Assembly (NCBI GenBank): GCA_025455005.1
Contig: JALONH010000003.1
Span: 1-64,000, forward strand
Direction: 5' to 3'
DNA from: Cytophagaceae bacterium
GTDB taxonomy: Bacteria; Bacteroidota; Bacteroidia; Cytophagales; Cytophagaceae
DNA length: 64,000 bases
Below, in pieces: positions 1 through 64,000 of the stretch. The notes beneath the pieces were generated by a model that was not told where the DNA came from, did not search any database, and was given only the letters and a program-made list of their open reading frames with translations. The position numbers and the translations under genes are program-made. Position 1 is the stretch's first letter, and the number at the start of each line of letters is the position of its first letter.

Positions 1-1160
1 GATTCTTTTTTGTGACCTGTGATTTGTTTAACTGCAGTTTCACTCATACCTAATATAAGTGATAAAGTTGTAAAAGTCTTTCTTCCTACGTGAGAAGTAA
101 TCAATTCATACTTTGGGTAGGGGAGTGAAGTCTTTACTCCGGATTTATAGGAGTCTATATATACTGTTTCATTTATTCCAGCTATTTGGCAGCATTCTTT
201 TATATACTGGTTATACTTTTGACTAGAAATTATAGGTAGAGGCGAAAATGCCAGTTTATTATATTTTTCAAGAATAGCTTCTGTATAGGGTGAAATTGGA
301 ATACGACATTTTTCTTTCGTCTTAACAATGTCTTTAATGATAAACCCATTTTGAATATGTGACCTTTTTAAGGTCATTAAATCCGAAACTCTAAGTCCGG
401 TAAAACAGCTAAAACAAAATACATCTCTTACCTTTGCCAGTCTATCTGACTCAAAAGGGTAGTCTAAAAGTAGAAGTAATTCATCTTTGGTAAGGGTAAT
501 AATACTTGTTTCTTTCTCTGTTGCCTTAAATTTTTTGTAATCCAATCTATTATGATAACCTTTTTCAAAAGCCCAGGATAAGAATGTTTTTATGTTGGCA
601 ATAATTTTTGAAAAGTAATTGTATTCATATTGATTGTCTATCAATATGTACTTTCTGAATTTTTCAAAAAAGCTGATGTTTAAGGAAGCATAGGTTATTT
701 TGTATTGGTACTTTACCTCAAAATCTTTGATTTTATTTAATGTTGTTCGAAAGCTTTTGATTGTCCTTTCTGCTTTAATAGGAGGGGCGTTTAGATCTAA
801 ATATTCCTGATAATGATCAAAAAAGTTGTTTTTCTTGGATGGGACAGACCCTTGTAGTATTTCTTTTATTCTGTTAATATCAAATGAGTTTTGAGCAAAT
901 AATAGTTCTTTTTGATAATCCGAAAGCCCTTTCTCAATTTCAATTATTTTATTGTTTATTATCTCTATTTCTAAGTCTAAACTATTTTTAGATGCTATCC
1001 TGTATCTGTTTTTATCCCAAAGTTCCGGTTTTACTTTAATCCCATTGATAGGGAATTTAGTACGATTTCCACTGTAGTTGACAAATAAAGTTAACGGTGC
1101 CTTACCTTCTTTGTCACTTCTACTTTTAAGTAATACCAATTGATATGTGAATGTCACCAT
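1..1160 (-). CDS. Tyrosine recombinase/integrase, C-terminus outside the window
   Basis: Site-specific recombinase of the Bacteroidota tyrosine-integrase type. The frame is open from an ATG at 1160 to the left edge (386 codons), so the 3' end is missing. Visible parts: an N-terminal arm-type DNA-binding domain (about residues 1-100), a SAM-like core-binding domain (about 110-215) and most of the catalytic domain. Catalytic residues that can be placed are Arg257 in TGLRVSDL, His357 and Arg360 in SHVGRKT, and His383 in ITGHKK. The nucleophilic Tyr should lie a few tens of residues further on, off the window. No neighbour in the window is co-directional and close. Such integrases move genomic islands or conjugative elements, so the element probably extends to the left. 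Family is certain, element type is not visible. Confidence 0.93.
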   Translation of the reverse strand, partial: MVTFTYQLVLLKSRSDKEGKAPLTLFVNYSGNRTKFPINGIKVKPELWDKNRYRIASKNSLDLEIEIINNKIIEIEKGLSDYQKELLFAQNSFDINRIKEILQGSVPSKKNNFFDHYQEYLDLNAPPIKAERTIKSFRTTLNKIKDFEVKYQYKITYASLNISFFEKFRKYILIDNQYEYNYFSKIIANIKTFLSWAFEKGYHNRLDYKKFKATEKETSIITLTKDELLLLLDYPFESDRLAKVRDVFCFSCFTGLRVSDLMTLKRSHIQNGFIIKDIVKTKEKCRIPISPYTEAILEKYNKLAFSPLPIISSQKYNQYIKECCQIAGINETVYIDSYKSGVKTSLPYPKYELITSHVGRKTFTTLSLILGMSETAVKQITGHKKE

Positions 1161-1290
1161 TTTTGTCACCAATTTATTTTATGAATGATAATTGATGCAA
1201 AAATATCAGTATAAATGATTAATAAAAATCTGATTTATAGCACGTTAATTAACATCTATTAATATTACTAATCATTGATTAAAATAATTT

Positions 1291-1308
1291 ATTCCGGCCC
1301 TGGGTACT
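1291..1308. other. Possible attachment-site core (tRNA-Leu 3'-end-like)
   Basis: The 18 bases ATTCCGGCCCTGGGTACT stand out as GC-rich in an AT-rich intergenic stretch 130 bp upstream of the integrase start. They can be read as the 3' half of a T-arm (CCGGC), a 7-base acceptor strand (CCTGGGT) and discriminator A, as in a class II tRNA-Leu beginning GCCCAGG. The rest of a tRNA is absent. Integrases of this kind often target tRNA 3' ends and leave such a partial copy at one junction. This is inference; no second copy is in the window. Confidence 0.3.
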
Positions 1309-1324
1309 CTTTACAGTAGTAACT

Positions 1325-1371
1325 AAGAGCAAGTAGATAAGAAATTGTGATGTTTCTATCTTCTTGCTCTT
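1325..1371 (-). terminator. Hairpin downstream of the LRR cargo gene
   Basis: AAGAGCAAG (1325-1333) pairs with CTTGCTCTT (1363-1371), and the stem continues imperfectly inward through AGATA/TATCT. It lies just past the stop of the minus-strand gene ending at 1392. A clean T-run is lacking on the minus strand, so termination is plausible but not certain. Confidence 0.5.
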
Positions 1372-1391
1372 TTAAACTTAAAACTAGATTA

Positions 1392-2969
1392 TCAATATAT
1401 TACAGTAATGGTTATGGTTTTACTACTGTTAATTTTAATTAAATAATAATCTCCTACTATCTCACCACTCGAGCTAGTCCCATCCCAATACCCCGGCGTA
1501 GTTAATGTTTGGATAACTTTACCGGAACTATTATAAATAGTAGCAGTTCCGGCTTCTTCAATATAAATATGGTCGTTTATACCATCTCCGTCCGGTGTGA
1601 TAGCAAATCCTTTACAGTCGGATGGATTACCTTCTTTTCTTATAATAGTTATAGAAGAAAGAGTTCGGGTGCATCCGATATTATCCGTAATTTTTAAAGT
1701 ATATGTACCATCGCTTATCTCTTGGAATAATCCATTGCTAGATCTATAGGACAAACCGGAAAAGCTATTAGTAAGGGAATAGGTAAAAGGTCGAACACCT
1801 CCTACAATAGTAGATGGATTCACTTCCAATGTGCCTTTCCCATTACAAATAGCATCTGTTGTAACGTATTGAACATTCAAAATATTCATACAGGGATTTG
1901 TTACATTCAAAGTGTAAGCAAATGAAGTCAATGTAACAGTATAAAGTAAAGGTGAAGTATTTAACACGGAACAAGAATACGTGCCTCCATCATTAATATT
2001 TAATGGAGCTATTACAAAAATAGGGACGGATGTAGTATCAATCGGATTTCCGTTTTTATACCATATGTATCGATTGGATGTTACTCCGGCATCAATTCCT
2101 ACATCAATAATAAAAGAGGATAATTCTGGAAGAGATACTGTAGTTTCTATTCCTATCTTATTCTGTGGGGTATACGAAAAGATAGTATCAAAACCGGGAT
2201 AAGTAGTCAGTGGTAGTATATCTTCAAACGTTAAATTGGAATAGGTGATTTCAACTACGTCTAAATTAGGGAAAATAGAAAAATCAGGTAAAGAAGTATA
2301 GGTGTTATATCCACTGTATATTCGAACTAATTGATTGTTATTTGATATATTTGGATAAGTTGTAAAATTACATTTATAGAAATAAAGGTCTCTTAGATTA
2401 ACGAGGGTACTTAAATTAGGTAATTGGGATAAATGTACATTTTCTCCAACATGTAAGGAGACTAATTGAGTTAAAGAGGCTAGACTTGGTAATGTAGTTA
2501 ATAAATTTTTTTCTATATGCAATTCCCTCAAGTTAACGTTATTATCTAATGATGGAATGTTGGTTAATTTATTTTTCCCAAGATACAGTCGATATAATAA
2601 GGTTAAATTCGAAATGTCCGGAATACTACTGAGGTCATTATTAAAGGCTAAAATTTGAGTAAGTTTTGTAAGATTATCTAGTGGTGGAAGGTAATGAATG
2701 CGGTTGTCATAAATATCTAAAACAGTAGTGTTTTTGAAAAATTGTATACCATCTAAATTCTCAATACCATAATTAGGACAATTGATATTAGTTGTAATCG
2801 TTTCGGCTATATCTATACGTAAGCTATCATCGATATCTAGTACTTGAGGATAAGCCGCTTTTAAGTATCGAATAAAATTAACATCCGGTATAAAATACTT
2901 TTGAGCTAATAGAGTATAGTTAGCTAAGCAAATCAGTATTAAAGAATATATGCCTTTTTTTATTTTCAT
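1392..2969 (-). CDS. Secreted leucine-rich-repeat protein with SprB-like repeat and T9SS type B sorting domain
   Basis: Probable cell-surface or secreted binding protein exported by the type IX system. Order of parts in 525 residues: signal peptide (1-22, cut after LLAQ); leucine-rich repeats of the SDS22-like kind (about 80-245, units such as LTKLTQILAFNNDLSSIP); an Ig-like stretch with Cys333 (about 268-355); a SprB-type repeat (about 360-445, with DNIGCTRTLSS); and a gliding-motility-type C-terminal domain (about 455-525, beginning TPDGDGIND, with a WDGT motif). It is the last gene of a three-gene unit, three bases after the anti-sigma-like gene. Type B cargo normally needs a PorP/SprF partner, and one lies divergently at 4766. 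No catalytic motif is visible; its ligand is unknown. Confidence 0.88.
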   Translation of the reverse strand: MKIKKGIYSLILICLANYTLLAQKYFIPDVNFIRYLKAAYPQVLDIDDSLRIDIAETITTNINCPNYGIENLDGIQFFKNTTVLDIYDNRIHYLPPLDNLTKLTQILAFNNDLSSIPDISNLTLLYRLYLGKNKLTNIPSLDNNVNLRELHIEKNLLTTLPSLASLTQLVSLHVGENVHLSQLPNLSTLVNLRDLYFYKCNFTTYPNISNNNQLVRIYSGYNTYTSLPDFSIFPNLDVVEITYSNLTFEDILPLTTYPGFDTIFSYTPQNKIGIETTVSLPELSSFIIDVGIDAGVTSNRYIWYKNGNPIDTTSVPIFVIAPLNINDGGTYSCSVLNTSPLLYTVTLTSFAYTLNVTNPCMNILNVQYVTTDAICNGKGTLEVNPSTIVGGVRPFTYSLTNSFSGLSYRSSNGLFQEISDGTYTLKITDNIGCTRTLSSITIIRKEGNPSDCKGFAITPDGDGINDHIYIEEAGTATIYNSSGKVIQTLTTPGYWDGTSSSGEIVGDYYLIKINSSKTITITVIY

Positions 2970-2972
2970 ACT

Positions 2973-4064
2973 TTACATTACAATTGTTACATAACCTTCT
3001 ATGCTATTCCCATCTGAATATTCGATTAAAAAATAGTGAAGGCCAACTTCTGAATAATTATTATATAAGTCTTTCCCATCCCATGCTTCGGGTATACCGG
3101 AGGATGGGGTGGATTGAAATACTGTAGTCCCGGAACGGTTTAGTATCGTCACTCGTTTAATAGAGAAGTTTTCTATAGGGAATTTCCAAACTTCACCCTG
3201 CGATGGGTTGAAAATATATTCTTTAGTTCGAGAACAATTTTTACTGGAAACGGTGATGTTTTCCCTTTTCGATATACATCCGTTGTTATCTTTTACAACT
3301 ACTGAATATGTACTACTTTCTAAAAATACGAATGAAGATTTCGTTTGAAAGCTTTGACCGCCATCTCTAGAGTATTGATAGGGAGGATGACCACCTATAA
3401 TACTATGGATGTCAATACTTCCTGTGGCTTGATCCAAACAAGTAGCTTCTATTTTAGTGTCAAATAGAAGAGTAGTTAAACAAGGAGTCGGATTTTCTTT
3501 GCTCGTAATCGTTTCTTTTTCTTTTAATGGAAGTTCGGTTTCTTTATGAGTCGATGTAGTAGATTCAACTATAGGAGTATCTTCATTTAACACCTCGTTG
3601 TGTGAGGTTGAACGTGAATTATCTTTTGATCTGGATAGAAATCCAAACGTTGTATTTCTATTGTTATCGATTTCTTTAGTTGTTTTAGTAGATGGTTGAG
3701 TAGAAATATTCGGGATCGATGGTTGGGGTTTACTTTCTATTTTCAATACAGACAGCGAAGCCGGTTGGTCTGATTTTGTGGTCACTAAAACAATACTACC
3801 CACTAATCCTATGAACGTAATACCTCCTAATAGCCATCTAGTAAAATTAAATCTAGATGATTCAGAAGTATACTTTTGTATACTTTCTTTTGCTTGATGT
3901 AATCGGTTTTCTATTAGAAGTTGATGTGCTAATGCTTGCTTTTGAATCTGTTTTTTTAATAAAGGATGGACACGAATTTCTTGTTCAAATTTAGATAATT
4001 CATCAGGACTCAATCGACCTGAAAGGTATTGATCTATACGTTCATATATTTCGTTATCAGTCAT
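2973..4064 (-). CDS. Transmembrane anti-sigma-like protein with periplasmic SprB repeat and CHU_C-like domain
   Basis: Probable membrane-bound regulator of the ECF sigma factor encoded just upstream. The 363 residues show an acidic/basic cytoplasmic region (1-76, starting MTDNEIYERIDQYLSGRLSP, as in Bacteroidota anti-sigma proteins), one membrane helix (about 77-95), a Ser/Thr/Lys/Glu-rich linker (96-195), a SprB-type repeat (about 203-275, VVKDNNGCIS) and a domain closely resembling the type B T9SS sorting domain (about 282-363, with AWDGKDL and the ending EGYVTIVM). There is no cleavable signal peptide, so the C-terminal part should stay in the periplasm. Its ATG overlaps the sigma gene by 8 bases, which indicates coupled translation. 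The sensing role is inferred from architecture and position. Confidence 0.8.
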   Translation of the reverse strand: MTDNEIYERIDQYLSGRLSPDELSKFEQEIRVHPLLKKQIQKQALAHQLLIENRLHQAKESIQKYTSESSRFNFTRWLLGGITFIGLVGSIVLVTTKSDQPASLSVLKIESKPQPSIPNISTQPSTKTTKEIDNNRNTTFGFLSRSKDNSRSTSHNEVLNEDTPIVESTTSTHKETELPLKEKETITSKENPTPCLTTLLFDTKIEATCLDQATGSIDIHSIIGGHPPYQYSRDGGQSFQTKSSFVFLESSTYSVVVKDNNGCISKRENITVSSKNCSRTKEYIFNPSQGEVWKFPIENFSIKRVTILNRSGTTVFQSTPSSGIPEAWDGKDLYNNYSEVGLHYFLIEYSDGNSIEGYVTIVM

Positions 4065-4683
4065 TATTTCGAATCAATTGTTCAAAGTAAGTATTACCTT
4101 CTATTAGATTTATTAATTTATGTTTACAACGATAATGAGCTGTTTTCGCTGCATTTTCATTGCTTAAGTTCATTTTCTCCGCTATTTCTTTCATATTCAA
4201 TTTTTGAAAGAAAGTATACGTAAGTATTTCTAAACATTTATCACCAATATGAGAGAATACTTTTTTTATTTCTTCTGTTCTTTCATTATCCATTAACGTT
4301 TGAAGTATGTTGTCTTCTTGAATAATGTCCATTTCTTGATCCGGTTCTATCCGTATTATTCTATTCTTTTTCTTATAATAGTTAATCCAAAGATTTCTGC
4401 TAATAGTATATATAAACCCGTGTATTTTATATTTAGAAGCGTTAAACGATCCTTCTACTACTTGTTTGTAAAATATCATAAGAGCATCTTGAAAGATGTC
4501 CTTTGCTTCATCTTTACTCCCATTATTAGAACAAATTAAACGACTTACATTAGGTAGAATATCTTTATACAATAGAGGAATTACTCTATTGTCTTCTCCA
4601 TTAAGAATGGCAGATAGGATCTCCTGGTCGGATAATTTATTCACTATACCCACAATACAAGATTCAGATCGAAAAAGTAACAA
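4057..4683 (-). CDS. ECF-type RNA polymerase sigma factor
   Basis: Sigma-70 family, extracytoplasmic-function group. Region 2 lies around residues 30-100 (DEAKDIFQDALMIFYKQV is typical of region 2.2) and region 4 around 140-200 (LNMKEIAEKMNLSNENAAKT helix-turn-helix). The 208-residue frame starts at ATG 4683, but a promoter -7 box (TAAATTTG on the minus strand, 4689-4696) sits only 5 bases upstream of it. A downstream GTG at 4644 (VNKLSDQEIL) giving 195 residues is therefore the better start, although conservation would decide. First gene of the operon with the anti-sigma-like protein and the LRR cargo. Its likely targets are these genes and possibly neighbouring T9SS genes. Confidence 0.9.
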   Translation of the reverse strand: MLLFRSESCIVGIVNKLSDQEILSAILNGEDNRVIPLLYKDILPNVSRLICSNNGSKDEAKDIFQDALMIFYKQVVEGSFNASKYKIHGFIYTISRNLWINYYKKKNRIIRIEPDQEMDIIQEDNILQTLMDNERTEEIKKVFSHIGDKCLEILTYTFFQKLNMKEIAEKMNLSNENAAKTAHYRCKHKLINLIEGNTYFEQLIRNND

Positions 4684-4688
4684 TTAGT

Positions 4689-4721
4689 CAAATTTATTTA
4701 TATCAATTGATAAAAAACCAA
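4689..4721 (-). promoter_or_regulatory. Bacteroidota-type promoter of the sigma-factor operon
   Basis: On the minus strand TAAATTTG (4696 to 4689) fits the -7 consensus TAnnTTTG. A TTG lies 22 bases further upstream (4721 to 4719). Transcription would start near 4683, which places the first ATG at or before the RNA start. Confidence 0.45.
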
Positions 4722-4765
4722 TTATTTTGGAATATTTTTATAACAAATAAGATTATTTAAATTAT

Positions 4766-5665
4766 ATGAATAGGAATTTACAGCCCCTTTTACCTGTGCT
4801 CATGAGCATATGGATAGGGTGTGGTGTTTCTTATTCATTGATGGGGCAAATCATTTATAGGTATCCCACTACCTATGGTCACTTTGTCACCACACCATTT
4901 CAAGTACACCCAGCCTATAATCTTTCCGATGCTAAGGCTCAAGTTACGATTGGAAATCAAGAGTTGGTCGGGCCTCTTCGAAGAATCAGAAGTTATTATT
5001 TTTTTGCCGGATGGTGTATGAATAACAACAAAGGAAACAATAAGAATTATATTGGAATTTTAGCTTCAAATGAGCGAGATGGGGAGTATATTGGTCGATC
5101 ACGTATTTGTTTTAATTATTCTTGGCATACAAAAATAAATTCAAAAATAGCATTGGGTGCAGGCGCCAACCTAGGATTAATAAGTTATGTGTTTGATGGA
5201 ACAGCGAGTACTGCAGGTGGGGGAGATATAGAACCGGATGCAGCATTGGGGTTTCTTATGTATAGTAAAAAATATAAAATTGGACTATCCGCCAATCAAG
5301 TTTTTGGAGCTCAAGTACAACCGATTATTAACACCTTTAAATTTCCGGTCTTTTATAATTTCTATACAGAATATAGTGTTTATATCACCCCGGACATAAC
5401 GATTCGACCTACTGTATTATTAGTTTACAAGTCGAAAGAACGATTAATAGAGTATAATATTGGACTTATGACACATATAATAGATAAGTTTAAAATAGGA
5501 CTTAATTATCGGCATCAACGTTGGCTCAGTGTTATAGTAGGAGTAGAAAATATTCGATTGGATAAACATTCTTTTAATTTTTTAATGGCATACAACCAAC
5601 CTACTTCCAATGCCGATTTTTATCAATCTATTGAGTTGTCTATAAGTTATTTATATAACAAGTAG
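4766..5665 (+). CDS. PorP/SprF family type IX secretion outer-membrane protein
   Basis: Outer-membrane beta-barrel of the PorP/SprF family, the proteins that work with type B T9SS cargo such as SprB. The 299 residues have a signal peptide (1-27, ending SLMGQ) and the family's hallmarks: an early segment with HPAYNLSDAKAQVTIG, conserved GPLRRIRSYY, and repeated beta-strands such as TINSKIALGAGANLGL and KYKIGLSANQVFG. It faces away from the sigma/anti-sigma/LRR operon across an 82-base gap and precedes the GH30 gene in the same direction by 78 bases. It may serve the LRR cargo or the large cargo at 8238. Family assignment is firm, cargo assignment is inferred. Confidence 0.87.
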   Translation: MNRNLQPLLPVLMSIWIGCGVSYSLMGQIIYRYPTTYGHFVTTPFQVHPAYNLSDAKAQVTIGNQELVGPLRRIRSYYFFAGWCMNNNKGNNKNYIGILASNERDGEYIGRSRICFNYSWHTKINSKIALGAGANLGLISYVFDGTASTAGGGDIEPDAALGFLMYSKKYKIGLSANQVFGAQVQPIINTFKFPVFYNFYTEYSVYITPDITIRPTVLLVYKSKERLIEYNIGLMTHIIDKFKIGLNYRHQRWLSVIVGVENIRLDKHSFNFLMAYNQPTSNADFYQSIELSISYLYNK

Positions 5666-5743
5666 CGATTTTTTTTAAATCGTGTTACTTTTTATTTGTT
5701 TCAGATGTATTGAGATTATATACTTAAAAAAAGCCTTTTTAAA

Positions 5744-8011
5744 ATGATGTTATCTACCAATAGAATTGTTTTTATACTTGTGTTTTTTTTAATAGGCACG
5801 TCTGTTTATAGCCAGAGCTTAACTATTCAATCAAGTGCTGCTGGACGAAGACAAATAATGGATGGATTTGGTACCTGTTTATCCGGAACAGAAGGACAAA
5901 GTGCTTGGATGCAAAATCTATACTATGATGATGCTATGTGTTCTATTCTTAGAATGGATCTAGTTCCTAGATTTATATCTCCTTACTCGGATAATTCCTA
6001 TAATTCTCCTTGGTTTCATAATAACCCCAGTTTACCCGGCCCTGACAATAATAATGTAAGAACCTACACAAATGCTACGGATTACTCTCGACTATTTAAT
6101 AATAGAAGAGCACCAATTGCAGTTATGGGGCCTGATATCAATGACAATATTACTAAGTATGATTTCAATAATACTATTCCTAAATCTGGAATAGAAATGG
6201 CACGAGCCGGTTACGCTAAACGAGGACAATTAGGTGACTTTAAGTTTTTTGGTTCTATCTGGTCCCCGGCTCCATGGTTAAAAATTTCTTCAGGTAATAC
6301 TTATGAAGGTGCTAATTGGCCGCTTCCAGTAGCCGGAACTCCTTTTCCGTTTATTTGGTTTGACAATTTCACGGGAGGGCGTTTAGATGTTTCAAATACG
6401 CCCCGAAGTGAATTTTTTGATGGAGTCGAAAATACGAGTGCTCTAACACAATTTGCTAGAGGAACGGCAGCTTATGTCAAAGGTATACAAGACAGGGCGG
6501 GCGTTCGTTTTTATGCCATCAGTATTCAAAATGAATTAAACTTTGAAACATTCTATAATAGCTGTACTTATCCTCTTTCAATACAATATATGATTGCTTT
6601 AAAAGCTGTTCGTGCAGAATTTGATAAATACCCTGATCTCAGAGATATAAAATTAATAGGTCCAGAAGATTTACTCGGAGATAATGCGTATGCTCTATGG
6701 CAATACGGTGGTGGATCTACAACCGTACATAAAAATTTACAATACTTAACCGAAATAGCGAAAGATGCGGATGCTCAAGACGCCATTGATTTCTATTGTA
6801 TTCACGGTTATGCAGCCGATGGGGTTAGTAGTGGTGGAGCAAATCCTGTCGTTTGGGATTGGTGGTCAAATGGTTGGACAACATCTCCTGCCCCAGGTAT
6901 CCCTTCAAATGTTAGAGGATTTACCTATTACAATAAGAAATCGTGGATGACAGAAACTTCCGGTGAAGATCAAGCATGGTTATATCCTACCTCCGGATTT
7001 CCTAACAATGGAGCCTATAGTATAGCGTTAAAGATGCATCAAGCCATAACAGCAGGTAATGAAAGCGCATGGATATATTGGCAGTTTACAGATGGGGGTA
7101 CTGTAGGTGCTTCTACTTTAACTGATGCTACAAGTTTAAACAATGCACCTAAACTGCATGCGTTTAGACATTTTTCAAAGTACATTAGACCCAATGCAGT
7201 AAGGTTGACTACAACAGTTTCCGGAACGAGTGATGTTGTATCCAGTGCCTATATTCATGATGCAAATAAATCATTAACTGTTGTGTTGATTAATACAAGT
7301 GCTTCGCCCAGAACTGTAACTGTGAATGTACCTACTTTACCTTTCACAATTACTCGTTTTGATACCTATACGTCTTCAAATGGAAGTTATTGGCAATCGA
7401 ATCCACTACTTATTACAGGTGGGACAGTATCAGTAACTATCCCTGGTTATGGAGTAACTACCTTATTTGCTGAAGAAAGTGCACCATTAGGTGTTGAGTC
7501 TATTCAAGTATTTGGTAAAAAAGTTGCCTCCGATGTACAATTAAAATGGATAGTGAGTGGAGAAAAAAATGTAGCCTATTATGATATCCAAAAAAGTTTT
7601 GATGGTATTACATTTTCTCCAGTTGAACGCGTAATAAGAACCGGTGTAGCATCTTATTCTGTTACATTAACTAATACTTTTGAAAATTATTTTAGAATAG
7701 CAGTAGTTGATGTAGATGGTACAACAGAGTATTCAAATATTTTATATGTTTCTGATTTCAATTCTTCTTTTGTTCAAGTATTTCCGAATCCATCCTCCAC
7801 CGACTTATTTATTACGATTAATAGCATTTCTTCAAAAGAAGACTATACTATCGATATTCTAAATAGTTTAGGTCAGGTGGTACGATCTATATACATTGAA
7901 GAAAATAGTTATAAACTATCTGTAAGTGATCTTCCGAGTGGTATGTATACTATTGTATGTAAGAGTCCGTACACTCTTGTAGGTAGTCAACGTGTAATTA
8001 TAAGTCATTAG
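5744..8011 (+). CDS. Secreted GH30 glycoside hydrolase (glucuronoxylanase-like) with T9SS type A domain
   Basis: Extracellular glycosidase of clan GH-A, family 30, most like glucuronoxylan endo-beta-1,4-xylanases, though beta-1,6-galactanases and -glucanases share the fold. In 755 residues: signal peptide (1-24), TIM barrel (about 35-475) with the GH30 segment IWSPAPWLK, acid/base Glu264 in ISIQNE and nucleophile Glu404 in WMTETSGE; a beta-sandwich (about 480-578) normal for GH30; a fibronectin-like linker (about 583-670); and a type A T9SS sorting domain (about 676-755, starting VQVFPNPSS, ending RVIISH). It lies between a PorP/SprF gene and the giant protein gene; a GH10 xylanase downstream supports a xylan substrate. 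Subfamily is not certain. Confidence 0.88.
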   Translation: MMLSTNRIVFILVFFLIGTSVYSQSLTIQSSAAGRRQIMDGFGTCLSGTEGQSAWMQNLYYDDAMCSILRMDLVPRFISPYSDNSYNSPWFHNNPSLPGPDNNNVRTYTNATDYSRLFNNRRAPIAVMGPDINDNITKYDFNNTIPKSGIEMARAGYAKRGQLGDFKFFGSIWSPAPWLKISSGNTYEGANWPLPVAGTPFPFIWFDNFTGGRLDVSNTPRSEFFDGVENTSALTQFARGTAAYVKGIQDRAGVRFYAISIQNELNFETFYNSCTYPLSIQYMIALKAVRAEFDKYPDLRDIKLIGPEDLLGDNAYALWQYGGGSTTVHKNLQYLTEIAKDADAQDAIDFYCIHGYAADGVSSGGANPVVWDWWSNGWTTSPAPGIPSNVRGFTYYNKKSWMTETSGEDQAWLYPTSGFPNNGAYSIALKMHQAITAGNESAWIYWQFTDGGTVGASTLTDATSLNNAPKLHAFRHFSKYIRPNAVRLTTTVSGTSDVVSSAYIHDANKSLTVVLINTSASPRTVTVNVPTLPFTITRFDTYTSSNGSYWQSNPLLITGGTVSVTIPGYGVTTLFAEESAPLGVESIQVFGKKVASDVQLKWIVSGEKNVAYYDIQKSFDGITFSPVERVIRTGVASYSVTLTNTFENYFRIAVVDVDGTTEYSNILYVSDFNSSFVQVFPNPSSTDLFITINSISSKEDYTIDILNSLGQVVRSIYIEENSYKLSVSDLPSGMYTIVCKSPYTLVGSQRVIISH

Positions 8012-8037
8012 AATAGTAAATCTAGTAGTTCTTTTAT

Positions 8038-8112
8038 AAACCATCCTTTGTAACCGTTATTGTGAGCAGTAAATAATGGCAATGAGGGTGGTTTTATTTT
8101 TATTCTATTTAT
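8038..8112 (+). terminator. Long hairpin with T-rich tail after the GH30 gene
   Basis: AAACCATCCT (8038-8047) pairs, allowing G-U, with AGGGTGGTTT (8084-8093). Inside it CCGTTATT pairs with AATAATGG. A T-rich tail follows. This fits a rho-independent terminator 26 bases after the stop codon. The rest of the gap up to 8237 is AT-rich and should hold the promoter of the next gene, but I see no clear match to the consensus. Confidence 0.6.
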
Positions 8113-8237
8113 AGGATTCTTTTAAGAGTATAAAATTTTATTAAAATATTTAAATAGTTGTTACTTTCTGAGCAACATATATGTATTGACTTTATATAGA
8201 AGCACAATATTAATCAACTTATACTATCAATTATATA

Positions 8238-11200
8238 ATGAGAACTAAAATTATACTATTTCTTTTCAGCTTTTATGTGAGTCTTAATCCATCGTATAGC
8301 CAAACCTGTACACCCACATCTGTTCCCTATCCAAATATGGGAATCAATTTAGGAGAGTTTCCTTGGATAAACTTATATCATCAAATGAATCCTTCTCATT
8401 CCGGTTTTAACAATGGGTTTGAATTAGGTGTGGATGGATGGCCAATCGATGGTAGAGAACATAGAATTGTTATAGGTCATGATGCTAGTATTTTGATTGG
8501 AATACCAGCGGGAAGTATTATAAAAGTAAGTTATAAAGGAACCTTAAATCAATTTTTCGAGTCAGACGGCAATACAACCATAGTTCCGGGCAGATCAATT
8601 CAAGATTATCCAAGTGTAGGGTATGCTTATCATGAAGTCAGAGTAACCAATGCAATAGTACCTAGAGAAGAGACCGGTATTCATGGAATTTATGCTTTTA
8701 ATTTTAGAGGTCACGTAGAAGATGTGAAATTTATGCGTCCTGGATTTGAGATAGACGAACCAAGAGTAATACATCCACAATTTTCAGATTTGTTGAAAGC
8801 CTATTCTACTCTACGTTTTATGGCGTTTACAAATACGAATTCTCAATATGCATCTTCAGAGTATGATTGTAATGCACCTAGTATATTAAATTGGTCTGAT
8901 AGAACTAATCCTAATGCACCTCAATCATTCACAAAAGGTAAAGGAGGGGCTTGGGAATATGTAGTGCAAATTGCAAACGAATTAAATAAAGATATTTTTA
9001 TTAATATACCTGTTAATGCGTCGGATGATTATGTCCGCGGTTTATCTAGATTGTTGTTAAATAATTTAAAACCTGGATTAAATGTGAATTTTGAAATGGG
9101 TAATGAATTATGGAATTCAGCGGGAGGATTCTGTGGATTTCGAGATGTATATAGAAAGTGTGGTGACGATTGGGCTTGTCATCAACGTTGGCCTGCAAAT
9201 CGTATGAAAGAAGTAATTGATATCATTGCAGCAGATTGGGGTTGGCATGAAATCAATAATAGAATACGAGGTGTATTGTGTGGACAAATCGCTTATGCTG
9301 CCGATGGTCATGGATGGAATATCAAAGAAGGTCTTAATCATTTAGAAAACACATATGGACAAGGTACTGTAAAAAAATACTTATATGCGGTAGGCGCAGC
9401 CCCTTATTTTGGTCCTGCAAATCATGATTTTTCTTCTGTTGAATCTATAATAAGTCAAAGTGCAATAAATATAAATGATGAAATATTTGGTGAGTTCAGT
9501 GATGAATATCATAGAGATAGTGATCAATATATGGGTAATAAATTAGAAGGGTGGTTTGGAGAAGCGGGTCAATATGGGTTGAAGATGTATGCTTATGAGG
9601 GGGGACCAGATATGGATTATACAACAGGTAGCGGAGGTGTAAAAAATATTGCCATGCAAGATCCTAGAATGAGAGAATTGTGCTTAACCTATTGGAGAAA
9701 ATGGTATGCTCGTTATGGAAGTGACGCCTTATTTTGTTTTTTCTTAGCTAATTTCAACGAAAGTGGATTATATACATTAAGTGAAAATATTAGTATTACT
9801 AGTACAAGACAGGATGCAATGAATGAAATAATGTCAAATCCTTCTCCTGATTTTGATATTTCTGTTCGTAATATTATACCGGGAATAGTAGATGCAAGAA
9901 AAGTTTCCGCTTATTGGTCTAGATGGAATCAATCCCCAGCATTGCAGTATCTAAGACCTGGAGGAAGCAATAAATGGACTATTGCTGCTGAAAAAAATGG
10001 TACATATCAATTAGCAATCGAGCATAGAACTGTACAAAATTCTTTAATTGATATATATGTGGATGGAGAGCGTGTTCATACAGATTTAGTATTACCACAC
10101 ACCACAACAGCTCCAAATGATTGGGCTTTTGCATCTTGGAGATATACAGATGCACAAAATGTAACGATTGATTTAGATATATCTTATGGTGTTCATGTAA
10201 TCAAAATAGTTTACAAAGGACAAACGGAAGATAACTTCAGAAATTTGAAATTTACATTAGTGGGAGAAACGCCTCCTTTTCAACCTCAGCCTATTATAGG
10301 TGGATTGGAAGTATGTCAAGGTAGTCCAAAAATAAATTATGCTACTACTCTTGACCGATCAGTATGCTCCTACCGGTGGACTTTAGATCCTACAGCAATA
10401 GCACAAGGTGCTACTATATTACCTTTCATTCAAGGTGGTCCTGGTAGATCAGCATCCGGTCAGGGATCGAATAACATAAATATTAACTGGGGGAATGTAC
10501 AACCGGGTACGTATACATTATCATTAGTAGGAGAGAATTTAGCTGGAAATAGTCCAGTAAGAACAGCTCAAATAACTATAAAAAAGTGTGGATTTACAAT
10601 TGCTTCTAATGCTACTTGCGTTAATGCTGATGTAGTAATAACTCCAGAAGATATTCCAAATGTCACCTCATGGTCTTGGGTTTTCGACAAAGGGGGTAAT
10701 TCTGCTACACCTAATATTTTTTCAGGTAGAACACCTCCACCTATCCAATATAATAGTTCTGGAATTAAATATGTAGAATTAAAAGTTGTAATAGAGGGAG
10801 AAACAAGAACGTTCACTAATACGGTAAACGTTATTCAGCCTAATTTTTCGGTTGTTAAAAATAATCCTTCCACTTGTCAAGGAAAAGGCTCTATAAGATT
10901 AACTAATTTATCTCCATCTGTTACTTATCAGGTAAATTATTCTAAGGACGGTGTTTCCATACCACAATTTAATATCTTATCCGATATTAATGGAACGATT
11001 ATTCTTGATGATTTATCTATTGGAAATTATTCTAATATCAGAGTAGCTTTTGGAACATGTTTGAAACTAGATCCTCAAGTATATGCTATTACAGTTCCGG
11101 ATGCCCCAAATTTTTCAACTTCTAAAGTTGATATATTAAATTGTGGAGGAACAGGTCTTATTACAATTTCCGGATTAGCGAATGCGACCGAGTATATGAT

Positions 11201-14042
11201 CTCGTATTCAAGAAACGGGACACCTAGTGCACCTATTGCACTGCTTAGTTCTACTTCTGGGCAAATTAGTATTACAACAACTTCCGGAGTATACACTCAG
11301 GTATCCGCATCAAGAAACGGATGTAGTAAAGTAGATGCTCAAACTTTCACTTTTACAGAACCAACACTAGCACCTTTTACGGTCGTGTCAACCCCTATCT
11401 CCGGTTGTGGTGGCTTTGGTAGTTTAACTATATCAAATGTATTGCCTTCTACTTCCTATGATGTATCCTATACAAAGGATGGCATAGCAACTACTCCTAT
11501 ACCTTTGACGAGTTCTACTACAGGCACTATTGTTATAAATAATTTATCAGCCGGTGTATATTCCATGGTTACCGTAGTTCAGAATAACTGTAGTCGTATA
11601 CATGAAGGTCGATTTGAATTTGTTAATCCTTCAGCGCCTACTTTTTCAGTAACATCAACAGACATTACTACCTGTGGCGGGTATGGTAATTTACTGTTAA
11701 GTGGATTAGCTCCTTCAACGGTATTTGGGATAAGTTATAGGAAAGATGGTGTAAGTATTCCCATGACCTCTTTCACCAGTAGTGCAGCCGGAATAGTAAC
11801 CATTCCTTCGCTCACCGCCGGATCTTATTCTCAACTTTCTGTAGACTATTTGGGTTGTAGTCGCACAGAGCCACAAACGTTTACTTTGTCCAATCCTTCT
11901 TTACCTACTTTCTCTGTTACAACAACGGAAATAGAGACCTGTGGTGGTGTAGGAACTATAGCCTTAAATGGATTATCAGCATCTAGTTTATATTCGATTA
12001 CATATTCTAAAGATGGTATTACGGTTCCAGCTGTAACTTTAACGAGTAGCACAACAGGTGAAATTCTCCTTACCAATAGGTCAGCGGGTTCATATTCACA
12101 ATTAACTGTAAGTACAAATGGTTGTTCTGCTATTGAACCACAAATCATTACTCTATCACAACCTTCATCTCCAAACTTTTCAGTTACTCAAGCCGATATT
12201 AATACATGTGGTGGAGTTGGTTTTATTTCTCTATCCGGACTTACAGCTGGAACAGTGTACACTATATCGTATACGAAAGACAATATGCCTTTACCGGCAA
12301 CTGATTTTGTTGCAAATCAAAATGGTGTAATCACCATGAATAATTTGTCTTCTGGAAATTATACTGCATTATCTTTAGCCCGATTAGGCTGTACTACTAT
12401 ACATCCTGAAGCCATTGTATTATTGGATAATTCTGCCTCAACAGGAGAGATCTGGTACGCTGATTCGGATGGAGATACCTATGGCAATCCAAGCCTTTCT
12501 CAACGGTCTTGTTCGCAACCTGTCGGATTTGTTATCAATGCGACAGATTGTAATGATACAGATGCTAGTATTAATCCATCAACGACATGGTATGCGGATA
12601 GTGATAATGATACTTTTGGAAATAGTACAGATGTGTTGACCGGGTGTGAAGCTCCTGCGGGTTATGTTAAAAATGCTACAGACTGCAACGACTCAGACGC
12701 TACCATTCATCCGGGTACGATCTGGTATGTGGATGAAGATGCAGATACTTATGGGAATCCAATACAATTTATTGTTTCCTGTACTGCGCCAACAGGTTAT
12801 GTTCGAAATAATATGGATTGTAACGATAGTGATAATTCTCTTCACCCTTCAACACTTTGGTATGCGGATGCTGATGGAGATAATTATGGTAATCCATTAT
12901 CTACTACTACAGGATGTAATCCACCTGCCGGATATGTAAGGGATAATAGTGATTGCAATGATACCGACGCCTATTTATTGCCAACAACCCTTTGGTATGC
13001 GGATAGGGATAATGATACGTATGGTGATCCAACTCAATCACGTATCAGTTGTACTGCTCCGATAGGTTATGTAAGAGACAAGACCGATTGTGATGATACG
13101 GATGCTCGTATAACACCACTTACCGTATGGTTCGCTGATAGCGATGGAGATGGTTTTGGTACTACTCAATCAACTCTTGTTGCATGTGCAAAACCTAATG
13201 GTTATGTACTCGATAATAGCGATTGTGATGATTTAGTTCCGGGTAAGACACCTCCTGTACTACCCGTTTTATTAACTACATTCAATACTGTATGTACTGA
13301 AACCAATACTACCATTGAAGTTTTATCTTCCGATTCTGATATAACTTGGATATGGACTGGAACCCCGGGAATCATTCAATCAACAGCATCATCCTCTGCA
13401 ATGGTAAAAAGTAGTACTTCCGGTACACATACTATAGAAGTACAAGCTAGAACGGGTTGTGGTTTAAGTCCTATACTCCCAATACCCATTACATTTAGCA
13501 CAGAACTTGCTACACCTTTACGTATTGATGGACCTACAGAGGTGTGCCCCAATTCACGTATGATGTATAGCACACCTACACTACCCGGTATACTATCGTA
13601 TTCGTGGACCGTACCTTCCGGTATTACCATACTTCAAGGTCAACATACAAATTCAATACAGGTGGAAACCGGTTCTACTGTTATACTTCCTAATACAATC
13701 TTTTTACAAGTGACCAATAGCTGTGGAACAAGTCAGCCAGTATCCATCAATCTTATTGATGGTAAGTGTGCTCAAGAGACTGTATTTATTCCTAATGTAT
13801 TTACACCAGGCTCTTCAGATGATAATGGAGTATGGACGATAGATGGAATTCAAGATTATCCGAATGCAGTTGTTCGTATAGTTAATCGTTGGGGTGCTGG
13901 GGTGTTTGAGTCTATTGGATATGAAAAACCATGGGACGGAACATTTAATGGTAAAACCTTGCCAACCGGTACCTATTATTATTCAATAGATTTAGGAAAT
14001 GGGACTAAACTCAAAACAGGATCTATAACAATAGTTTATTAA
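8238..14042 (+). CDS. Giant secreted multidomain protein: GH-A-like domain, CBM6-like domain, two repeat arrays, T9SS type B domain
   Basis: A 1934-residue surface protein. Parts: signal peptide (1-21); a domain with TIM-barrel glycosidase features (about 30-530), with a likely acid/base Glu290 in FEMGNELWN and likely nucleophile Glu454 in YAYEGGPD; a CBM6-like beta-sandwich (about 541-676); PKD/Ig-like modules (about 685-865); six repeats of 85-90 residues with TCGG-G and SAGSYS-type signatures (about 868-1398); six repeats of exactly 45 residues with WYADSDGD-TYG and DCNDTDA motifs, like the MopE-type putative metal-binding motif (1406-1675); two PKD-like modules; and a type B T9SS domain (about 1848-1934, with NVFTPGSSDDNG and PWDGTFNG). 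A PorP/SprF gene follows after 10 bases. Substrate is unknown; cellulose or xylan binding is likely from context. Confidence 0.85.
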   Translation: MRTKIILFLFSFYVSLNPSYSQTCTPTSVPYPNMGINLGEFPWINLYHQMNPSHSGFNNGFELGVDGWPIDGREHRIVIGHDASILIGIPAGSIIKVSYKGTLNQFFESDGNTTIVPGRSIQDYPSVGYAYHEVRVTNAIVPREETGIHGIYAFNFRGHVEDVKFMRPGFEIDEPRVIHPQFSDLLKAYSTLRFMAFTNTNSQYASSEYDCNAPSILNWSDRTNPNAPQSFTKGKGGAWEYVVQIANELNKDIFINIPVNASDDYVRGLSRLLLNNLKPGLNVNFEMGNELWNSAGGFCGFRDVYRKCGDDWACHQRWPANRMKEVIDIIAADWGWHEINNRIRGVLCGQIAYAADGHGWNIKEGLNHLENTYGQGTVKKYLYAVGAAPYFGPANHDFSSVESIISQSAININDEIFGEFSDEYHRDSDQYMGNKLEGWFGEAGQYGLKMYAYEGGPDMDYTTGSGGVKNIAMQDPRMRELCLTYWRKWYARYGSDALFCFFLANFNESGLYTLSENISITSTRQDAMNEIMSNPSPDFDISVRNIIPGIVDARKVSAYWSRWNQSPALQYLRPGGSNKWTIAAEKNGTYQLAIEHRTVQNSLIDIYVDGERVHTDLVLPHTTTAPNDWAFASWRYTDAQNVTIDLDISYGVHVIKIVYKGQTEDNFRNLKFTLVGETPPFQPQPIIGGLEVCQGSPKINYATTLDRSVCSYRWTLDPTAIAQGATILPFIQGGPGRSASGQGSNNININWGNVQPGTYTLSLVGENLAGNSPVRTAQITIKKCGFTIASNATCVNADVVITPEDIPNVTSWSWVFDKGGNSATPNIFSGRTPPPIQYNSSGIKYVELKVVIEGETRTFTNTVNVIQPNFSVVKNNPSTCQGKGSIRLTNLSPSVTYQVNYSKDGVSIPQFNILSDINGTIILDDLSIGNYSNIRVAFGTCLKLDPQVYAITVPDAPNFSTSKVDILNCGGTGLITISGLANATEYMISYSRNGTPSAPIALLSSTSGQISITTTSGVYTQVSASRNGCSKVDAQTFTFTEPTLAPFTVVSTPISGCGGFGSLTISNVLPSTSYDVSYTKDGIATTPIPLTSSTTGTIVINNLSAGVYSMVTVVQNNCSRIHEGRFEFVNPSAPTFSVTSTDITTCGGYGNLLLSGLAPSTVFGISYRKDGVSIPMTSFTSSAAGIVTIPSLTAGSYSQLSVDYLGCSRTEPQTFTLSNPSLPTFSVTTTEIETCGGVGTIALNGLSASSLYSITYSKDGITVPAVTLTSSTTGEILLTNRSAGSYSQLTVSTNGCSAIEPQIITLSQPSSPNFSVTQADINTCGGVGFISLSGLTAGTVYTISYTKDNMPLPATDFVANQNGVITMNNLSSGNYTALSLARLGCTTIHPEAIVLLDNSASTGEIWYADSDGDTYGNPSLSQRSCSQPVGFVINATDCNDTDASINPSTTWYADSDNDTFGNSTDVLTGCEAPAGYVKNATDCNDSDATIHPGTIWYVDEDADTYGNPIQFIVSCTAPTGYVRNNMDCNDSDNSLHPSTLWYADADGDNYGNPLSTTTGCNPPAGYVRDNSDCNDTDAYLLPTTLWYADRDNDTYGDPTQSRISCTAPIGYVRDKTDCDDTDARITPLTVWFADSDGDGFGTTQSTLVACAKPNGYVLDNSDCDDLVPGKTPPVLPVLLTTFNTVCTETNTTIEVLSSDSDITWIWTGTPGIIQSTASSSAMVKSSTSGTHTIEVQARTGCGLSPILPIPITFSTELATPLRIDGPTEVCPNSRMMYSTPTLPGILSYSWTVPSGITILQGQHTNSIQVETGSTVILPNTIFLQVTNSCGTSQPVSINLIDGKCAQETVFIPNVFTPGSSDDNGVWTIDGIQDYPNAVVRIVNRWGAGVFESIGYEKPWDGTFNGKTLPTGTYYYSIDLGNGTKLKTGSITIVY
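10839..12431 (+). repeat. Six tandem coding repeats of about 88 residues
   Basis: Inside the giant protein (residues about 868-1398). Each unit begins with FSV, carries TCGG-G-(I/L)-L-GL, ISY-KDG, SSTTG-I and an SAGSYS-type turn, and ends with a GCS element. The DNA copies are diverged, so this is old duplication. The units probably form a stalk of beta-sandwich modules that carries the N-terminal domains away from the membrane. Confidence 0.85.
12453..13262 (+). repeat. Six tandem 135-bp (45-residue) Asp-rich repeats
   Basis: Residues 1406-1675 of the giant protein. The first Trp of each unit falls at 1406, 1451, 1496, 1541, 1586 and 1631, with no length change. Each unit has W(Y/F)-(A/V)D-D-D-(Y/F)G, one mid-unit Cys, G(Y/F)V and DC(N/D)D-D. 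The Asp-rich loops suggest calcium binding, by likeness to thrombospondin type 3 and MopE-type motifs. Confidence 0.88.
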
Positions 14043-14052
14043 AAGTTTAAAA

Positions 14053-15048
14053 ATGATTTACACTATGAAAATAGGTACTCAACATCTGTTACAAAAATTA
14101 GTTATTCTAATTTGTATGGGTATAGCAAAAAATCTATTCGCTCAACAACGTGCTCAATATAGTCAGTACATGACCAATAATTATTTATTAAATCCGGCTG
14201 TAGCCGGAACTACTGACCACTACGATGTACGATTGGGATATAGAACACAGTGGACCGGAATGGAAGATGCACCTCGCACTTTTTACTTAACCGGACAATT
14301 ACATTTAGGCAAACATATTGGCCCTTATGCAGGGAGAAGTAGACATGAACCTCAAAACCACCATGGGTTGGGTATTATGTTAGTGAATGATGTTACGGGA
14401 CCATTACGTCGTACTTCCACTTATTTAACCTATTCCTATGTAATGAAACTAACTAAGACACTAAAATTATCAGTAGGAGCAAACATAGGATACCAACAAC
14501 TCATACTGGATGGTTCTAAAGTTATCATGAAAACATATAATAGTAACGTAAGCAATGGATTTACTGCAGGAACTATGGATGGTGCTTTAGGGGTGTGGTT
14601 GTATGATAAAAAATGGTATGCCGGAGCTAGTGTGCAGCAAATATTTCAAAATAAAGTTTTTTTTAATGATTATGTGGCTGGAGCAGAAGCCTATAAATTT
14701 ACTAACCATTATTTCTTAACAGGCGGTTTAAAAATCGATTTGAATCAGGATTGGTATTTACTTCCTTCTTTTATGGTCAAGTATGCTCATCCGGCTCCTA
14801 CTTCTATTGATATTAACTGTAAAACCAGATGGAGAAATCTGGTATGGTTGGGTACTTCATACAGAACGAATGGATCAGTAGTCATGATAGGAGGTCTAAC
14901 GATATCGAATAGGATGGAGGTATTTTATTCGTATGATTATGTATTTGGAAAAAATCTGGCAGTCACTGGGTACGGAAGCCATGAAATTTCTATAGCCATT
15001 AAACCAAATCCTAAGGGTAGGGTCTATTCACCATCCGATTTCTGGTAG
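14053..15048 (+). CDS. PorP/SprF family type IX secretion outer-membrane protein
   Basis: Second PorP/SprF-family protein in the window, 331 residues (327 if ATG 14065, MKIGTQ, is used, which gives the better signal peptide). Features: signal peptide ending LFAQ, then the family signature QYSQYMTNNYLLNPAVAGTT, GYRTQWTGMEDAPRTFYLT, and a late GTSYRTNGSVVMIGG strand. This is the classical form of the family, closer to PorP/SprF consensus than the protein at 4766. It starts 10 bases after the giant type B cargo gene, the same arrangement as sprB-sprF, so it most likely supports export or surface anchoring of that cargo. The GH10 gene follows after 25 bases, probably in the same transcript. Confidence 0.92.
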   Translation: MIYTMKIGTQHLLQKLVILICMGIAKNLFAQQRAQYSQYMTNNYLLNPAVAGTTDHYDVRLGYRTQWTGMEDAPRTFYLTGQLHLGKHIGPYAGRSRHEPQNHHGLGIMLVNDVTGPLRRTSTYLTYSYVMKLTKTLKLSVGANIGYQQLILDGSKVIMKTYNSNVSNGFTAGTMDGALGVWLYDKKWYAGASVQQIFQNKVFFNDYVAGAEAYKFTNHYFLTGGLKIDLNQDWYLLPSFMVKYAHPAPTSIDINCKTRWRNLVWLGTSYRTNGSVVMIGGLTISNRMEVFYSYDYVFGKNLAVTGYGSHEISIAIKPNPKGRVYSPSDFW

Positions 15049-15073
15049 TTCAATTTTAAATAAAAAAATAACT

Positions 15074-17119
15074 ATGAAAATTAATCATCGCATTTATAAG
15101 TGTTCCATAATTTTAGGTTTTATATGCTTATTATGTATAAAATTAAATGCTCAAATTCCACCTGGTGGAGTAAATATAATTTCACCCATAGAAAATAATT
15201 ATTCCTTTTGGGATAATTCAGGAACTGGGTCTATCCAACTTGTTCAAGTAAGCGGTCAATCTTTTACATCTGCTTTACAAATTACCACGATTGGAAGGCC
15301 AAATGAAACTTGGCTACAACAAACTACTTTTACAGAAATTGGAGGGATTGAGAATGGCGATGTAGTATTATATACTTTTTGGGGTAGGGTACAACAAACT
15401 AATAATGAGTCTGGTGCTGGATTTGCTATGGCTGTCGTTGAAAATGCTAGTGATTATTCTAAAGAACTTTTTACTCCTATTACGTTATCGAATCAATGGC
15501 AGGAATTATATGTCTCGTTTCAAGCTGTTCAAAACTTAACTGCAGCACAATTAAATATCGCTTTGCATACCGGATATGCTAACCAAACTATTCAAATTGC
15601 TCAACTACAAGTAATAAATTATAAAAAAACAAGATTATTGAGTGAAATGCCTAAAAACATAATCTCCTATGAAGGTCGAGATTTAAATGCTGAATGGCGA
15701 ATTTCAGCTAATCAGAGAATTGATCAATTTAGAAAAGGAGATTTAAATGTTATAGTAAATAACTTTTCAGGAAGCCCTTTAGTTGGGGCTGATGTTTGTA
15801 TTAAAATGTTGGATCATTCTTTCGGTTTTGGAACAGCAATTAATGCACATGAATTTGAAAATAATACCCAATATAGAGACACTGCTTTAGCATTATTTAA
15901 TCAATTTACGATTGAAAATGATATGAAATGGTGGTTGTATGTATACCCTACAGAAAAGGCTAGATCTAGAAGAATAGTTGATTATTTATTATCGAAAGGC
16001 AAACAAGTAAGAGGTCATAATATAATATGGCCATCTTTTAGTACAGGATATAGTCCATCATTTTTATTGAATTATAGAAACAATGCAGATAGTTTACGAT
16101 TCTATATTAATCAACATATTGATGATATAGTAACAGAGTTTAAAGGAGACCTTGTAGACTGGGATGTAATTAATGAGCCTAATGCTAATACAGATTATAT
16201 GAATGTGTTAGGTTTCGATGAAATGGCCCGTTGGTATAATCGAACCCATCAAATAGATTCAAATGTGAAATTGTTTGTTAACGATTATTCCATACTTGAG
16301 GCAGGAGGTGTAGATTATGCGAAACAAGATGCATATTATTCTAATATTAGTAGAATAATAAATGATGGGGGACATTTAGATGGTATTGGAATTCAAGGTC
16401 ATTTTTCGACTCAATTAACTCCAATAAATCGTTTGTATGAAATTTTAGATCGGTTTTCTACTTTTCAAAAAGAAATTAAAATTACTGAATTTGATATTAA
16501 TATTAGAGATCAATGGCAAGTACAAGCAGATTATACAAGAGACTTTATGACATTGGTATTCAGCCATCCCTCTGTAACCTCTTTTTTAATGTGGGGGTTT
16601 TGGGAAAATGCACATTGGATTCCAGATGCAGCTATGTACTCAGCACAATGGTCTCCCAAACCTAATTTAATTGAATATAAAAAATTGGTTTTTGATACAT
16701 GGTGGACGAAAGAATTGTGTAGATATACCAACACTAATGGAACTTTTAACCCTGAAAGAGTTTTTTTAGGAAAATACGAAATAGAAGTAGATTTTAATGG
16801 AATTATTAGAAAGGATACAATTGATATAATTAATAATACTTTACTAAATACAATTACTTTTAATCTTCCAACGACTGTAACTTCAACTACAGAGGTTCAA
16901 AATAAAAATATTTCAGTTTATCCTAATCCATCATCTACTTCCTTTGTTATCGAATGTAGTCAGAATCTATATAATGAAGTTGAAGTATATACTACCTCAG
17001 GAATTTTAATAAATAAAGAAAAAATCATCAATAGCCAGTTTACTTTTGGGGAAAATCTACCATGCGGTATTTATTTCCTTAAAGTAAATAATGAACATAT
17101 ACGAATAGTTAAACTGTAA
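15074..17119 (+). CDS. Secreted GH10 endo-beta-1,4-xylanase with N-terminal CBM and T9SS type A domain
   Basis: Endo-xylanase hydrolysing internal beta-1,4 bonds of xylan outside the cell. In 681 residues: signal peptide (1-26, ending LNAQ); a carbohydrate-binding beta-sandwich of the CBM4/9/22 kind (about 30-185); GH10 TIM barrel (about 235-545) with acid/base Glu368 in DWDVINEPN and nucleophile Glu472 in KITEFDI, also HNIIWP and GIGIQGHF, which are family hallmarks; a short linker; and a type A T9SS sorting domain (about 612-681, starting ISVYPNPSS). It sits between a PorP/SprF gene and the beta-helix protein, spacing 25 and 19 bases, so is likely part of one transcript. Family and activity are well supported; the CBM family is not. 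Confidence 0.94.
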   Translation: MKINHRIYKCSIILGFICLLCIKLNAQIPPGGVNIISPIENNYSFWDNSGTGSIQLVQVSGQSFTSALQITTIGRPNETWLQQTTFTEIGGIENGDVVLYTFWGRVQQTNNESGAGFAMAVVENASDYSKELFTPITLSNQWQELYVSFQAVQNLTAAQLNIALHTGYANQTIQIAQLQVINYKKTRLLSEMPKNIISYEGRDLNAEWRISANQRIDQFRKGDLNVIVNNFSGSPLVGADVCIKMLDHSFGFGTAINAHEFENNTQYRDTALALFNQFTIENDMKWWLYVYPTEKARSRRIVDYLLSKGKQVRGHNIIWPSFSTGYSPSFLLNYRNNADSLRFYINQHIDDIVTEFKGDLVDWDVINEPNANTDYMNVLGFDEMARWYNRTHQIDSNVKLFVNDYSILEAGGVDYAKQDAYYSNISRIINDGGHLDGIGIQGHFSTQLTPINRLYEILDRFSTFQKEIKITEFDINIRDQWQVQADYTRDFMTLVFSHPSVTSFLMWGFWENAHWIPDAAMYSAQWSPKPNLIEYKKLVFDTWWTKELCRYTNTNGTFNPERVFLGKYEIEVDFNGIIRKDTIDIINNTLLNTITFNLPTTVTSTTEVQNKNISVYPNPSSTSFVIECSQNLYNEVEVYTTSGILINKEKIINSQFTFGENLPCGIYFLKVNNEHIRIVKL

Positions 17120-17138
17120 TTTTTAACTAAAATATTTT

Positions 17139-18899
17139 ATGAAAAAAATAGTATTTATAGTCTTACATATTTTTATTTCCTTTTCAGTAATAGGAAATAA
17201 TATTTTCATTTCACCTTTAACGAGTGGATTGGAAAATGGAGTGAGTTGGAATAATTCATTTTCCTATGCTAGTTTAGATCAAATTATTTCAACCTTACAA
17301 CCCGGTGATACTTTAAATATTTCAGGTGGCGCTAATTTGCCTAGAATCATTTTTAATGGAGTAAGTGGAACTTCTACTCTTCCTATCGTAGTACAAGGTC
17401 ATGACCTTGGCACTGGTTTGCCTACTCATACCGGCACGTGGGTTATGGGAGGTAGTGCAAGAGATGCTGAATGTGGTATACGTATAACCAATGGAAGTGA
17501 TTTTTTAGTTATAAAAAATTTCAGAATCTTATCGGAATCAAGAGGTGTTTTAGTTGATAATACTTCAGAAAACGATGGCATACATTTAATAAATATTGGA
17601 ATATCTATAGTAAATGAAGGGATAAAAGCGTATAGTATGGTTAATAGTTCTATTACTAATTGTACATTTATTAAGTATACTAAGAGAGGTGTTCGTATAG
17701 AACAAAATTGTTTTAACTTGAATTTAACAGATTGTATAGCAGATGGTACTGCTGGCGACCCTTTATGGAGATGTGATGCGTTTCCATTTGGTTTCACATT
17801 GGAGGCTCAGCCAAATATCCATGATGTCACATACCGTAATTGTATTTCTCAACGAAACTATCATGAAAGGGGGCCAAGTGATTATTGGAATGGTGATGGG
17901 TTTACTGCTGAACCTACTTCTTATAATGTCAAGTATTTTAATTGTGAAGCGTATGAAAATTCTGATGGAGGATGGGATGATAAGTCAGCAGCAGCCTATT
18001 TAGAAAATTGTGTGTCCTTAAGAAACAAAAGAGCTTTTAGAATATGGAACGTAAATGGAGGTAGTAATCCAACTATACTTAAAAATTGTTTAGGCGCTTA
18101 TTCTAAAAGTTATGGTGGATCCGGTTCTCAGGTAGGTTTGTGGACAAGTGGCTATACGATAGCCGATTTTTGTACATTTCACAATAATGCATCTGGAGCT
18201 GTTTCCGCTGAAACAGGAACAAATTGTAATCTTACTGTTCGTAATAGCGTTTTGTCAGCAAATTTAGATTTTTTACCGAATTATAATTCAGAAAATCATA
18301 TAATGACTGAATGTACGCTCTTAATTGAGACAAGTACTGCAAGTTGGATTTCTTCTGTAGAAGCAGTAAATCCTCAATTTGAAAACGATTCACCAAGTTG
18401 GAGAAATCTACCCATAACATCATTTAACAATACTCTTTATGGATCAACTAAAGGATACTACAGAGGAGTAGAAATTGTAGATAATTGCCCTAACGATCCT
18501 TTGAAAACAGAACCTGGAAATTGTGGTTGTGGAAATTCTGAATCCAGTTGTATAGATTGTCATGGTGTAGTCAATGGGAATGCTTTCATAGATTTATGCA
18601 ATCGGTGTGCTGGAGGAACTACCGGTTTAACACCATGTGTTACTACTAATTTAATAAATACTTCATCCAATATAAATGAAGTACAAGTTTATCCTAATCC
18701 CTTTTCAAGCTCTGTTACAATATCGAGTAACCAAGATATTGATTTTATAGAAATTTATAATTTAGAGGGGTTATTATTAAGACGTATAGTTGTACAAAAA
18801 AATATTATTGTTTTCGATCCTAATTTGATTAAAGGTGTTTACTTATTTAAGGTTATAAGTAAACATTCCTTATTCATACAAAAAGTAATTCAAGATTAA
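17139..18899 (+). CDS. Secreted right-handed beta-helix protein with Cys-rich linker and T9SS type A domain
   Basis: Probable extracellular polysaccharide lyase, glycosidase or carbohydrate-binding protein. The 586 residues comprise a signal peptide (1-19), a parallel beta-helix (about 60-420) with an N-terminal SPLTSGLENGVSW...PGDTL region as in many pectate-lyase-like proteins and NC-type turns (TNCTF, RNCIS, ENCVS, KNCLG), a Cys-rich linker (about 448-500, with DCHGVVNG and CNRCAGGTTG, a linker type also known from Cytophaga cellulases) and a type A T9SS domain (about 510-586, starting VQVYPNPFSS). Last gene of the xylan locus. The fold is clear; the family (PL9-like is one option) and any catalytic residues are not established from sequence. 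Confidence 0.8.
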   Translation: MKKIVFIVLHIFISFSVIGNNIFISPLTSGLENGVSWNNSFSYASLDQIISTLQPGDTLNISGGANLPRIIFNGVSGTSTLPIVVQGHDLGTGLPTHTGTWVMGGSARDAECGIRITNGSDFLVIKNFRILSESRGVLVDNTSENDGIHLINIGISIVNEGIKAYSMVNSSITNCTFIKYTKRGVRIEQNCFNLNLTDCIADGTAGDPLWRCDAFPFGFTLEAQPNIHDVTYRNCISQRNYHERGPSDYWNGDGFTAEPTSYNVKYFNCEAYENSDGGWDDKSAAAYLENCVSLRNKRAFRIWNVNGGSNPTILKNCLGAYSKSYGGSGSQVGLWTSGYTIADFCTFHNNASGAVSAETGTNCNLTVRNSVLSANLDFLPNYNSENHIMTECTLLIETSTASWISSVEAVNPQFENDSPSWRNLPITSFNNTLYGSTKGYYRGVEIVDNCPNDPLKTEPGNCGCGNSESSCIDCHGVVNGNAFIDLCNRCAGGTTGLTPCVTTNLINTSSNINEVQVYPNPFSSSVTISSNQDIDFIEIYNLEGLLLRRIVVQKNIIVFDPNLIKGVYLFKVISKHSLFIQKVIQD

Positions 18900-19003
18900 T
18901 TTTCTAAATAGGAGTTATTTATAAATAAAAACAGGAGTTGATGATTTAAAATATAAGGAGAACATATTAGCTTGTAAGGGATTTTATTCCCCCCCCACTT
19001 CCT

Positions 19004-19378
19004 ATGCCCAAACCTTCAACCGTTGAACAATACATCGCTCAGTTTCCTGAAGCCACTCAGGTAATATTGAAACAAATCCGTGCAGTGATACGAAAGGCTG
19101 CACCCATGGCGGAAGAACGGTTGGGTTATGGTATGCCCGGGTATTATCTAAACGGTCCTCTCGTTTATTTTGCCGCATATAAAAATCATATCGGGTTCTA
19201 TGCAACTCCTAACGGACATGAAGCCTTTGCTCAAGCTTTTTCTAAATATAAACAGGGTAAAGGATCGGTTCAATTCCCCCTTCAAGAACCTATGCCTTTT
19301 TCTTTAATTGAAGCGGTTGTACGCTATCGATTACAATCCAATTCCACTTCAGCTACTTCAAAAAAAACTACACAATAG
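19004..19378 (+). CDS. DUF1801/YdhG-family small protein
   Basis: A 124-residue soluble protein of the YdhG/DUF1801 family (sometimes called an iron-chaperone-like family because of Fra-like fold). Typical features: TVEQYIAQFPE near the start, then MAEERLGYGMPGYYLNG and KNHIGFYATPNG. No catalytic function is established for the family. It lies alone and converges on the copper genes, overlapping the end of the small HMA gene by 11 bases. A run of eight C residues (18989-18996) ends 7 bases before its ATG, an odd place for such a run. Base composition is like that of its housekeeping neighbours. Confidence 0.85.
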   Translation: MPKPSTVEQYIAQFPEATQVILKQIRAVIRKAAPMAEERLGYGMPGYYLNGPLVYFAAYKNHIGFYATPNGHEAFAQAFSKYKQGKGSVQFPLQEPMPFSLIEAVVRYRLQSNSTSATSKKTTQ

Positions 19379-19577
19379 GTTCTAGCTTGAAGCCCTTTTG
19401 TTGAAAGGCATCTTCTATTTTGTCTACATCAACGGTTCGATTAGAAGACTCAATTTCTAATATTTTAACAGGCTGTGCTACGTCTACTTTCCAATTTTCT
19501 TTACCCACTATTTCATCTAAAGCCGATGCCACTTGCGCTACACAACCACTGCACTTTAACGTCGTTTTAAATTTCAT
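19368..19577 (-). CDS. Small heavy-metal-associated domain protein (copper chaperone-like)
   Basis: A 69-residue single HMA (ferredoxin-like) domain with the metal-binding CSGC motif at residues 9-12 (KCSGCVAQV). It would carry Cu(I) in the cytoplasm and pass it to the copper ATPase, as CopZ does. It starts 7 bases downstream of the copA stop and so forms an operon with it. Compared with canonical MxCxxC sites the Met is replaced (TLKCSGC), which occurs in Bacteroidota members of this family. The 3' end overlaps the convergent DUF1801 gene by 11 bases. Confidence 0.87.
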   Translation of the reverse strand: MKFKTTLKCSGCVAQVASALDEIVGKENWKVDVAQPVKILEIESSNRTVDVDKIEDAFQQKGFKLEPIV

Positions 19578-19584
19578 CTTATTC

Positions 19585-21801
19585 TTAGTTTAATTTTTTA
19601 TAGTTCAACCGAAGACTATTCAATATTACAGAGATGGAACTTAGGGCCATAGCCCCTCCGGCAATCATAGGATTCAACTGCCATCCTGTCCAAGGATACA
19701 ACCAACCGGCTGCAATAGGTATTGCAATGATATTATATAGGAATGCCCAAAACAAGTTTTGATATACAATCTGTATGGTTTGTTTAGAAAGTAAAACGGC
19801 TTTAGGTAACTTTTTAAGATCTGCTGGCAGTAAGGTCATCTGTGCTACATCAATGGCTAAATCAGATCCTTCTCCCATTGCTATACTGACATCGGCTTGT
19901 GCTAAAGCCTGTGAATCATTGATACCATCACCTACCATTCCTACTACTTTACCTTGTGCTTGTAACCGCTTAATATAGTCTTCTTTATCTCCCGGCAATT
20001 GTTCAGCCCATACATTTTTAATCCCAACTAGATCTGCAATCGATTGTGCACTAGATCTTGAATCACCTGTTAACATATGCACTTCTATACCTTCTTGCTC
20101 TAATTGTTTTACAACAATGGGGGCATGGGGTTTTAAGGTGTCACTAATGGCTAATGCGGCTACACAGATGTTATGTTCAACTAAAACCACAATAGTATAC
20201 CCTTTTTCATTCCAAGTCTTTAGTAGATCTACTAGATCGGAAGATAAACTAGTATTCTTTAAAAAGACACTACTGCCTAACGAAAAGGTGTCTTGTTGAT
20301 AGTAAGCTTGTATCCCTTTCCCGGGTATGGTTTCTATAGTATCGGGTCGAAGAGGTGTACTGTTTTTTAAAGTTGCAAATTGAACAACAGCTTGAGCTAA
20401 GGGATGGGTAGATTGCTCTTCTATCCCATACAGTATGGACGTATATAGTTCTTCATTTCCGGTAAACCAACTGTCCACCACATGCGGTTTGCCTTCTGTC
20501 AACGTTCCTGTTTTATCTACGACCAATATATTCAATGCATGGGCTCTCTCTAAACTCTCGGCATCTTTTATCAATATGCCCTGACGTGCACCTTTCCCTA
20601 TGCCTACCATCAATGCTGTAGGCGTGGCCAATCCTAACGCACAAGGACAAGCTACTACTAAAACCGTAATCATAAAATAGAATCCCTTTGACCATCCGTC
20701 TTCTCCTCCTACTAACCCCCAACCCAGTAAGGTTATAAGACTAATAAAGAGAATAACAGGTACAAAATAGGAAGAAAGGATATTGACTTTTTTTTCAATG
20801 GGGGCTTTGCTCGATTGTGCTTCTTTAACTCGTTGAATTATCTGAGACAATAGGGTAGTGGATCCTACTTGCTCTGCTCGTATACACATACTACCCTCTT
20901 GATTCAACGTACCGGCATAAACGGTGTCACCCGAAGATTTTAATACCGGCAAGGGCTCACCGGTAATCGAACTTTCGTTTACATAGGAAGTACCGGATAT
21001 TACTTTTCCATCTACGGGTAGGTAGGAGCCCGGTTTTATTAATAATAAATTACCGCTTTGAATGGATGCAATAGGAATTGGTTGGGAAACCTCGTTTTCA
21101 GACCATAAATACGCAGTATCCGGTTGAAGTCCTATTAACGCTCGTAAAGCTGCACCGGTTTGGGTTTTAGCGCGTGCTTCCAGCCATTTTCCTAATAAGA
21201 CGAACGTTATAACTACGGCTGCCGATTCAAAATATACGGATGGAACGGTATGAGACGAATGGGGTATAAGGATGTAACGGATCGTGAGTATCGAACTATA
21301 CACATACGCAGTGCCGGTACTAAGTGCAATAAGCGTATCCATGCTGCTGTATCCGGAGAGTAGCTGTTTCTCCGCATGCTCAAAAAAACGTCGACCATAA
21401 TAAAAAATAACAGGTGTACTGAACACCAGTTGTAGCATCATCGAATACGGATGGTGCATAAAAAACATCCCTAAGAAAAAGATGGGTAGGGTTAATATAG
21501 AAGCACCTATTAAGTTTTGTTTCGTAGTTCTATAAGAACGTTTAAACGGATCCTCTATAGTAGGGATTTCGGTTGTAGAAGGAAGGATTAAGTTGTACCC
21601 AATCGATTGTACGGTCGATTGTATGGCTTCTGGTTGTATGATCGTTGGGTCAAATTCAATTTGCGCTTCTTGACTGGCATATTGAACGGAGGCACGCACA
21701 ATGCCCGGTTGTTTTTGTAAATGCTGTTCTACTTGTAAGGCACATGAGGCGCAAGACATTTCTGTTACCGGATATATTTCTTTTTTTATGGTAGTAGACA
21801 T
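19585..21801 (-). CDS. copA: Copper-translocating P1B-type ATPase
   Basis: Inner-membrane pump that exports Cu(I) at the cost of ATP. The 738 residues show an N-terminal HMA domain with CASC at 17-20, the actuator motif TGEPLP, the intramembrane ACPCALGLA in TM6, the phosphorylation site DKTGTLTEGKP, the HP element in STHPLAQAV, and GDGINDSQAL. The last two helices have YN (AFLYNIIA) and M-SS (MALSSIS), the P1B-1 signature for monovalent copper. Length is normal for CopA. The small HMA protein follows immediately. A TAnnTTTG box on the minus strand (21828-21835) lies 27 bases upstream of the ATG. Confidence 0.96.
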   Translation of the reverse strand: MSTTIKKEIYPVTEMSCASCALQVEQHLQKQPGIVRASVQYASQEAQIEFDPTIIQPEAIQSTVQSIGYNLILPSTTEIPTIEDPFKRSYRTTKQNLIGASILTLPIFFLGMFFMHHPYSMMLQLVFSTPVIFYYGRRFFEHAEKQLLSGYSSMDTLIALSTGTAYVYSSILTIRYILIPHSSHTVPSVYFESAAVVITFVLLGKWLEARAKTQTGAALRALIGLQPDTAYLWSENEVSQPIPIASIQSGNLLLIKPGSYLPVDGKVISGTSYVNESSITGEPLPVLKSSGDTVYAGTLNQEGSMCIRAEQVGSTTLLSQIIQRVKEAQSSKAPIEKKVNILSSYFVPVILFISLITLLGWGLVGGEDGWSKGFYFMITVLVVACPCALGLATPTALMVGIGKGARQGILIKDAESLERAHALNILVVDKTGTLTEGKPHVVDSWFTGNEELYTSILYGIEEQSTHPLAQAVVQFATLKNSTPLRPDTIETIPGKGIQAYYQQDTFSLGSSVFLKNTSLSSDLVDLLKTWNEKGYTIVVLVEHNICVAALAISDTLKPHAPIVVKQLEQEGIEVHMLTGDSRSSAQSIADLVGIKNVWAEQLPGDKEDYIKRLQAQGKVVGMVGDGINDSQALAQADVSIAMGEGSDLAIDVAQMTLLPADLKKLPKAVLLSKQTIQIVYQNLFWAFLYNIIAIPIAAGWLYPWTGWQLNPMIAGGAMALSSISVILNSLRLNYKKLN

Positions 21802-21827
21802 CGTGTTTTATACTTACCATTAACAAA

Positions 21828-21835
21828 CAAAATTA
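21828..21835 (-). promoter_or_regulatory. Promoter -7 box of the copA operon
   Basis: TAATTTTG on the minus strand matches the Bacteroidota -7 consensus TAnnTTTG and lies 27 bases before the copA ATG. I see no clear TTG at the expected upstream distance, so an activator may be needed. Confidence 0.4.
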
Positions 21836-21875
21836 TAGGCACTTAAGATTAACTTAAAATAATTTTCAGTAAAAA

Positions 21876-21898
21876 AACCTCCTAAGAGGTCTTTTTTT
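21876..21898 (-). terminator. Rho-independent terminator
   Basis: ACCTC (21877-21881), loop CTAA, GAGGT (21886-21890), with A-runs on the left and T-runs on the right, so it can work on both strands. It ends the minus-strand gene that stops at 21898, upstream of copA. Confidence 0.75.
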
Positions 21899-22962
21899 TA
21901 CTGAAGCCAAACTTTTTCTCTAAATATACCTTTATCAGTATAAATCAAAACCGTAATTATACCTTTCATTTCAGAATTAATTATAGTCTGATTAAAGGTT
22001 TCTATTTTCCCTAATACATCTATCATTTCTATCTTTTGAATAGTAAAAATAGATGGGTCAATATATAATGTTCCATCTAAGGACGGAGAGGGGTACACTT
22101 TAATCCCTGCTGATGTTGCAGATAAAACACTTAAAGCCGGAAAGTTAACAGTATAATTGATGGTGTGAGTATAAATGTTTTGATTTGGATCATTCGTTAG
22201 CATAGTAACAGTAACACTTCGAGATCCGTTAGAAACTACATTTGAAGGTGAAACCGTTAGTTGATAACTATTGTTTGCAGGCAACGGATTACTAACTCCT
22301 GTTTCAGATAAACTAAAATCTGATGCACCGGAACCTGATAATGCAAAATAAGTACATGTTGTAGGACAATTTTGTTGAGTCAATAGGAGTGGTCCACTAC
22401 CTGTATTTGATATAGTGATAACAATATTCATATTATTGCTCGTAATAGTTGTCGGATAATTAGTAGATCCTCCATTACTTAATGTAAGGCCTGATACAGT
22501 AACCAATAAATTGGGTACTATTACATTATATCCTAAAGTAGCTGTAAACGGATTTTCATCAGGATCATTACTATTAATGTTAACGGTAATGGTTCTATTA
22601 CCGGCCCCAACTGTTGTTTTAAGACTTACGGATACTGTTACACTTTCACCTGGGGCAAGTGTACCGGTTATATTGGATTCGTTAATATTAAAATCATTTA
22701 CTCCTGATCCACTTAATTGCAAATATTTACCTCCTGAAGGAGTTAATGTTAAATTACCACTAGTAGCTGCATTAGTTATTGTAAAGGAAAAAGTTCCCAA
22801 ACCAGAACTAAAAGGAACAGGACTATTGGTTGAAGAATTGTTCGTTAATGGATAACTGATACCAATTAGGCTAGCAGATAATTCAATATCTTGAGCAGAA
22901 ACAGTTAGTTGCCATGCTACACATAACAAACTAAGAAGTGTAATTGAAACGTATTTCATCAT
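21898..22962 (-). CDS. Secreted choice-of-anchor-D/ASH-like protein with T9SS-type C-terminus
   Basis: Hypothetical exported protein, 354 residues. Signal peptide (1-23, ending VSAQ), then two tandem Ig-like modules of the choice-of-anchor D/ASH kind, each with the pattern L-LSGSGA-DFSL, LPANNSYQLTVSPS and NDPNQNIYTHTINY (about residues 25-150 and 150-272), and a C-terminal segment (about 280-354) beginning IKVYPSPSLDGTLYI that resembles a type A T9SS sorting domain although it ends in REKVWLQ. No catalytic motif. Monocistronic by appearance, with its own terminator. Probably a surface structural or adhesion protein; the function is unknown. Confidence 0.75.
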   Translation of the reverse strand: MMKYVSITLLSLLCVAWQLTVSAQDIELSASLIGISYPLTNNSSTNSPVPFSSGLGTFSFTITNAATSGNLTLTPSGGKYLQLSGSGVNDFNINESNITGTLAPGESVTVSVSLKTTVGAGNRTITVNINSNDPDENPFTATLGYNVIVPNLLVTVSGLTLSNGGSTNYPTTITSNNMNIVITISNTGSGPLLLTQQNCPTTCTYFALSGSGASDFSLSETGVSNPLPANNSYQLTVSPSNVVSNGSRSVTVTMLTNDPNQNIYTHTINYTVNFPALSVLSATSAGIKVYPSPSLDGTLYIDPSIFTIQKIEMIDVLGKIETFNQTIINSEMKGIITVLIYTDKGIFREKVWLQ

Positions 22963-22993
22963 AATATAAAATAACTAAATTTTATGTAAAATC

Positions 22994-23641
22994 CTACTTA
23001 AGTAAAATATACATCGTTCTTTTTTTAGCGGTAGAGGTTTCGTAATTGATTTCGTCTACGCGATTAAAGCCAGCTGCGTGGGCATAAGATTGTACTTCAA
23101 CTGTAGTAGGAATATAACACTCCATTACTCCAAAATCGGTTTTCATGGTGATGTGTTGATTGTCTTGATGGATTGCTATAGTCTGCGCTCCCAAACGAGG
23201 AATATCAATAAATAATTTACCTTTTTCTTTCAATAAATCAGCTAAGTGTTTTATGGTATGAGCTTGTTCATCCGGAGCAAAATCGATAATCCCTGACCAC
23301 ATCCACAAAGCAGAATCAACACGTTCCGGTAAATAGGATTGATAAATATCTCCTTCAATGATTACAGCTATGTCTTTGTATTTCTCTCTTAAGTGTTCAC
23401 ACAATTCTGCACTTTGTTCTATTGCATAAATAGTGCCCTTGTGGCCTTTATGAATCAAAAAATCAATACATCTGCCATATCCGGCTCCTATTTCAAGTAC
23501 AATTTCGCCGGATTGAATGTAGCGATAGGCATTTTGTAAATCCACGTAGGTGTCAAAACCACCTTGTTGAGCTAGATTTTCAAATGTTGGGACACCTATT
23601 TTTTTATAAAAAGGGAAGTTTTTTTCATTGGTACGAGTCAT
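22994..23641 (-). CDS. Class I SAM-dependent methyltransferase
   Basis: A 215-residue soluble protein with the Rossmann-type SAM-binding motif I VLEIGAGYGR (about residues 48-57), an acidic residue ending strand 2 (YAIEQSAE), and a later LLKEKGKLFIDIPR strand typical of class I methyltransferases. The substrate cannot be told from sequence; small-molecule methyltransferases of this type are common. It stands alone between a secreted protein (32 bases downstream) and a divergent DUF4230 gene. Confidence 0.8.
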   Translation of the reverse strand: MTRTNEKNFPFYKKIGVPTFENLAQQGGFDTYVDLQNAYRYIQSGEIVLEIGAGYGRCIDFLIHKGHKGTIYAIEQSAELCEHLREKYKDIAVIIEGDIYQSYLPERVDSALWMWSGIIDFAPDEQAHTIKHLADLLKEKGKLFIDIPRLGAQTIAIHQDNQHITMKTDFGVMECYIPTTVEVQSYAHAAGFNRVDEINYETSTAKKRTMYILLK

Positions 23642-23662
23642 AATATAAAGTTAATATAAAAG

Positions 23663-23695
23663 TTGGACGGTATCGCTAAGAGTCCTATAATTTTG
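23663..23695 (+). promoter_or_regulatory. Bacteroidota-type promoter for the DUF4230 gene
   Basis: TTG at 23663-23665 and TAATTTTG at 23688-23695 are separated by 22 bases, matching the -33/-7 arrangement. The gene starts 42 bases downstream of the -7 box. Confidence 0.5.
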
Positions 23696-23737
23696 CAAAC
23701 CTAGTATTTTAACGTAAATTTAATTAAACGTATACAT

Positions 23738-24328
23738 ATGAAAGCCTATTTATTTTTAGCTATTGCTGCTATTATCGCTATCAGCGGTTTATTGTTTATT
23801 TGGAAATACGAACCAGCTTCAAGTCCGGAAGTAAAAGTGGAAATTACACACCAACAAGTAGTCGATAAAATAGAACGCTTAGGTAAGTTGGAATTGAGTA
23901 AATATTATATCAAAGATATAATTGAGAAAAAAGAAGTTAAGGAATGGTATAAGCTAGATCCTAAAGTGGTTTTAATCATAACGGGCGAAGTCATAGGCTG
24001 CATGGATATTACAAAAATAGACAGTTCTGCTATTCAAATTGATTCTACTAGAATAATAGTGACTCTACCCAATCCGGAAATATGTGTATTCAAAATAGAT
24101 CATCAACAATCTAAAGTATACAATATTGAAAATTCTTTTTTTTATGATGATAAAGTATTGATTGACGAGGCATATAAATATGCTGAAACATCTATTCGTC
24201 AAGCGGCATTAAAGAGGGGAATTCTAGAAGAAACTAAAAAATCATCCGAGAAAATATTACAACCCTTTTTAGCCGGTTTTTTTCCGGGTAAAGAAATCAT
24301 TTTGAAACATTCGACGGTTCGTCCATAG
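23738..24328 (+). CDS. DUF4230-family membrane-anchored protein
   Basis: A 196-residue protein with one N-terminal membrane helix (about 3-22) followed by a periplasmic domain that fits DUF4230: an early LGKLELSKYYIKDIIE stretch, a central TGEVIGCMDITKI strand and a helical ending rich in charged residues (AYKYAETSIRQAALKRG). No enzymatic motif and no known role for the family. Its 3' end overlaps the convergent TM2 gene by 32 bases, so the two cannot share a classical terminator between them. Confidence 0.72.
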   Translation: MKAYLFLAIAAIIAISGLLFIWKYEPASSPEVKVEITHQQVVDKIERLGKLELSKYYIKDIIEKKEVKEWYKLDPKVVLIITGEVIGCMDITKIDSSAIQIDSTRIIVTLPNPEICVFKIDHQQSKVYNIENSFFYDDKVLIDEAYKYAETSIRQAALKRGILEETKKSSEKILQPFLAGFFPGKEIILKHSTVRP

Positions 24329-24569
24329 GGCTTCCATCTGCATATTGAAAGGATCCTAGTGCGATTTTTAATAAATCCACCATTGCCCATATACCTAAAC
24401 CACCTAACGTTAAGAATTGAAGTATCCAGGATTTATATCCCGTCAATAATCGATGAATACCTGCAAATCCCAAGAATAGACAGCAAAGATAAAGTGTTCT
24501 TTTGGAGTAGGTTTTGGGCTGTTTAATATAATACACGTGGCTACAAGGGATTAAAATACTATCATACAA
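24297..24569 (-). CDS. TM2 domain membrane protein
   Basis: A 90-residue small membrane protein with the TM2 domain: first helix with CLFLGFAGIHRLLTGY (the GxHR element is the family hallmark), second helix with FLTLGGLGIWAMVDLLKI. It overlaps the end of the thioesterase gene by 19 bases and so is the third gene of the phhA-thioesterase-TM2 unit. Function of bacterial TM2 proteins is unknown. The start is uncertain because no other Met lies before the first helix. Confidence 0.75.
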   Translation of the reverse strand: MYDSILIPCSHVYYIKQPKTYSKRTLYLCCLFLGFAGIHRLLTGYKSWILQFLTLGGLGIWAMVDLLKIALGSFQYADGSPMDEPSNVSK

Positions 24570-25108
24570 CGTTCTTCTTCAAGGTCTTCTTGAATATCTT
24601 CCGCATCAATTTCTTCCTCTAATTTACTTAACTCCGATTTGTACATTTCTTTCATTTGTTTGCGTTTTCTGCCTACTCTGAAATGGTGTACTTCTTCTTC
24701 ATTTTCCAAAATAAGTCCCGGAACCATTTTTAATTGTTCTTGTTGATCTTTGGCAACCATTGTAAAATAAGAGGTATTGGTATGGCGCACGGTAGAGGTG
24801 TGTACATTTTCCGCAATAACTTTTATACCAATCACCATGGAGCTTTTACCAACATAATGAACACTGGCGTGAAGTGAAACCAATTCGCCAACTTCTATGG
24901 GTTGTAAAAAATCTACGGTGTCTACCGAAACCGTTACACAATAGCCGGCTGCATGTTTTGAGGCACAAGCGTAAGCTACTTTATCCATCAAAGAGAGTAA
25001 AATACCACCATGAATTTTGCCTCCAAAATTAGCATAAGAGGGAATCATTAACTCCGTAATAGTCGTCGCAGAGAACCGAACGGTGCGGTAAAAACGTTTA
25101 TCTTCCAT
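24551..25108 (-). CDS. Acyl-CoA thioesterase, hotdog fold
   Basis: Hydrolyses acyl-CoA to free acid and CoA in the cytoplasm. The 185 residues carry one hotdog domain (about 10-130) with GGKIHGGILLSLMDKVAYACAS, the conserved segment around the active-site Asp, and VDTVDFLQPIEVGELVSLHA, closest to the YciA/cytosolic acyl-CoA hydrolase group. A charged C-terminal tail (about 140-185) rich in Glu and Lys is added. It starts 6 bases after the phenylalanine hydroxylase gene. Substrate chain length cannot be judged. Confidence 0.88.
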   Translation of the reverse strand: MEDKRFYRTVRFSATTITELMIPSYANFGGKIHGGILLSLMDKVAYACASKHAAGYCVTVSVDTVDFLQPIEVGELVSLHASVHYVGKSSMVIGIKVIAENVHTSTVRHTNTSYFTMVAKDQQEQLKMVPGLILENEEEVHHFRVGRKRKQMKEMYKSELSKLEEEIDAEDIQEDLEEERCMIVF

Positions 25109-25114
25109 GGTTGA

Positions 25115-25816
25115 TTACAAGCGTTTTTTTAATTCGGTAACAATTGTCGGTATTGAGTCTACTAATTGTTGGTAGGAAGAAATAATAAAATATTTATCCT
25201 GATACGTATTTTTCTTATAGGGCGTATCCATTATAATCGATACGTTATGGTCATACTTAGGAACACCGGCACTTAACGCATAGGAGGCTTCATTACGAGA
25301 AGTAAGCATGTGTGCACCATAAATGCGTAACGATTTATTTACCTCAATTAATCCGTATTGTATCGTATGCCAGTACACACGTTTTAAAAATTGTATCGCA
25401 TTCGGAGAATCAATGTATTCTAAGGCTAATTGTCCGAGTTGTTCCAAATAGTCATTATAACTTTCTATATACAATAATGCGGTATGCCCCATGACATCAT
25501 GAAACATATCGTATTCGTCTTTCATTTGAGACATTTGTTCTTCACTTCTCAGCCAAGTTCTACAGGGGTAAATTTTATCGGCCAACATTCCAATGAATTT
25601 TGTATCGTCTACCATATCTTCCAAGGGTACGATTTGCCAATCCGATATTTTACTTAGCTTTTCATTGATTTCATCTAAGTCCGGTACTCGGTCTCCCGGA
25701 AGGTCCAGATTGGCAATACCCTTCATTACAGCTTCATCGGCGATATCTCCCAGGTATTGTAAAACTCTACTATATAGTGTGGTCCAAATGATGTGTTCTT
25801 GTTCCGAATAATTCAT
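25115..25816 (-). CDS. phhA: Phenylalanine 4-hydroxylase (aromatic amino acid hydroxylase)
   Basis: Pterin- and iron-dependent enzyme converting phenylalanine to tyrosine. The iron ligands are visible: the two His in FHDVMGHTALL and the Glu in WHTIQYGLIE. CRTWLRSEEQ upstream of them is also typical. The frame is open to an ATG at 25867, but the ATG at 25816 (MNYSEQEHIIW) fits the family start, giving 233 residues, short like other bacterial enzymes. First gene of a unit with the thioesterase and TM2 protein. No pterin-recycling gene lies beside it. Confidence 0.9.
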   Translation of the reverse strand: MNYSEQEHIIWTTLYSRVLQYLGDIADEAVMKGIANLDLPGDRVPDLDEINEKLSKISDWQIVPLEDMVDDTKFIGMLADKIYPCRTWLRSEEQMSQMKDEYDMFHDVMGHTALLYIESYNDYLEQLGQLALEYIDSPNAIQFLKRVYWHTIQYGLIEVNKSLRIYGAHMLTSRNEASYALSAGVPKYDHNVSIIMDTPYKKNTYQDKYFIISSYQQLVDSIPTIVTELKKRL

Positions 25817-25872
25817 GAAATCGTATTTTAACTGTAAATTTAAACATTTCGTAGAATTTTTAGTCAATTAAC

Positions 25873-25880
25873 TATATTTG
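25873..25880 (+). promoter_or_regulatory. Promoter -7 box for the CHASE2 gene
   Basis: TATATTTG fits TAnnTTTG, 83 bases upstream of the ATG. No convincing TTG is found at the -33 distance. Confidence 0.35.
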
Positions 25881-25963
25881 TATAAGTAAATAGGCCCGAT
25901 TTACTCAACTGTTTTCTGTACTTGTCGTTTAATTAAACATATTTCCACATTTTAACCTTTTTT

Positions 25964-27268
25964 ATGACTTTAAAATCATTAGCGGGTAAATCAATTATAG
26001 TCTCTATTTGGGTATTGAGCGTGATGTGGTTATTATCCAAAATCGAATTCAATTCGGATATTCTCAATCCAATGTCCAAAGCCTTTGCTGATTTTGAGTT
26101 AACAGACATTTATTTTTCACATATAAAAGAAAGCCCCAAAGTAGATACCAATATCGTAATGGTCAATATTGGGAATTTAGATAGAGGCCAGTTGGCGGCT
26201 ATGATAGAAATAATTAATAAACATGAACCTAAAGTAATTGGTATAGATGCTTTTTTTCGTAAACCGAAACACTCAGCAGTTGTTGAAGAAGATTTGTATT
26301 TGGTAGCCAGTGATTCTATGTTGTGTCATGCTTTTTCTAAAGTTAAAAACTTGGTTTTGGTAAGTGAACTGCATGAAAATCCGGAGGCGGATGAAGTTGT
26401 GGTGGATAGTATTGGGATGTCGCATCCAATGTTTATGCGTTTTGCAACACCGGCGTTTGCGGATGTTATTACAAAAGGACACGATTACATCAAATACGCA
26501 AGGGATTGTGTTCCTAAGCAACGAATGGGTGATAGGGACGTTTATTCCTTTCCTACTATGATTGCTTATTTATACGATTCTGTTAAAACAAAAAAATATT
26601 TAAATCGAAGAAAAGATATAGAAATAATCAATTTTCAAGGTAATATCGATACACGTAAAGAGGGTAGAAGTATTAATTCTAAACCTGTATTTTATGCTTT
26701 GGACGTTGAAGACGTTTTTAATGGGTTTGATCCTTCTATCATTAAGGATAAAATTGTGATATTAGGATATATGGGTAAATCATTTGGCGATCATACGTGG
26801 GAAGATAAATTTTGTACTCCTCTAAACGAAGAATATATAGGAAGAGCCTTGCCGGATATGTATGGAGTAGTAGTCCACGCAAATGTGGTTTCTATGATTT
26901 TAAAACAGGATTTTATCAATGATATGCCCTTTTGGATTAATTTAATAGCCTCTTTAGTATTCATTTATTTGAATATGTGGTTGTTTAGTTGGCTGCATTT
27001 GAACACTGCAGAGTGGTGGGATGGGCTTTCGATGATTTTTTCTCTCTTTGGGGTGTTACTTCTTTCCACCTTTATGGTATACATTTTCGCCCGCTTTAAT
27101 TATAAAGTAGATATTACCCTGGCTTCAGTGGCATTATTATTGTCAGGTAACTTAGTAGAAATATACTGGGCTTTAATTAATCCATTGTATTTCAAGTTGA
27201 AAGAAAAATTTGTACCTTTACCAAACGAGTCTATAACTCTAGATAACAATGAAAAAGATTCTAATTAG
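25964..27268 (+). CDS. CHASE2-domain membrane protein without a catalytic output domain
   Basis: Membrane protein of 434 residues: an N-terminal helix (about 10-26), a large periplasmic CHASE2 sensor domain (about 50-320, with KVIGIDAFF and FKDKIVILGYMG-like elements, here IIKDKIVILGYMG), then three C-terminal helices (about 325-400) and a short charged tail. CHASE2 normally feeds a cyclase, kinase or diguanylate cyclase domain placed after the helices, which is absent here. The next gene starts within this one (20-base overlap), so both are translated together. The signal sensed is unknown. Confidence 0.82.
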   Translation: MTLKSLAGKSIIVSIWVLSVMWLLSKIEFNSDILNPMSKAFADFELTDIYFSHIKESPKVDTNIVMVNIGNLDRGQLAAMIEIINKHEPKVIGIDAFFRKPKHSAVVEEDLYLVASDSMLCHAFSKVKNLVLVSELHENPEADEVVVDSIGMSHPMFMRFATPAFADVITKGHDYIKYARDCVPKQRMGDRDVYSFPTMIAYLYDSVKTKKYLNRRKDIEIINFQGNIDTRKEGRSINSKPVFYALDVEDVFNGFDPSIIKDKIVILGYMGKSFGDHTWEDKFCTPLNEEYIGRALPDMYGVVVHANVVSMILKQDFINDMPFWINLIASLVFIYLNMWLFSWLHLNTAEWWDGLSMIFSLFGVLLLSTFMVYIFARFNYKVDITLASVALLLSGNLVEIYWALINPLYFKLKEKFVPLPNESITLDNNEKDSN

Positions 27269-28208
27269 TCTATTTACCTTACTTCTATTTGTGCCTGTAT
27301 TTGCCCAAACAGAGGTTTTTCGTGTATTAATTACCAAAGGAGATAATAAATACACAGCCGCCACAGGTTCAAGCCCGGCAGGAATTTTAGTCGGAACCAA
27401 ACTACCTTCAACAGCTAGTATTACGGTAGCTCCTGCAGGTTATTTAGCGCTAGCGCACGTAGCTTCCGGTAAAACAATTGAAGTGAAAACTGCCGGCACC
27501 TATACCATATCAAAATTGGTAGAACAGGTAAGCGTTCAAAATGCATCCGTTAGTTCAAAATATATGAACTATGTTACCGGACAAATGGCTTCTGGTGGTA
27601 ATCAAGATTTAAATGCCAATCGTCAAAAGTACATGTCTGTAACCGGTTCCGTTGAACGAGGCGGTGATAGTATATTATTGTATGCAGAAAAGAAAAATTA
27701 CGTATTAAGTGAAAAAGTAGGTATTGCTTGGTCCGTAAACAAACAATATAAAACAAAAGAGGTGACCTATGTCGTTCGCGTTAAAGATATCTACGACGAT
27801 ATGATCGATTCACTAGTTACGTCGGATACATCTGCTGTTTTGGATTTATCAAAATATAAATTAGAAAAAGAATTTCAACTTTTCGTGGAGGTTCGCGCTA
27901 TTCAATACCCTGCTTTACAATCAGAAAATTATTTATTAGTAAATATTAGTCCTGAAAAGAGAGCGTCAATTGAATCTGAATATTCAAAATTAAAGAATGA
28001 AGTAGATCCTAGTTCACCGATAGGTAAATTGGTTTGTGCTTCCTATTTAGCGGAACAAGGATTAGTATTGAATGCCATGGCAAATTATCAAGATGCTATT
28101 AAGGCTCAACCTGAAGTATCTGAATTTAAGCAAGCATACACGGACTATTTAAGTCAAGTTGGAATGTTTTCTATGTTAGAAACTTTGCGTAAAGGGAAGA
28201 AAAAATAA
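27249..28208 (+). CDS. Exported protein, partner of the CHASE2 protein
   Basis: A 319-residue protein with a signal peptide (1-19, ending PVFAQ). The first part (about 20-110) is a beta-rich segment with GTKLPSTASITVAPAGYLALAH, similar in pattern to FecR-like domains, which bind or sense in the periplasm. The last part (about 230-310) is helical and could form TPR-like hairpins (PIGKLVCASYLAEQGLVLNAMANYQDA). No enzyme motif. It overlaps the CHASE2 gene by 20 bases and is followed by a strong terminator. I infer that the two proteins work as one sensory or envelope unit; the function is unknown. Confidence 0.7.
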   Translation: MKKILISLFTLLLFVPVFAQTEVFRVLITKGDNKYTAATGSSPAGILVGTKLPSTASITVAPAGYLALAHVASGKTIEVKTAGTYTISKLVEQVSVQNASVSSKYMNYVTGQMASGGNQDLNANRQKYMSVTGSVERGGDSILLYAEKKNYVLSEKVGIAWSVNKQYKTKEVTYVVRVKDIYDDMIDSLVTSDTSAVLDLSKYKLEKEFQLFVEVRAIQYPALQSENYLLVNISPEKRASIESEYSKLKNEVDPSSPIGKLVCASYLAEQGLVLNAMANYQDAIKAQPEVSEFKQAYTDYLSQVGMFSMLETLRKGKKK

Positions 28209-28224
28209 TTTAATTAGAACAATA

Positions 28225-28258
28225 AAAAAAGGCGCTTTCGTATGAAAGCGCCTTTTTT
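28225..28258. terminator. Bidirectional rho-independent terminator
   Basis: GGCGCTTTC (28231-28239), loop GTAT, GAAAGCGCC (28244-28252), flanked by A-run and T-run. It separates the convergent genes ending at 28208 (plus) and 28258 (minus). Confidence 0.92.
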
Positions 28259-28860
28259 TATTGTTCTATTGCTTGAGTTAGTCGTTGGATAAATAACCTA
28301 ATCTTGTCGTTCGCTTCAATTTTTATTTTTTTAGTATAGAGCGCACAATCGGTTTGAATCAACGGTATCTTAATATCCGTTTTTACAGTTTGCATGGAAG
28401 GTTGTTGTGAACCCATGCTGGGATCTTCTTCATTAAACGTATAATGATGAAAAATACGTTTTATGGAACCGTTTATTCGGTCATTATAACGTTCTAATTG
28501 AACATCAAATAAGATACTGGCATTTGAATAAATAGGGCGGTGCGTATTTTTAAGCATACCATGAGATTTCATGAATACTTGTAGTTTTACTTTATACGTA
28601 TTGGTCGTGCTGTCTATTTTTATTACCGAATATTTACCTAAATAAAAACTATCCAGGCAATGTTGAACGCGTTTCTGATAATCGGACCAAGTCGGTGTTT
28701 TTTGAGCATTCAGTTGAAAATAATACGTATAATCTTTATTCACCGTATCTATGGGAGGGAAAGATTTATACGAAATTACTTTGTCTTCTTTCTTTTGTGC
28801 CATCCCTTCTGTAACAGAGAAGGATACCATGAGTGCGAAACCGAGTAACCAGTGTTTCAT
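28258..28860 (-). CDS. Hypothetical exported protein
   Basis: A 200-residue protein with a signal peptide (1-21, ending GMAQ). The mature part has mixed alpha/beta pattern, with FQLNAQKTPTWSDYQKRVQHCLDSF near the start and a basic C-terminal helix (NDKIRLFIQRLTQAIEQ). I do not recognise the family; its overall pattern recalls periplasmic DUF4468-type proteins but I cannot confirm this. It stands alone, converging on the CHASE2 unit. Confidence 0.6.
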   Translation of the reverse strand: MKHWLLGFALMVSFSVTEGMAQKKEDKVISYKSFPPIDTVNKDYTYYFQLNAQKTPTWSDYQKRVQHCLDSFYLGKYSVIKIDSTTNTYKVKLQVFMKSHGMLKNTHRPIYSNASILFDVQLERYNDRINGSIKRIFHHYTFNEEDPSMGSQQPSMQTVKTDIKIPLIQTDCALYTKKIKIEANDKIRLFIQRLTQAIEQ

Positions 28861-29036
28861 TTCTGTATTTTTTTTATGTCTGCAATATACTGTTTTCTAT
28901 GCATTTGTAAGGAATTATTGGTATAATACGAATAAACACGGTTTTTTTGGAGGTTCTAATTTTAATTAATGTCCGTTGATTTGTATATTTAAGAGAATTT
29001 AACCACCCTCGGTGGCTTACCCCTTATAATCTAAAG

Positions 29037-31808
29037 ATGAACGCATTAAGCCTAACACAAGATAAGCTCGGAAAAGCCTATCACGATTTGGAATTTTTGT
29101 TGCACTGCTTCAAAGAAGTATTAATGGAGAACGGTGATGCAGAGATGGCGAAGTATATTCCTTGGATTAATAAAAAGGCTAAAATCACTCCGGATGAGTT
29201 AACCGAAAAACATATTCAATTGTATTCGATTGCGTTTCAGTTGTTGAATATGGTGGAAGAAAACGGAGCTGTTAAACTTCGTCGAAAATTAGAAAATGAA
29301 TATTCTATTGCCAGCGTAAACGGATTATGGGGTAAAAATCTGGCAATGCTGAAGCAAAAGAAAATCACTCCGGAACAAATTGCTGCTGAATTATTCTCCA
29401 TTCGAGTAGAACCGGTTCTTACTGCTCATCCTACTGAAGCTAAGCGTACAATCGTATTAGACCACCACCGACAATTATATTTATCTTTTTTAAAGTGGGA
29501 AGATTCTACCTATACCGAATTAGAAAAGAAAGATATTCGTCGAGAAATTAAATTACACTTAGATCGTCTTTGGAGAACCGGTGAAATTTATGTAGAAAAA
29601 CCGGATGTTGATTCTGAACGAAGTAATGTATTGCACTATTTAACAACAGTATTTCCGGATGTTATACCTATGTTGGATAGACGTTTGGCTAATGCATGGG
29701 AGCAATTAGGTTTTGATCCGGAGTTAATTATTTCTTATAAAAATATGCCTCGCATCCGTTTCGGAAACTGGGTAGGAGGAGATCGAGATGGCCATCCGGG
29801 TGTTACAAGTGAAGTAACCAAAGAAACATTAGAGTTGTTTCGATTGAATGCGTTTATCATGATTCGCAAACAATTAGAAAAATTAGAAAAAAACTTAAGC
29901 TTTACCTGTTATTTCAAACAAACGTCTAGAGTCCTTCAAAAACGTATCAACGAAATCGTTGAGGAAACCAAAACCCAACATTTACTGGAGAAAGAAGCCA
30001 ATAATCAAGAGATATTTAGGTTTTATGTTCAGTTGTTGATGATGAAGTTACCCCTGGAAATTGAAAAGGGTTATGCACTTCGCATTAATGAAAAAGCCTA
30101 CAGTTATAAGCAATCACAAGAGTTAATTGATGATTTAGTAACCTTGAGAGAAGGCTTGGTATCCTTTGGTGCCAAAACTATTGCTTTTGCAGATGTTAAA
30201 GAATGTGGTCGTTTAGTTCAAACGTTCGGCTTCCATTTAGCCCACTTGGATATTCGTCAGAATAGTAAGTTTCATGATTTGGCTATCAGTCAACTGATGA
30301 AAGCAGCATCGCTCGATGGAGAAAAATTTTTAACATGGTCCGAAGAAGAGAGACTAAAGTTTTTGAATAAAGAGTTAATCTCATTAAGACCTTTCGCTTA
30401 TACGGAATCTACTGCCTTAGCGCCCGAAGCTGATGCCGTTGTATCTTGCTATAAAGTAGTGTCTGAGCATATTCATAAATATGGTGAAGAAGCATTAGGC
30501 TCATTAATCGTAAGTATGACGCGTTCATTATCGGATTTGTTAGCCGTATATGTATTAGCTCGGGAAACCGGTTTGTTGGTTCCTACGGACAAAGGTTTAG
30601 CTTGTAAGCTTCAAGTTGTACCTTTATTTGAAACCATTGAAGATTTACAACTATCTCCTATTATTTTATCTAAATTCTTAGAACATCCTATTACCAAAAA
30701 TAGTCTGGAATACCAGAAAAAAGTAAGGGGTAACTTAGATTTAGAACAACAAGTCATGATCGGATATTCCGACAGTAATAAAGACGGAGGGATATTATCC
30801 AGTCAAGTAAACTTGTCGAGTGCTCAACTTAAAATGGTTGAAGTAGGGAAGAAACATGGAGTACGTATACGCTTTTTCCATGGTAAAGGGGGGTCTATCA
30901 GTAGAGGTGCAGGTCCTACTCAGTGGTTTATTAAAACACTTCCCCATAACAGTATTCAAGGGGATATGCGCTTGACTGAACAAGGAGAAACCATATCTCA
31001 AAAATATGCGAACAAGATTAATGCAGCATACAACTTAGAGTTATTGGAAGCGTGTACTGCCGGATATTCTATTTTGCATAAATACAGCAAACACAAACGT
31101 GAAAAGTTTGATAAACATTTAGAAGAAATTGCAGAATCAAGTAAATCATACTATCAAGAATTGATTCAACGACCTACTTTTATACAGTTTTTTAGTCAAG
31201 CAACACCTATTGATGTAATCGAACAAAGTAAAATAGGCTCCAGACCTTCTAGAAGAACAGGTAAACGATCATTAGCAGATTTAAGAGCTATTCCATGGGT
31301 ATTCAGTTGGGCACAGTCTCGATTTAACATTACCAGTTGGTATGGTGTTGGTACGGCTCTTGAAAAATGGCAAAAGGCAAATCCGGAGGAATTCGCTTAT
31401 ATGCAAAAGATGGCAGCTAATGATACATTAGTCCGTTATGTATTTACAAATGTGGACACCAGTTTAGCTGCTACAGATGAAAAAATATTCAAATGTTATG
31501 CCTCTTTGGTTGAAGAAGAAGATATTAGAGAAGAGATATTAGATTTAATTTTAAAAGAATTTAATCGAACAAAAAAAATGCTCTCTTTATTATTTGAGAA
31601 AAATTTTGATCAACGCAGATCACATCATTATTACTCTAATATATTGAGAGCAGAAGCCATGAATGATTTACACATGGATCAAATAGAATTATTAAAACGA
31701 TGGAGAAAAATTAATACTCAACCGAATACTGAAAAAGCTCAAAAACTACTCAAAGAGCTTCTATTAACCGTCAATGCGATTGCAGGGGCTTTACGCAATA
31801 CAGGTTGA
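29037..31808 (+). CDS. ppc: Phosphoenolpyruvate carboxylase
   Basis: Anaplerotic enzyme making oxaloacetate from PEP and bicarbonate in the cytoplasm. The 923 residues have normal length. Hallmarks: catalytic His131 in VLTAHPTEAKRT, the GGDRDGHP element, YSDSNKDGG, the glycine-rich loop FHGKGGSISRGAGPT, and GSRPSRRTGKRSLADLRAIPW. The C-terminus ends in AGALRNTG, as in the family. It has its own terminator and no co-transcribed neighbours. Confidence 0.97.
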   Translation: MNALSLTQDKLGKAYHDLEFLLHCFKEVLMENGDAEMAKYIPWINKKAKITPDELTEKHIQLYSIAFQLLNMVEENGAVKLRRKLENEYSIASVNGLWGKNLAMLKQKKITPEQIAAELFSIRVEPVLTAHPTEAKRTIVLDHHRQLYLSFLKWEDSTYTELEKKDIRREIKLHLDRLWRTGEIYVEKPDVDSERSNVLHYLTTVFPDVIPMLDRRLANAWEQLGFDPELIISYKNMPRIRFGNWVGGDRDGHPGVTSEVTKETLELFRLNAFIMIRKQLEKLEKNLSFTCYFKQTSRVLQKRINEIVEETKTQHLLEKEANNQEIFRFYVQLLMMKLPLEIEKGYALRINEKAYSYKQSQELIDDLVTLREGLVSFGAKTIAFADVKECGRLVQTFGFHLAHLDIRQNSKFHDLAISQLMKAASLDGEKFLTWSEEERLKFLNKELISLRPFAYTESTALAPEADAVVSCYKVVSEHIHKYGEEALGSLIVSMTRSLSDLLAVYVLARETGLLVPTDKGLACKLQVVPLFETIEDLQLSPIILSKFLEHPITKNSLEYQKKVRGNLDLEQQVMIGYSDSNKDGGILSSQVNLSSAQLKMVEVGKKHGVRIRFFHGKGGSISRGAGPTQWFIKTLPHNSIQGDMRLTEQGETISQKYANKINAAYNLELLEACTAGYSILHKYSKHKREKFDKHLEEIAESSKSYYQELIQRPTFIQFFSQATPIDVIEQSKIGSRPSRRTGKRSLADLRAIPWVFSWAQSRFNITSWYGVGTALEKWQKANPEEFAYMQKMAANDTLVRYVFTNVDTSLAATDEKIFKCYASLVEEEDIREEILDLILKEFNRTKKMLSLLFEKNFDQRRSHHYYSNILRAEAMNDLHMDQIELLKRWRKINTQPNTEKAQKLLKELLLTVNAIAGALRNTG

Positions 31809-31815
31809 TACCCCA

Positions 31816-31850
31816 TAAAAAAACCGATAACAATTGTTATCGGTTTTTTT
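31816..31850. terminator. Rho-independent terminator after ppc
   Basis: AAACCGATAA (31821-31830) and its exact complement around the centre CAATTG, followed by a T-run to 31850. It can serve ppc (plus) and the small lipoprotein gene (minus). Confidence 0.9.
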
Positions 31851-31868
31851 ATGGTAATGTATAAACGA

Positions 31869-32006
31869 TTAATGGTGAGAATGATATGGATGGGGAGCGT
31901 GGTGATGATATTTAGCTCCGGAGTTGGCATAAGTAGGACATAAATGTTGTGAGCAAGAAGAAGCTACTAACATAAGTGCGGTTAAAAAAACAATTAAGTA
32001 TTTCAT
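31869..32006 (-). CDS. Small His-rich lipoprotein
   Basis: A 45-residue open frame from ATG 32006 to TAA 31869-31871. It has a lipoprotein signal (MKYLIVFLTALMLVASSC, lipid-attached Cys at position 18), then SQHLCPTYANSGAKY, and ends in a His-rich tail with HHHAPHPYHSHH. Small Bacteroidota lipoproteins with the CPTY element are known as hypotheticals. The tail could bind Cu, Ni or Zn. It lies between ppc and the SUI1 gene and converges on the ppc terminator. Small size leaves some doubt, but signal and tail are unlikely to arise by chance. Confidence 0.75.
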   Translation of the reverse strand: MKYLIVFLTALMLVASSCSQHLCPTYANSGAKYHHHAPHPYHSHH

Positions 32007-32155
32007 AAGATTCAGTAATTTCGATTTAAGTTTACTAAATTAGGAATTTTAAATACCTAAGCAAATATTTTAATTACAATATATTGTATAAGAGGATCCG
32101 ATTAGATGGACTATTGTACATAAACGATTGGGTTTAAAAGAAGAAATACAGTTAA

Positions 32156-32491
32156 ATGTCTAAAAATCAACATAAAAATAGAACTGGAGTCGTTTATTCT
32201 ACCGATCCCGATTTTGAGTATCAAGAGAGTACGCCTATCGAACAGGATACTTTACCCGTAGAGCAACAACGATTAAAATTAGTTTTGGATACAAAGTCAC
32301 GAGCCGGTAAATCGATGACCTTAATACAAGGATTTATAGGTAAAACCGACGATTTAGAGTCTTTATCCAAACTAATAAAGCAAAAACTAAGTGTAGGAGG
32401 TACTTGTAAAAACGGAGAAATACAACTTCAAGGAGACGTTCGAGTGAAGGTGACTCCACTCCTTCAAGCCTTAGGATATAAAGTTAAATAA
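32156..32491 (+). CDS. SUI1/eIF1-family translation factor (YciH-like)
   Basis: A 111-residue protein with an N-terminal flexible part (1-40) and a SUI1 domain (about 45-111): RLKLVLDTKSRAGKSMTLIQGFIG, then GGTCKNGEIQLQGD and a final QALGYKVK. Bacterial members resemble YciH and may act in translation initiation fidelity or stress. The 3' end overlaps the convergent kdsB gene by 8 bases. Confidence 0.9.
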   Translation: MSKNQHKNRTGVVYSTDPDFEYQESTPIEQDTLPVEQQRLKLVLDTKSRAGKSMTLIQGFIGKTDDLESLSKLIKQKLSVGGTCKNGEIQLQGDVRVKVTPLLQALGYKVK

Positions 32492-33224
32492 GCGGGATTT
32501 TCTTAAGATCATCCGGAGTATCGATACCTATTGTTTCTAAGTGAGTTAATGCTGTTTGAATGGTATATCCGTTTTCTAACCATCTCAATTGTTCTAATGA
32601 CTCTGAACGTTCTAAATAACTTGGCTCGAGTTCTGTAATTTTTGCTAAGATGTCCGAACGGTAGGCATAAAGGCCGATATGTTTATAATAGAGGTTTCCG
32701 CTTAACCAATCCTTTTTATCTATTCTATTTCGTTGGAAAGGAATGGCGTGTCTACTAAAATATAAAGCTTGATTTTTTTTGTTGATGACTGTTTTTACGA
32801 TATTCGGATTGTCGAGAATAGCAACATCCTCGATTGGCTTTATCAACGTGGCTATTTCGGTATCTTGATGTAGTGTTTGGATTAAAATTTGTATTTGTTC
32901 CGGCTGGATAAAGGGTTCATCTCCCTGCACATTTAGTATAAAATCGGCGGTACTCCCGGACTTTACATAAGCTTCAAACACACGGTCCGTACCGCTTGGA
33001 TGTTCCGAAGCGGTTCGAATGACAGGGCCTCCAAAGGATTTAACTTCTGATTCAATACGATCATCATCAGTTGCAATAAGAATCGAATGAATTTCCGGTA
33101 CTTGAATCACTTGTTCGTACACTCGTTGAATCATGGATTTCCCTTGAATAGAAATAAGTGGTTTCCCGGGAAATCGCGTGGAAGCATAACGAGCAGGTAT
33201 TACAGCTAAGATTTTGGAAGGCAT
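32484..33224 (-). CDS. kdsB: 3-deoxy-manno-octulosonate cytidylyltransferase
   Basis: Activates KDO with CTP to CMP-KDO for lipopolysaccharide inner core synthesis. From ATG 33224 (MPSKILAVIPARYAS) the protein has 246 residues, the usual length; an upstream ATG at 33245 would add seven residues unlike the family. Hallmarks: IPARYASTRFPGKPL, ATDDDRI, NVQGDEPFI and HIGLYAYR. It converges on the SUI1 gene with an 8-base overlap. Confidence 0.96.
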   Translation of the reverse strand: MPSKILAVIPARYASTRFPGKPLISIQGKSMIQRVYEQVIQVPEIHSILIATDDDRIESEVKSFGGPVIRTASEHPSGTDRVFEAYVKSGSTADFILNVQGDEPFIQPEQIQILIQTLHQDTEIATLIKPIEDVAILDNPNIVKTVINKKNQALYFSRHAIPFQRNRIDKKDWLSGNLYYKHIGLYAYRSDILAKITELEPSYLERSESLEQLRWLENGYTIQTALTHLETIGIDTPDDLKKIPLI

Positions 33225-33290
33225 ATTCAGAAATTTAAGATTCAATTTATAAAATTAATTAAAGATATCAGTAGCGTTGTCATTAGAAAC

Positions 33291-34076
33291 ATGAAACTAC
33301 ATACCCATACAGTCGAACATACCATTTGGAAATTACTTCCCGGAACCTTTCCCATCGTTCTGTTGGAATGTAGAGATGCCAACCAGCGTCAGGTGTATTT
33401 TTCAGCCTTTGACTTAAAGCTACAAAAGAAACTTTGGGAAATACCTTCCCCCTTGAATCCTTGGTGGACCTCGTTAAAAGATGTTTCATTTGGTCATGTA
33501 GTCTTGATTCGATATCCACAACCCGACATGCCGGAAACTAAGGGTTTGGCAGTGTTAAATGAAAAAAATGGAGCCCTTCAATGGATAGAACAGGACTTGC
33601 AATACCTATATGCAGAAAAAGAAGGAGTTATTGTTTCTCAAGGAAATGAATCTGAAGTTCAATACAGAAGATTAGCATGGCATACCGGACATGTAATAGG
33701 AGCCGTTTCCATGAAAGAACTATTTAAGCAGTACAATAAAAAAGAGCTCCATAAGTCTGTTCAATACCCCTATCATTTTGATAATGAAAATGAGTTTTAT
33801 CCACAGTTGAAAACCTATATAGAGCAAATCCATAAAGAATCGCCGGTGTCCGGTATGGAGTATTTAGAAATAGGGGATAAGGTCATAATTTCTTATTATC
33901 TTTGTACAGATTCTTTGTATACTAATAAACTCTCCATAAGTGATAATAGCTCGATTTTATATCAGGCTACTTTGTCGGAGGATATGAAGGGAGTGGCATG
34001 GGATACTTTTTTTGTACAAAACAACGTTGTAGTTGTGGTGCAAAATTTGAATCAAATTATTTCTATAGAACTTTAA
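33291..34076 (+). CDS. DUF4905-type hypothetical protein
   Basis: A 261-residue soluble protein without signal peptide or membrane segment. It has many short beta-strands with Trp and aromatic residues (YFSAFDLKLQKKLWEIP, KGLAVLNEKNGALQWIEQ), which recall the repeated strand pattern of beta-propeller blades and fit the DUF4905 family. No catalytic motif. It is followed after 4 bases by the LysM gene. Function is not known; the pairing with LysM may hint at an envelope role. Confidence 0.65.
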   Translation: MKLHTHTVEHTIWKLLPGTFPIVLLECRDANQRQVYFSAFDLKLQKKLWEIPSPLNPWWTSLKDVSFGHVVLIRYPQPDMPETKGLAVLNEKNGALQWIEQDLQYLYAEKEGVIVSQGNESEVQYRRLAWHTGHVIGAVSMKELFKQYNKKELHKSVQYPYHFDNENEFYPQLKTYIEQIHKESPVSGMEYLEIGDKVIISYYLCTDSLYTNKLSISDNSSILYQATLSEDMKGVAWDTFFVQNNVVVVVQNLNQIISIEL

Positions 34077-34080
34077 ACAC

Positions 34081-35172
34081 ATGAATACATACATCTTAAT
34101 ACTCTTATTTTTCATTACAAGCATAGGTAATAGTATAGCTGTCGTTCAAGATTCTATTGGTATAGAACGCAAGGAAGATAAACTCTATATTTTACATCGA
34201 GTAGAAGCAAAAGAAACGTTATATTCTATTGCTAAAAAATATGGATCCAATCTAGAAGATATTAAACGAGATAATCCAACTGCTATTACCAATCTTTATG
34301 TTGGACAGGTAATTAAAGTTTTAACAAAAGAAAAGACCAACACTACGCTATCGGCATCCTCCGGATCTGGAACCGTCCATATCGTTAAATCAGGTGAAAC
34401 GCTTTATTCTATTGCTACTTCCTATAATGTAAGCGTTGATGACATTAAAAAAAGTAATCCGGGAATCAGTTCATCTTTGAAAGTTGGTCAGAAATTAACT
34501 ATTCCAACTAAAGCCACTACTTCTGTTCCTTCACCTACCGCTGTTGCTACTACAACCAAAATGGTAGAGCATAAAGTAACATCCGGTCAAACGTTATATT
34601 CTATTTCAAGACAATACAATGTATCGGTAGAAGAAATTAAAAAAGTTAATCCGGGTATGAGCAGTGCTTTGATAGTAGGACAGATCATCAAAGTTCCGAC
34701 TACAGTTACTACAACGATACCATCCAATACACCTACAAAACCTACTACTACAACGGTTGTAGAACCGATTACTGCAGTCACACCGACTGCTGTCACTAAA
34801 GATCAGCAAGATTCGTTACGTTTAGTTCAAGAAAGGACAAAGTTGAACGAAATCAAAGAGGTTCAAACACCGGTTACACCTACAAAACCTACTTCATCTC
34901 CTGATTTTAAAAAAATAACAGAAGCCGGAACAGCAGATGTAATGACGGATAATCAAGAGTCGCCTAAATATTTAGCCTACCATAAAACAGCGCCGGTGGG
35001 TACTATTATTCAAGTCATCAATGAATCCAATGGGCAAAAAATATATGTTCGTGTAGTAGGTAAATTGACGACTACAGATACTAAATCGATTATTAGTTTA
35101 TCGAAGAAAGCGTATGAACGTTTAGGAGGTACAGGTACAAAATTGAATGTGTCGTTAATGTATATTCCATAA
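34081..35172 (+). CDS. Exported triple-LysM protein with RlpA-like C-terminal domain
   Basis: Peptidoglycan-binding envelope protein, 363 residues. Signal peptide (about 1-20), three LysM domains (about 35-82, 97-142, 161-206), each with the (E/Q)TLYSI and VGQ elements, a Thr/Pro-rich linker (about 207-285), and a C-terminal domain (about 296-363) with AYHKTAPVGTIIQVIN and YVRVVGKL that fits the double-psi beta-barrel of RlpA-like proteins. The catalytic Asp/His of lytic members cannot be confirmed. It may bind or cut glycan strands during cell division or shape maintenance. A terminator follows. Confidence 0.85.
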   Translation: MNTYILILLFFITSIGNSIAVVQDSIGIERKEDKLYILHRVEAKETLYSIAKKYGSNLEDIKRDNPTAITNLYVGQVIKVLTKEKTNTTLSASSGSGTVHIVKSGETLYSIATSYNVSVDDIKKSNPGISSSLKVGQKLTIPTKATTSVPSPTAVATTTKMVEHKVTSGQTLYSISRQYNVSVEEIKKVNPGMSSALIVGQIIKVPTTVTTTIPSNTPTKPTTTTVVEPITAVTPTAVTKDQQDSLRLVQERTKLNEIKEVQTPVTPTKPTSSPDFKKITEAGTADVMTDNQESPKYLAYHKTAPVGTIIQVINESNGQKIYVRVVGKLTTTDTKSIISLSKKAYERLGGTGTKLNVSLMYIP

Positions 35173-35196
35173 TGCATCCCATCACTTACAATTTAA

Positions 35197-35220
35197 AGCA
35201 TCCACAAGGATGCTTTTTTT
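35197..35220 (+). terminator. Rho-independent terminator after the LysM gene
   Basis: AGCATCC (35197-35203), loop ACAA, GGATGCT (35208-35214), then T-run to 35220. The next ATG follows at once, so this T-run lies directly before the start codon of the next gene. Confidence 0.85.
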
Positions 35221-36009
35221 ATGAATAGAAAAGAGAGGCATAAGATATTTAGTTTATTAGAAGATAAAGTCAGGTTGTATAATCGAACTGAATTTATCGA
35301 AACAGATCCTATTTGTATTCCTCATCGTTTTCGATTGAAACAAGATATAGAAATCAGCGGTTTGTTTGCTGCTTTATTTGCATGGGGACATCGTACCATT
35401 ATTATTAATAAAGCAACTGAATTATTACAACGTATGGATAATGCGCCCTATGAGTTTGTTCTCCATCATCAAGAGGCAGATTTAAAAAACATTATAGGGT
35501 TTAAACATCGTACGTTTAATGATACGGATATTTTATATTTTATTGAGCGCTTACGACAACATTACACGGTCGCCGAAAGTTTAGAATCAGCCTTTGTTTT
35601 AAAGACATCTAGCAATTGTATAAATGTAGAACCTTATTTAAATCATTTTAGATCCTATATTTTTGAAACCGATTATCCTTTACGGACTATCAAACACATC
35701 GCTTCGCCATTACAAAAATCCGCTTGCAAGCGGTTAAATATGTATTTGAGATGGATGGTCCGTAAGGATGCGGCTGGAGTTGATTTTGGTTTGTGGAAAC
35801 ATATACAACCGGCTCAACTTGTTTGCCCTATGGACGTTCATGTACAGCGGATTGCGAGCCAGTTAGGATTATTACCTAAAATATATAAAGTGGATTGGTC
35901 TTCTGCCGTTGCACTCACTAATCAGTTAAAGATATTTCATCCGGATGATCCAGTACGATACGATTATGCATTATTTGGAATTGGAGTAGTAGAGAAAGTA
36001 TTGAGATAA
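35221..36009 (+). CDS. TIGR02757/DUF2400 family protein
   Basis: A 262-residue soluble helical protein that fits the TIGR02757 family: LLEDKVRLYNRTEFIETDPICIPHRF at the start region and ALFAWGHRTIIINKA, LNMYLRWMVRKD, VDFGLW and PMDVHVQRIASQLG later. This resembles helix-hairpin-helix DNA glycosylase-like folds, but the reaction is not established. The ATG lies directly after the terminator of the LysM gene; a start shifted downstream is not obvious. It converges on the AraC gene with only 2 bases between. Confidence 0.83.
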   Translation: MNRKERHKIFSLLEDKVRLYNRTEFIETDPICIPHRFRLKQDIEISGLFAALFAWGHRTIIINKATELLQRMDNAPYEFVLHHQEADLKNIIGFKHRTFNDTDILYFIERLRQHYTVAESLESAFVLKTSSNCINVEPYLNHFRSYIFETDYPLRTIKHIASPLQKSACKRLNMYLRWMVRKDAAGVDFGLWKHIQPAQLVCPMDVHVQRIASQLGLLPKIYKVDWSSAVALTNQLKIFHPDDPVRYDYALFGIGVVEKVLR

Positions 36010-36011
36010 TT

Positions 36012-36875
36012 TTATCCTTTATATTCTTTAGGTAAAACACCTACATATTTTTTAAATGCAACAGTAAAATGTTGAGGGTTTTGATAACCCATCATTGTTG
36101 CTATTTCTGTTATATTAAATTCACCTTTTATTAAATAGCTTTTCGCAATTTCCATTCGTTGTTTTGTAATGTATTGGAATATGGTATTACCTGTTATTTT
36201 TTTTATTCCTTTTTTAAGTTTGTCTACATTCATTCCAGTCTGTTTGGATAATTCTGTTATAGATAAAGGAGCATTTAAATGTTTGTGTAGTAACTGAAAT
36301 ACAAATTGAAATTCTCTTGGTACGTCATTAAATTTTTGTTTTTGAACGAGTAGTATCAACCATTCTGTAACTTTTGCTTGAAGGTATATAGAATGTAATT
36401 CACCTAAAGACGTTTCTATGATTTGTAAAAAAATACTACGATAAGCAGATAACAAAATAGCAGCTTCCTCATACCAAGCTGATACCGATTTGTACAGATT
36501 AAATGAAAAATATTGGTTTACCTGCAGTGATTGTAATAATCCAGTATTAAACCATTCAGCAGGTAAAAGCATTAAATATCCCACCTCGTTTGTATTTTGT
36601 TGCACCCATTCCAAAACCTCTTCGACAGTTCCTGTATAGATGTTAAAGGTTCCCGTTTTATTGGATAAGTGACAACGTCCTATCGACTTATTCAATTCGT
36701 TAGACAAATGAATATGTAGGGCAACGGTTTTCTGATGTCGTACATATTCAGGAATTGTTACGGTGTTTCCTATTTCTTTTTTATACAGTCGAATGCATAT
36801 GCCCTTTTCGGATTGGAAATGGTCAAATGCATTACCTTTTTCCGGATGAGTTAAAGAGGGCCATTCAAAAATCAT
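36012..36875 (-). CDS. AraC-family transcriptional regulator of the siderophore-receptor locus
   Basis: A 287-residue DNA-binding protein. N-terminal ligand domain (about 1-180) and AraC double helix-turn-helix (about 190-287, with LSITELSKQTGMNVDKLKKGIKK and ITEIATMMGYQNPQHFTVAFKKYVG). It resembles the PchR/YbtA-type regulators that bind ferri-siderophores. Divergent from a siderophore-type TonB receptor gene (36876-37007 intergenic). Direct repeats CTTCT-N4-GCGT at 21-bp spacing upstream of that gene and of the second receptor gene are the probable binding sites, with the regulator acting as activator. Confidence 0.88.
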   Translation of the reverse strand: MIFEWPSLTHPEKGNAFDHFQSEKGICIRLYKKEIGNTVTIPEYVRHQKTVALHIHLSNELNKSIGRCHLSNKTGTFNIYTGTVEEVLEWVQQNTNEVGYLMLLPAEWFNTGLLQSLQVNQYFSFNLYKSVSAWYEEAAILLSAYRSIFLQIIETSLGELHSIYLQAKVTEWLILLVQKQKFNDVPREFQFVFQLLHKHLNAPLSITELSKQTGMNVDKLKKGIKKITGNTIFQYITKQRMEIAKSYLIKGEFNITEIATMMGYQNPQHFTVAFKKYVGVLPKEYKG

Positions 36876-36891
36876 AGGGTAAGGATCAATA

Positions 36892-36957
36892 CTTCTTTTT
36901 GCGTCTTTTTTTCTTCTGAATGCGTTACTGATCTGTAGGAGACGTATTATATCTTTG
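36892..36957 (+). promoter_or_regulatory. AraC-type operator and promoter of the first siderophore receptor
   Basis: Two copies of CTTCT-N4-GCGT at 36892-36904 and 36913-36925, exactly 21 bp apart. TATCTTTG (36950-36957) is a -7 box. The same arrangement, 24 of its bases being identical from AATACTTC on, occurs at 42761 before the second receptor. Operator-to-box distance is 58 bp here and 57 bp there. Confidence 0.72.
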
Positions 36958-37007
36958 CAAATATTAGAATTAGTCTAAATAAAAACAAATTAATACTTCG
37001 AATTCGT

Positions 37008-39401
37008 ATGCCTCCCGTGGTTATATTATTTAAAAAATTGAAAATCAAATATATAGCTGTAATCTTATGCGTAGGGTATTCTTTTATGGCTTTCAGTCAG
37101 ACGGGAACCCTATCCGGTAAAATATATTTTGAAGACTCTACGGCAGCCTTCCATGCAGTTGTAGGTCTTCAAGGAACCTCTATTGGGATGGCCACAAACG
37201 ATAGCGGCTATTTTCAAATCCAAGCTCCTATAGGTTCTTATACTGTAATCGTTCAATACGTTGGATATCCCAAGATAGAAATACCGGTAGAAATTATAGA
37301 AAGTAAAACTACTCGTTTGCTTCCCATTTATTTGAAGCCGGAATCTAATCAAACTAGTGTCGTAATAGAAGCAGAGCGTTCTCCTTATGTTGTAGATGAA
37401 CCTTCTGAATCACTTCGCTTAACAGCCCCACTGATTGAAATTCCGCAAAACATATCTGTTGTTACAGCTCAAACGATGAAGGAATTTGGTGTAACGGGAA
37501 CAAGTGAAATGTCCCGAATGACGAGCGGTTTGATACGTCGATATGGAGGAAATAATGATTTCGCTTACACTATTCGGGGAAGTGATGCCACCAATTCTGT
37601 GTTCCGAAATGGAGTAGGAAATTATTGGTACAATCAAGGTTCCGACGCCTTTATGTTAGACAGAGTAGAATTTGTGAAAGGACCTGCTGGCTTCATGATT
37701 GGAAATTCCGAACCTGGAGGTCTATTAAATGAAGTGACCAAGCAAGCCAATGGGAGACGGCATGGGGAAGCATTTCTAGGTGTTGGGAGTTGGAATTTAA
37801 CACGCGGTGGAATCGACATAGGAAATCGATTTTCCGACAGTAGTAAATTCAGTTACCGGGTTGTTGGGGGCGGTCAATGGAGTAATAACTTTGTAGATAT
37901 GGAATATAATTATCGTTGGTATATCTGTCCTACACTTCGATATGATTATGGTAAAGGTTCTTCTATCGTTATTGAAGTAAATAAAATGAACGGCTTTATG
38001 CGTCACAATAATTATGGAAACATAAGTTATAATGGTTCTGATTTTTTATTTAACACTCAATTCAATCCATCTGAAAAAGTGGCTAACGGTATAAAAACCT
38101 ATGATGATTATTATCGCATTTCTCATACTCAAAAATTAGGAAAAGATTGGCAATTAAGGACTCAAATAGGTAGAGTCAATGGACTATATAAAGGCGATGC
38201 TTTATTCGTTTCATCAATCAGTCAATCTGCCGATACCCTGTATCGATCTTTTTATGAAATTAATTGGCGTAACTATGTTCAAACCGCTCAAAGTTTTGTC
38301 GATGGGAAAATTAAAATGGGCGAACATATAGAACATTCGATTTTAACTGGTATCGATTATGGTAAATCTTGGGTTAACTCCCAATGGAGCGACTTAGTGG
38401 ATACGAATGACGTATGGGGAAAACAATTGCCTCTTCTGGTAACAAATCCAGTGAAGTCACTTACAGAAGCCGATGTAGCGAATATGAATACCTATCCTAA
38501 AGATAGCTGGGGTACAGAATGGATTTCTTGGTATGGACAGAATCATATGAAACTATATAATAAAATTATAGTCACCATGGCGGGTCGAATGTCGTTTACG
38601 AAGGCATGGTCTTCTTACGATACCAATGTGGTGCACAATACTAAGTTTACGCCTAGGTTTGGGTTAACTTATCTAGTTAATAAAAAAATGTCGATTTATA
38701 CTTTATACGATCAAACATTTTTACCACAAACAGCACGAATGTTAAACAGACAAAGTGCAAAACCCTTAACCGGGTCAAACATAGAAGTAGGTTATAAAGC
38801 TCAATTATTTAATAATAGATTATTCCTCAATAGCTCTTTATTTTATACCGTTAAAAATGATGTATTATCTGCTGAACCTACATCCGGCTTGTATGTACAA
38901 CGAGGACAAGTAACAGCAAAAGGTTTTGAAATGGATATGATGGGGAACATCTCTAAGAATATTTTACTTTCTGTTAATTATACCTATACCGACGCTCGTA
39001 TTACAAAAGATGCAGATAGCAGTGCTATTGGTTTCCCTAACTATGGTGTAGCAAAGCATGTAGCCAATGCTATGATTCGGTATAAATTTACTAAGACCAA
39101 ATTAAAAGGATTTTCTTTAGGTGCTGGCATGCAACACATGGGTGATAAATCCGCTGTTTGGGCAGGTTGGACAGATCCAGCGGATAAATTTAAAGCAGCT
39201 CCTTCTTACACACTCTATGATATCAATATGGGTTTTGAACGAAAAAAATACAGTTGTATGATAAATATATATAATTTGTTTAATGCATCTTATATGGACA
39301 GTGCATGGTGGTCTTCCTCTGATGGAACGAATCCAGGTTTCTTTGGATTTTCTCCAGCACCTCCTCGTAACGTTCGGTTTTCTGTATTCGTGAAATTTTA
39401 A
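37008..39401 (+). CDS. TonB-dependent siderophore receptor with carboxypeptidase-regulatory-like domain
   Basis: Outer-membrane receptor for ferri-siderophores, 797 residues. Signal sequence (about 1-31), CarboxypepD-regulatory-like domain (about 33-115), plug (about 125-240, starting near PLIEIPQNISVVTAQTMKE, as in FhuA/FecA-type receptors) and 22-strand barrel ending in Phe (SVFVKF). GPAGFMIGNSEPGGLLNEV in the plug is a siderophore-receptor signature. Directly downstream of the AraC gene, with a shared regulatory region; the PepSY gene follows after 11 bases. Substrate unknown. Confidence 0.93.
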   Translation: MPPVVILFKKLKIKYIAVILCVGYSFMAFSQTGTLSGKIYFEDSTAAFHAVVGLQGTSIGMATNDSGYFQIQAPIGSYTVIVQYVGYPKIEIPVEIIESKTTRLLPIYLKPESNQTSVVIEAERSPYVVDEPSESLRLTAPLIEIPQNISVVTAQTMKEFGVTGTSEMSRMTSGLIRRYGGNNDFAYTIRGSDATNSVFRNGVGNYWYNQGSDAFMLDRVEFVKGPAGFMIGNSEPGGLLNEVTKQANGRRHGEAFLGVGSWNLTRGGIDIGNRFSDSSKFSYRVVGGGQWSNNFVDMEYNYRWYICPTLRYDYGKGSSIVIEVNKMNGFMRHNNYGNISYNGSDFLFNTQFNPSEKVANGIKTYDDYYRISHTQKLGKDWQLRTQIGRVNGLYKGDALFVSSISQSADTLYRSFYEINWRNYVQTAQSFVDGKIKMGEHIEHSILTGIDYGKSWVNSQWSDLVDTNDVWGKQLPLLVTNPVKSLTEADVANMNTYPKDSWGTEWISWYGQNHMKLYNKIIVTMAGRMSFTKAWSSYDTNVVHNTKFTPRFGLTYLVNKKMSIYTLYDQTFLPQTARMLNRQSAKPLTGSNIEVGYKAQLFNNRLFLNSSLFYTVKNDVLSAEPTSGLYVQRGQVTAKGFEMDMMGNISKNILLSVNYTYTDARITKDADSSAIGFPNYGVAKHVANAMIRYKFTKTKLKGFSLGAGMQHMGDKSAVWAGWTDPADKFKAAPSYTLYDINMGFERKKYSCMINIYNLFNASYMDSAWWSSSDGTNPGFFGFSPAPPRNVRFSVFVKF

Positions 39402-39412
39402 TTTAAAATAGT

Positions 39413-40639
39413 ATGACCTGGAAAAAAGGTTGGAATTATATACATCTTTACCTAGGGCTTGCATCCGGTATAGTCATCTTAGTAGTTGCCCTTACGGGCG
39501 CATTATGGGCTTTTGAAACCGAAATATCCGATTGGATATATTCTTATAGAAAGGTTGAAGTCCAAAATAAAACTACCGTTTCAATGACAGAGTTGAAACG
39601 TGCAGCTATTCCTTATTTAAAAGGTAATGAAATAAGTTATATACAATTACCTGCTAAAAACAGATCCGCAGAATTAGGATATTACAAAAAAGTAAACGAT
39701 AAAGAAGAACATGTTCGCGTCTATTTAAATCCATACACTGCAGAAGTTTTACATGTGAGTAATAATGAACATACTATTTTTGATTACATAATAGAACTAC
39801 ATGTAAACCTAATGTTAGGTGAAGTGGGAAAATATATTGTTGATGTTGCGACATTAATTTTATTAGTATTAGTATTCACGGGGATTATTTTATGGTGGCC
39901 TAAAAATAAAGCGGCAGCAAAACAACGTTTTTGGTTTAAATGGAAACAAGGTGTACTATGGAAAAGGAAAAATTATGACTTACATAATATCCTGGGGTTT
40001 TATAGTTCTTTCATTGCCATCTTTATTATACTAACTGGTTTAGCATGGGGATTTACATGGGTAAATAAAAGTATTTATTTTTTGGCATCCGGCGGTCAAC
40101 CTTACAAAGAATGGCCTATTTATTATGCTATAAGTGATTCTACCCAAAAACAAATTGCTGGCGTAGAAGATAAAATGTTAGCTGATGCGAAAAAAAGATA
40201 TATAAAGCCGTTTGAAGCAATTAGTATTTGGTATCCAGAACCTAAAAAAGAAGCAGTAGCTGTTTATTTAAATCCAGACGAAAACGTATTTTACAATGGG
40301 GATGCTTTTTATTACGATCCTAGAACAGGAGATGCTATAGCTCAAGACTTATACAAAAATTTCAATGCAGCTGAAAAGCTACGTAGTATGTACTACGATA
40401 TCCATGTCGGAAAAATTTTAGGGTTACCCGGACAGTTTTTAGTTTTTTTCGCTAGTCTGATTGTGGCATCTCTACCGGTAACAGGATTTTATATATGGTA
40501 TGGTCGTAATAAAAAGAAAATAAAAGTAGTAAAGCTAGTTAATAATCCAGCTTTAAAAAGTCTTTCTGGATTAGATAATTCTACTAAAGTATTTCAAAAT
40601 AAAGGTGAAACCATTCTAACATTCAAATCGACAAACTAA
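39413..40639 (+). CDS. PepSY-associated transmembrane protein (iron-uptake type)
   Basis: A 408-residue inner-membrane protein with about four helices: near residues 12-33 (LASGIVILVVALTGALWAF), 135-160 (VATLILLVLVFTGIILWW), 190-215 (FYSSFIAIFIILTGLAWGF) and 340-365 (QFLVFFASLIVASLPVTGFY). Such PepSY_TM proteins occur with siderophore receptors in Proteobacteria and Bacteroidota and some reduce ferri-siderophores in the periplasm. His residues in LHNILGFY and ELHVNLM could ligate heme. It follows the receptor by 11 bases and overlaps the next gene by one base. Confidence 0.88.
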   Translation: MTWKKGWNYIHLYLGLASGIVILVVALTGALWAFETEISDWIYSYRKVEVQNKTTVSMTELKRAAIPYLKGNEISYIQLPAKNRSAELGYYKKVNDKEEHVRVYLNPYTAEVLHVSNNEHTIFDYIIELHVNLMLGEVGKYIVDVATLILLVLVFTGIILWWPKNKAAAKQRFWFKWKQGVLWKRKNYDLHNILGFYSSFIAIFIILTGLAWGFTWVNKSIYFLASGGQPYKEWPIYYAISDSTQKQIAGVEDKMLADAKKRYIKPFEAISIWYPEPKKEAVAVYLNPDENVFYNGDAFYYDPRTGDAIAQDLYKNFNAAEKLRSMYYDIHVGKILGLPGQFLVFFASLIVASLPVTGFYIWYGRNKKKIKVVKLVNNPALKSLSGLDNSTKVFQNKGETILTFKSTN

Positions 40640-40977
40640 TGTTGTGTTCAGCATATATTTTATACAAAGGTGCTAAGGGATCCGTCTACTACTGCAACCA
40701 CTGTGGAGCTAAAATAGCGCTTATGTATGGTAATTTAAGTATATCATTTGAAGAATCAGAGTTCATAGAATTTATGGAAAGAATCCATTCTTCTAGAATA
40801 GAAGCCTATTTTGAAGAGCACCCTGCAGAATTGAAAATTCACATACGTTCCCAATTAGATACTTTATTTTATAGTTTTACCTATACTGAAATTCAAGAAT
40901 TAAGGGTTATCTTAGACGAATCGTATTTAAAATTGAAAATCAATAAGATGTTATATCACGGCTCTCAAGACAATTAA
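40639..40977 (+). CDS. Small Cys-containing hypothetical protein
   Basis: A 112-residue soluble protein with a CNHC motif (YYCNHCGAKIAL, about residues 19-30) that could bind metal together with further residues, an acidic helical middle and a C-terminal part with DTLFYSFTYTEIQELRVILDE. It may belong to DUF6686, but I cannot confirm that. The ATG overlaps the stop of the PepSY gene (TAATG), so it is translated with the iron operon. A role in iron handling is inference from position. Confidence 0.7.
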   Translation: MLCSAYILYKGAKGSVYYCNHCGAKIALMYGNLSISFEESEFIEFMERIHSSRIEAYFEEHPAELKIHIRSQLDTLFYSFTYTEIQELRVILDESYLKLKINKMLYHGSQDN

Positions 40978-41000
40978 TTTAACTTAAATCCAAAACACCT

Positions 41001-41498
41001 ATGTTACAAAAAGAAATGATGGATGCCCTGAACTATCAGGTAGCCATGGAGGCCGAATCTTCCCAAGCCTATTTAGCATTAGCTTCTTGGGCGGACGCCC
41101 AGCCCGGCCTCAATGGGGTTGCCGCTTTTTTCTATCAACAATCGGATGAGGAGCGCCAGCATATGCTTAAATTAATGAAGTTTGTTAATGAGCGAGGAGG
41201 ATTTGCTGTAATCCCTAGTTTACCACAACCTCAAATTTCCTATACTTCTTTAAAAAGTGCCTTTGAAACGTTTTTAAAACATGAGTATAAGGTATCCAGT
41301 AGTATTAATGACTTAGTAGAAACGGCATTGAAGTTAAAAGATTATGCCACCCATAATTTTCTTCAGTGGTACGTGAATGAGCAAATGGAGGAAGAATCGG
41401 TAGCACGCTTATTAAACGAGAAGTTAGAATTAATAGGAGAAGATAAAAGTGGTCTTTACTTGTTTGATCGGGATATTGTAGGCCCTGTAAAAAAATAA
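41001..41498 (+). CDS. ftnA: Ferritin (non-heme)
   Basis: Iron-storage protein forming a 24-mer shell and oxidising Fe(II). The 165 residues are one four-helix ferritin domain: MLQKEMMDALNYQVAMEAESS (first helix with ligand Glu), then SDEERQHMLKLM (E-E-x-x-H ferroxidase element) and NEQMEEESVARLL. Length is normal. It lies 23 bases after the small CNHC protein gene and 20 bases before the outer-membrane protein, so is part of the iron locus. Confidence 0.95.
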   Translation: MLQKEMMDALNYQVAMEAESSQAYLALASWADAQPGLNGVAAFFYQQSDEERQHMLKLMKFVNERGGFAVIPSLPQPQISYTSLKSAFETFLKHEYKVSSSINDLVETALKLKDYATHNFLQWYVNEQMEEESVARLLNEKLELIGEDKSGLYLFDRDIVGPVKK

Positions 41499-41518
41499 AA
41501 GTATTATTGAGACAAGTT

Positions 41519-42748
41519 ATGAAATTCAGGGGTTGGGTAATAGTTTATCTTTTGTTTTTAGTCAATCCCTGTTTTTCTTTTACACCTCCAAAACTTTTTA
41601 TTAATTGTCCACAGGAATGTTATGAAGATTTTTTAAAACAAGAAATTACTTTTTTTCAATTTGTAAGAGATCGTTATCAGTCAGATATACAAATTTTAAT
41701 TTCTAAGCAAGACGGAGGTAATTCAGGTTTTCGTTTTAGCCTCTTTTTCATGGGATCAAATCAATTTAAAAATAAAAAGGATACCGTAATTGTTTCTACG
41801 AATGCCAGTGACTCAGAAGATATGATACGTCAAGATTTACTTCAGGGTATCAAACGGGGATTATATGAGATGTGTCGAAATACTCCTTTCGAAGCAGTAT
41901 TTACTATTAGTTTACCACCTATAGCCGATACCTTAGAACAAACAACCCATGACCCATGGAATTATTGGGTGATTGCGCCCGGTATCAGTGGAGAGTACGA
42001 GGGTGAAAGTAATTTTAGTTTTACTAGTTTAGTGGCACAGATGAACATTCGTCGTATTACACATAAAAGTAAATTCACTTTAAATATTCGCTATCAATAT
42101 CGATTTTCTAGATACCGTTTAGATACCGTTTTACAATTAGGGGTACAAGAATTTAAGGCTTCACCTTTATATGTAAAGAGTATCAATGAACATTGGTCAA
42201 TGGGTGGAATAGGAGAATATCAGTTGGATGAATTTAGAAATGTACGCTTAGGAATGCGTGCTGCTCCAATTGTTGAGTATAATTTTTATCCATATTCCAT
42301 CAATTCAAGAAAACAACTCCGTTTAGCTTATCAAGTTGGTATGCAATATTGGGAATATATTCGGATAACTGTTTTTGATAAGTTAGAAGAATTACGTCCA
42401 TATCAACGATTATCTTTTGTAGCAGAAATCACACAACCTTGGGGATCTATAAGAGGTGTTACAACCTTCAATACCTACTTAGACGATTGGAAGCAAAATA
42501 GATTGTCATTAAAGTTAAATACTGCTTTACGATTAGTAGAGGGTTTAGCATTAACTATAGAAGCTGAAGGGTCATGGATTAATGACCAAATCAGTTTGAT
42601 TAAAACACCATTAGATGATACGGTATATTTATTGTGGGGGCAGCAATTACCTACTCGTTTTAATTTTTATACAGAGTTTGGATTCTCTTATACGTTTGGT
42701 AGTATTCGTAACTCTATTGTAAATCCTAGAATGGGGCAAGTAGAGTAA
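41519..42748 (+). CDS. Hypothetical outer-membrane beta-barrel protein
   Basis: From ATG 41519 (MKFRGWVIVYLLFL) 409 residues with a signal peptide (about 1-21). An N-terminal soluble part (about 22-140) carries ICPQ-like Cys pairs (INCPQECYEDFLKQEITFF) and a helical stretch; a C-terminal part (about 145-400) has alternating aromatic strands (IRYQYRFSRYRLDT, FYTEFGFSYTFGS) typical of an outer-membrane barrel. I do not recognise the family. It lies between ferritin and the second siderophore receptor and may belong to the iron locus. Confidence 0.65.
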   Translation: MKFRGWVIVYLLFLVNPCFSFTPPKLFINCPQECYEDFLKQEITFFQFVRDRYQSDIQILISKQDGGNSGFRFSLFFMGSNQFKNKKDTVIVSTNASDSEDMIRQDLLQGIKRGLYEMCRNTPFEAVFTISLPPIADTLEQTTHDPWNYWVIAPGISGEYEGESNFSFTSLVAQMNIRRITHKSKFTLNIRYQYRFSRYRLDTVLQLGVQEFKASPLYVKSINEHWSMGGIGEYQLDEFRNVRLGMRAAPIVEYNFYPYSINSRKQLRLAYQVGMQYWEYIRITVFDKLEELRPYQRLSFVAEITQPWGSIRGVTTFNTYLDDWKQNRLSLKLNTALRLVEGLALTIEAEGSWINDQISLIKTPLDDTVYLLWGQQLPTRFNFYTEFGFSYTFGSIRNSIVNPRMGQVE

Positions 42749-42760
42749 TTGTTGTAAATA

Positions 42761-42825
42761 CTTCTTTTTGCGTCTTTTTTACTTCTTTACGCGTAAGTCC
42801 TTATTTTTTTAGGTATGTACTTTTG
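42761..42825 (+). promoter_or_regulatory. AraC-type operator and promoter of the second siderophore receptor
   Basis: CTTCT-N4-GCGT at 42761-42773 and 42782-42794, again 21 bp apart; TACTTTTG (42818-42825) is the -7 box. The sequence matches the operator at 36892 over 24 bases and differs after it, so this is conservation of a site and not of a whole duplicated region. Confidence 0.72.
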
Positions 42826-42847
42826 TAGTCGAATTAAAGAAAACTAT

Positions 42848-45238
42848 ATGAAATATATTTACCTTTTATTAACCGTTACTATATTCTCAATATCCGCCTC
42901 TCTACAAGGTCAAACTGGAACAGTAAGTGGATATGTTAAAACAGCCGATAGTGTAGCATTATATATGGCATCTATACAAGTAAAAGGAACAACATTAGGA
43001 GCCAATACCCATGCGGATGGTTCTTTTATAGTAAAAAATATTCCGGTGGGGAATCAAGTATTGATTATTCGTTATGTAGGACTTGCTTCTATAGAATATC
43101 CAATATTAGTACGAGTAAATGAAACTATTCTTATAAATATTTATTTTCAACAATCCTCTAGTGAGATGCCTAAGGTCGTCATTGAAGATAAAGTCTCAAC
43201 GTATATTAATCCACCTTCACCTGAAACCACCCGATTACCTTTAACAAATCTAGAAAATCCACAATCAATACAAGTTATTAATCAAGAAATAATCCAAGAT
43301 CGACAAATTCAATCGGTTGGTGAGGCAACAAAATCGATGGTCGGTATTAATGCTTTTAGTTCTTCACAGTACAGTGATTATGTAATGAGAGGTTTTAGAA
43401 CTAGTCCAGGAAACTTTGCTTATAATGGTATGCGCGGAGATTTTTATCAATTTGATCAAGCCACCTTAACATACAATATAGAACGAATTGAAGCCATAAA
43501 AGGACCTGCTTCTGTATTATTCAGTGCAGGTAATCCTGGTGGTGTTATAAATCATATTACTAAAAAAGCCCAAGCTGCTAAGCGTTATGAATTAAACTAT
43601 ACATTTGGTTCTTTTCAACAACATAGAATACTAGCAGATGCAACGAGTGCCATAACGAACAATAAAAAACTTTTATATCGTTTAGTAGTAGGTTATGAAA
43701 ATACCGGTCAATTAGATGAAAATTTAAAAATTAAAAATATTTTTTTAGCTCCACAACTACAGTATAACTTTAGTAATCGCACTTCTATAAACTATGAATT
43801 CAATTATTCTAACGACAATAGAACGATGGGTTTTAACAGAGGGATACCGGCATTGTTTTTACCGACAACGAATACGTGGATGTTAGATCGATTTCCGAAT
43901 TACAGATCTTTAGTAGATCCTAATGGGACTTCTATTAGAAATACGCAATCCCATCAATTCACTTTTAAGCATAATTTTAATGATCAAATTCAATTGGTCA
44001 CCCTATATCGAGCCGTTGGGTCATCTACTTTCCAAGCTGACTTATCTCCGGGAGCATGGGGTATTGGAGCAACAAACGATTCTATACCGTTAGAAAATAG
44101 ATATTGGAATGAAAAATTATATAATCATCAAGTATCATCTTATTTACTTGTTGCATTAGGTAAAGATAAGTTTATTAAAAACAATCTTGTTTTTGGTATT
44201 GATGCCAATATAGGTGGTAGAACTGCAGAGTATGCTGGTTTTCAAGAAAGGATTGTATCTGTATGGAATCCTAGTTTTGGTTGGGGCTTTTATGATAAAA
44301 ATAGTATCCAACAAAATATGTCGACTGCTAGTTATCAGTCTGGATGGAATGAACGCACTATTCTTTTAGCTTCCTATATACAAGATCAAATTAGTATAGG
44401 AGAAAAAATTAAAGTTCTTTTAGGGGGTAGATTAGAATCTCATAATTTCAAAACCGATTATTTTGATTTAGTATCAAAACAAGAAACATCTAGAGATAGT
44501 TTGAGTGCTACACAATTTTTACCAAGAGTAGGATTAGTTTATCAGCCAATAAAAGATATTGCTTTTTATTATAGTTATTCAGAAGGATTTCAACCTCAAT
44601 GGGCTTCTAATATAGCAGGAGGAGGGCCATTTACTCCCGAACGTAGTCGTCAACACGAAGTAGGTGTCAAAAAAGAATGGTTAGAAAATAGATTACTTAC
44701 TACTATCGCACTCTATCATATTCAAAAGTATGATGTATTAGCACCGGATCCTACTGATACGAATGGACTTCGATTAGTACAGATTTCTAACGTGTATAGT
44801 AAAGGAATAGAATTATCTGTTCAGGGGAAAGTATCTAAAGAACTAAATGTTATAGCAAACTATTCCTATAATGAAGCACGTACTCCCGGTGATTCAGGGT
44901 ACGATGGTTTTCCTGCTGGCTGGTTCCCTAATGCACCTAATCACAATGGAAATATTTGGATGAAGTATACTTTTTCAAAAGGTATATTCAAAAATGTAGG
45001 AATTGGTTCTGGTATTAATTACGTAGGCAAACGCACTACGTATACGCCTGGATTTGAAATTCCTTCGTTCACAACTATAGATGCAGCCATCAGTTACAAT
45101 TATAATAAATTTAATTTTGGATTTAATATTTATAATATTGGTAACACTACATACTGGAACGGAGCCTATGGACCATCTAATCTATGGCCTGGTAATCCTA
45201 CTTCTTTCCGATTTAGTGTAGGGTATATATTTAAATAA
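42848..45238 (+). CDS. TonB-dependent siderophore receptor with carboxypeptidase-regulatory-like domain
   Basis: Second ferri-siderophore receptor, 796 residues from ATG 42848 (MKYIYLLLTVTIFS). An earlier in-frame ATG at 42815 is rejected because the -7 box overlaps it. Signal peptide (1-22), regulatory-like domain (about 23-110), plug (about 135-245, with NPQSIQVINQEII and IKGPASVLFSAGNPGG) and a barrel ending FRFSVGYIFK. It shares the regulatory site with the receptor at 37008 but only moderate sequence likeness, so the two probably take different siderophores under one regulator. Confidence 0.93.
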   Translation: MKYIYLLLTVTIFSISASLQGQTGTVSGYVKTADSVALYMASIQVKGTTLGANTHADGSFIVKNIPVGNQVLIIRYVGLASIEYPILVRVNETILINIYFQQSSSEMPKVVIEDKVSTYINPPSPETTRLPLTNLENPQSIQVINQEIIQDRQIQSVGEATKSMVGINAFSSSQYSDYVMRGFRTSPGNFAYNGMRGDFYQFDQATLTYNIERIEAIKGPASVLFSAGNPGGVINHITKKAQAAKRYELNYTFGSFQQHRILADATSAITNNKKLLYRLVVGYENTGQLDENLKIKNIFLAPQLQYNFSNRTSINYEFNYSNDNRTMGFNRGIPALFLPTTNTWMLDRFPNYRSLVDPNGTSIRNTQSHQFTFKHNFNDQIQLVTLYRAVGSSTFQADLSPGAWGIGATNDSIPLENRYWNEKLYNHQVSSYLLVALGKDKFIKNNLVFGIDANIGGRTAEYAGFQERIVSVWNPSFGWGFYDKNSIQQNMSTASYQSGWNERTILLASYIQDQISIGEKIKVLLGGRLESHNFKTDYFDLVSKQETSRDSLSATQFLPRVGLVYQPIKDIAFYYSYSEGFQPQWASNIAGGGPFTPERSRQHEVGVKKEWLENRLLTTIALYHIQKYDVLAPDPTDTNGLRLVQISNVYSKGIELSVQGKVSKELNVIANYSYNEARTPGDSGYDGFPAGWFPNAPNHNGNIWMKYTFSKGIFKNVGIGSGINYVGKRTTYTPGFEIPSFTTIDAAISYNYNKFNFGFNIYNIGNTTYWNGAYGPSNLWPGNPTSFRFSVGYIFK

Positions 45239-45279
45239 AAAAATTAAAGCCCATATTAATTCGTTTGGGCTTTAATTTT
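45238..45279. terminator. Bidirectional rho-independent terminator
   Basis: AAATTAAAGCCCA (45241-45253) pairs with TGGGCTTTAATTT (45266-45278), loop of 12 bases, with A- and T-runs. It separates the receptor gene (plus) and prfB (minus). Confidence 0.85.
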
Positions 45280-46356
45280 TACTGCATCAACAAATATGCT
45301 TTAATATAATCGTCTAAATCACCGGCCAAAACATTATCTACATCTGTCCGTTCAACTCCTGTACGAACATCTTTGATAAGTTTATACGGAAATAAAACAT
45401 AGTTACGTATTTGTGAACCAAAATCAATTTTCTTTTTTGTACCCTCAATCGCAGCTTTAGCTTCGTTTCGTTTATCAATTTCGATTTGATATAGTTTCGA
45501 TTTTAATAATTTCAAGGCTCGTTCTTTATTTTGATTTTGTGAGCGCTCTTGTTGGCATTCTATAATTAATCCAGAAGGTTTATGTTTTAAGCGAACGGCC
45601 GTTTCTACTTTGTTGACATTTTGTCCCCCCGCACCACCGGCACGGAAAGTATCCCATTCAATATCTCCTAAATTTATTTCAATATGAATGGTATCGTCTG
45701 CTTCAGGATATACATAAACGGAAGCGAACGAGGTCTGGCGTTTTCCATCTGCATTAAAAGGTGAATCGCGTACTAATCGGTGTACACCGATCTCGGATTT
45801 TAAATGACCGTATGCAAACTCTCCTTCTATACCGAGTGAGACAAATTTCACTCCTGCTACTTCTCCCGGTTGATAGGAAATTTCTCGTACAGTATAGCCG
45901 TGTTTTTCACCCCACATGATGTACATGCGCATCAACATGGAGGCCCAATCGTTACTCTCTGTACCTCCCGCTCCTGGATTTATTTCTATCACCGCACTTA
46001 AAGCATCTTCCTCGTTACTGAGCATTTTTTTATACTCCAGCTCTTCTAATGTTTTTAAAGTATCTGCCAATTCGATATCAAATTCACCTTCTGAAACATC
46101 ACCGGCTTCAAAAAATTCATATAAAGTGTCCAAATCTTCCATTTTTTTGGCTAACACTTGATAAGGTACGGTCCAAAATTTCAAAGACTTGATTTCTTTC
46201 ATTTGTTTTTCGGCTTCTTTTGGGTTATCCCAAAATCCTGGTGCTGCCGATTTTTCAGTAAGTTCTTGAATGGCTTCTATTTTAGCGTCGAAGTCAAAGA
46301 TACCCCCTTAGAGCCGAAACACGAGCTCTTACATCTTTCAATTGATCCGTGGTCAT
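45279..46356 (-). CDS. prfB: Peptide chain release factor 2, with programmed +1 frameshift
   Basis: Releases the peptide at UGA and UAA stop codons. A short first frame starts at ATG 46356 ([20 protein letters not shown]) and meets TGA at 46294-46296. The slippery site CTTTGAC (46293-46299) preceded by AGGGGG (SD-like, 46303-46308) is the classical +1 site of prfB; the ribosome skips one base and continues with GAC for 338 more residues (358 in total, normal for RF2). RF2 hallmarks: SPF in RDSPFNADG and GGQ in [10 protein letters not shown]. Shortage of RF2 raises frameshifting, so the gene is autoregulated. Not a pseudogene. Confidence 0.95.
46293..46308 (-). promoter_or_regulatory. prfB: Programmed frameshift site of prfB
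   Basis: Reading on the minus strand: AGGGGG, TAT, CTT, TGA, C. The SD-like run sits three bases before the slippery CTT, the spacing known to stimulate the +1 shift in many bacteria. This is of note in Bacteroidota, where Shine-Dalgarno pairing is little used for initiation. Confidence 0.93.
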
Positions 46357-46376
46357 AACAATCCAATTTAAGGAAT

Positions 46377-46384
46377 CAAATATA
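46377..46384 (-). promoter_or_regulatory. Promoter -7 box for prfB
   Basis: TATATTTG on the minus strand fits TAnnTTTG, 20 bases before the prfB ATG at 46356. No good TTG upstream at the right distance. Confidence 0.4.
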
Positions 46385-46410
46385 CTACTAAATAATGGAA
46401 TCTACCGATT

Positions 46411-46962
46411 CTATTTCTCAGGCATCCAATACGATTCTTCTGAACCAGACAGAAGATTTAAGTATCGAGACAATACAAATAAAAAATCGGATAACCGATT
46501 AAGATAGGGTATAATTAAGGGATGTATCGCTTCTTGTTGTTGTAACCTAACGATTAGTCGCTCCGAACGCCTACAAATAGTCCTACTAACATGTGCTAGG
46601 GCTACAGATTCTATAGGTGGCGGTAAAACAAAATATTTTTGAATCGGCAACAGCTCTGTCATTTCATCCATACACTTTTCTAATTGTTCAATATGTTCTT
46701 CGGATAAAGAGGCTGTATACAAATGTTGTTTGTTGCTTTCTGTTGCCAAGGCTGCACCTATCTCAAATAATAACCATTGGGCTTTTTCTAACTCGCTATA
46801 CCCTTTTGTTGCGACAGGAATTTTTGATCGTAACAATGCAAGTGTTGCGTTGAGTTCGTCAGTTGTGCCGTATGCTTCTAAGCGAATATCATCCTTCGTA
46901 ACACGTGTTCCACCCAAAAGCGAGGAAGTGCCCTTATCTCCGGTCTTAGTATATATCTTCAT
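46411..46962 (-). CDS. Cob(I)yrinic acid a,c-diamide adenosyltransferase, PduO type
   Basis: Transfers the adenosyl group of ATP to cob(I)alamin to make adenosylcobalamin. The 183 residues have the PduO-type N-terminal TKTGDKGTSSLLGGTRV, GTTDELNA, and the late RTICRRSERLIV element of the active site. No other cobalamin gene is in the window, so the enzyme likely serves salvage. It is 25 bases after the end of the large TPR gene in the same direction. Confidence 0.94.
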   Translation of the reverse strand: MKIYTKTGDKGTSSLLGGTRVTKDDIRLEAYGTTDELNATLALLRSKIPVATKGYSELEKAQWLLFEIGAALATESNKQHLYTASLSEEHIEQLEKCMDEMTELLPIQKYFVLPPPIESVALAHVSRTICRRSERLIVRLQQQEAIHPLIIPYLNRLSDFLFVLSRYLNLLSGSEESYWMPEK

Positions 46963-46987
46963 ATCTATTGAACACGTAAATGGTCTT

Positions 46988-49900
46988 TTAGTTTATTCCT
47001 TGCAATGTATTGACTTGAGCTTGTATTTGTTTGATTTGTTGTGTTGTTAAATAGGGACTAAATCGTTGGACTTCATTTTCTATACCAGTATATAGACCTT
47101 GTTGTACATATAATTGTATCAATTCCCAACCCATTTGTCCGGAAGTAAAGTGTATGTCAGATAATCGATTGTAATCATCTAAAGTAGTAAAGGCCGATGT
47201 GTTTAAGGTTAATCGACGTAAACAATCAAATACAAGTCTTTTTTCATATCCTGCAGATTGAATAGCTTTTGCATACAGTATTCCGGCACCTAGCGTGTCA
47301 CCCTTAACTACTTTTAGCTTTCCTTCAATGTAAGGAAGGATTCCTTTATCATCGACACTCAATTTTATTCCCTTTGCTTGTGATTGAAGTTGTTCCCATT
47401 GTTCCAATCCTATCATATTAAATACCATTTCACGATTGGAAAGGGCTATTAAACCAGGATCTACTGTTTCCGGAATGAAAAGTTGACTTAATATGATATT
47501 GGCATTAGTATAATCCCCTTGACTATTAAAATATTGAGCTAAGGCTAATTCAAGCGATAGTCGTAAGTTTAAATCTTTCAATGCTTGAGTGTAAGAAAGT
47601 ACTACAGTAGGAGAAAGTGTTCGACCATAATAATACATATACTGAGCTTTGGATTGTTCGCTTAGTGTATCATATCCTATTGATTGTATAGGCCTTGTAG
47701 AGCGCATTAACGCCGTTGCTGTATTTTTTATTTCCGGAGATAGGGATGTAGTAAGTGTAGTTAATAATTCTGTATGTTCTTGTAACGATTGGATTTCAGC
47801 AACAGCTAGTAAATAGGGGATATACGTCCACTGTTGTTGTTTGATTCTTATTTGATCGTAACTGTTGATGGCTTCACCATATAATCCGGATCGCAACTGC
47901 CAATATGCCAACATGTCAAAATAGGTATCGTCTTCTGTTTGAATGGCAATATTTTTAAGGGAGGTAAGTGCATGGACTATATCTTGTCTGGAATAAAATT
48001 CAAACATCAGTTGAGATATCAATAATGATTCACCCCAGACATCATTTTCTGGTTGACGAATATATTGTTGCAAGAGATCAGCGAGTGTAGAGTCGTTACT
48101 CTTGAGATGGGAAAGCGTATAATTATTTAAAATGGTAAAGATATAAGGATCCAATATAGAATCGGTACGAATACCTTCCGGTAAACTATAGGAAGGAAGG
48201 ACTCCGGCTATAGCTTCATAACCCAAGCTGTTGGCTAATAAACCGGATATGCTATTCGGAGTGAATTTTTTAATAATGGCTGAACAAGCTTCAAAATTTG
48301 CATCTGCCGCTTGATAGGCAAGCAAGTTCGATACGGCTATATCTTTATTTCCCTTTTCAATCGATTGTTGATAAAAATAAATACTGGAGTCGCTATCCGG
48401 CATTTTATGGTATAGATAACCTAAATTATTGTACAAACGATGGGAAGAAGGGTAATCTAAAAGTCCATCTTTCAATAAAAAAATAGCAGGAAATAGTTGG
48501 TTGTTGTTTATATAAAAATTGCTGATTGCAATATACGCTTTTTCGGTTGGGTGGAGATAGATGAGATTTTGTAAATATTCAAATGCTTTTTCTTTTTCTT
48601 CTAACTCGGAATGGTATGCGGCTAATACATAATTTACTTTTTGTGATATCCGAGCATGTAAAACAGCTTCTTGATAATGTTGATAAGCTATTGCAGTATC
48701 TTTCTCTTCCCAATAGGCATCCCCCACGTGGGTATAGTATCCTGTTTTGGCTAACGCAATGGACACAAAATTACTATGAAAATGAATCGCTATCATACCG
48801 ACAAAACCTATCAAAGTCATACTAAATAAAGAGATACGTGCCGGCTTATAAAAAACTTTATATACTTCAATAGGTTGTAAATATACCATCCAAAAATTAA
48901 TTAGTACGTAGATGAATAGAGCAACACCAATGGCCAAATGCGCATAAATGTAAACGCGCTCTATTAAGGAAATCAGTGCATCGTTGGCGGACATATAAGC
49001 GGTAGCTAACGTAAGAGTGGCAATAATCGCTAAAGATAAGTATAATAAGCCACCTAAAGGTTGAAATGGAATAGCGGAGCCTAAGACGTCTTCTTTCAAC
49101 CGTTGAATCCAGATTCCGAGGATAACGGAGAATAGGAATAAAAAAAGGGTGGGTAATAAAATAATATTTATATCTACTATACCCGATTTTACGAACCACA
49201 ATAGTCCAAGGTTAGCAAAATATAATAACCCTAAAATAAGAAAGTTCCATGCTCTGTTACCGGAATCACTAATAGTAGTCTTACCTGTTGACGTGAGTAC
49301 TACAAAAAAATGAATAGTATCTTTAGCCGTTATTAATATAAATAATATAGTGATGATTAAAGCTGGTAACATGCTGTAGTGTGAGGATAGTAACCATGCA
49401 CTTTCACGTTCACTGAAGAAGTAAAATAAAATCCCTAAAAGTATATGTATGGCGATAAAGGTTACTAATCGATTAACCAATCGAACAGTTGCTCCATAAG
49501 CATGAAAATAATAGGATACACCTACTGATAGTAGTATAAATCCTATGATAGGTATCCGTGATTCTATACCAAAGAGAGATAAAACTTCTGATTTTCCACT
49601 TACTAAAAAAAACATATAGAGTCCCATACCCATGATGTAGAACCAAAGTTCTGTATATGTTAAAATAGTAAGTATAAAACTAAAGGCTGTGAGCATACCT
49701 ATGAAATGCCAACTACCAATCCATGTATGGGTCTGATAGGGTAAAGTATTGTATCGATCTATAATAAACATTACGTCTCTATCTTGGGAAATAGGAACTT
49801 GATTCAGCGTAAATTGGTCTATAATGACAGTGTTCTGTAACCACTCACCACTATGAGACCAAGGAATAGAGTAATCTTCACCAACAGCATAGGCTACAAG

Positions 49901-49996
49901 AAGATATACAATAGAAGAGAGAAGTATAATAAGTAAGGCTACGAAAAGGTTTCTGTAAATAGAATCCCAACGTAGCCAATAAAATTGTTCACGCAT
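46988..49996 (-). CDS. Large membrane protein with TPR-rich C-terminal half
   Basis: A 1002-residue protein. N-terminal half (about 1-430) has about ten to twelve hydrophobic helices (near 17-38, 95-120, 130-150, 155-170 and so on); the C-terminal half (about 440-1000) is soluble and helical with TPR patterns such as AIAYQHYQEAVLHARISQK, AYIAISNFYINNNQLFPAIFLL and LYNNLGYLYHKMPDSDSSIYFY. The shape recalls glycosyltransferase-like or O-antigen-ligase-like proteins with TPR tails, but no catalytic motif is evident. Located next to gatC (17 bases). I do not know its function. Confidence 0.7.
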   Translation of the reverse strand: MREQFYWLRWDSIYRNLFVALLIILLSSIVYLLVAYAVGEDYSIPWSHSGEWLQNTVIIDQFTLNQVPISQDRDVMFIIDRYNTLPYQTHTWIGSWHFIGMLTAFSFILTILTYTELWFYIMGMGLYMFFLVSGKSEVLSLFGIESRIPIIGFILLSVGVSYYFHAYGATVRLVNRLVTFIAIHILLGILFYFFSERESAWLLSSHYSMLPALIITILFILITAKDTIHFFVVLTSTGKTTISDSGNRAWNFLILGLLYFANLGLLWFVKSGIVDINIILLPTLFLFLFSVILGIWIQRLKEDVLGSAIPFQPLGGLLYLSLAIIATLTLATAYMSANDALISLIERVYIYAHLAIGVALFIYVLINFWMVYLQPIEVYKVFYKPARISLFSMTLIGFVGMIAIHFHSNFVSIALAKTGYYTHVGDAYWEEKDTAIAYQHYQEAVLHARISQKVNYVLAAYHSELEEKEKAFEYLQNLIYLHPTEKAYIAISNFYINNNQLFPAIFLLKDGLLDYPSSHRLYNNLGYLYHKMPDSDSSIYFYQQSIEKGNKDIAVSNLLAYQAADANFEACSAIIKKFTPNSISGLLANSLGYEAIAGVLPSYSLPEGIRTDSILDPYIFTILNNYTLSHLKSNDSTLADLLQQYIRQPENDVWGESLLISQLMFEFYSRQDIVHALTSLKNIAIQTEDDTYFDMLAYWQLRSGLYGEAINSYDQIRIKQQQWTYIPYLLAVAEIQSLQEHTELLTTLTTSLSPEIKNTATALMRSTRPIQSIGYDTLSEQSKAQYMYYYGRTLSPTVVLSYTQALKDLNLRLSLELALAQYFNSQGDYTNANIILSQLFIPETVDPGLIALSNREMVFNMIGLEQWEQLQSQAKGIKLSVDDKGILPYIEGKLKVVKGDTLGAGILYAKAIQSAGYEKRLVFDCLRRLTLNTSAFTTLDDYNRLSDIHFTSGQMGWELIQLYVQQGLYTGIENEVQRFSPYLTTQQIKQIQAQVNTLQGIN

Positions 49997-50013
49997 GTTT
50001 AATAGAAATTTCC

Positions 50014-50301
50014 TTAACTTAAGAATTTAGGGACACGAAAATAATCCGTATCTTTTTTAGGGGCGTTAGATAATGCTTCTTGATGCGTTAATGTTATTTT
50101 AACTTCATCTTCCCGCAAGACATTAATTTCATGGCTCATATGAATCAACGGCTCCACGGAGGTTGTATCGAGTTCATTTAGTTTTTCCATCCAGACTAAT
50201 ATTTTATTAAAATCTCCGGAAAAGTTTTTTAGTTCTTCTTCGGTAAATTCTAATCGAGCCAAGTAGGCTATCTTTTTAATTTCTTCTGCAGTTATACTCA
50301 T
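50014..50301 (-). CDS. gatC: Asp/Glu-tRNA amidotransferase subunit C
   Basis: Small subunit of the GatCAB complex that makes Gln-tRNA(Gln) or Asn-tRNA(Asn) by transamidation. 95 residues, normal length, with IKKIAYLARLEFTEEELKNF near the start and LREDEV in the second half. gatA and gatB are not in the window. It overlaps the end of the broken plsC by 4 bases (ATGA). Confidence 0.94.
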   Translation of the reverse strand: MSITAEEIKKIAYLARLEFTEEELKNFSGDFNKILVWMEKLNELDTTSVEPLIHMSHEINVLREDEVKITLTHQEALSNAPKKDTDYFRVPKFLS

Positions 50302-50980
50302 ATTGCTATCGTAGGATGAAATTTTTCTAACGTTTCACTAATTTGTTTAAAGGTTTGCTGTTTTAAAAGATCCACATCATTTAAGGTAAGACCTTTTGTT
50401 TCTATCGGGGCATGAAGGATGGTGTGCATCAAATGCCTTCTCGGTACAAATTTACCATCATCCGGCAATATTTTCCAATTATTTACGATAGTCATGGGAA
50501 CAATTGGGATTTGTTTCTCTATAGCCATTCGGAAAGCACCAAATTATAGCCCAAACTTAATTTTTCAAGGGATTGAATCATGGTATCATACCGACTGCGT
50601 GTACTTTTGCGATCTACGGGTATGTATAAATTTCGAAACATATAACCGAATAATGGCAATTTTGCAAGGGACGCTTTACCGATAAAGGCATTGTATCCCG
50701 GTAAAGCAAAACAAATAGTAGGAATATCTAAGAAAGAGGTATGGTTAGCACAATAGATATATTGTTGTTTAGAGGAAGGGGTAAATTGCCATTCTATTTT
50801 CGTTTTAAGAAAACAAGAATAAAAGACGGTGTGTGCCCATATACGATTCATAAAATGTCCATATTTTTTCCAAGATTCTCGTTGAATGAAGAGAACAAAA
50901 AATGGATATAAGAGTAAAAAGACGACAACAAAGCAGGTCCATACCCATATCATGTATATTTTTTCGGTGACAGCTTTCAT
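50298..50980 (-). pseudogene. Broken 1-acyl-sn-glycerol-3-phosphate acyltransferase (PlsC family)
   Basis: PlsC-like acyltransferases add the second acyl chain to lysophosphatidic acid. The first frame (50519-50980, 153 codons) has one membrane helix and the HX4D motif (NHTSFLD) and stops after GYNLVLSEWL. The rest continues in another frame from about 50540 (GAFRMAIEKQIPIVPM, a typical PlsC segment) to 50298. The motif FPEGT and about 20 residues normally between these parts are missing. This looks like a short out-of-frame deletion, so the gene is probably inactive, unless the assembly has an error. The loss of the second catalytic block makes restoring function by simple slippage unlikely. 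Confidence 0.8.
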
Positions 50981-50981
50981 T

Positions 50982-51530
50982 TTACTTCTTTAAAAAAATA
51001 GATGCTTTTAAAATTCCGGCTATACTTAAGCTATCGGTTATTTTCCCTTCCATGACCCACTGAACGGCTTCGCTCAGTAAAAGACGTTTTACTTGAAGTA
51101 CTTCGGTATCTTCCGGTTCACTGTCCCCAGATTGTAAGTCCATGGCTAAAAATAAAAAGCCTTCTTCATCGGTAACAGAATTGGAGGTGTGTATCCTTCC
51201 CAGGTCGTGCCATCGAGCAGCAGTAAAACCCGTTTCTTCTTTTAATTCACGAGCCGCCGTAGCTATCGGAGACTCATTTAAAGGCCCTCCACCTTCCGGA
51301 ATCTCCCAAGAATATTCATTTAATGTATAACGGAATTGACCAACCAAATACGTATAGCCCTCCTGATCAACCGGCACGATACCAATTGCTTTATTCTTAA
51401 ACGAAACGACACCATATATTCCAGGTGTCCCTGTAGGTTTTAATACTTGATCCTCCCGAACTGATATCCAAGGATTATCATAAATAGAAGCCGTACTGAC
51501 CGTAGTCCAGGGGTTATCCAAAGATTGCAT
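50982..51530 (-). CDS. NUDIX hydrolase (ADP-ribose pyrophosphatase-like)
   Basis: Hydrolyses nucleoside diphosphate derivatives, most likely ADP-ribose or a nucleotide sugar. From ATG 51530 (MQSLDNPWTTVS) 182 residues; longer frames upstream have a hydrophobic N-terminus unlike the family and run into the rnhB promoter area. The NUDIX box is GGPLNESPIATAARELKEETGF (positions of G, E, REL-EE-G all present). One base lies between it and the plsC remnant. Confidence 0.9.
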   Translation of the reverse strand: MQSLDNPWTTVSTASIYDNPWISVREDQVLKPTGTPGIYGVVSFKNKAIGIVPVDQEGYTYLVGQFRYTLNEYSWEIPEGGGPLNESPIATAARELKEETGFTAARWHDLGRIHTSNSVTDEEGFLFLAMDLQSGDSEPEDTEVLQVKRLLLSEAVQWVMEGKITDSLSIAGILKASIFLKK

Positions 51531-51667
51531 ACTCCAAAATTTTACGAAGATACATAATTGATAGCACTTTAAAGCGTAAATCGGAATGGATAACGTGTAG
51601 ATAAGTATGAGTATAATTATGTGGATAAATATTCTCTCTTTTGAATTCGAATGTGTAATTTTGAAAA

Positions 51668-52273
51668 ATGCCATTGTTATCTCATCATACTGCGGGGTTA
51701 GTTGAAGCCGGTGTAGACGAAGCCGGTAGAGGTTGTTTAGCCGGACCGGTCGTTGCGGCTGCTGTGGTATTGCCTTCGGATTATAAGCACTCGTTGCTAA
51801 ATGACTCTAAAAAGTTGACAGCCAAACAGCGCTTGTTATTACGAGAAGATATTCTTCGAGATGCTCTTGATTTTCACATTGCGGAGGTTTCTCATGTCAT
51901 CATCGATGAAATAAATATTTTACAAGCGACGATGAAGGCAATGCATAAAGCCATAAAGGGTTTGAAAAAAGTTAAACCGGAGATACTCTTAATCGATGGA
52001 AATCAATTTAAATCCTATCCCGGAATTCGACATGAAACCATTGTACAAGGAGATGGAAAGTATCTGTCCATCGCTGCTGCATCCGTTTTGGCCAAGACGT
52101 ATCGTGACGATTGGATGGTGAAATTGTCCAAAGAATTCCCTCAATATGGATGGGATGTAAATGCCGGCTATGCTACCGAAAAACATCGCCAGGCTATACA
52201 AACCTATGGCTTCACTCCGTATCATCGAAAATCATTTCATTTAAAACCTACTCAACTTGATTTATTTAGTTAA
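51668..52273 (+). CDS. rnhB: Ribonuclease HII
   Basis: Removes RNA from RNA-DNA hybrids, including single ribonucleotides. 201 residues, normal length. Hallmarks: GVDEAGRGCLAGPV (first catalytic Asp-Glu pair), the acidic element LLIDGN and the late RDDWM region. Divergent from the NUDIX gene; gcvT follows after 9 bases. Confidence 0.96.
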   Translation: MPLLSHHTAGLVEAGVDEAGRGCLAGPVVAAAVVLPSDYKHSLLNDSKKLTAKQRLLLREDILRDALDFHIAEVSHVIIDEINILQATMKAMHKAIKGLKKVKPEILLIDGNQFKSYPGIRHETIVQGDGKYLSIAAASVLAKTYRDDWMVKLSKEFPQYGWDVNAGYATEKHRQAIQTYGFTPYHRKSFHLKPTQLDLFS

Positions 52274-52282
52274 TCCATCAAT

Positions 52283-53386
52283 ATGGAAGAAAATATAACC
52301 ATTCCTCTACATGAGGTTCATGTTTCATTAGGTGGTAAAATGGTACCGTTTGGCGGATTCATTTTACCTGTTCGCTATTCATCCGATATAGAGGAACACT
52401 TGACTGTTCGCTCTGCCGTAGGTCTATTCGATGTATCCCATATGGGAGAATTTTCCCTATCGGGTCCAGGTGCGTTGTCCTTTATTCAACAAATGACGAC
52501 CAATGATGCTGCTTCTTTAACGATTGGCAAGGTTCAATATTCTGCACTTACAAATGAACAAGGCGGGATTATAGATGACTTACTAGTGTATCGTTTAGGA
52601 GAGGAAGAATACTATTTAGTAGTAAACGCATCCAATATTGAAAAAGATAAAAATTGGTTATTACAACATTTGCCGGATTCAGGGGTCTCATTTAAAGATG
52701 AGTCCTCTGCTACGTGTTTGTTTGCACTTCAAGGCCCCAAAGCAGTTGATGTACTTCAAACCTTAACGACATATCCAGTGGATCAAATGCCATATTATAC
52801 GAATGCGAAAATAGAGCTCAGAGGATTAAAAGATATTTTAATTTCGACGACCGGATATACCGGAGCCGGCGGTTTTGAAATTTATGTACCATTAGAAAGG
52901 GCCGAATTTGTTTGGCGTTTATTGATGGAAAAAGGTGCAGCTTGGGGGATAAAACCATGTGGTTTAGGGGCACGGGATACTTTACGGTTAGAAATGGGAT
53001 ATTGTTTGTATGGTAATGATATGAATGATACAATCAATCCGATCGAAGCAGGATTAGGATGGATAACAAAATTAAATAAAAATTTTATAGGCTCCGAACC
53101 TATTCGAAAAGCTAAGACGAGCGGTGTTAGTAAAAAGTTGGTGGGTTTTATTTTAGAAGAACGCGGTATTCCTAGGAGTCATTATGAGTTGTATACGGTT
53201 TCCGGTGATAAAAAAATCGGAGAAGTAACATCCGGTACTCAATCACCTTGTTTACAACAAGGAATTGGAATGGGTTATGTTGCAATTGACTATGCTGTTC
53301 CAGATACCTTACTAGCAGTTCAAATTAGAGGAAAAATGTTACGGGCTCGAGTGGTTGCCTTGCCCTTTGTTAAAGGAACAATATAA
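52283..53386 (+). CDS. gcvT: Aminomethyltransferase (glycine cleavage T protein)
   Basis: Transfers the one-carbon unit of glycine to tetrahydrofolate in the glycine cleavage system. 367 residues, normal length. Hallmarks: FDVSHMGE, GKVQYSALTNEQGGIIDDLLVYR, TGYTGAGGFEI, GLGARDTLRLEMGYCLYGND. It follows rnhB by 9 bases and precedes comB by 5, so the three form one transcript of unrelated housekeeping genes. Confidence 0.97.
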   Translation: MEENITIPLHEVHVSLGGKMVPFGGFILPVRYSSDIEEHLTVRSAVGLFDVSHMGEFSLSGPGALSFIQQMTTNDAASLTIGKVQYSALTNEQGGIIDDLLVYRLGEEEYYLVVNASNIEKDKNWLLQHLPDSGVSFKDESSATCLFALQGPKAVDVLQTLTTYPVDQMPYYTNAKIELRGLKDILISTTGYTGAGGFEIYVPLERAEFVWRLLMEKGAAWGIKPCGLGARDTLRLEMGYCLYGNDMNDTINPIEAGLGWITKLNKNFIGSEPIRKAKTSGVSKKLVGFILEERGIPRSHYELYTVSGDKKIGEVTSGTQSPCLQQGIGMGYVAIDYAVPDTLLAVQIRGKMLRARVVALPFVKGTI

Positions 53387-53391
53387 ATAAA

Positions 53392-54105
53392 ATGTCAGTA
53401 CGTACAATAGATGTTTGTGTGAGTCCTGAACTCGTACACTTACACGAACCCCAAGGTAAATTAGTTGTTGTTATCGATATATTAAGAGCTACGTCATGTA
53501 TGACTAGCGCACTTGCGAATCAAGTAGAAAGTATCACACCGGTTGCGACATTAGAAGAATGTAAAGTGTTAGGTGCACAAGGATATGTAACAGCTGCTGA
53601 AAGGGATGGAAATAAGATGGAAGGATTTGATTTAGGGAATTCACCTTTTAGTTACCATAACAATGCGTTTGCCGGTAAAAAAATTGCTGTTACGACTACC
53701 AATGGAACTCAAGCAATCGTCCGTTCTGCAGGCGCATCGGATATTATAGCCGGTTCATTTTTAAATCTTTCAGCGGTGGTAAACTATATTAAAAATAGAC
53801 CGGAAGATATTTTGTTGCATTGTGCCGGATGGAAAGGTAAAATGAATTTAGAAGATACAGTATACGCCGGAGCAATTGTAGATGCATTAAAATCGGAGTT
53901 GAAACATACAGAAGATTCTGTTTTAACGGCATTAGAACTATACCATTCTTCTAAAGACAATATTTTAGGATATTTATCCAACTCATCACATGTGAATCGC
54001 CTGAAGGGTAAAGGAATAATGAAGGATATTGAATATTGTTTAACTAAAGACGTATTCGATGTAGTACCGGTAATGCGAGGAGGAGTACTAGTTAAACATA
54101 CTTAA
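53392..54105 (+). CDS. comB: 2-phosphosulfolactate phosphatase
   Basis: ComB family; the enzyme dephosphorylates 2-phosphosulfolactate in coenzyme M synthesis in archaea, but bacterial members probably act on a related sulfonate or have another role. 237 residues with VIDILRATSCMTSAL, GNSPFSY and TTTNGTQAI, the typical family motifs. It starts 5 bases after gcvT. Confidence 0.9.
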   Translation: MSVRTIDVCVSPELVHLHEPQGKLVVVIDILRATSCMTSALANQVESITPVATLEECKVLGAQGYVTAAERDGNKMEGFDLGNSPFSYHNNAFAGKKIAVTTTNGTQAIVRSAGASDIIAGSFLNLSAVVNYIKNRPEDILLHCAGWKGKMNLEDTVYAGAIVDALKSELKHTEDSVLTALELYHSSKDNILGYLSNSSHVNRLKGKGIMKDIEYCLTKDVFDVVPVMRGGVLVKHT

Positions 54106-54241
54106 TAGAATGTTTTTTTTAAAACAACCAACTGGTTGTAGCTCTTGCAGGGATGTGCTGTATTTCGAACCTATACTCTAGGATACATTTCAACCGGTTA
54201 GATGTATCCTCCATCATTAGGCGACAGGGCTGTATACTATC
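54106..54241. other. Structured non-coding gap
   Basis: 136 bases between two convergent genes. Two inverted repeats are visible: ACAACC-AACT-GGTTGT (54124-54139) and GGATACAT (54181-54188) with ATGTATCC (54202-54209), the latter enclosing AACCGGTT. No T-run follows either. They may be terminators or part of a small RNA. I see no open reading frame. Confidence 0.4.
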
Positions 54242-54766
54242 TTATTTCTTTGGTCTAAAAATAGAAATGGTTTCCGGGTAAACGTCTATATATGGTCCTT
54301 CTATCAGATCGATACAATAAGGAATAGCAGGAAAGACAGCTTGTAAACAAGTATCAATAGCTGCAGGTTTGCCCGGTAAATTGATAATTAAAGTGTTTTT
54401 GTAAATCCCAGCTGTTTGTCGGGAAAGTATCGCCGTTGGAACCGTTTGTAAACTTACGCTGCGCATGCATTCACCAAAACCGGGTAAAATTTTTTCACAA
54501 ACAGATTCCGTGGCTTCTACGGTCACATCTCGTTTTGCAGGGCCAGTGCCTCCTGTTGTAAACAGCAAGGAAGCACCGCTGTCCGCCATATAAAGAAGCG
54601 TTTCCTCAATTAAGGCTTGTTCATCCGGAATTATTTGATACATACATTCAAATGGAGTGGATAGGTGTTGTATTAGCCAAGCTTCTATCGCTTTACCGGA
54701 GATGTCCTCGTAAATACCTTTACTGGCTCTATCTGAAACTGTAAGTATACCAATCCTGCACGTCAT
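54242..54766 (-). CDS. mogA: Molybdenum cofactor biosynthesis protein MogA/MoaB
   Basis: Adenylylates molybdopterin in molybdenum cofactor synthesis. 174 residues with IGILTVSDRASKG, LLFTTGGTGPAKRDVTVEAT and the late LINLPGKPAAI, all typical of the family. Alone here: no other moa/moe gene in the window. The length is close to MogA. Confidence 0.92.
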   Translation of the reverse strand: MTCRIGILTVSDRASKGIYEDISGKAIEAWLIQHLSTPFECMYQIIPDEQALIEETLLYMADSGASLLFTTGGTGPAKRDVTVEATESVCEKILPGFGECMRSVSLQTVPTAILSRQTAGIYKNTLIINLPGKPAAIDTCLQAVFPAIPYCIDLIEGPYIDVYPETISIFRPKK

Positions 54767-54787
54767 GTCGCTTCAAATGAAATAGAA

Positions 54788-54812
54788 TAAAAAAAAGCAG
54801 GAATGACCTGCT
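54788..54812 (-). terminator. Rho-independent terminator after ilvE
   Basis: On the minus strand AGCAGG-TCATT-CCTGCT (54796-54812) followed by a T-run (54788-54795), just past the ilvE stop. Confidence 0.82.
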
Positions 54813-54820
54813 GTTTAAAT

Positions 54821-55894
54821 TTATAAGTTAATACGATGAACCCATCCAAATTTATCTTCTGCAACACCATGTTTGATGTCTAGGAGATATTGATTGAGTT
54901 TATTGGATAACACACGATCTTCTGAAGCCGGCAGTGTATAGTCTGCTCCGTTGTGGTGTATTTTTGCAATGTGTGTGATAGTTGCAGCGGTACCGGTTCC
55001 AAATGCATCTTGTAGGCTTCCGTTTTGGTACGCGTTCACTATTTCTTTAATTCCAATTTTACGTTCTTCTACCTTAACTCCCCAATCTCTTGCTATAGTT
55101 AAGATGCAATCTCTAGTAATACCCGGTAAAATGGAGCCTCCTAATGGTGGTGTAATTAAGGTGTCGTTGATGACAAACATTAAATTCATTGTCCCGGACT
55201 CTTCAAAGAATTCATGCTCCTTACTATCCGTCCATAAAATTTGATGATATCCCTTGTCAGCAGCAAGTTTAGCCGGAAGTAAGGAAGCGGCATAATTACC
55301 ACCTGTTTTAGCTTCTCCAACACCACCTTCCGCGGCACGTACGAATTTAGATTCTACCACTACATTTACTGTACCCTTGTAGTAACCGGCAACAGGACAA
55401 GTAAAGATTATAAACTTGTAGGTAGCAGATGGTTTAACACCTATGTAAGGATCCGTTGCAAATATAAAAGGTCGTAAGTATAGAGAACAACCTTCCTTTC
55501 TAGGAATCCAGTCTTGGTCTAAGTGTACGAGTTGATCAATGGCTTCAAAAAAGAAACTGCTAGGCAACTCCGGCATACACATTCTTCGATTGGAATTATT
55601 GATACGTTCCAAATGTTTTTCTGGACGAAATACCAATAAATCTCCATTGGAAGCACGGTATGCTTTCATTCCTTCAAACACCATCTGCGCATAGTGTAAT
55701 GCAGAACAAGCAGGACTTACGGAAATCGATTGAAAAGGAATAATTTTCATACTCGTCCATTCCCCATTGACGTAATCCGCCACAAACATATGATCGGAAT
55801 TGACAGCGCCAAATTCCAACTGATCAAAGTTAGTTTGAGATAAACGGGATTGAGTGGTTTTCTCAATCGGGAAATGAATTGTTGTAGTACCCAC
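54821..55894 (-). CDS. ilvE: Branched-chain amino acid aminotransferase
   Basis: PLP enzyme interconverting branched-chain amino acids and their keto acids. 357 residues. Hallmarks: QMVFEGMKAYR, the catalytic Lys in GEAKTGGNYAASLL, EESGTMNLMF and a GTAATITHIA element. Length fits the larger BCAT group (fold IV). Monocistronic with terminator. Confidence 0.96.
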   Translation of the reverse strand: MGTTTIHFPIEKTTQSRLSQTNFDQLEFGAVNSDHMFVADYVNGEWTSMKIIPFQSISVSPACSALHYAQMVFEGMKAYRASNGDLLVFRPEKHLERINNSNRRMCMPELPSSFFFEAIDQLVHLDQDWIPRKEGCSLYLRPFIFATDPYIGVKPSATYKFIIFTCPVAGYYKGTVNVVVESKFVRAAEGGVGEAKTGGNYAASLLPAKLAADKGYHQILWTDSKEHEFFEESGTMNLMFVINDTLITPPLGGSILPGITRDCILTIARDWGVKVEERKIGIKEIVNAYQNGSLQDAFGTGTAATITHIAKIHHNGADYTLPASEDRVLSNKLNQYLLDIKHGVAEDKFGWVHRINL

Positions 55895-55970
55895 GGTTCT
55901 TTTAAGTTTGAGCCGACTAAAATACGGATTTAAAGCCTATTTTTCAATCAATTTAAGCGAAAAACCTACT

Positions 55971-56300
55971 TTATGGATTTAATTTAGGATTGTCTTTATG
56001 ACGATGCAGATCTCGAATAGATTTTTTTTCAAAGTTTTTTTGAATCGAAGCCGTTAAGTCTACACCTGTTTGATTGGCCAAACAGGTCAATACAAAGAGT
56101 ATATCGGCCATTTCATCACCTAAATCTATTTTTTCCTCCGGATTTTTAAAGGATTGTTCCCCATATGTCCTAGCCATCAAACGGGCTAATTCGCCTACTT
56201 CTTCCATTAGAAGTGCGGTATTGGTTAATTCATTGAAGTAACGTACACCTATTTGTTTAATCCAAGTGTCGACTTGCTGTTGTAATTCTTCTATTGTCAT
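55971..56300 (-). CDS. MazG-like nucleotide pyrophosphohydrolase
   Basis: All-alpha NTP pyrophosphatase of 109 residues: metal-binding EEVGELARLMART and DLGDEMADILFVLTCLAN fit the EExxE/ExxD pattern of the family. It would remove unwanted nucleoside triphosphates. It begins one base after dtd ends, in the same direction, so the two are coupled. Confidence 0.9.
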   Translation of the reverse strand: MTIEELQQQVDTWIKQIGVRYFNELTNTALLMEEVGELARLMARTYGEQSFKNPEEKIDLGDEMADILFVLTCLANQTGVDLTASIQKNFEKKSIRDLHRHKDNPKLNP

Positions 56301-56301
56301 C

Positions 56302-56757
56302 TTATTGCTTATTTTTTGTATCTAAAATAATAGTAACCGGTCCATCATTTTCAATATGTAGTATCATGTCAGCGCCAAATTCACCTGTAGCTACCTGCTC
56401 TAGAGCGTTGCATTGACGTGCTTTTTCTACAAAATAATGATAGAGTTTCTTAGCCTCATCCGGTGGTGCTGCATGTATAAAAGAAGGGCGATTCCCTTTC
56501 TTAGTAGAGGCGAGTAAGGTAAACTGACTTACAATCATCAGTGAACCCTTAATGTCTTCCAAAGAATCATTCATCTTACCGGTCACATCTTCAAATATTC
56601 GAAGTTGTATCATTTTATTCAGTAGCCAATCGGCTTCTTCCAGTGTATCTCCAGATGCTATTCCTAGCAGAATACAGAGGCCTTTTGAAATTGCGCTATA
56701 TTCTTTTTGTTCAATAGAAACAGAACAATGGTGAACACGTTGTACGACTGCAATCAT
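56302..56757 (-). CDS. dtd: D-aminoacyl-tRNA deacylase
   Basis: Removes D-amino acids (and glycine mischarged on tRNA-Ala) from tRNA. 151 residues, normal length. Hallmarks: MIAVVQRV at the start, SQFTLLAS with the catalytic loop, and the cis-Pro motif in ENDGPVTIIL (normally NxGPVT). First gene of the pair with the MazG-like protein. Confidence 0.96.
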   Translation of the reverse strand: MIAVVQRVHHCSVSIEQKEYSAISKGLCILLGIASGDTLEEADWLLNKMIQLRIFEDVTGKMNDSLEDIKGSLMIVSQFTLLASTKKGNRPSFIHAAPPDEAKKLYHYFVEKARQCNALEQVATGEFGADMILHIENDGPVTIILDTKNKQ

Positions 56758-56855
56758 CCTTTTTTATCAAATTTCTTACTTTTATACCAACCTATGTAAA
56801 ATTATTACGTTATTCCATCTTGGTTTAAGGGATTTATATCCCTGCTCAAAGATAG

Positions 56856-57320
56856 TTGGTTAATATGTTTTACAAGTTACAGGTATTTTTTTGGAGTATA
56901 ATGTCTATTTTATGCTTTCCCATTATCCTTACGGCTCAATCCGAAAGCATAAGCGGAGAAAATCCTAAAGTTGACATTTTGGTATGGAACGGAAACGATT
57001 ATCGAATATGCGATTCGTTACTTTATGGAACAGAATCGAAAATTAAAATTATTTTATCCGGTGGAATCGAAAAAGCACGACACGAATTAATTCTAAGTTG
57101 TACCCAAGCATTAGTCAGTAAATCTGATGAAAATAATGTATATTACATCACACCTTTAGTGGATAATAGGATAGAGGTGTCAGTCGAGATCGAGTTAAAA
57201 CAAACTTTTCAAGTGGTTCAATTTACTCAACACAAGAAAAAAAAGGTTTTAGAAATCGTTCGAACCTATGTTCCTAAAAAATATGTCATTGATTTTCGAA
57301 CAATAAAAATAGTTGAATAA
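56856..57320 (+). CDS. Hypothetical exported protein
   Basis: A 154-residue protein with a signal sequence (about 1-27; ATG 56856 gives MVNMFYKLQ, ATG 56865 MFYKLQ is also possible) and a compact beta-rich mature part with SGENPKVDILVWNGNDYRIC and PKKYVIDFRTIKIVE at the end. The strand pattern recalls Ig-like envelope domains such as those of GldM-type proteins, but I cannot place it in a family. Seventeen bases before the glucosidase gene. Confidence 0.55.
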   Translation: MVNMFYKLQVFFWSIMSILCFPIILTAQSESISGENPKVDILVWNGNDYRICDSLLYGTESKIKIILSGGIEKARHELILSCTQALVSKSDENNVYYITPLVDNRIEVSVEIELKQTFQVVQFTQHKKKKVLEIVRTYVPKKYVIDFRTIKIVE

Positions 57321-57337
57321 ACAATTGATTGAATGGT

Positions 57338-59989
57338 ATGGGAGTAAAGTTTACAACACAAGAACATAAACGTTTATTAGTTGCCAAAGAAAATAATCCT
57401 TGGAAAAACTGGGGGCCTTTCTTGTCAGAACGCCAATGGGGTACTGTTCGAGAAGACTATAGTCATGATGGTTCCGCATGGGAGTTTACTACTCATGATA
57501 TGGCACGTAGTTATTCCTATCGATGGGGGGAAGATGGTATCGCCGGAATATCGGATAATAAATCATTGATTTGTTTTTCTGTTGCACTTTGGAATGGCAA
57601 AGATCCGATATTGAAAGAGCGCTTATTTGGGATGACCGGTAATCAAGGTAATCATGGGGAAGATGTGAAAGAGTTGTATTATTATTTAGATAGTACACCC
57701 ACACACTCGTACATGAAAATGTTGTACAAGTACCCTCAAGCTGAATTCCCTTACCAAAAAATTATTGACGGAAACTCACGCAGTACAAGACAAGATCCCG
57801 AGTATGAACTAGTAGATACCGGTGTTTTTGATAAGAATGAATATTTCGATGTAGTGGTAGAATATGCTAAAGCGGACCAAGATGATATCTGTATAAAAAT
57901 TACCGTTCACAATAGAGGTCCGGAAGATGCAGAAATCACGGTGTTGCCTACCGTTTGGTTTAGAAATATTTGGTCTTGGGGATATGATTGTATCCGTCCA
58001 AGATTAAGTGCACAAAAAGATGGCTCAGTAAAATTAGAACATTATTTGACGGGCGATTATCATTTCTATGCCGATCAAGCCCAGCGTTTTTTATTCTGCG
58101 AAAATGAAACAAACAATAAGAGACTCTACAACACTGCGAATAAATACAGCTATTGTAAAGATGGTATAAATGACTATATCGTTTATGGAAATAATAGTTC
58201 TGTAAACTTAATGCAACGAGAAGGTACTAAAACCTCTGCTCATTTTAAGCTAACGGTTCCCGCAGGAGGTTCTCAGGAAGTTCGGTGTCGCTTGTCCAAT
58301 AAGGCGCACGAAGCACCCTTCGTAGATTATGCATCCGTTTTTGAAAATCGGCTCCAAGAAGCGAATGAATTTTATGATAATGTAATGGAAGGTATCACTG
58401 ATCCTGAATTGCGATTGATTCAACGTCAAGGCTATGCAGGTATGATGTGGACGAAACAGTTTTATTATTTTAATATTCATCAATGGATAAATGGGGATCC
58501 GGCTAAAATACATTCCATTCCGGAGCATCGGAAAAAAGGTAGAAACCACCATTGGATACATTTAAATAATTCGAATGTAATCTCAATGCCGGATAAATGG
58601 GAATACCCTTGGTATGCAGCTTGGGATCTAGCCTTCCATTGTATTCCAATTGCTCGTATCGATCCGGATTTTGCGAAGCGACAATTGACCATTATGTTAA
58701 GGGAATATTATATGCACCCAAATGGGCAGATCCCGGCATATGAGTGGAATTTCAGTGATGTTAATCCTCCTGTGCATGCGTGGGCTTGTTGGAGAGTGTA
58801 TGAGATTGACCGGGATATGAGAGGAGAAGGAGATATCTATTTCTTAGAAAGGGTTTTCCATAAACTAGTAATGAATTTTACCTGGTGGATCAACCAAAAA
58901 GATAAGGATGGAAAAAATATTTTTGAAGGGGGATTCTTGGGTCTAGATAATATTGGGGTATTTGATCGTAGTCAACCGCTTCCAATCGGTGGACGAACAG
59001 AACAAGCAGATGGAACTAGTTGGATGGCTATGTATTCTTTAAATATGTTAAAGATTGCGACAGAGTTGGCCATGCATAATCCGGTTTATCAAGATATGGC
59101 TTCTAAGTATTTCGAACACTTCTTATACATAGCCGGCGCTATGAATAATATAGGGGGTGAAGGAATCGGTTTATGGGACGATGAAGAGCAATTTTTCTTT
59201 GATATTATTCATTTACCAAACGGACACAGCCAACACTTGAAAGTTCGTTCTATCGTTGGATTAATACCATTATTTGCCATTGAAGTTATTTCTGCAGAAA
59301 TGGTTGAAAAATTACCGGATTTCAAACGACGATTAGAATGGGTGTTAGAGAATCGACCGGATTTAGCAAGTCAGATTTCCAGATGGTTTGAGCGTGGTAA
59401 AGGGAAGTCTCGAATTTTATCTCTATTGAGAGGTCATCGAATGACTATGGTTTTAAAACGTATGTTAGATGAGGGAGAGTTTCTTTCATCTTATGGTATA
59501 CGTGCTTTATCCAAAGCACACGAGGCTAAACCCTATGAGTTTCATTACCATGGTAAAGTATTTGCGGTTACCTATAAACCGGGCGAATCCGACAGTGGGA
59601 TGTTCGGTGGTAACTCAAATTGGCGAGGCCCTATATGGTTCCCCATAAATTATATGATCGTGGAAAGTTTATTGAAATTCGCCGATTATTATGGAGATGA
59701 ATTTAAAGTAGAACATCCAACCGGAAGTGATCAACTACACACATTAAAAGAAGTTGCCGAAGATATTTCTTTCCGATTGATTAATTTATTTCGTTTACAA
59801 AATGGGAAACGTGCCGTCAATGGTGGGGTAGAACTTTTTGATAAAGACCCTCATTTTAGAGACTTAATTTCGTTTTATGAATTCTTCCACGGAGATAATG
59901 GTAGAGGTTGTGGAGCTTCACATCAAACAGGATGGACTGGATTAGTGACAGCATTAATCCATGAATTTGCAACTACGAAAAAAGAATAA
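57338..59989 (+). CDS. MGH1-like/GH63-family glucosidase
   Basis: From ATG 57338 (MGVKFTTQEHK; a TTG nine bases earlier is less likely) 883 residues, no signal peptide, so cytoplasmic. The protein fits the MGH1-like/GH63 (alpha/alpha)6-barrel glucosidases: KNWGPFLSERQWGTVREDYS near the start, WEYPWYAAWDLAFHC, IGVFDRSQPLPIGG and a late GNSNWRGPIWFPINYMI with probable acid residues (Asp in AAWD, Glu in EQADGTSWMA). Relatives act on glucosylglycerate, mannosylglycerate or glycan alpha-glucosides. Substrate is not certain. A terminator follows. Confidence 0.85.
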   Translation: MGVKFTTQEHKRLLVAKENNPWKNWGPFLSERQWGTVREDYSHDGSAWEFTTHDMARSYSYRWGEDGIAGISDNKSLICFSVALWNGKDPILKERLFGMTGNQGNHGEDVKELYYYLDSTPTHSYMKMLYKYPQAEFPYQKIIDGNSRSTRQDPEYELVDTGVFDKNEYFDVVVEYAKADQDDICIKITVHNRGPEDAEITVLPTVWFRNIWSWGYDCIRPRLSAQKDGSVKLEHYLTGDYHFYADQAQRFLFCENETNNKRLYNTANKYSYCKDGINDYIVYGNNSSVNLMQREGTKTSAHFKLTVPAGGSQEVRCRLSNKAHEAPFVDYASVFENRLQEANEFYDNVMEGITDPELRLIQRQGYAGMMWTKQFYYFNIHQWINGDPAKIHSIPEHRKKGRNHHWIHLNNSNVISMPDKWEYPWYAAWDLAFHCIPIARIDPDFAKRQLTIMLREYYMHPNGQIPAYEWNFSDVNPPVHAWACWRVYEIDRDMRGEGDIYFLERVFHKLVMNFTWWINQKDKDGKNIFEGGFLGLDNIGVFDRSQPLPIGGRTEQADGTSWMAMYSLNMLKIATELAMHNPVYQDMASKYFEHFLYIAGAMNNIGGEGIGLWDDEEQFFFDIIHLPNGHSQHLKVRSIVGLIPLFAIEVISAEMVEKLPDFKRRLEWVLENRPDLASQISRWFERGKGKSRILSLLRGHRMTMVLKRMLDEGEFLSSYGIRALSKAHEAKPYEFHYHGKVFAVTYKPGESDSGMFGGNSNWRGPIWFPINYMIVESLLKFADYYGDEFKVEHPTGSDQLHTLKEVAEDISFRLINLFRLQNGKRAVNGGVELFDKDPHFRDLISFYEFFHGDNGRGCGASHQTGWTGLVTALIHEFATTKKE

Positions 59990-60008
59990 AGGATACTCTT
60001 CTAAAATA

Positions 60009-60038
60009 AAAAAACCACTCGAAAGAGTGGTTTTTTTA
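60009..60038. terminator. Bidirectional rho-independent terminator
   Basis: AACCACTC (60013-60020), loop GAAA, GAGTGGTT (60025-60032), A-run before and T-run after. It lies between the glucosidase gene and the convergent HU gene. Confidence 0.93.
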
Positions 60039-60057
60039 TGCAGTGCAAGTATTGGAA

Positions 60058-60330
60058 TTACTTGATTTTTTTAGAAAGTTCAGCACCAGCTTTGAACTTA
60101 ACAACTTTTTTAGCTTTGATTTTAATCACTTTCCCAGTTTGTGGATTTCTACCGTTACGAGCTGCACGAGTAGCTGTTTTAAAAGTACCGAAACCGATTA
60201 AAACTACTGATTCGCCTTTTTTAAGAGCTTTACCTGTGTTAGATAAGAAAGCGTCAAGAGCTCTTTTCGCATCTGCTTTTGTTAAGCTAGCTTCTGCAGC
60301 GATCGCATCGATTAATTCTGCTTTGTTCAT
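60058..60330 (-). CDS. hup: HU family DNA-binding protein
   Basis: Small nucleoid protein that bends DNA. 90 residues: MNKAELIDAIAAEASLTKADAKRALDAF, GFGTFKTATRAARNGRNPQTGK and the final helix, all typical of HU. Codon use is biased as in highly expressed genes (many preferred codons). Its promoter is seen at 60374-60403. Confidence 0.97.
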   Translation of the reverse strand: MNKAELIDAIAAEASLTKADAKRALDAFLSNTGKALKKGESVVLIGFGTFKTATRAARNGRNPQTGKVIKIKAKKVVKFKAGAELSKKIK

Positions 60331-60373
60331 GTTTGTAAAGGTTTAATTTGACTAAAGTTTTTAAAATATGTTA

Positions 60374-60403
60374 CGAATATACAGTAATAACGGGCAGTTG
60401 CAA
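60374..60403 (-). promoter_or_regulatory. Promoter of the HU gene
   Basis: On the minus strand TTG (60403-60401) and TATATTCG (60381-60374), 19 bases apart, close to the Bacteroidota -33/-7 consensus (one mismatch in the -7 box). The HU ATG lies 43 bases downstream. Confidence 0.55.
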
Positions 60404-60840
60404 GTGGAACATACTTAATTACGAAATTTTGTTGATAACTTTTCATTTTCCACAACGCTTTGTATCGCTTTATTCATAGGGCTTACAGAAGAAAAGTACA
60501 ATTATAGACGCATACCTTTTTTATAATCAATTCTAAAAAATTGATTAAATACCTTATAAATAAAGGGTTTTATTGAATCAAGCTTGATTCACATACAAAT
60601 AAAATACTACTTGTGGATAAGTTTGAGTGTTCTGTAGACTACTATTCATAAGGCCTAGAAGAAATATAGAGTAAGGCATCGAATGTATCAAAGTCTTACG
60701 CGAATTATTATAAGGTCGAACCCTACGGTCATTTCTCCTTGTCACACCCCTTTGAATGCATACACAGAGTGCATAATGAGTGCGTAAATCTGTGTGCAAA
60801 GGTGGTATAAGTATCAATTTTTCCACATTTAGCCCTTTTG
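60404..60840. other. Long AT-rich non-coding region with DnaA-box-like sequences and a perfect palindrome
   Basis: Part of a 604-base gap between the HU and mraZ genes. DnaA-box-like 9-mers: TTATCAACA on the minus strand (60430-60438), TTTTCCACA (60446-60454), TTATCCACA, the exact consensus, on the minus strand (60612-60620), TTTTCCACA (60819-60827). Also TGAATCAAGCTTGATTCA, a perfect 18-base palindrome (60574-60591), and the inverted repeat TAATCAATT/AATTGATTA (60524-60547) in the most AT-rich part. This could be a replication-origin-type or DnaA-controlled region. A 93-codon open frame inside it has no protein-like features. Confidence 0.45.
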
Positions 60841-60850
60841 GGGGTAAAAT

Positions 60851-60904
60851 GTGGGTCAAAGTGGTTTGAAGTGGTTGTTTTTTCCTAATTCTTTATTAAA
60901 TTTG
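60851..60904 (+). promoter_or_regulatory. MraZ operator and promoter of the division cluster
   Basis: GTGG repeats at 60851, 60861 and 60871, exactly 10 bp apart, each in an A-rich to GTG context as in the direct repeats bound by MraZ. TTG (60874-60876) and TAAATTTG (60897-60904), 20 bases apart, form the promoter. The last repeat overlaps the -33 TTG, which fits autorepression. Confidence 0.7.
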
Positions 60905-60934
60905 TTTTAACCAATTGGATATCAATAGATAAAT

Positions 60935-61390
60935 ATGGGATTCTTTTCCGGTGAATACGATTGTACCATGGATGCGAAAGGCAGAATAGTTTTGCCTGCT
61001 CGTATCAAATCGAATTTGCCGGAGACCGATGCCGGAAATGTGGTTGTAACGCGTGGTTTTGAAAATTGCCTAGTCCTCTACGGTCAAACAGAATTTAAAA
61101 AAATATACACCAAAATAGCAGGCCTCAACGAGTTCAGTGAAGAGTTTCGCAGGTTTCAACGAAACTTTTTCAGAGGTGTACAAGAAGTAGAGTTGGATAA
61201 TAATAGTCGACTCTTACTACCAAAGTCTCTAGCATCTCATGCACAAATAGATAAAGACGTCATTGTAGTAGGTATGGGGAATAGAGTAGAAATATGGAAC
61301 CCAACGCTATACGAAACATACCTAATTAAAGATAGCTCACAACTAGCCGCACTCGCGGAGAAATATTTAACCAACAACTCAACTGAATGA
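60935..61390 (+). CDS. mraZ: Transcriptional regulator MraZ
   Basis: First gene of the division and cell-wall cluster; an AbrB-fold DNA-binding protein that represses its own operon. 151 residues, with MGFFSGEYDCTMDAKGRIVLPARI and VTRGFENCLVLYG, and a second repeat LDNNSRLLLPKSL. It ends in a 4-base overlap (ATGA) with rsmH. The operator lies directly upstream. Confidence 0.97.
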   Translation: MGFFSGEYDCTMDAKGRIVLPARIKSNLPETDAGNVVVTRGFENCLVLYGQTEFKKIYTKIAGLNEFSEEFRRFQRNFFRGVQEVELDNNSRLLLPKSLASHAQIDKDVIVVGMGNRVEIWNPTLYETYLIKDSSQLAALAEKYLTNNSTE

Positions 61391-62286
61391 TGTACCATAC
61401 TCCAGTTCTTCTCCCCGAAAGCATAGACGCACTCTCCATTAAACCGGAAGGAATTTACGTCGACGTCACTTTCGGAGGAGGTGGGCATAGCCGTGCCATT
61501 TTAAATCAACTTACTACCGGTCATTTATATGCCTTTGATCAAGATGCTGACGCAGTTGATAATGCTAAGGGATTAGAGGGTAAAAACTTTACATTAATAC
61601 CGGCCAACTTTCGATACATTAAAAAATACCTTCGATTACACGGTGTTACCCATATCGATGGTTTATTGGCAGACTTAGGTATCTCTTCTCATCAAATCGA
61701 TACTCCGGAAAGAGGCTTTTCCACTCGCTTCGATGCAGCCTTAGATATGCGCATGGACAGAGCTACCGATAAAACGGCGGCAACTATATTAAACCAATAC
61801 TCAGAACATGGACTTCATACCATACTAGGTATGTACGGTGAAGTTAAAAACGCAAGAACACTTGCTCAAGCTATCTTGAAATATAGAGTAACCAACAGAT
61901 TTAAAACCACTGGTCAATTGACTCAGTTTTTATCCGACTTTGTACCTAAAGGGAAAGAACATAAATATTATGCTCAAGTATTTCAAGCATTACGAATTGA
62001 AGTCAACGAGGAACTGGATGTGCTAAAAGATTTATTGGAACAAAGTCAACAAGTACTGGCTCCGGGAGGACGTTTAGCTATCATCAGTTACCATTCATTA
62101 GAAGACCGACTGGTAAAAAACTTTATTGCTCAGGGTAAGTTCTTTGGCGAAGCAGAGAAAGATGTTTTTGGTTACGCTGCAAAACCATTCAAAGCAGTTG
62201 GGAAGTCGATAGAACCCTCTGAAGAAGAAATAGAACGAAATACCCGTGCAAGAAGTGCTCGTTTACGAATTGCGGAAAGAATATAA
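61387..62286 (+). CDS. rsmH: 16S rRNA (cytosine-1402-N4) methyltransferase
   Basis: Methylates C1402 of 16S rRNA. 299 residues, normal length. Hallmarks: YHTPVLLPESIDAL, VDVTFGGGGHSRAIL, LLADLGISSHQID, RGFSTRFDAALDMRMD and late ISYHSLEDRLVKNFI. It starts inside the mraZ stop and is followed by ftsL after 6 bases. Confidence 0.98.
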   Translation: MMYHTPVLLPESIDALSIKPEGIYVDVTFGGGGHSRAILNQLTTGHLYAFDQDADAVDNAKGLEGKNFTLIPANFRYIKKYLRLHGVTHIDGLLADLGISSHQIDTPERGFSTRFDAALDMRMDRATDKTAATILNQYSEHGLHTILGMYGEVKNARTLAQAILKYRVTNRFKTTGQLTQFLSDFVPKGKEHKYYAQVFQALRIEVNEELDVLKDLLEQSQQVLAPGGRLAIISYHSLEDRLVKNFIAQGKFFGEAEKDVFGYAAKPFKAVGKSIEPSEEEIERNTRARSARLRIAERI

Positions 62287-62292
62287 CATATC

Positions 62293-62685
62293 ATGGCTAC
62301 GAACGATTATAAAGAACCTAAAGTAAAAGAACCTATCGTTGAAAAAAAAGCAACGAACAAAGGACTGTTTTCAACTTTAGGAAAATACACATCTTTCGGT
62401 AAGGCCTTTGAAGACGGAGTACCTGTTCAATATGTACCTTATATTCTTTACTTCGCCGTACTTCTTCTATTATATATTTCAAATGCTCATAACGGTGATC
62501 GATTGGTTCGCCGAATAAATAAAATGAAAACAGAAGTGAATGATTTGCGCGCTGATTTCACCACGCTCAAAGCGGATCTGATGTTTAAAAGTAAACAGTC
62601 TGAAGTAGCTAAAACCGTTACTTCTATTGGATTAGTTGAAAGTACGACCCCCCCTATAATTATTCAACCTAAAAAACAAGAGTAG
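62293..62685 (+). CDS. ftsL: FtsL-like division protein
   Basis: Bitopic membrane protein of the divisome, 130 residues. A charged cytoplasmic part (1-50), one helix (about 53-70, YILYFAVLLLLYISNAH) and a coiled coil (about 76-110, RRINKMKTEVNDLRADFTTLKADL). FtsL sequences are poorly conserved; its place between rsmH and ftsI identifies it. Its stop codon overlaps the GTG start of the next gene by one base. Confidence 0.88.
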   Translation: MATNDYKEPKVKEPIVEKKATNKGLFSTLGKYTSFGKAFEDGVPVQYVPYILYFAVLLLLYISNAHNGDRLVRRINKMKTEVNDLRADFTTLKADLMFKSKQSEVAKTVTSIGLVESTTPPIIIQPKKQE

Positions 62686-64000
62686 TGAACATTAAACAGT
62701 CCATAGTTCTTCGTTTACGATTAGTATTTATTGGGATATCCCTTTTTGGATTCGCTATTGTCTATAAAATAATTCGTATACAATATATCGAGTCTGAAAA
62801 GTGGGAAGAAATTGCAGTTAATAATTTATATGATTTAAGAGAAATTCAACCCACTCGAGGAAATATTTTCTCTTCCGACGGTAGTTTATTAGCTACCTCC
62901 ATTCCCTTTTATAAAGTTTGTTTCGATCCTACTAAAGCAGATAAACAGGTTTTTTCAAAAGGTATCGATAGTCTTGCATTGTTATTAAGTCGATATTTTA
63001 AAGATAAATCAACTGCTGAATATAAACGCAAAATAATTGATGCGCGCAAAAAGCATAAACAATATATCGTGCTTAGTGCTACTCCTATTAACTATCAAGG
63101 GAAAAAACAAATGACAAGTTGGCCTATTTTTCGAGAAGGGAGGATGAAAGGTGGTGTCATGTTCGAAAAAATAGACAAACGGTTTCGTCCATTTTCTTTT
63201 TTGGCTCGTCGAACAATTGGGTTTGTAAATGAAGATAACAAAGGTGCCGGCATTGAATACAGTTTTAATCATATTCTAGCCGGTAAAAATGGTAAAGCAT
63301 GGTTTCGAAAAATGTCAGGAGGAAATTGGAGACCAATTCACGATGAAGATGAAGTTACACCGATCGATGGATTAGATATTGTTACTACTATTGATATCAA
63401 CATACAAGATGTAGCAGAGTCTTCATTGTTGAACCATTTAACTAAACACGATGCCGATTATGGGTGTGTTGTTTTAATGGAAGTAGCTACAGGTGAAATC
63501 AAGGCTATCGCTAATCTTGGTCGAGTAAATACAGGTGTTTATACAGAAGATAATAATTATGCTTTAGGTAACGCCGGGTTATCTGAACCCGGTTCTACGT
63601 TTAAGTTGGCTTCTGTTATGGCGTTGTTGGAAGAAACAGATATTCAATTATCCGATTCAATCGAAACAGGTATGGGAGAGTATGATTTTTATGATCGTAC
63701 CATGCGCGATTCGAAACCCGGTGGTTATGGAACATTAACCTTACAACAGGCCTTTGAGAAATCGTCTAACATCGCCATTTCAAAAAAAGTAAATGAATAT
63801 TTCGGTGCTAAACCGGAAAAGTTTATAGAATACATTGAAAAATTTGGATTAACTCAACCCTTGTCTTTTCAAATGGAAGGCGTAGCTAAACCTTTTGTGA
63901 AATCACCTAAATCAAAACATTGGAGTGGTACCACATTACCTTGGATGTCTATAGGATATGAAGTGAGTCTTACACCTTTACAAACTCTAACCTTCTATAA
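62685..64000 (+). CDS. ftsI: Penicillin-binding protein FtsI (PBP3-like), C-terminus outside the window
   Basis: Transpeptidase of septal peptidoglycan. The frame begins at GTG 62685 (NIKQSIVLRLRL), overlapping the ftsL stop (TAGTG), and is open to the right edge (438 codons seen). One N-terminal helix (about 10-30), PBP dimerisation domain (about 45-220, with QPTRGNIFSSDG and KGAGIEYSFN), and transpeptidase domain with the catalytic Ser304 in GSTFK and SSN in EKSSNIAISK. The KTG motif lies beyond the window. The GTG start shows why the gene starts without an ATG. Confidence 0.95.
   Translation, partial: MNIKQSIVLRLRLVFIGISLFGFAIVYKIIRIQYIESEKWEEIAVNNLYDLREIQPTRGNIFSSDGSLLATSIPFYKVCFDPTKADKQVFSKGIDSLALLLSRYFKDKSTAEYKRKIIDARKKHKQYIVLSATPINYQGKKQMTSWPIFREGRMKGGVMFEKIDKRFRPFSFLARRTIGFVNEDNKGAGIEYSFNHILAGKNGKAWFRKMSGGNWRPIHDEDEVTPIDGLDIVTTIDINIQDVAESSLLNHLTKHDADYGCVVLMEVATGEIKAIANLGRVNTGVYTEDNNYALGNAGLSEPGSTFKLASVMALLEETDIQLSDSIETGMGEYDFYDRTMRDSKPGGYGTLTLQQAFEKSSNIAISKKVNEYFGAKPEKFIEYIEKFGLTQPLSFQMEGVAKPFVKSPKSKHWSGTTLPWMSIGYEVSLTPLQTLTFY

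Follow-up and report, generated by a model that had tools for sequence, protein, structure and literature searches.

The anti-sigma factors of cell-surface signalling are in contact with barrels of the outer membrane and are regulated proteolytically (PMC11637429). The FecI-FecR-FecA and FoxI-FoxR-FoxA systems consist of an ECF sigma factor, an inner-membrane anti-sigma factor with a C-terminal periplasmic domain, and an outer-membrane barrel partner that is encoded alongside (PMC11637429, PMC9249621). The Dma anti-sigma factors, found only in Bacteroidota, span from the cytosol to the outer membrane with a cytosolic anti-sigma domain, one helix, a long disordered tether, and an outer-membrane-directed C-terminus, and are encoded adjacent to their sigma factor (PMC13088901). 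In the T9SS, type B C-terminal domains (CTDs) bind cognate PorP/SprF proteins, whose genes are co-inherited as for SprB-SprF and PG1035-PorP (PMC9143113, PMC12618676), and type B cargo, once at the surface, remains bound to the carrier of this family that is its own (PMC9143113, PMC12635249). SprF is tied to the gliding track through a disulfide between the Cys-X-Cys motif of its C-tail and GldK (PMC12635249). In F. johnsoniae, secretion of SprB required each of its five conserved type B motifs (PMC12618676). For type A, in the case that has been solved, contact between CTD and carrier loops takes place inside the SprA pore (PMC10994853). A CTD-bearing protein, PorA, feeds into the ECF sigma factor SigP of P. 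gingivalis, but PorA is secreted and acts through the two-component system PorXY and is not fused to an anti-sigma factor (PMC7712824). The control of polysaccharide utilisation by ECF/anti-sigma pairs in Bacteroidota has been reviewed (PMC10766802), and a cellulose ECF sigma factor of C. hutchinsonii is known (Wang et al. 2019, cited in PMC12016534).

The window analysed here (64,000 nucleotides of a Cytophagaceae bacterium, positions 1 to 64,000 of contig JALONH010000003.1) encodes a module of four genes that, by its predicted architecture, would work like FecA-FecR-FecI and Dma but belongs to neither, because it has no FecR domain, no TonB signalling receptor, and no C-terminal barrel. It shares with the Fec and Fox systems the ECF sigma factor, the predicted inner-membrane anti-sigma factor with a C-terminal periplasmic domain, and the barrel encoded alongside. 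However, a FecR domain was not matched in the window anti-sigma at E<=1 (Pfam, NCBIfam), and the window locus contains no TonB-dependent receptor with an N-terminal signalling domain, the barrel there being of the PorP/SprF family (a TonB receptor is found near a few other modules). The module has a carrier of the T9SS as its barrel, and the presumed contact domain is related to T9SS sorting domains. The likeness to Dma covers the anti-sigma domain, the helix, the disordered tether, the presumed direction of the C-terminus towards the outer membrane, the neighbouring sigma gene, and the restriction to Bacteroidota. Dma proteins pair with ECF21 sigma factors and end in their own beta-barrel, whereas the window anti-sigma has no C-terminal beta-barrel but two small beta domains with SprB/CHU_C matches, the last of them type B-like and soluble; the barrel of the module is a distinct PorP/SprF protein from a neighbouring gene, accompanied by an LRR cargo. 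With SprB-SprF and PG1035-PorP the module has in common the CTD framework and the co-inherited PorP/SprF gene, and its LRR partner resembles ordinary type B cargo, but the anti-sigma itself lacks both a cleavable signal and the PNGDGxND loop. The ECF sigma factors known to control polysaccharide genes come from the same bacterial group, but have been described with SusC/D or other outer-membrane proteins and not with PorP/SprF. The nearest published links are those of PorA to SigP and the Dma family. In agreement with the original prediction, which knew of no such sensor, neither an anti-sigma factor with a T9SS sorting domain nor a sigma-PorP/SprF module is described in the literature searched (preprints and most subscription journals excluded).

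The anti-sigma protein is composed of the following parts:

2973..4064, minus strand: anti-sigma protein with T9SS type B-like tail, 363 aa (ORF, Pfam, homologues, AlphaFold2)
3867..4064, minus strand: residues 1-66, predicted cytosolic anti-sigma domain (AlphaFold2; the N-terminus recurs behind sigma genes order-wide)
3777..3836, minus strand: residues ~77-96, single membrane helix with the N-terminus presumably inside (helix position, K/R bias)
3459..3776, minus strand: residues ~97-202, low-complexity linker (homologue alignment; pLDDT <50)
3228..3458, minus strand: residues ~203-279, SprB-like beta domain (Pfam, homologues, AlphaFold2)
2976..3227, minus strand: residues ~280-363, C-terminal domain of CHU_C / type B-like character that lacks PNGDGxND (Pfam, motif count, fold search)

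AlphaFold2 gave a poor model from the single sequence (pLDDT 48). With six homologues it placed helices at residues 3-14, 20-32, 34-69, and 78-92 and two beta domains at 203-271 and 281-361, the second mostly with a pLDDT of 70-87, while residues 69-215 stayed below 50. In 67 of the 92 homologues, K/R residues are more numerous on the N-terminal side of the helix than on its C-terminal side. The N-terminal helical domain, the one membrane helix, and the adjacent sigma gene (the next gene upstream of all 61 homologues, in most cases overlapping by 4 bases) characterise the protein as a predicted membrane-bound ECF anti-sigma factor, as had been proposed from the sequence of the locus. The linker of ~105 residues is rich in S/T/K/E/N/P; its span is kept at 98-132 aa in 60/61 homologues while its sequence drifts and is unconserved.

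The tail is type B-like, with marginal scores for the single protein and a firm signal at the level of the family. Pfam CHU_C (PF13585) matches residues 291-361 with 27.2 bits against a cut-off of 27 and covers positions 16-86 of the 86 in the profile, leaving unmatched the initial 15, where the PNGDG loop is placed; Pfam SprB at residues 207-236 reaches 24.3 bits, under the cut-off of 28, and TIGR04131 (NCBIfam) is not matched at E<=1. Among 33 diverse homologues, CHU_C is found in 29 and SprB in 16 at E<=0.01, which agrees with the SprB-type repeat and type B-like domain that had been predicted, and the family model recovers full-length copies at E 1e-50 to 1e-110, far past chance. The cysteines C195, C209, C263, and C277 are conserved in >90% of the homologues. 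A sequence search of the PDB gave nothing useful. In the fold comparison suggested with the original prediction, PorU (6za2; Z 7.9, 159 residues, rmsd 11.1) and the PorZ CTD (5m11; Z 7.8, 79 residues, rmsd 2.7) are both among the top six matches, but tied with unrelated Ig folds, and the glycan-binding SGBP-B and unrelated Ig-like domains score similarly. The modelled fold thus agrees with a T9SS CTD, yet is not singled out as one.

The 92 tails follow the consensus F-N-P-x-x-G-E-x-W ... W-n-G ... G-l-Y-i-Y-x-I-e-Y-x-d-G ... G-x-I-T-I and, beyond the first loop, retain the type B framework. PNGDGxND is present in 0/92 of them, compared to a P-N/D-G-D/N loop in 55/69 of the operon cargoes. The membrane helix is internal and follows the cytosolic domain, unlike a cleavable Sec signal, and a site resembling a cleavable one (A-x-A-Q-like, Q-rule) is found at its end in just 2/92 homologues, in line with the predicted lack of a cleavable signal. 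The protein carries a divergent type B domain but, with this signal and PNGDGxND both missing, differs from ordinary T9SS cargo. Given that the SprB motifs are needed for secretion and that PNGDGxND is absent, the tail may look like cargo yet be no full export signal.

The other three genes surround that of the anti-sigma factor:

4057..4644, minus strand: ECF sigma factor, translated probably from GTG 4644; its gene overlaps the beginning of the anti-sigma gene (Sigma70_r2, TIGR02937)
1392..2969, minus strand: LRR-Ig-SprB-CTD protein, predicted surface type B cargo (signal peptide TLLA^Q; TPDGDGIND present)
4766..5665, plus strand: PorP/SprF-family outer-membrane barrel, 299 aa, divergent from sigma (PF11751, conserved linkage, co-divergence)

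The sigma factor matches Sigma70_r2 (2e-7) and TIGR02937 (2e-17), TIGR02985 being below its cut-off (59.6 vs 126); it probably starts at GTG 4644, because a longer ORF from TTG (4057-4683) would contain the promoter. CHU_C in the LRR protein is below the cut-off (21.3 bits), and the protein can be aligned with the anti-sigma over residues 193-355 of the latter (28%, E 1e-6). The claim that both proteins share their two last modules holds on account of the CHU_C domain of the LRR protein and this alignment. The PorP protein matches PF11751 with E 2e-24 (86.8 bits, cut-off 22.3) and TIGR03519 with 77 bits, below 90.6.

This arrangement is conserved. PorP/SprF is encoded within three genes of 60/61 homologues, normally divergently, the exception lying at a contig edge, and in 48/61 a CTD-bearing protein of usually ~540 aa, mostly LRR-Ig-(SprB)-CTD, follows the anti-sigma by a few bases. 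In modules without this downstream cargo the CTD protein is usually on the other side. At least three gene orders are known, in which the parts stay together and the SprB or CTD part of the anti-sigma may be absent. PorP is followed by sigma and anti-sigma with divergent cargo in L057, L072, L074, and L165, and L155-L157 have sigma, anti-sigma, cargo, and PorP in one operon, the anti-sigma with CTD and without SprB. In L192 the anti-sigma (7255-7995) ends after SprB, in an operon of sigma, anti-sigma, type B cargo, and PorP; the CTD is therefore not absolutely required for module cohesion. L224 has the tail and neither PorP nor cargo nearby.

As control, the order Cytophagales was searched with the N-terminal domain alone, which added 40 loci and resulted in 135 anti-sigmas with sigma directly upstream. 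PorP is within three genes of 89/92 anti-sigmas with tail and 5/43 without (Fisher p 1.6e-24, merely a guide because the rows are related by kinship, although the contrast is still near-complete), and a CTD cargo within four genes of 85/92 and 4/43, respectively. The link to the T9SS that the original prediction had drawn is supported. Four of the five PorP-positive controls are split or cut-off copies of the family (L183, L186-L188) and the fifth is the SprB-only L192. PorP itself is rare in the source genome (13 matches). None of 62 module PorPs has the Cys-X-Cys of the SprF C-tail, which makes a place of these proteins on the gliding track improbable. The same anti-sigma N-terminus was also seen behind ECF sigma genes in five large proteins of 734-928 aa without CTD (L226 7275-10061, L135 6980-9589, L193 7541-9745, L195 5245-7488, L202 2376-4676). 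Another anti-sigma, ~280 aa long (L102 1189-2052, L191 7619-8458), agrees with the family in N-terminus and linker and differs in its C-terminal domain; in both loci the next gene encodes an FtsX-like membrane protein.

Mirror-tree correlations are moderate, inflated by shared ancestry, and based on related modules that are not independent. Read with this limit, the CTD-PorP distance correlation is 0.43 in 62 complete modules after removal of the sigma and anti-sigma-domain distances, and 0.50 in 34 dereplicated modules (partial correlation, permutation p 0.001). The corresponding partial correlations are -0.03 for the CTD with sigma and 0.15 for the CTD of the secreted cargo with PorP. The co-divergence of tail and PorP thus fits a docking of the tail on PorP, short of proof.

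In Cytophagales, 92 homologues with this tail make up the family; a genome has 1-11 of them, and an ECF sigma gene lies immediately upstream of every one. The family is found in 15/19 sampled genomes of the window's own family and in certain genera that belong to three or four further families, and Cytophaga aurantiaca DSM 3654 is among the species. The source genome (2.94 Mb, 99.6% complete) has two further full-length copies (C4, C28), each behind a sigma gene, and thus three, while relatives reach 11. The fusion next to ECF sigma genes, for which a search in other Bacteroidota had been suggested, was found in numbers within the order, but a thin phylum-wide sample (395 genomes, five candidates scored per genome) had full-length copies only in the source genome. 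One family alignment (A3) used as query yielded nine loci, and a search with the SprB-less L131 protein, run without a positive control, was empty. The idea of a transfer to another order was abandoned because the "Chitinophagaceae" record L131 shares its contig with G017, a genome of the window's own family. A relative with a single-contig genome (4,433,218 bp) has five copies; the cellulose sigma gene of C. hutchinsonii (chu_3097) is presumably near 3.6 Mb and, if this is the genome concerned, away from the five module positions. Two modules stand in tandem inside about 7 kb in L166 (691-6548). In G018 three anti-sigma genes are split into an ORF for the anti-sigma domain and one for SprB/CTD (L186 8211-9339, L187 ~9709-10068, L188 ~8797-9907), which could be a sequencing error or a genuine decay of the tether.

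The sigma operon shares its promoter sequence with neighbouring genes:

4653..4681, minus strand: ECF-type promoter of the sigma operon, GTTACTTTTT-N12-TGTATTG (genome-wide motif search)
5684..5712, plus strand: identical promoter ahead of the GH30 gene; there is no third exact match in the genome of 2.94 Mb
8160..8188, plus strand: promoter with one mismatch before the gene at 8238, the sole such site in the motif search
5744..8011, plus strand: predicted regulon member, a GH30-like glycosidase that ends in a type A T9SS tail (GH30C match just below cut-off)
8238..14042, plus strand: secreted protein of 1934 aa with canonical type B tail, predicted regulon member (CHU_C 75 bits; starts a tight operon)
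14053..15048, plus strand: second PorP/SprF-family protein, by position the putative carrier of the 1934-aa protein (family match, operon position)
15074..17119, plus strand: GH10 xylanase with type A T9SS tail, operon of the 8238 gene (domain matches)
17139..18899, plus strand: 586-aa protein with type A T9SS tail, operon of the 8238 gene (domain matches)

The motif GTTACTTTTT-N11-13-TGTATT has two exact matches genome-wide, those before sigma and GH30, and the reversed control gives none; three sites with two mismatches are elsewhere in the source genome. The PorP gene of the window (4766-5665) does not have a promoter site of the sigma/GH30 type. GTT(T)ACTTT precedes sigma in 36/92 modules (1.0 expected) and in 7/38 controls (0.5 expected). 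Module-specific promoter versions are found before neighbours in L038, L045/L046, L057/L072, L071, L162, L182, L185, and others. In L038 the box CGTAGTA is present in both promoters and the neighbour has 893 aa; the L057/L072 version precedes the cargo, that of L071 precedes two genes, one of them a pectinesterase, and those of L162, L182, and L185 are shared with a pectate lyase, a GH43, and a GH5 gene, respectively. The GH9 gene of L060 has no promoter match to its module. A blind test of shared promoters in 25 modules ranked the PorP-side target first in 8 (3.9 expected). This is only mildly positive, so that the regulon claim is based on the window together with a small number of clear pairs.

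Enzymes next to the modules include GH5, GH9, GH10, GH18, GH26, GH30, GH43, RGL11, pectate/alginate lyases, and CBM6/35 proteins, and the source-genome paralogue on C4 (L037) adjoins a rhamnogalacturonan lyase. The nearest large ORF is polysaccharide-degrading or -binding in roughly 20 of 35 scanned modules, compared to one secreted GH8 and three alpha-amylases in ten controls (1/10 secreted, 4/10 any glycosidase), a comparison that controls the CAZyme bias imperfectly. Some modules adjoin a histidine kinase, a TonB receptor, or a sortilin-like protein rather than an enzyme. In one genus a PAS/histidine-kinase protein is encoded beside the module (L051 11624-14755; orthologues in L059, L061, and L067), which hints at two-component cross-talk. 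The CAZyme cluster, the divergent PorP/SprF gene, the absence of PNGDGxND from the tail, and the shared promoter all go beyond the original prediction.

We think it rather probable that the module performs cell-surface signalling, in which the anti-sigma factor docks on its own PorP/SprF carrier that it shares with the surface LRR protein. The N-terminal domain would keep the ECF sigma factor bound at the inner membrane, helix and linker would bridge the periplasm, and the SprB/CTD tail would dock on the outer-membrane PorP/SprF protein of the module. Export by the T9SS, whose translocon SprA is present, would bring the LRR-Ig protein encoded in the sigma operon to the same barrel, on which it would be anchored and its LRR could meet polysaccharide or a surface. 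Binding of this presumed ligand, or the arrival of the LRR protein at the barrel or its loss from it, would alter the hold on the anti-sigma tail, and the anti-sigma would then be cleaved or shifted and release the sigma factor. The freed sigma factor would drive its own operon and the neighbouring genes of T9SS-secreted polysaccharide-degrading enzymes, in the window the GH30 gene and the operon of the type B giant, PorP, and GH10.

Because the type A CTD binds within the SprA pore, the tail might meet PorP only in the translocon or be exported, rather than dock from the periplasmic side. The tail may stay tethered in the periplasm, but may also be captured at the outer membrane or pass through it. 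More generally, we tentatively suggest that a sorting domain of the T9SS has been converted to signal transduction, with a sigma-bound chain captured by or exported with its cognate outer-membrane carrier in parallel, substrate-specific copies. In the version with export, the T9SS translocon would take up the tail and bring it out on PorP/SprF, with the N-terminus still bound to sigma in the cytosol, and the protein would span both membranes and sense the outside directly. The anatomy known from Dma, the constrained length of the drifting linker, and the preserved type B framework apart from the first loop would be consistent with this. However, the loop common in the cargoes is missing from every tail, all five motifs of SprB were necessary for its secretion (PMC12618676), and a chain anchored in the inner membrane is expected to block SprA, and thus we regard this version, although it is the main alternative, as unlikely.

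The original prediction was a cargo mimic that gauges T9SS load or the occupancy of the translocon and adjusts sigma activity. A type B-like tail without cleavable signal could indeed compete with cargo for the carrier, and in P. gingivalis SigP signalling is affected by PorA, which bears a CTD (PMC7712824). But genomes have several paralogues (3 copies in the source genome and up to 11 in relatives), each with a private PorP/SprF, cargo, and promoter variant and often with a CAZyme neighbour that differs between them, which argues for several specific surface signals rather than one meter of secretion traffic, and the strongest promoter matches lie before genes that encode enzymes and cargo. 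General load measurement is hence quite improbable. Even less probable, in our view, is that the tail is an Ig-like periplasmic sensor that binds an oligosaccharide itself and has PorP and cargo nearby only for reasons of expression. The CAZyme neighbours and the similar fold scores of SGBP-B and unrelated Ig-like domains would suit such a sensor, but the linkage to PorP depends on the tail and persists through changes of gene order, and the tail co-diverges with PorP and not with sigma.

If signalling through the shared carrier is correct, the many parallel modules would allow substrate-specific sensing of insoluble polysaccharides at the surface of Cytophagales with no soluble inducer being imported. 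For gliding degraders of cellulose and pectin, which face polymers too large for entry, the module would be a concrete and testable path from the surface to transcription. The sigma regulons and cognate pairs are predicted in cultivable species such as C. aurantiaca, and the PorP/SprF carriers of the T9SS may gain a second role as signal receptors.
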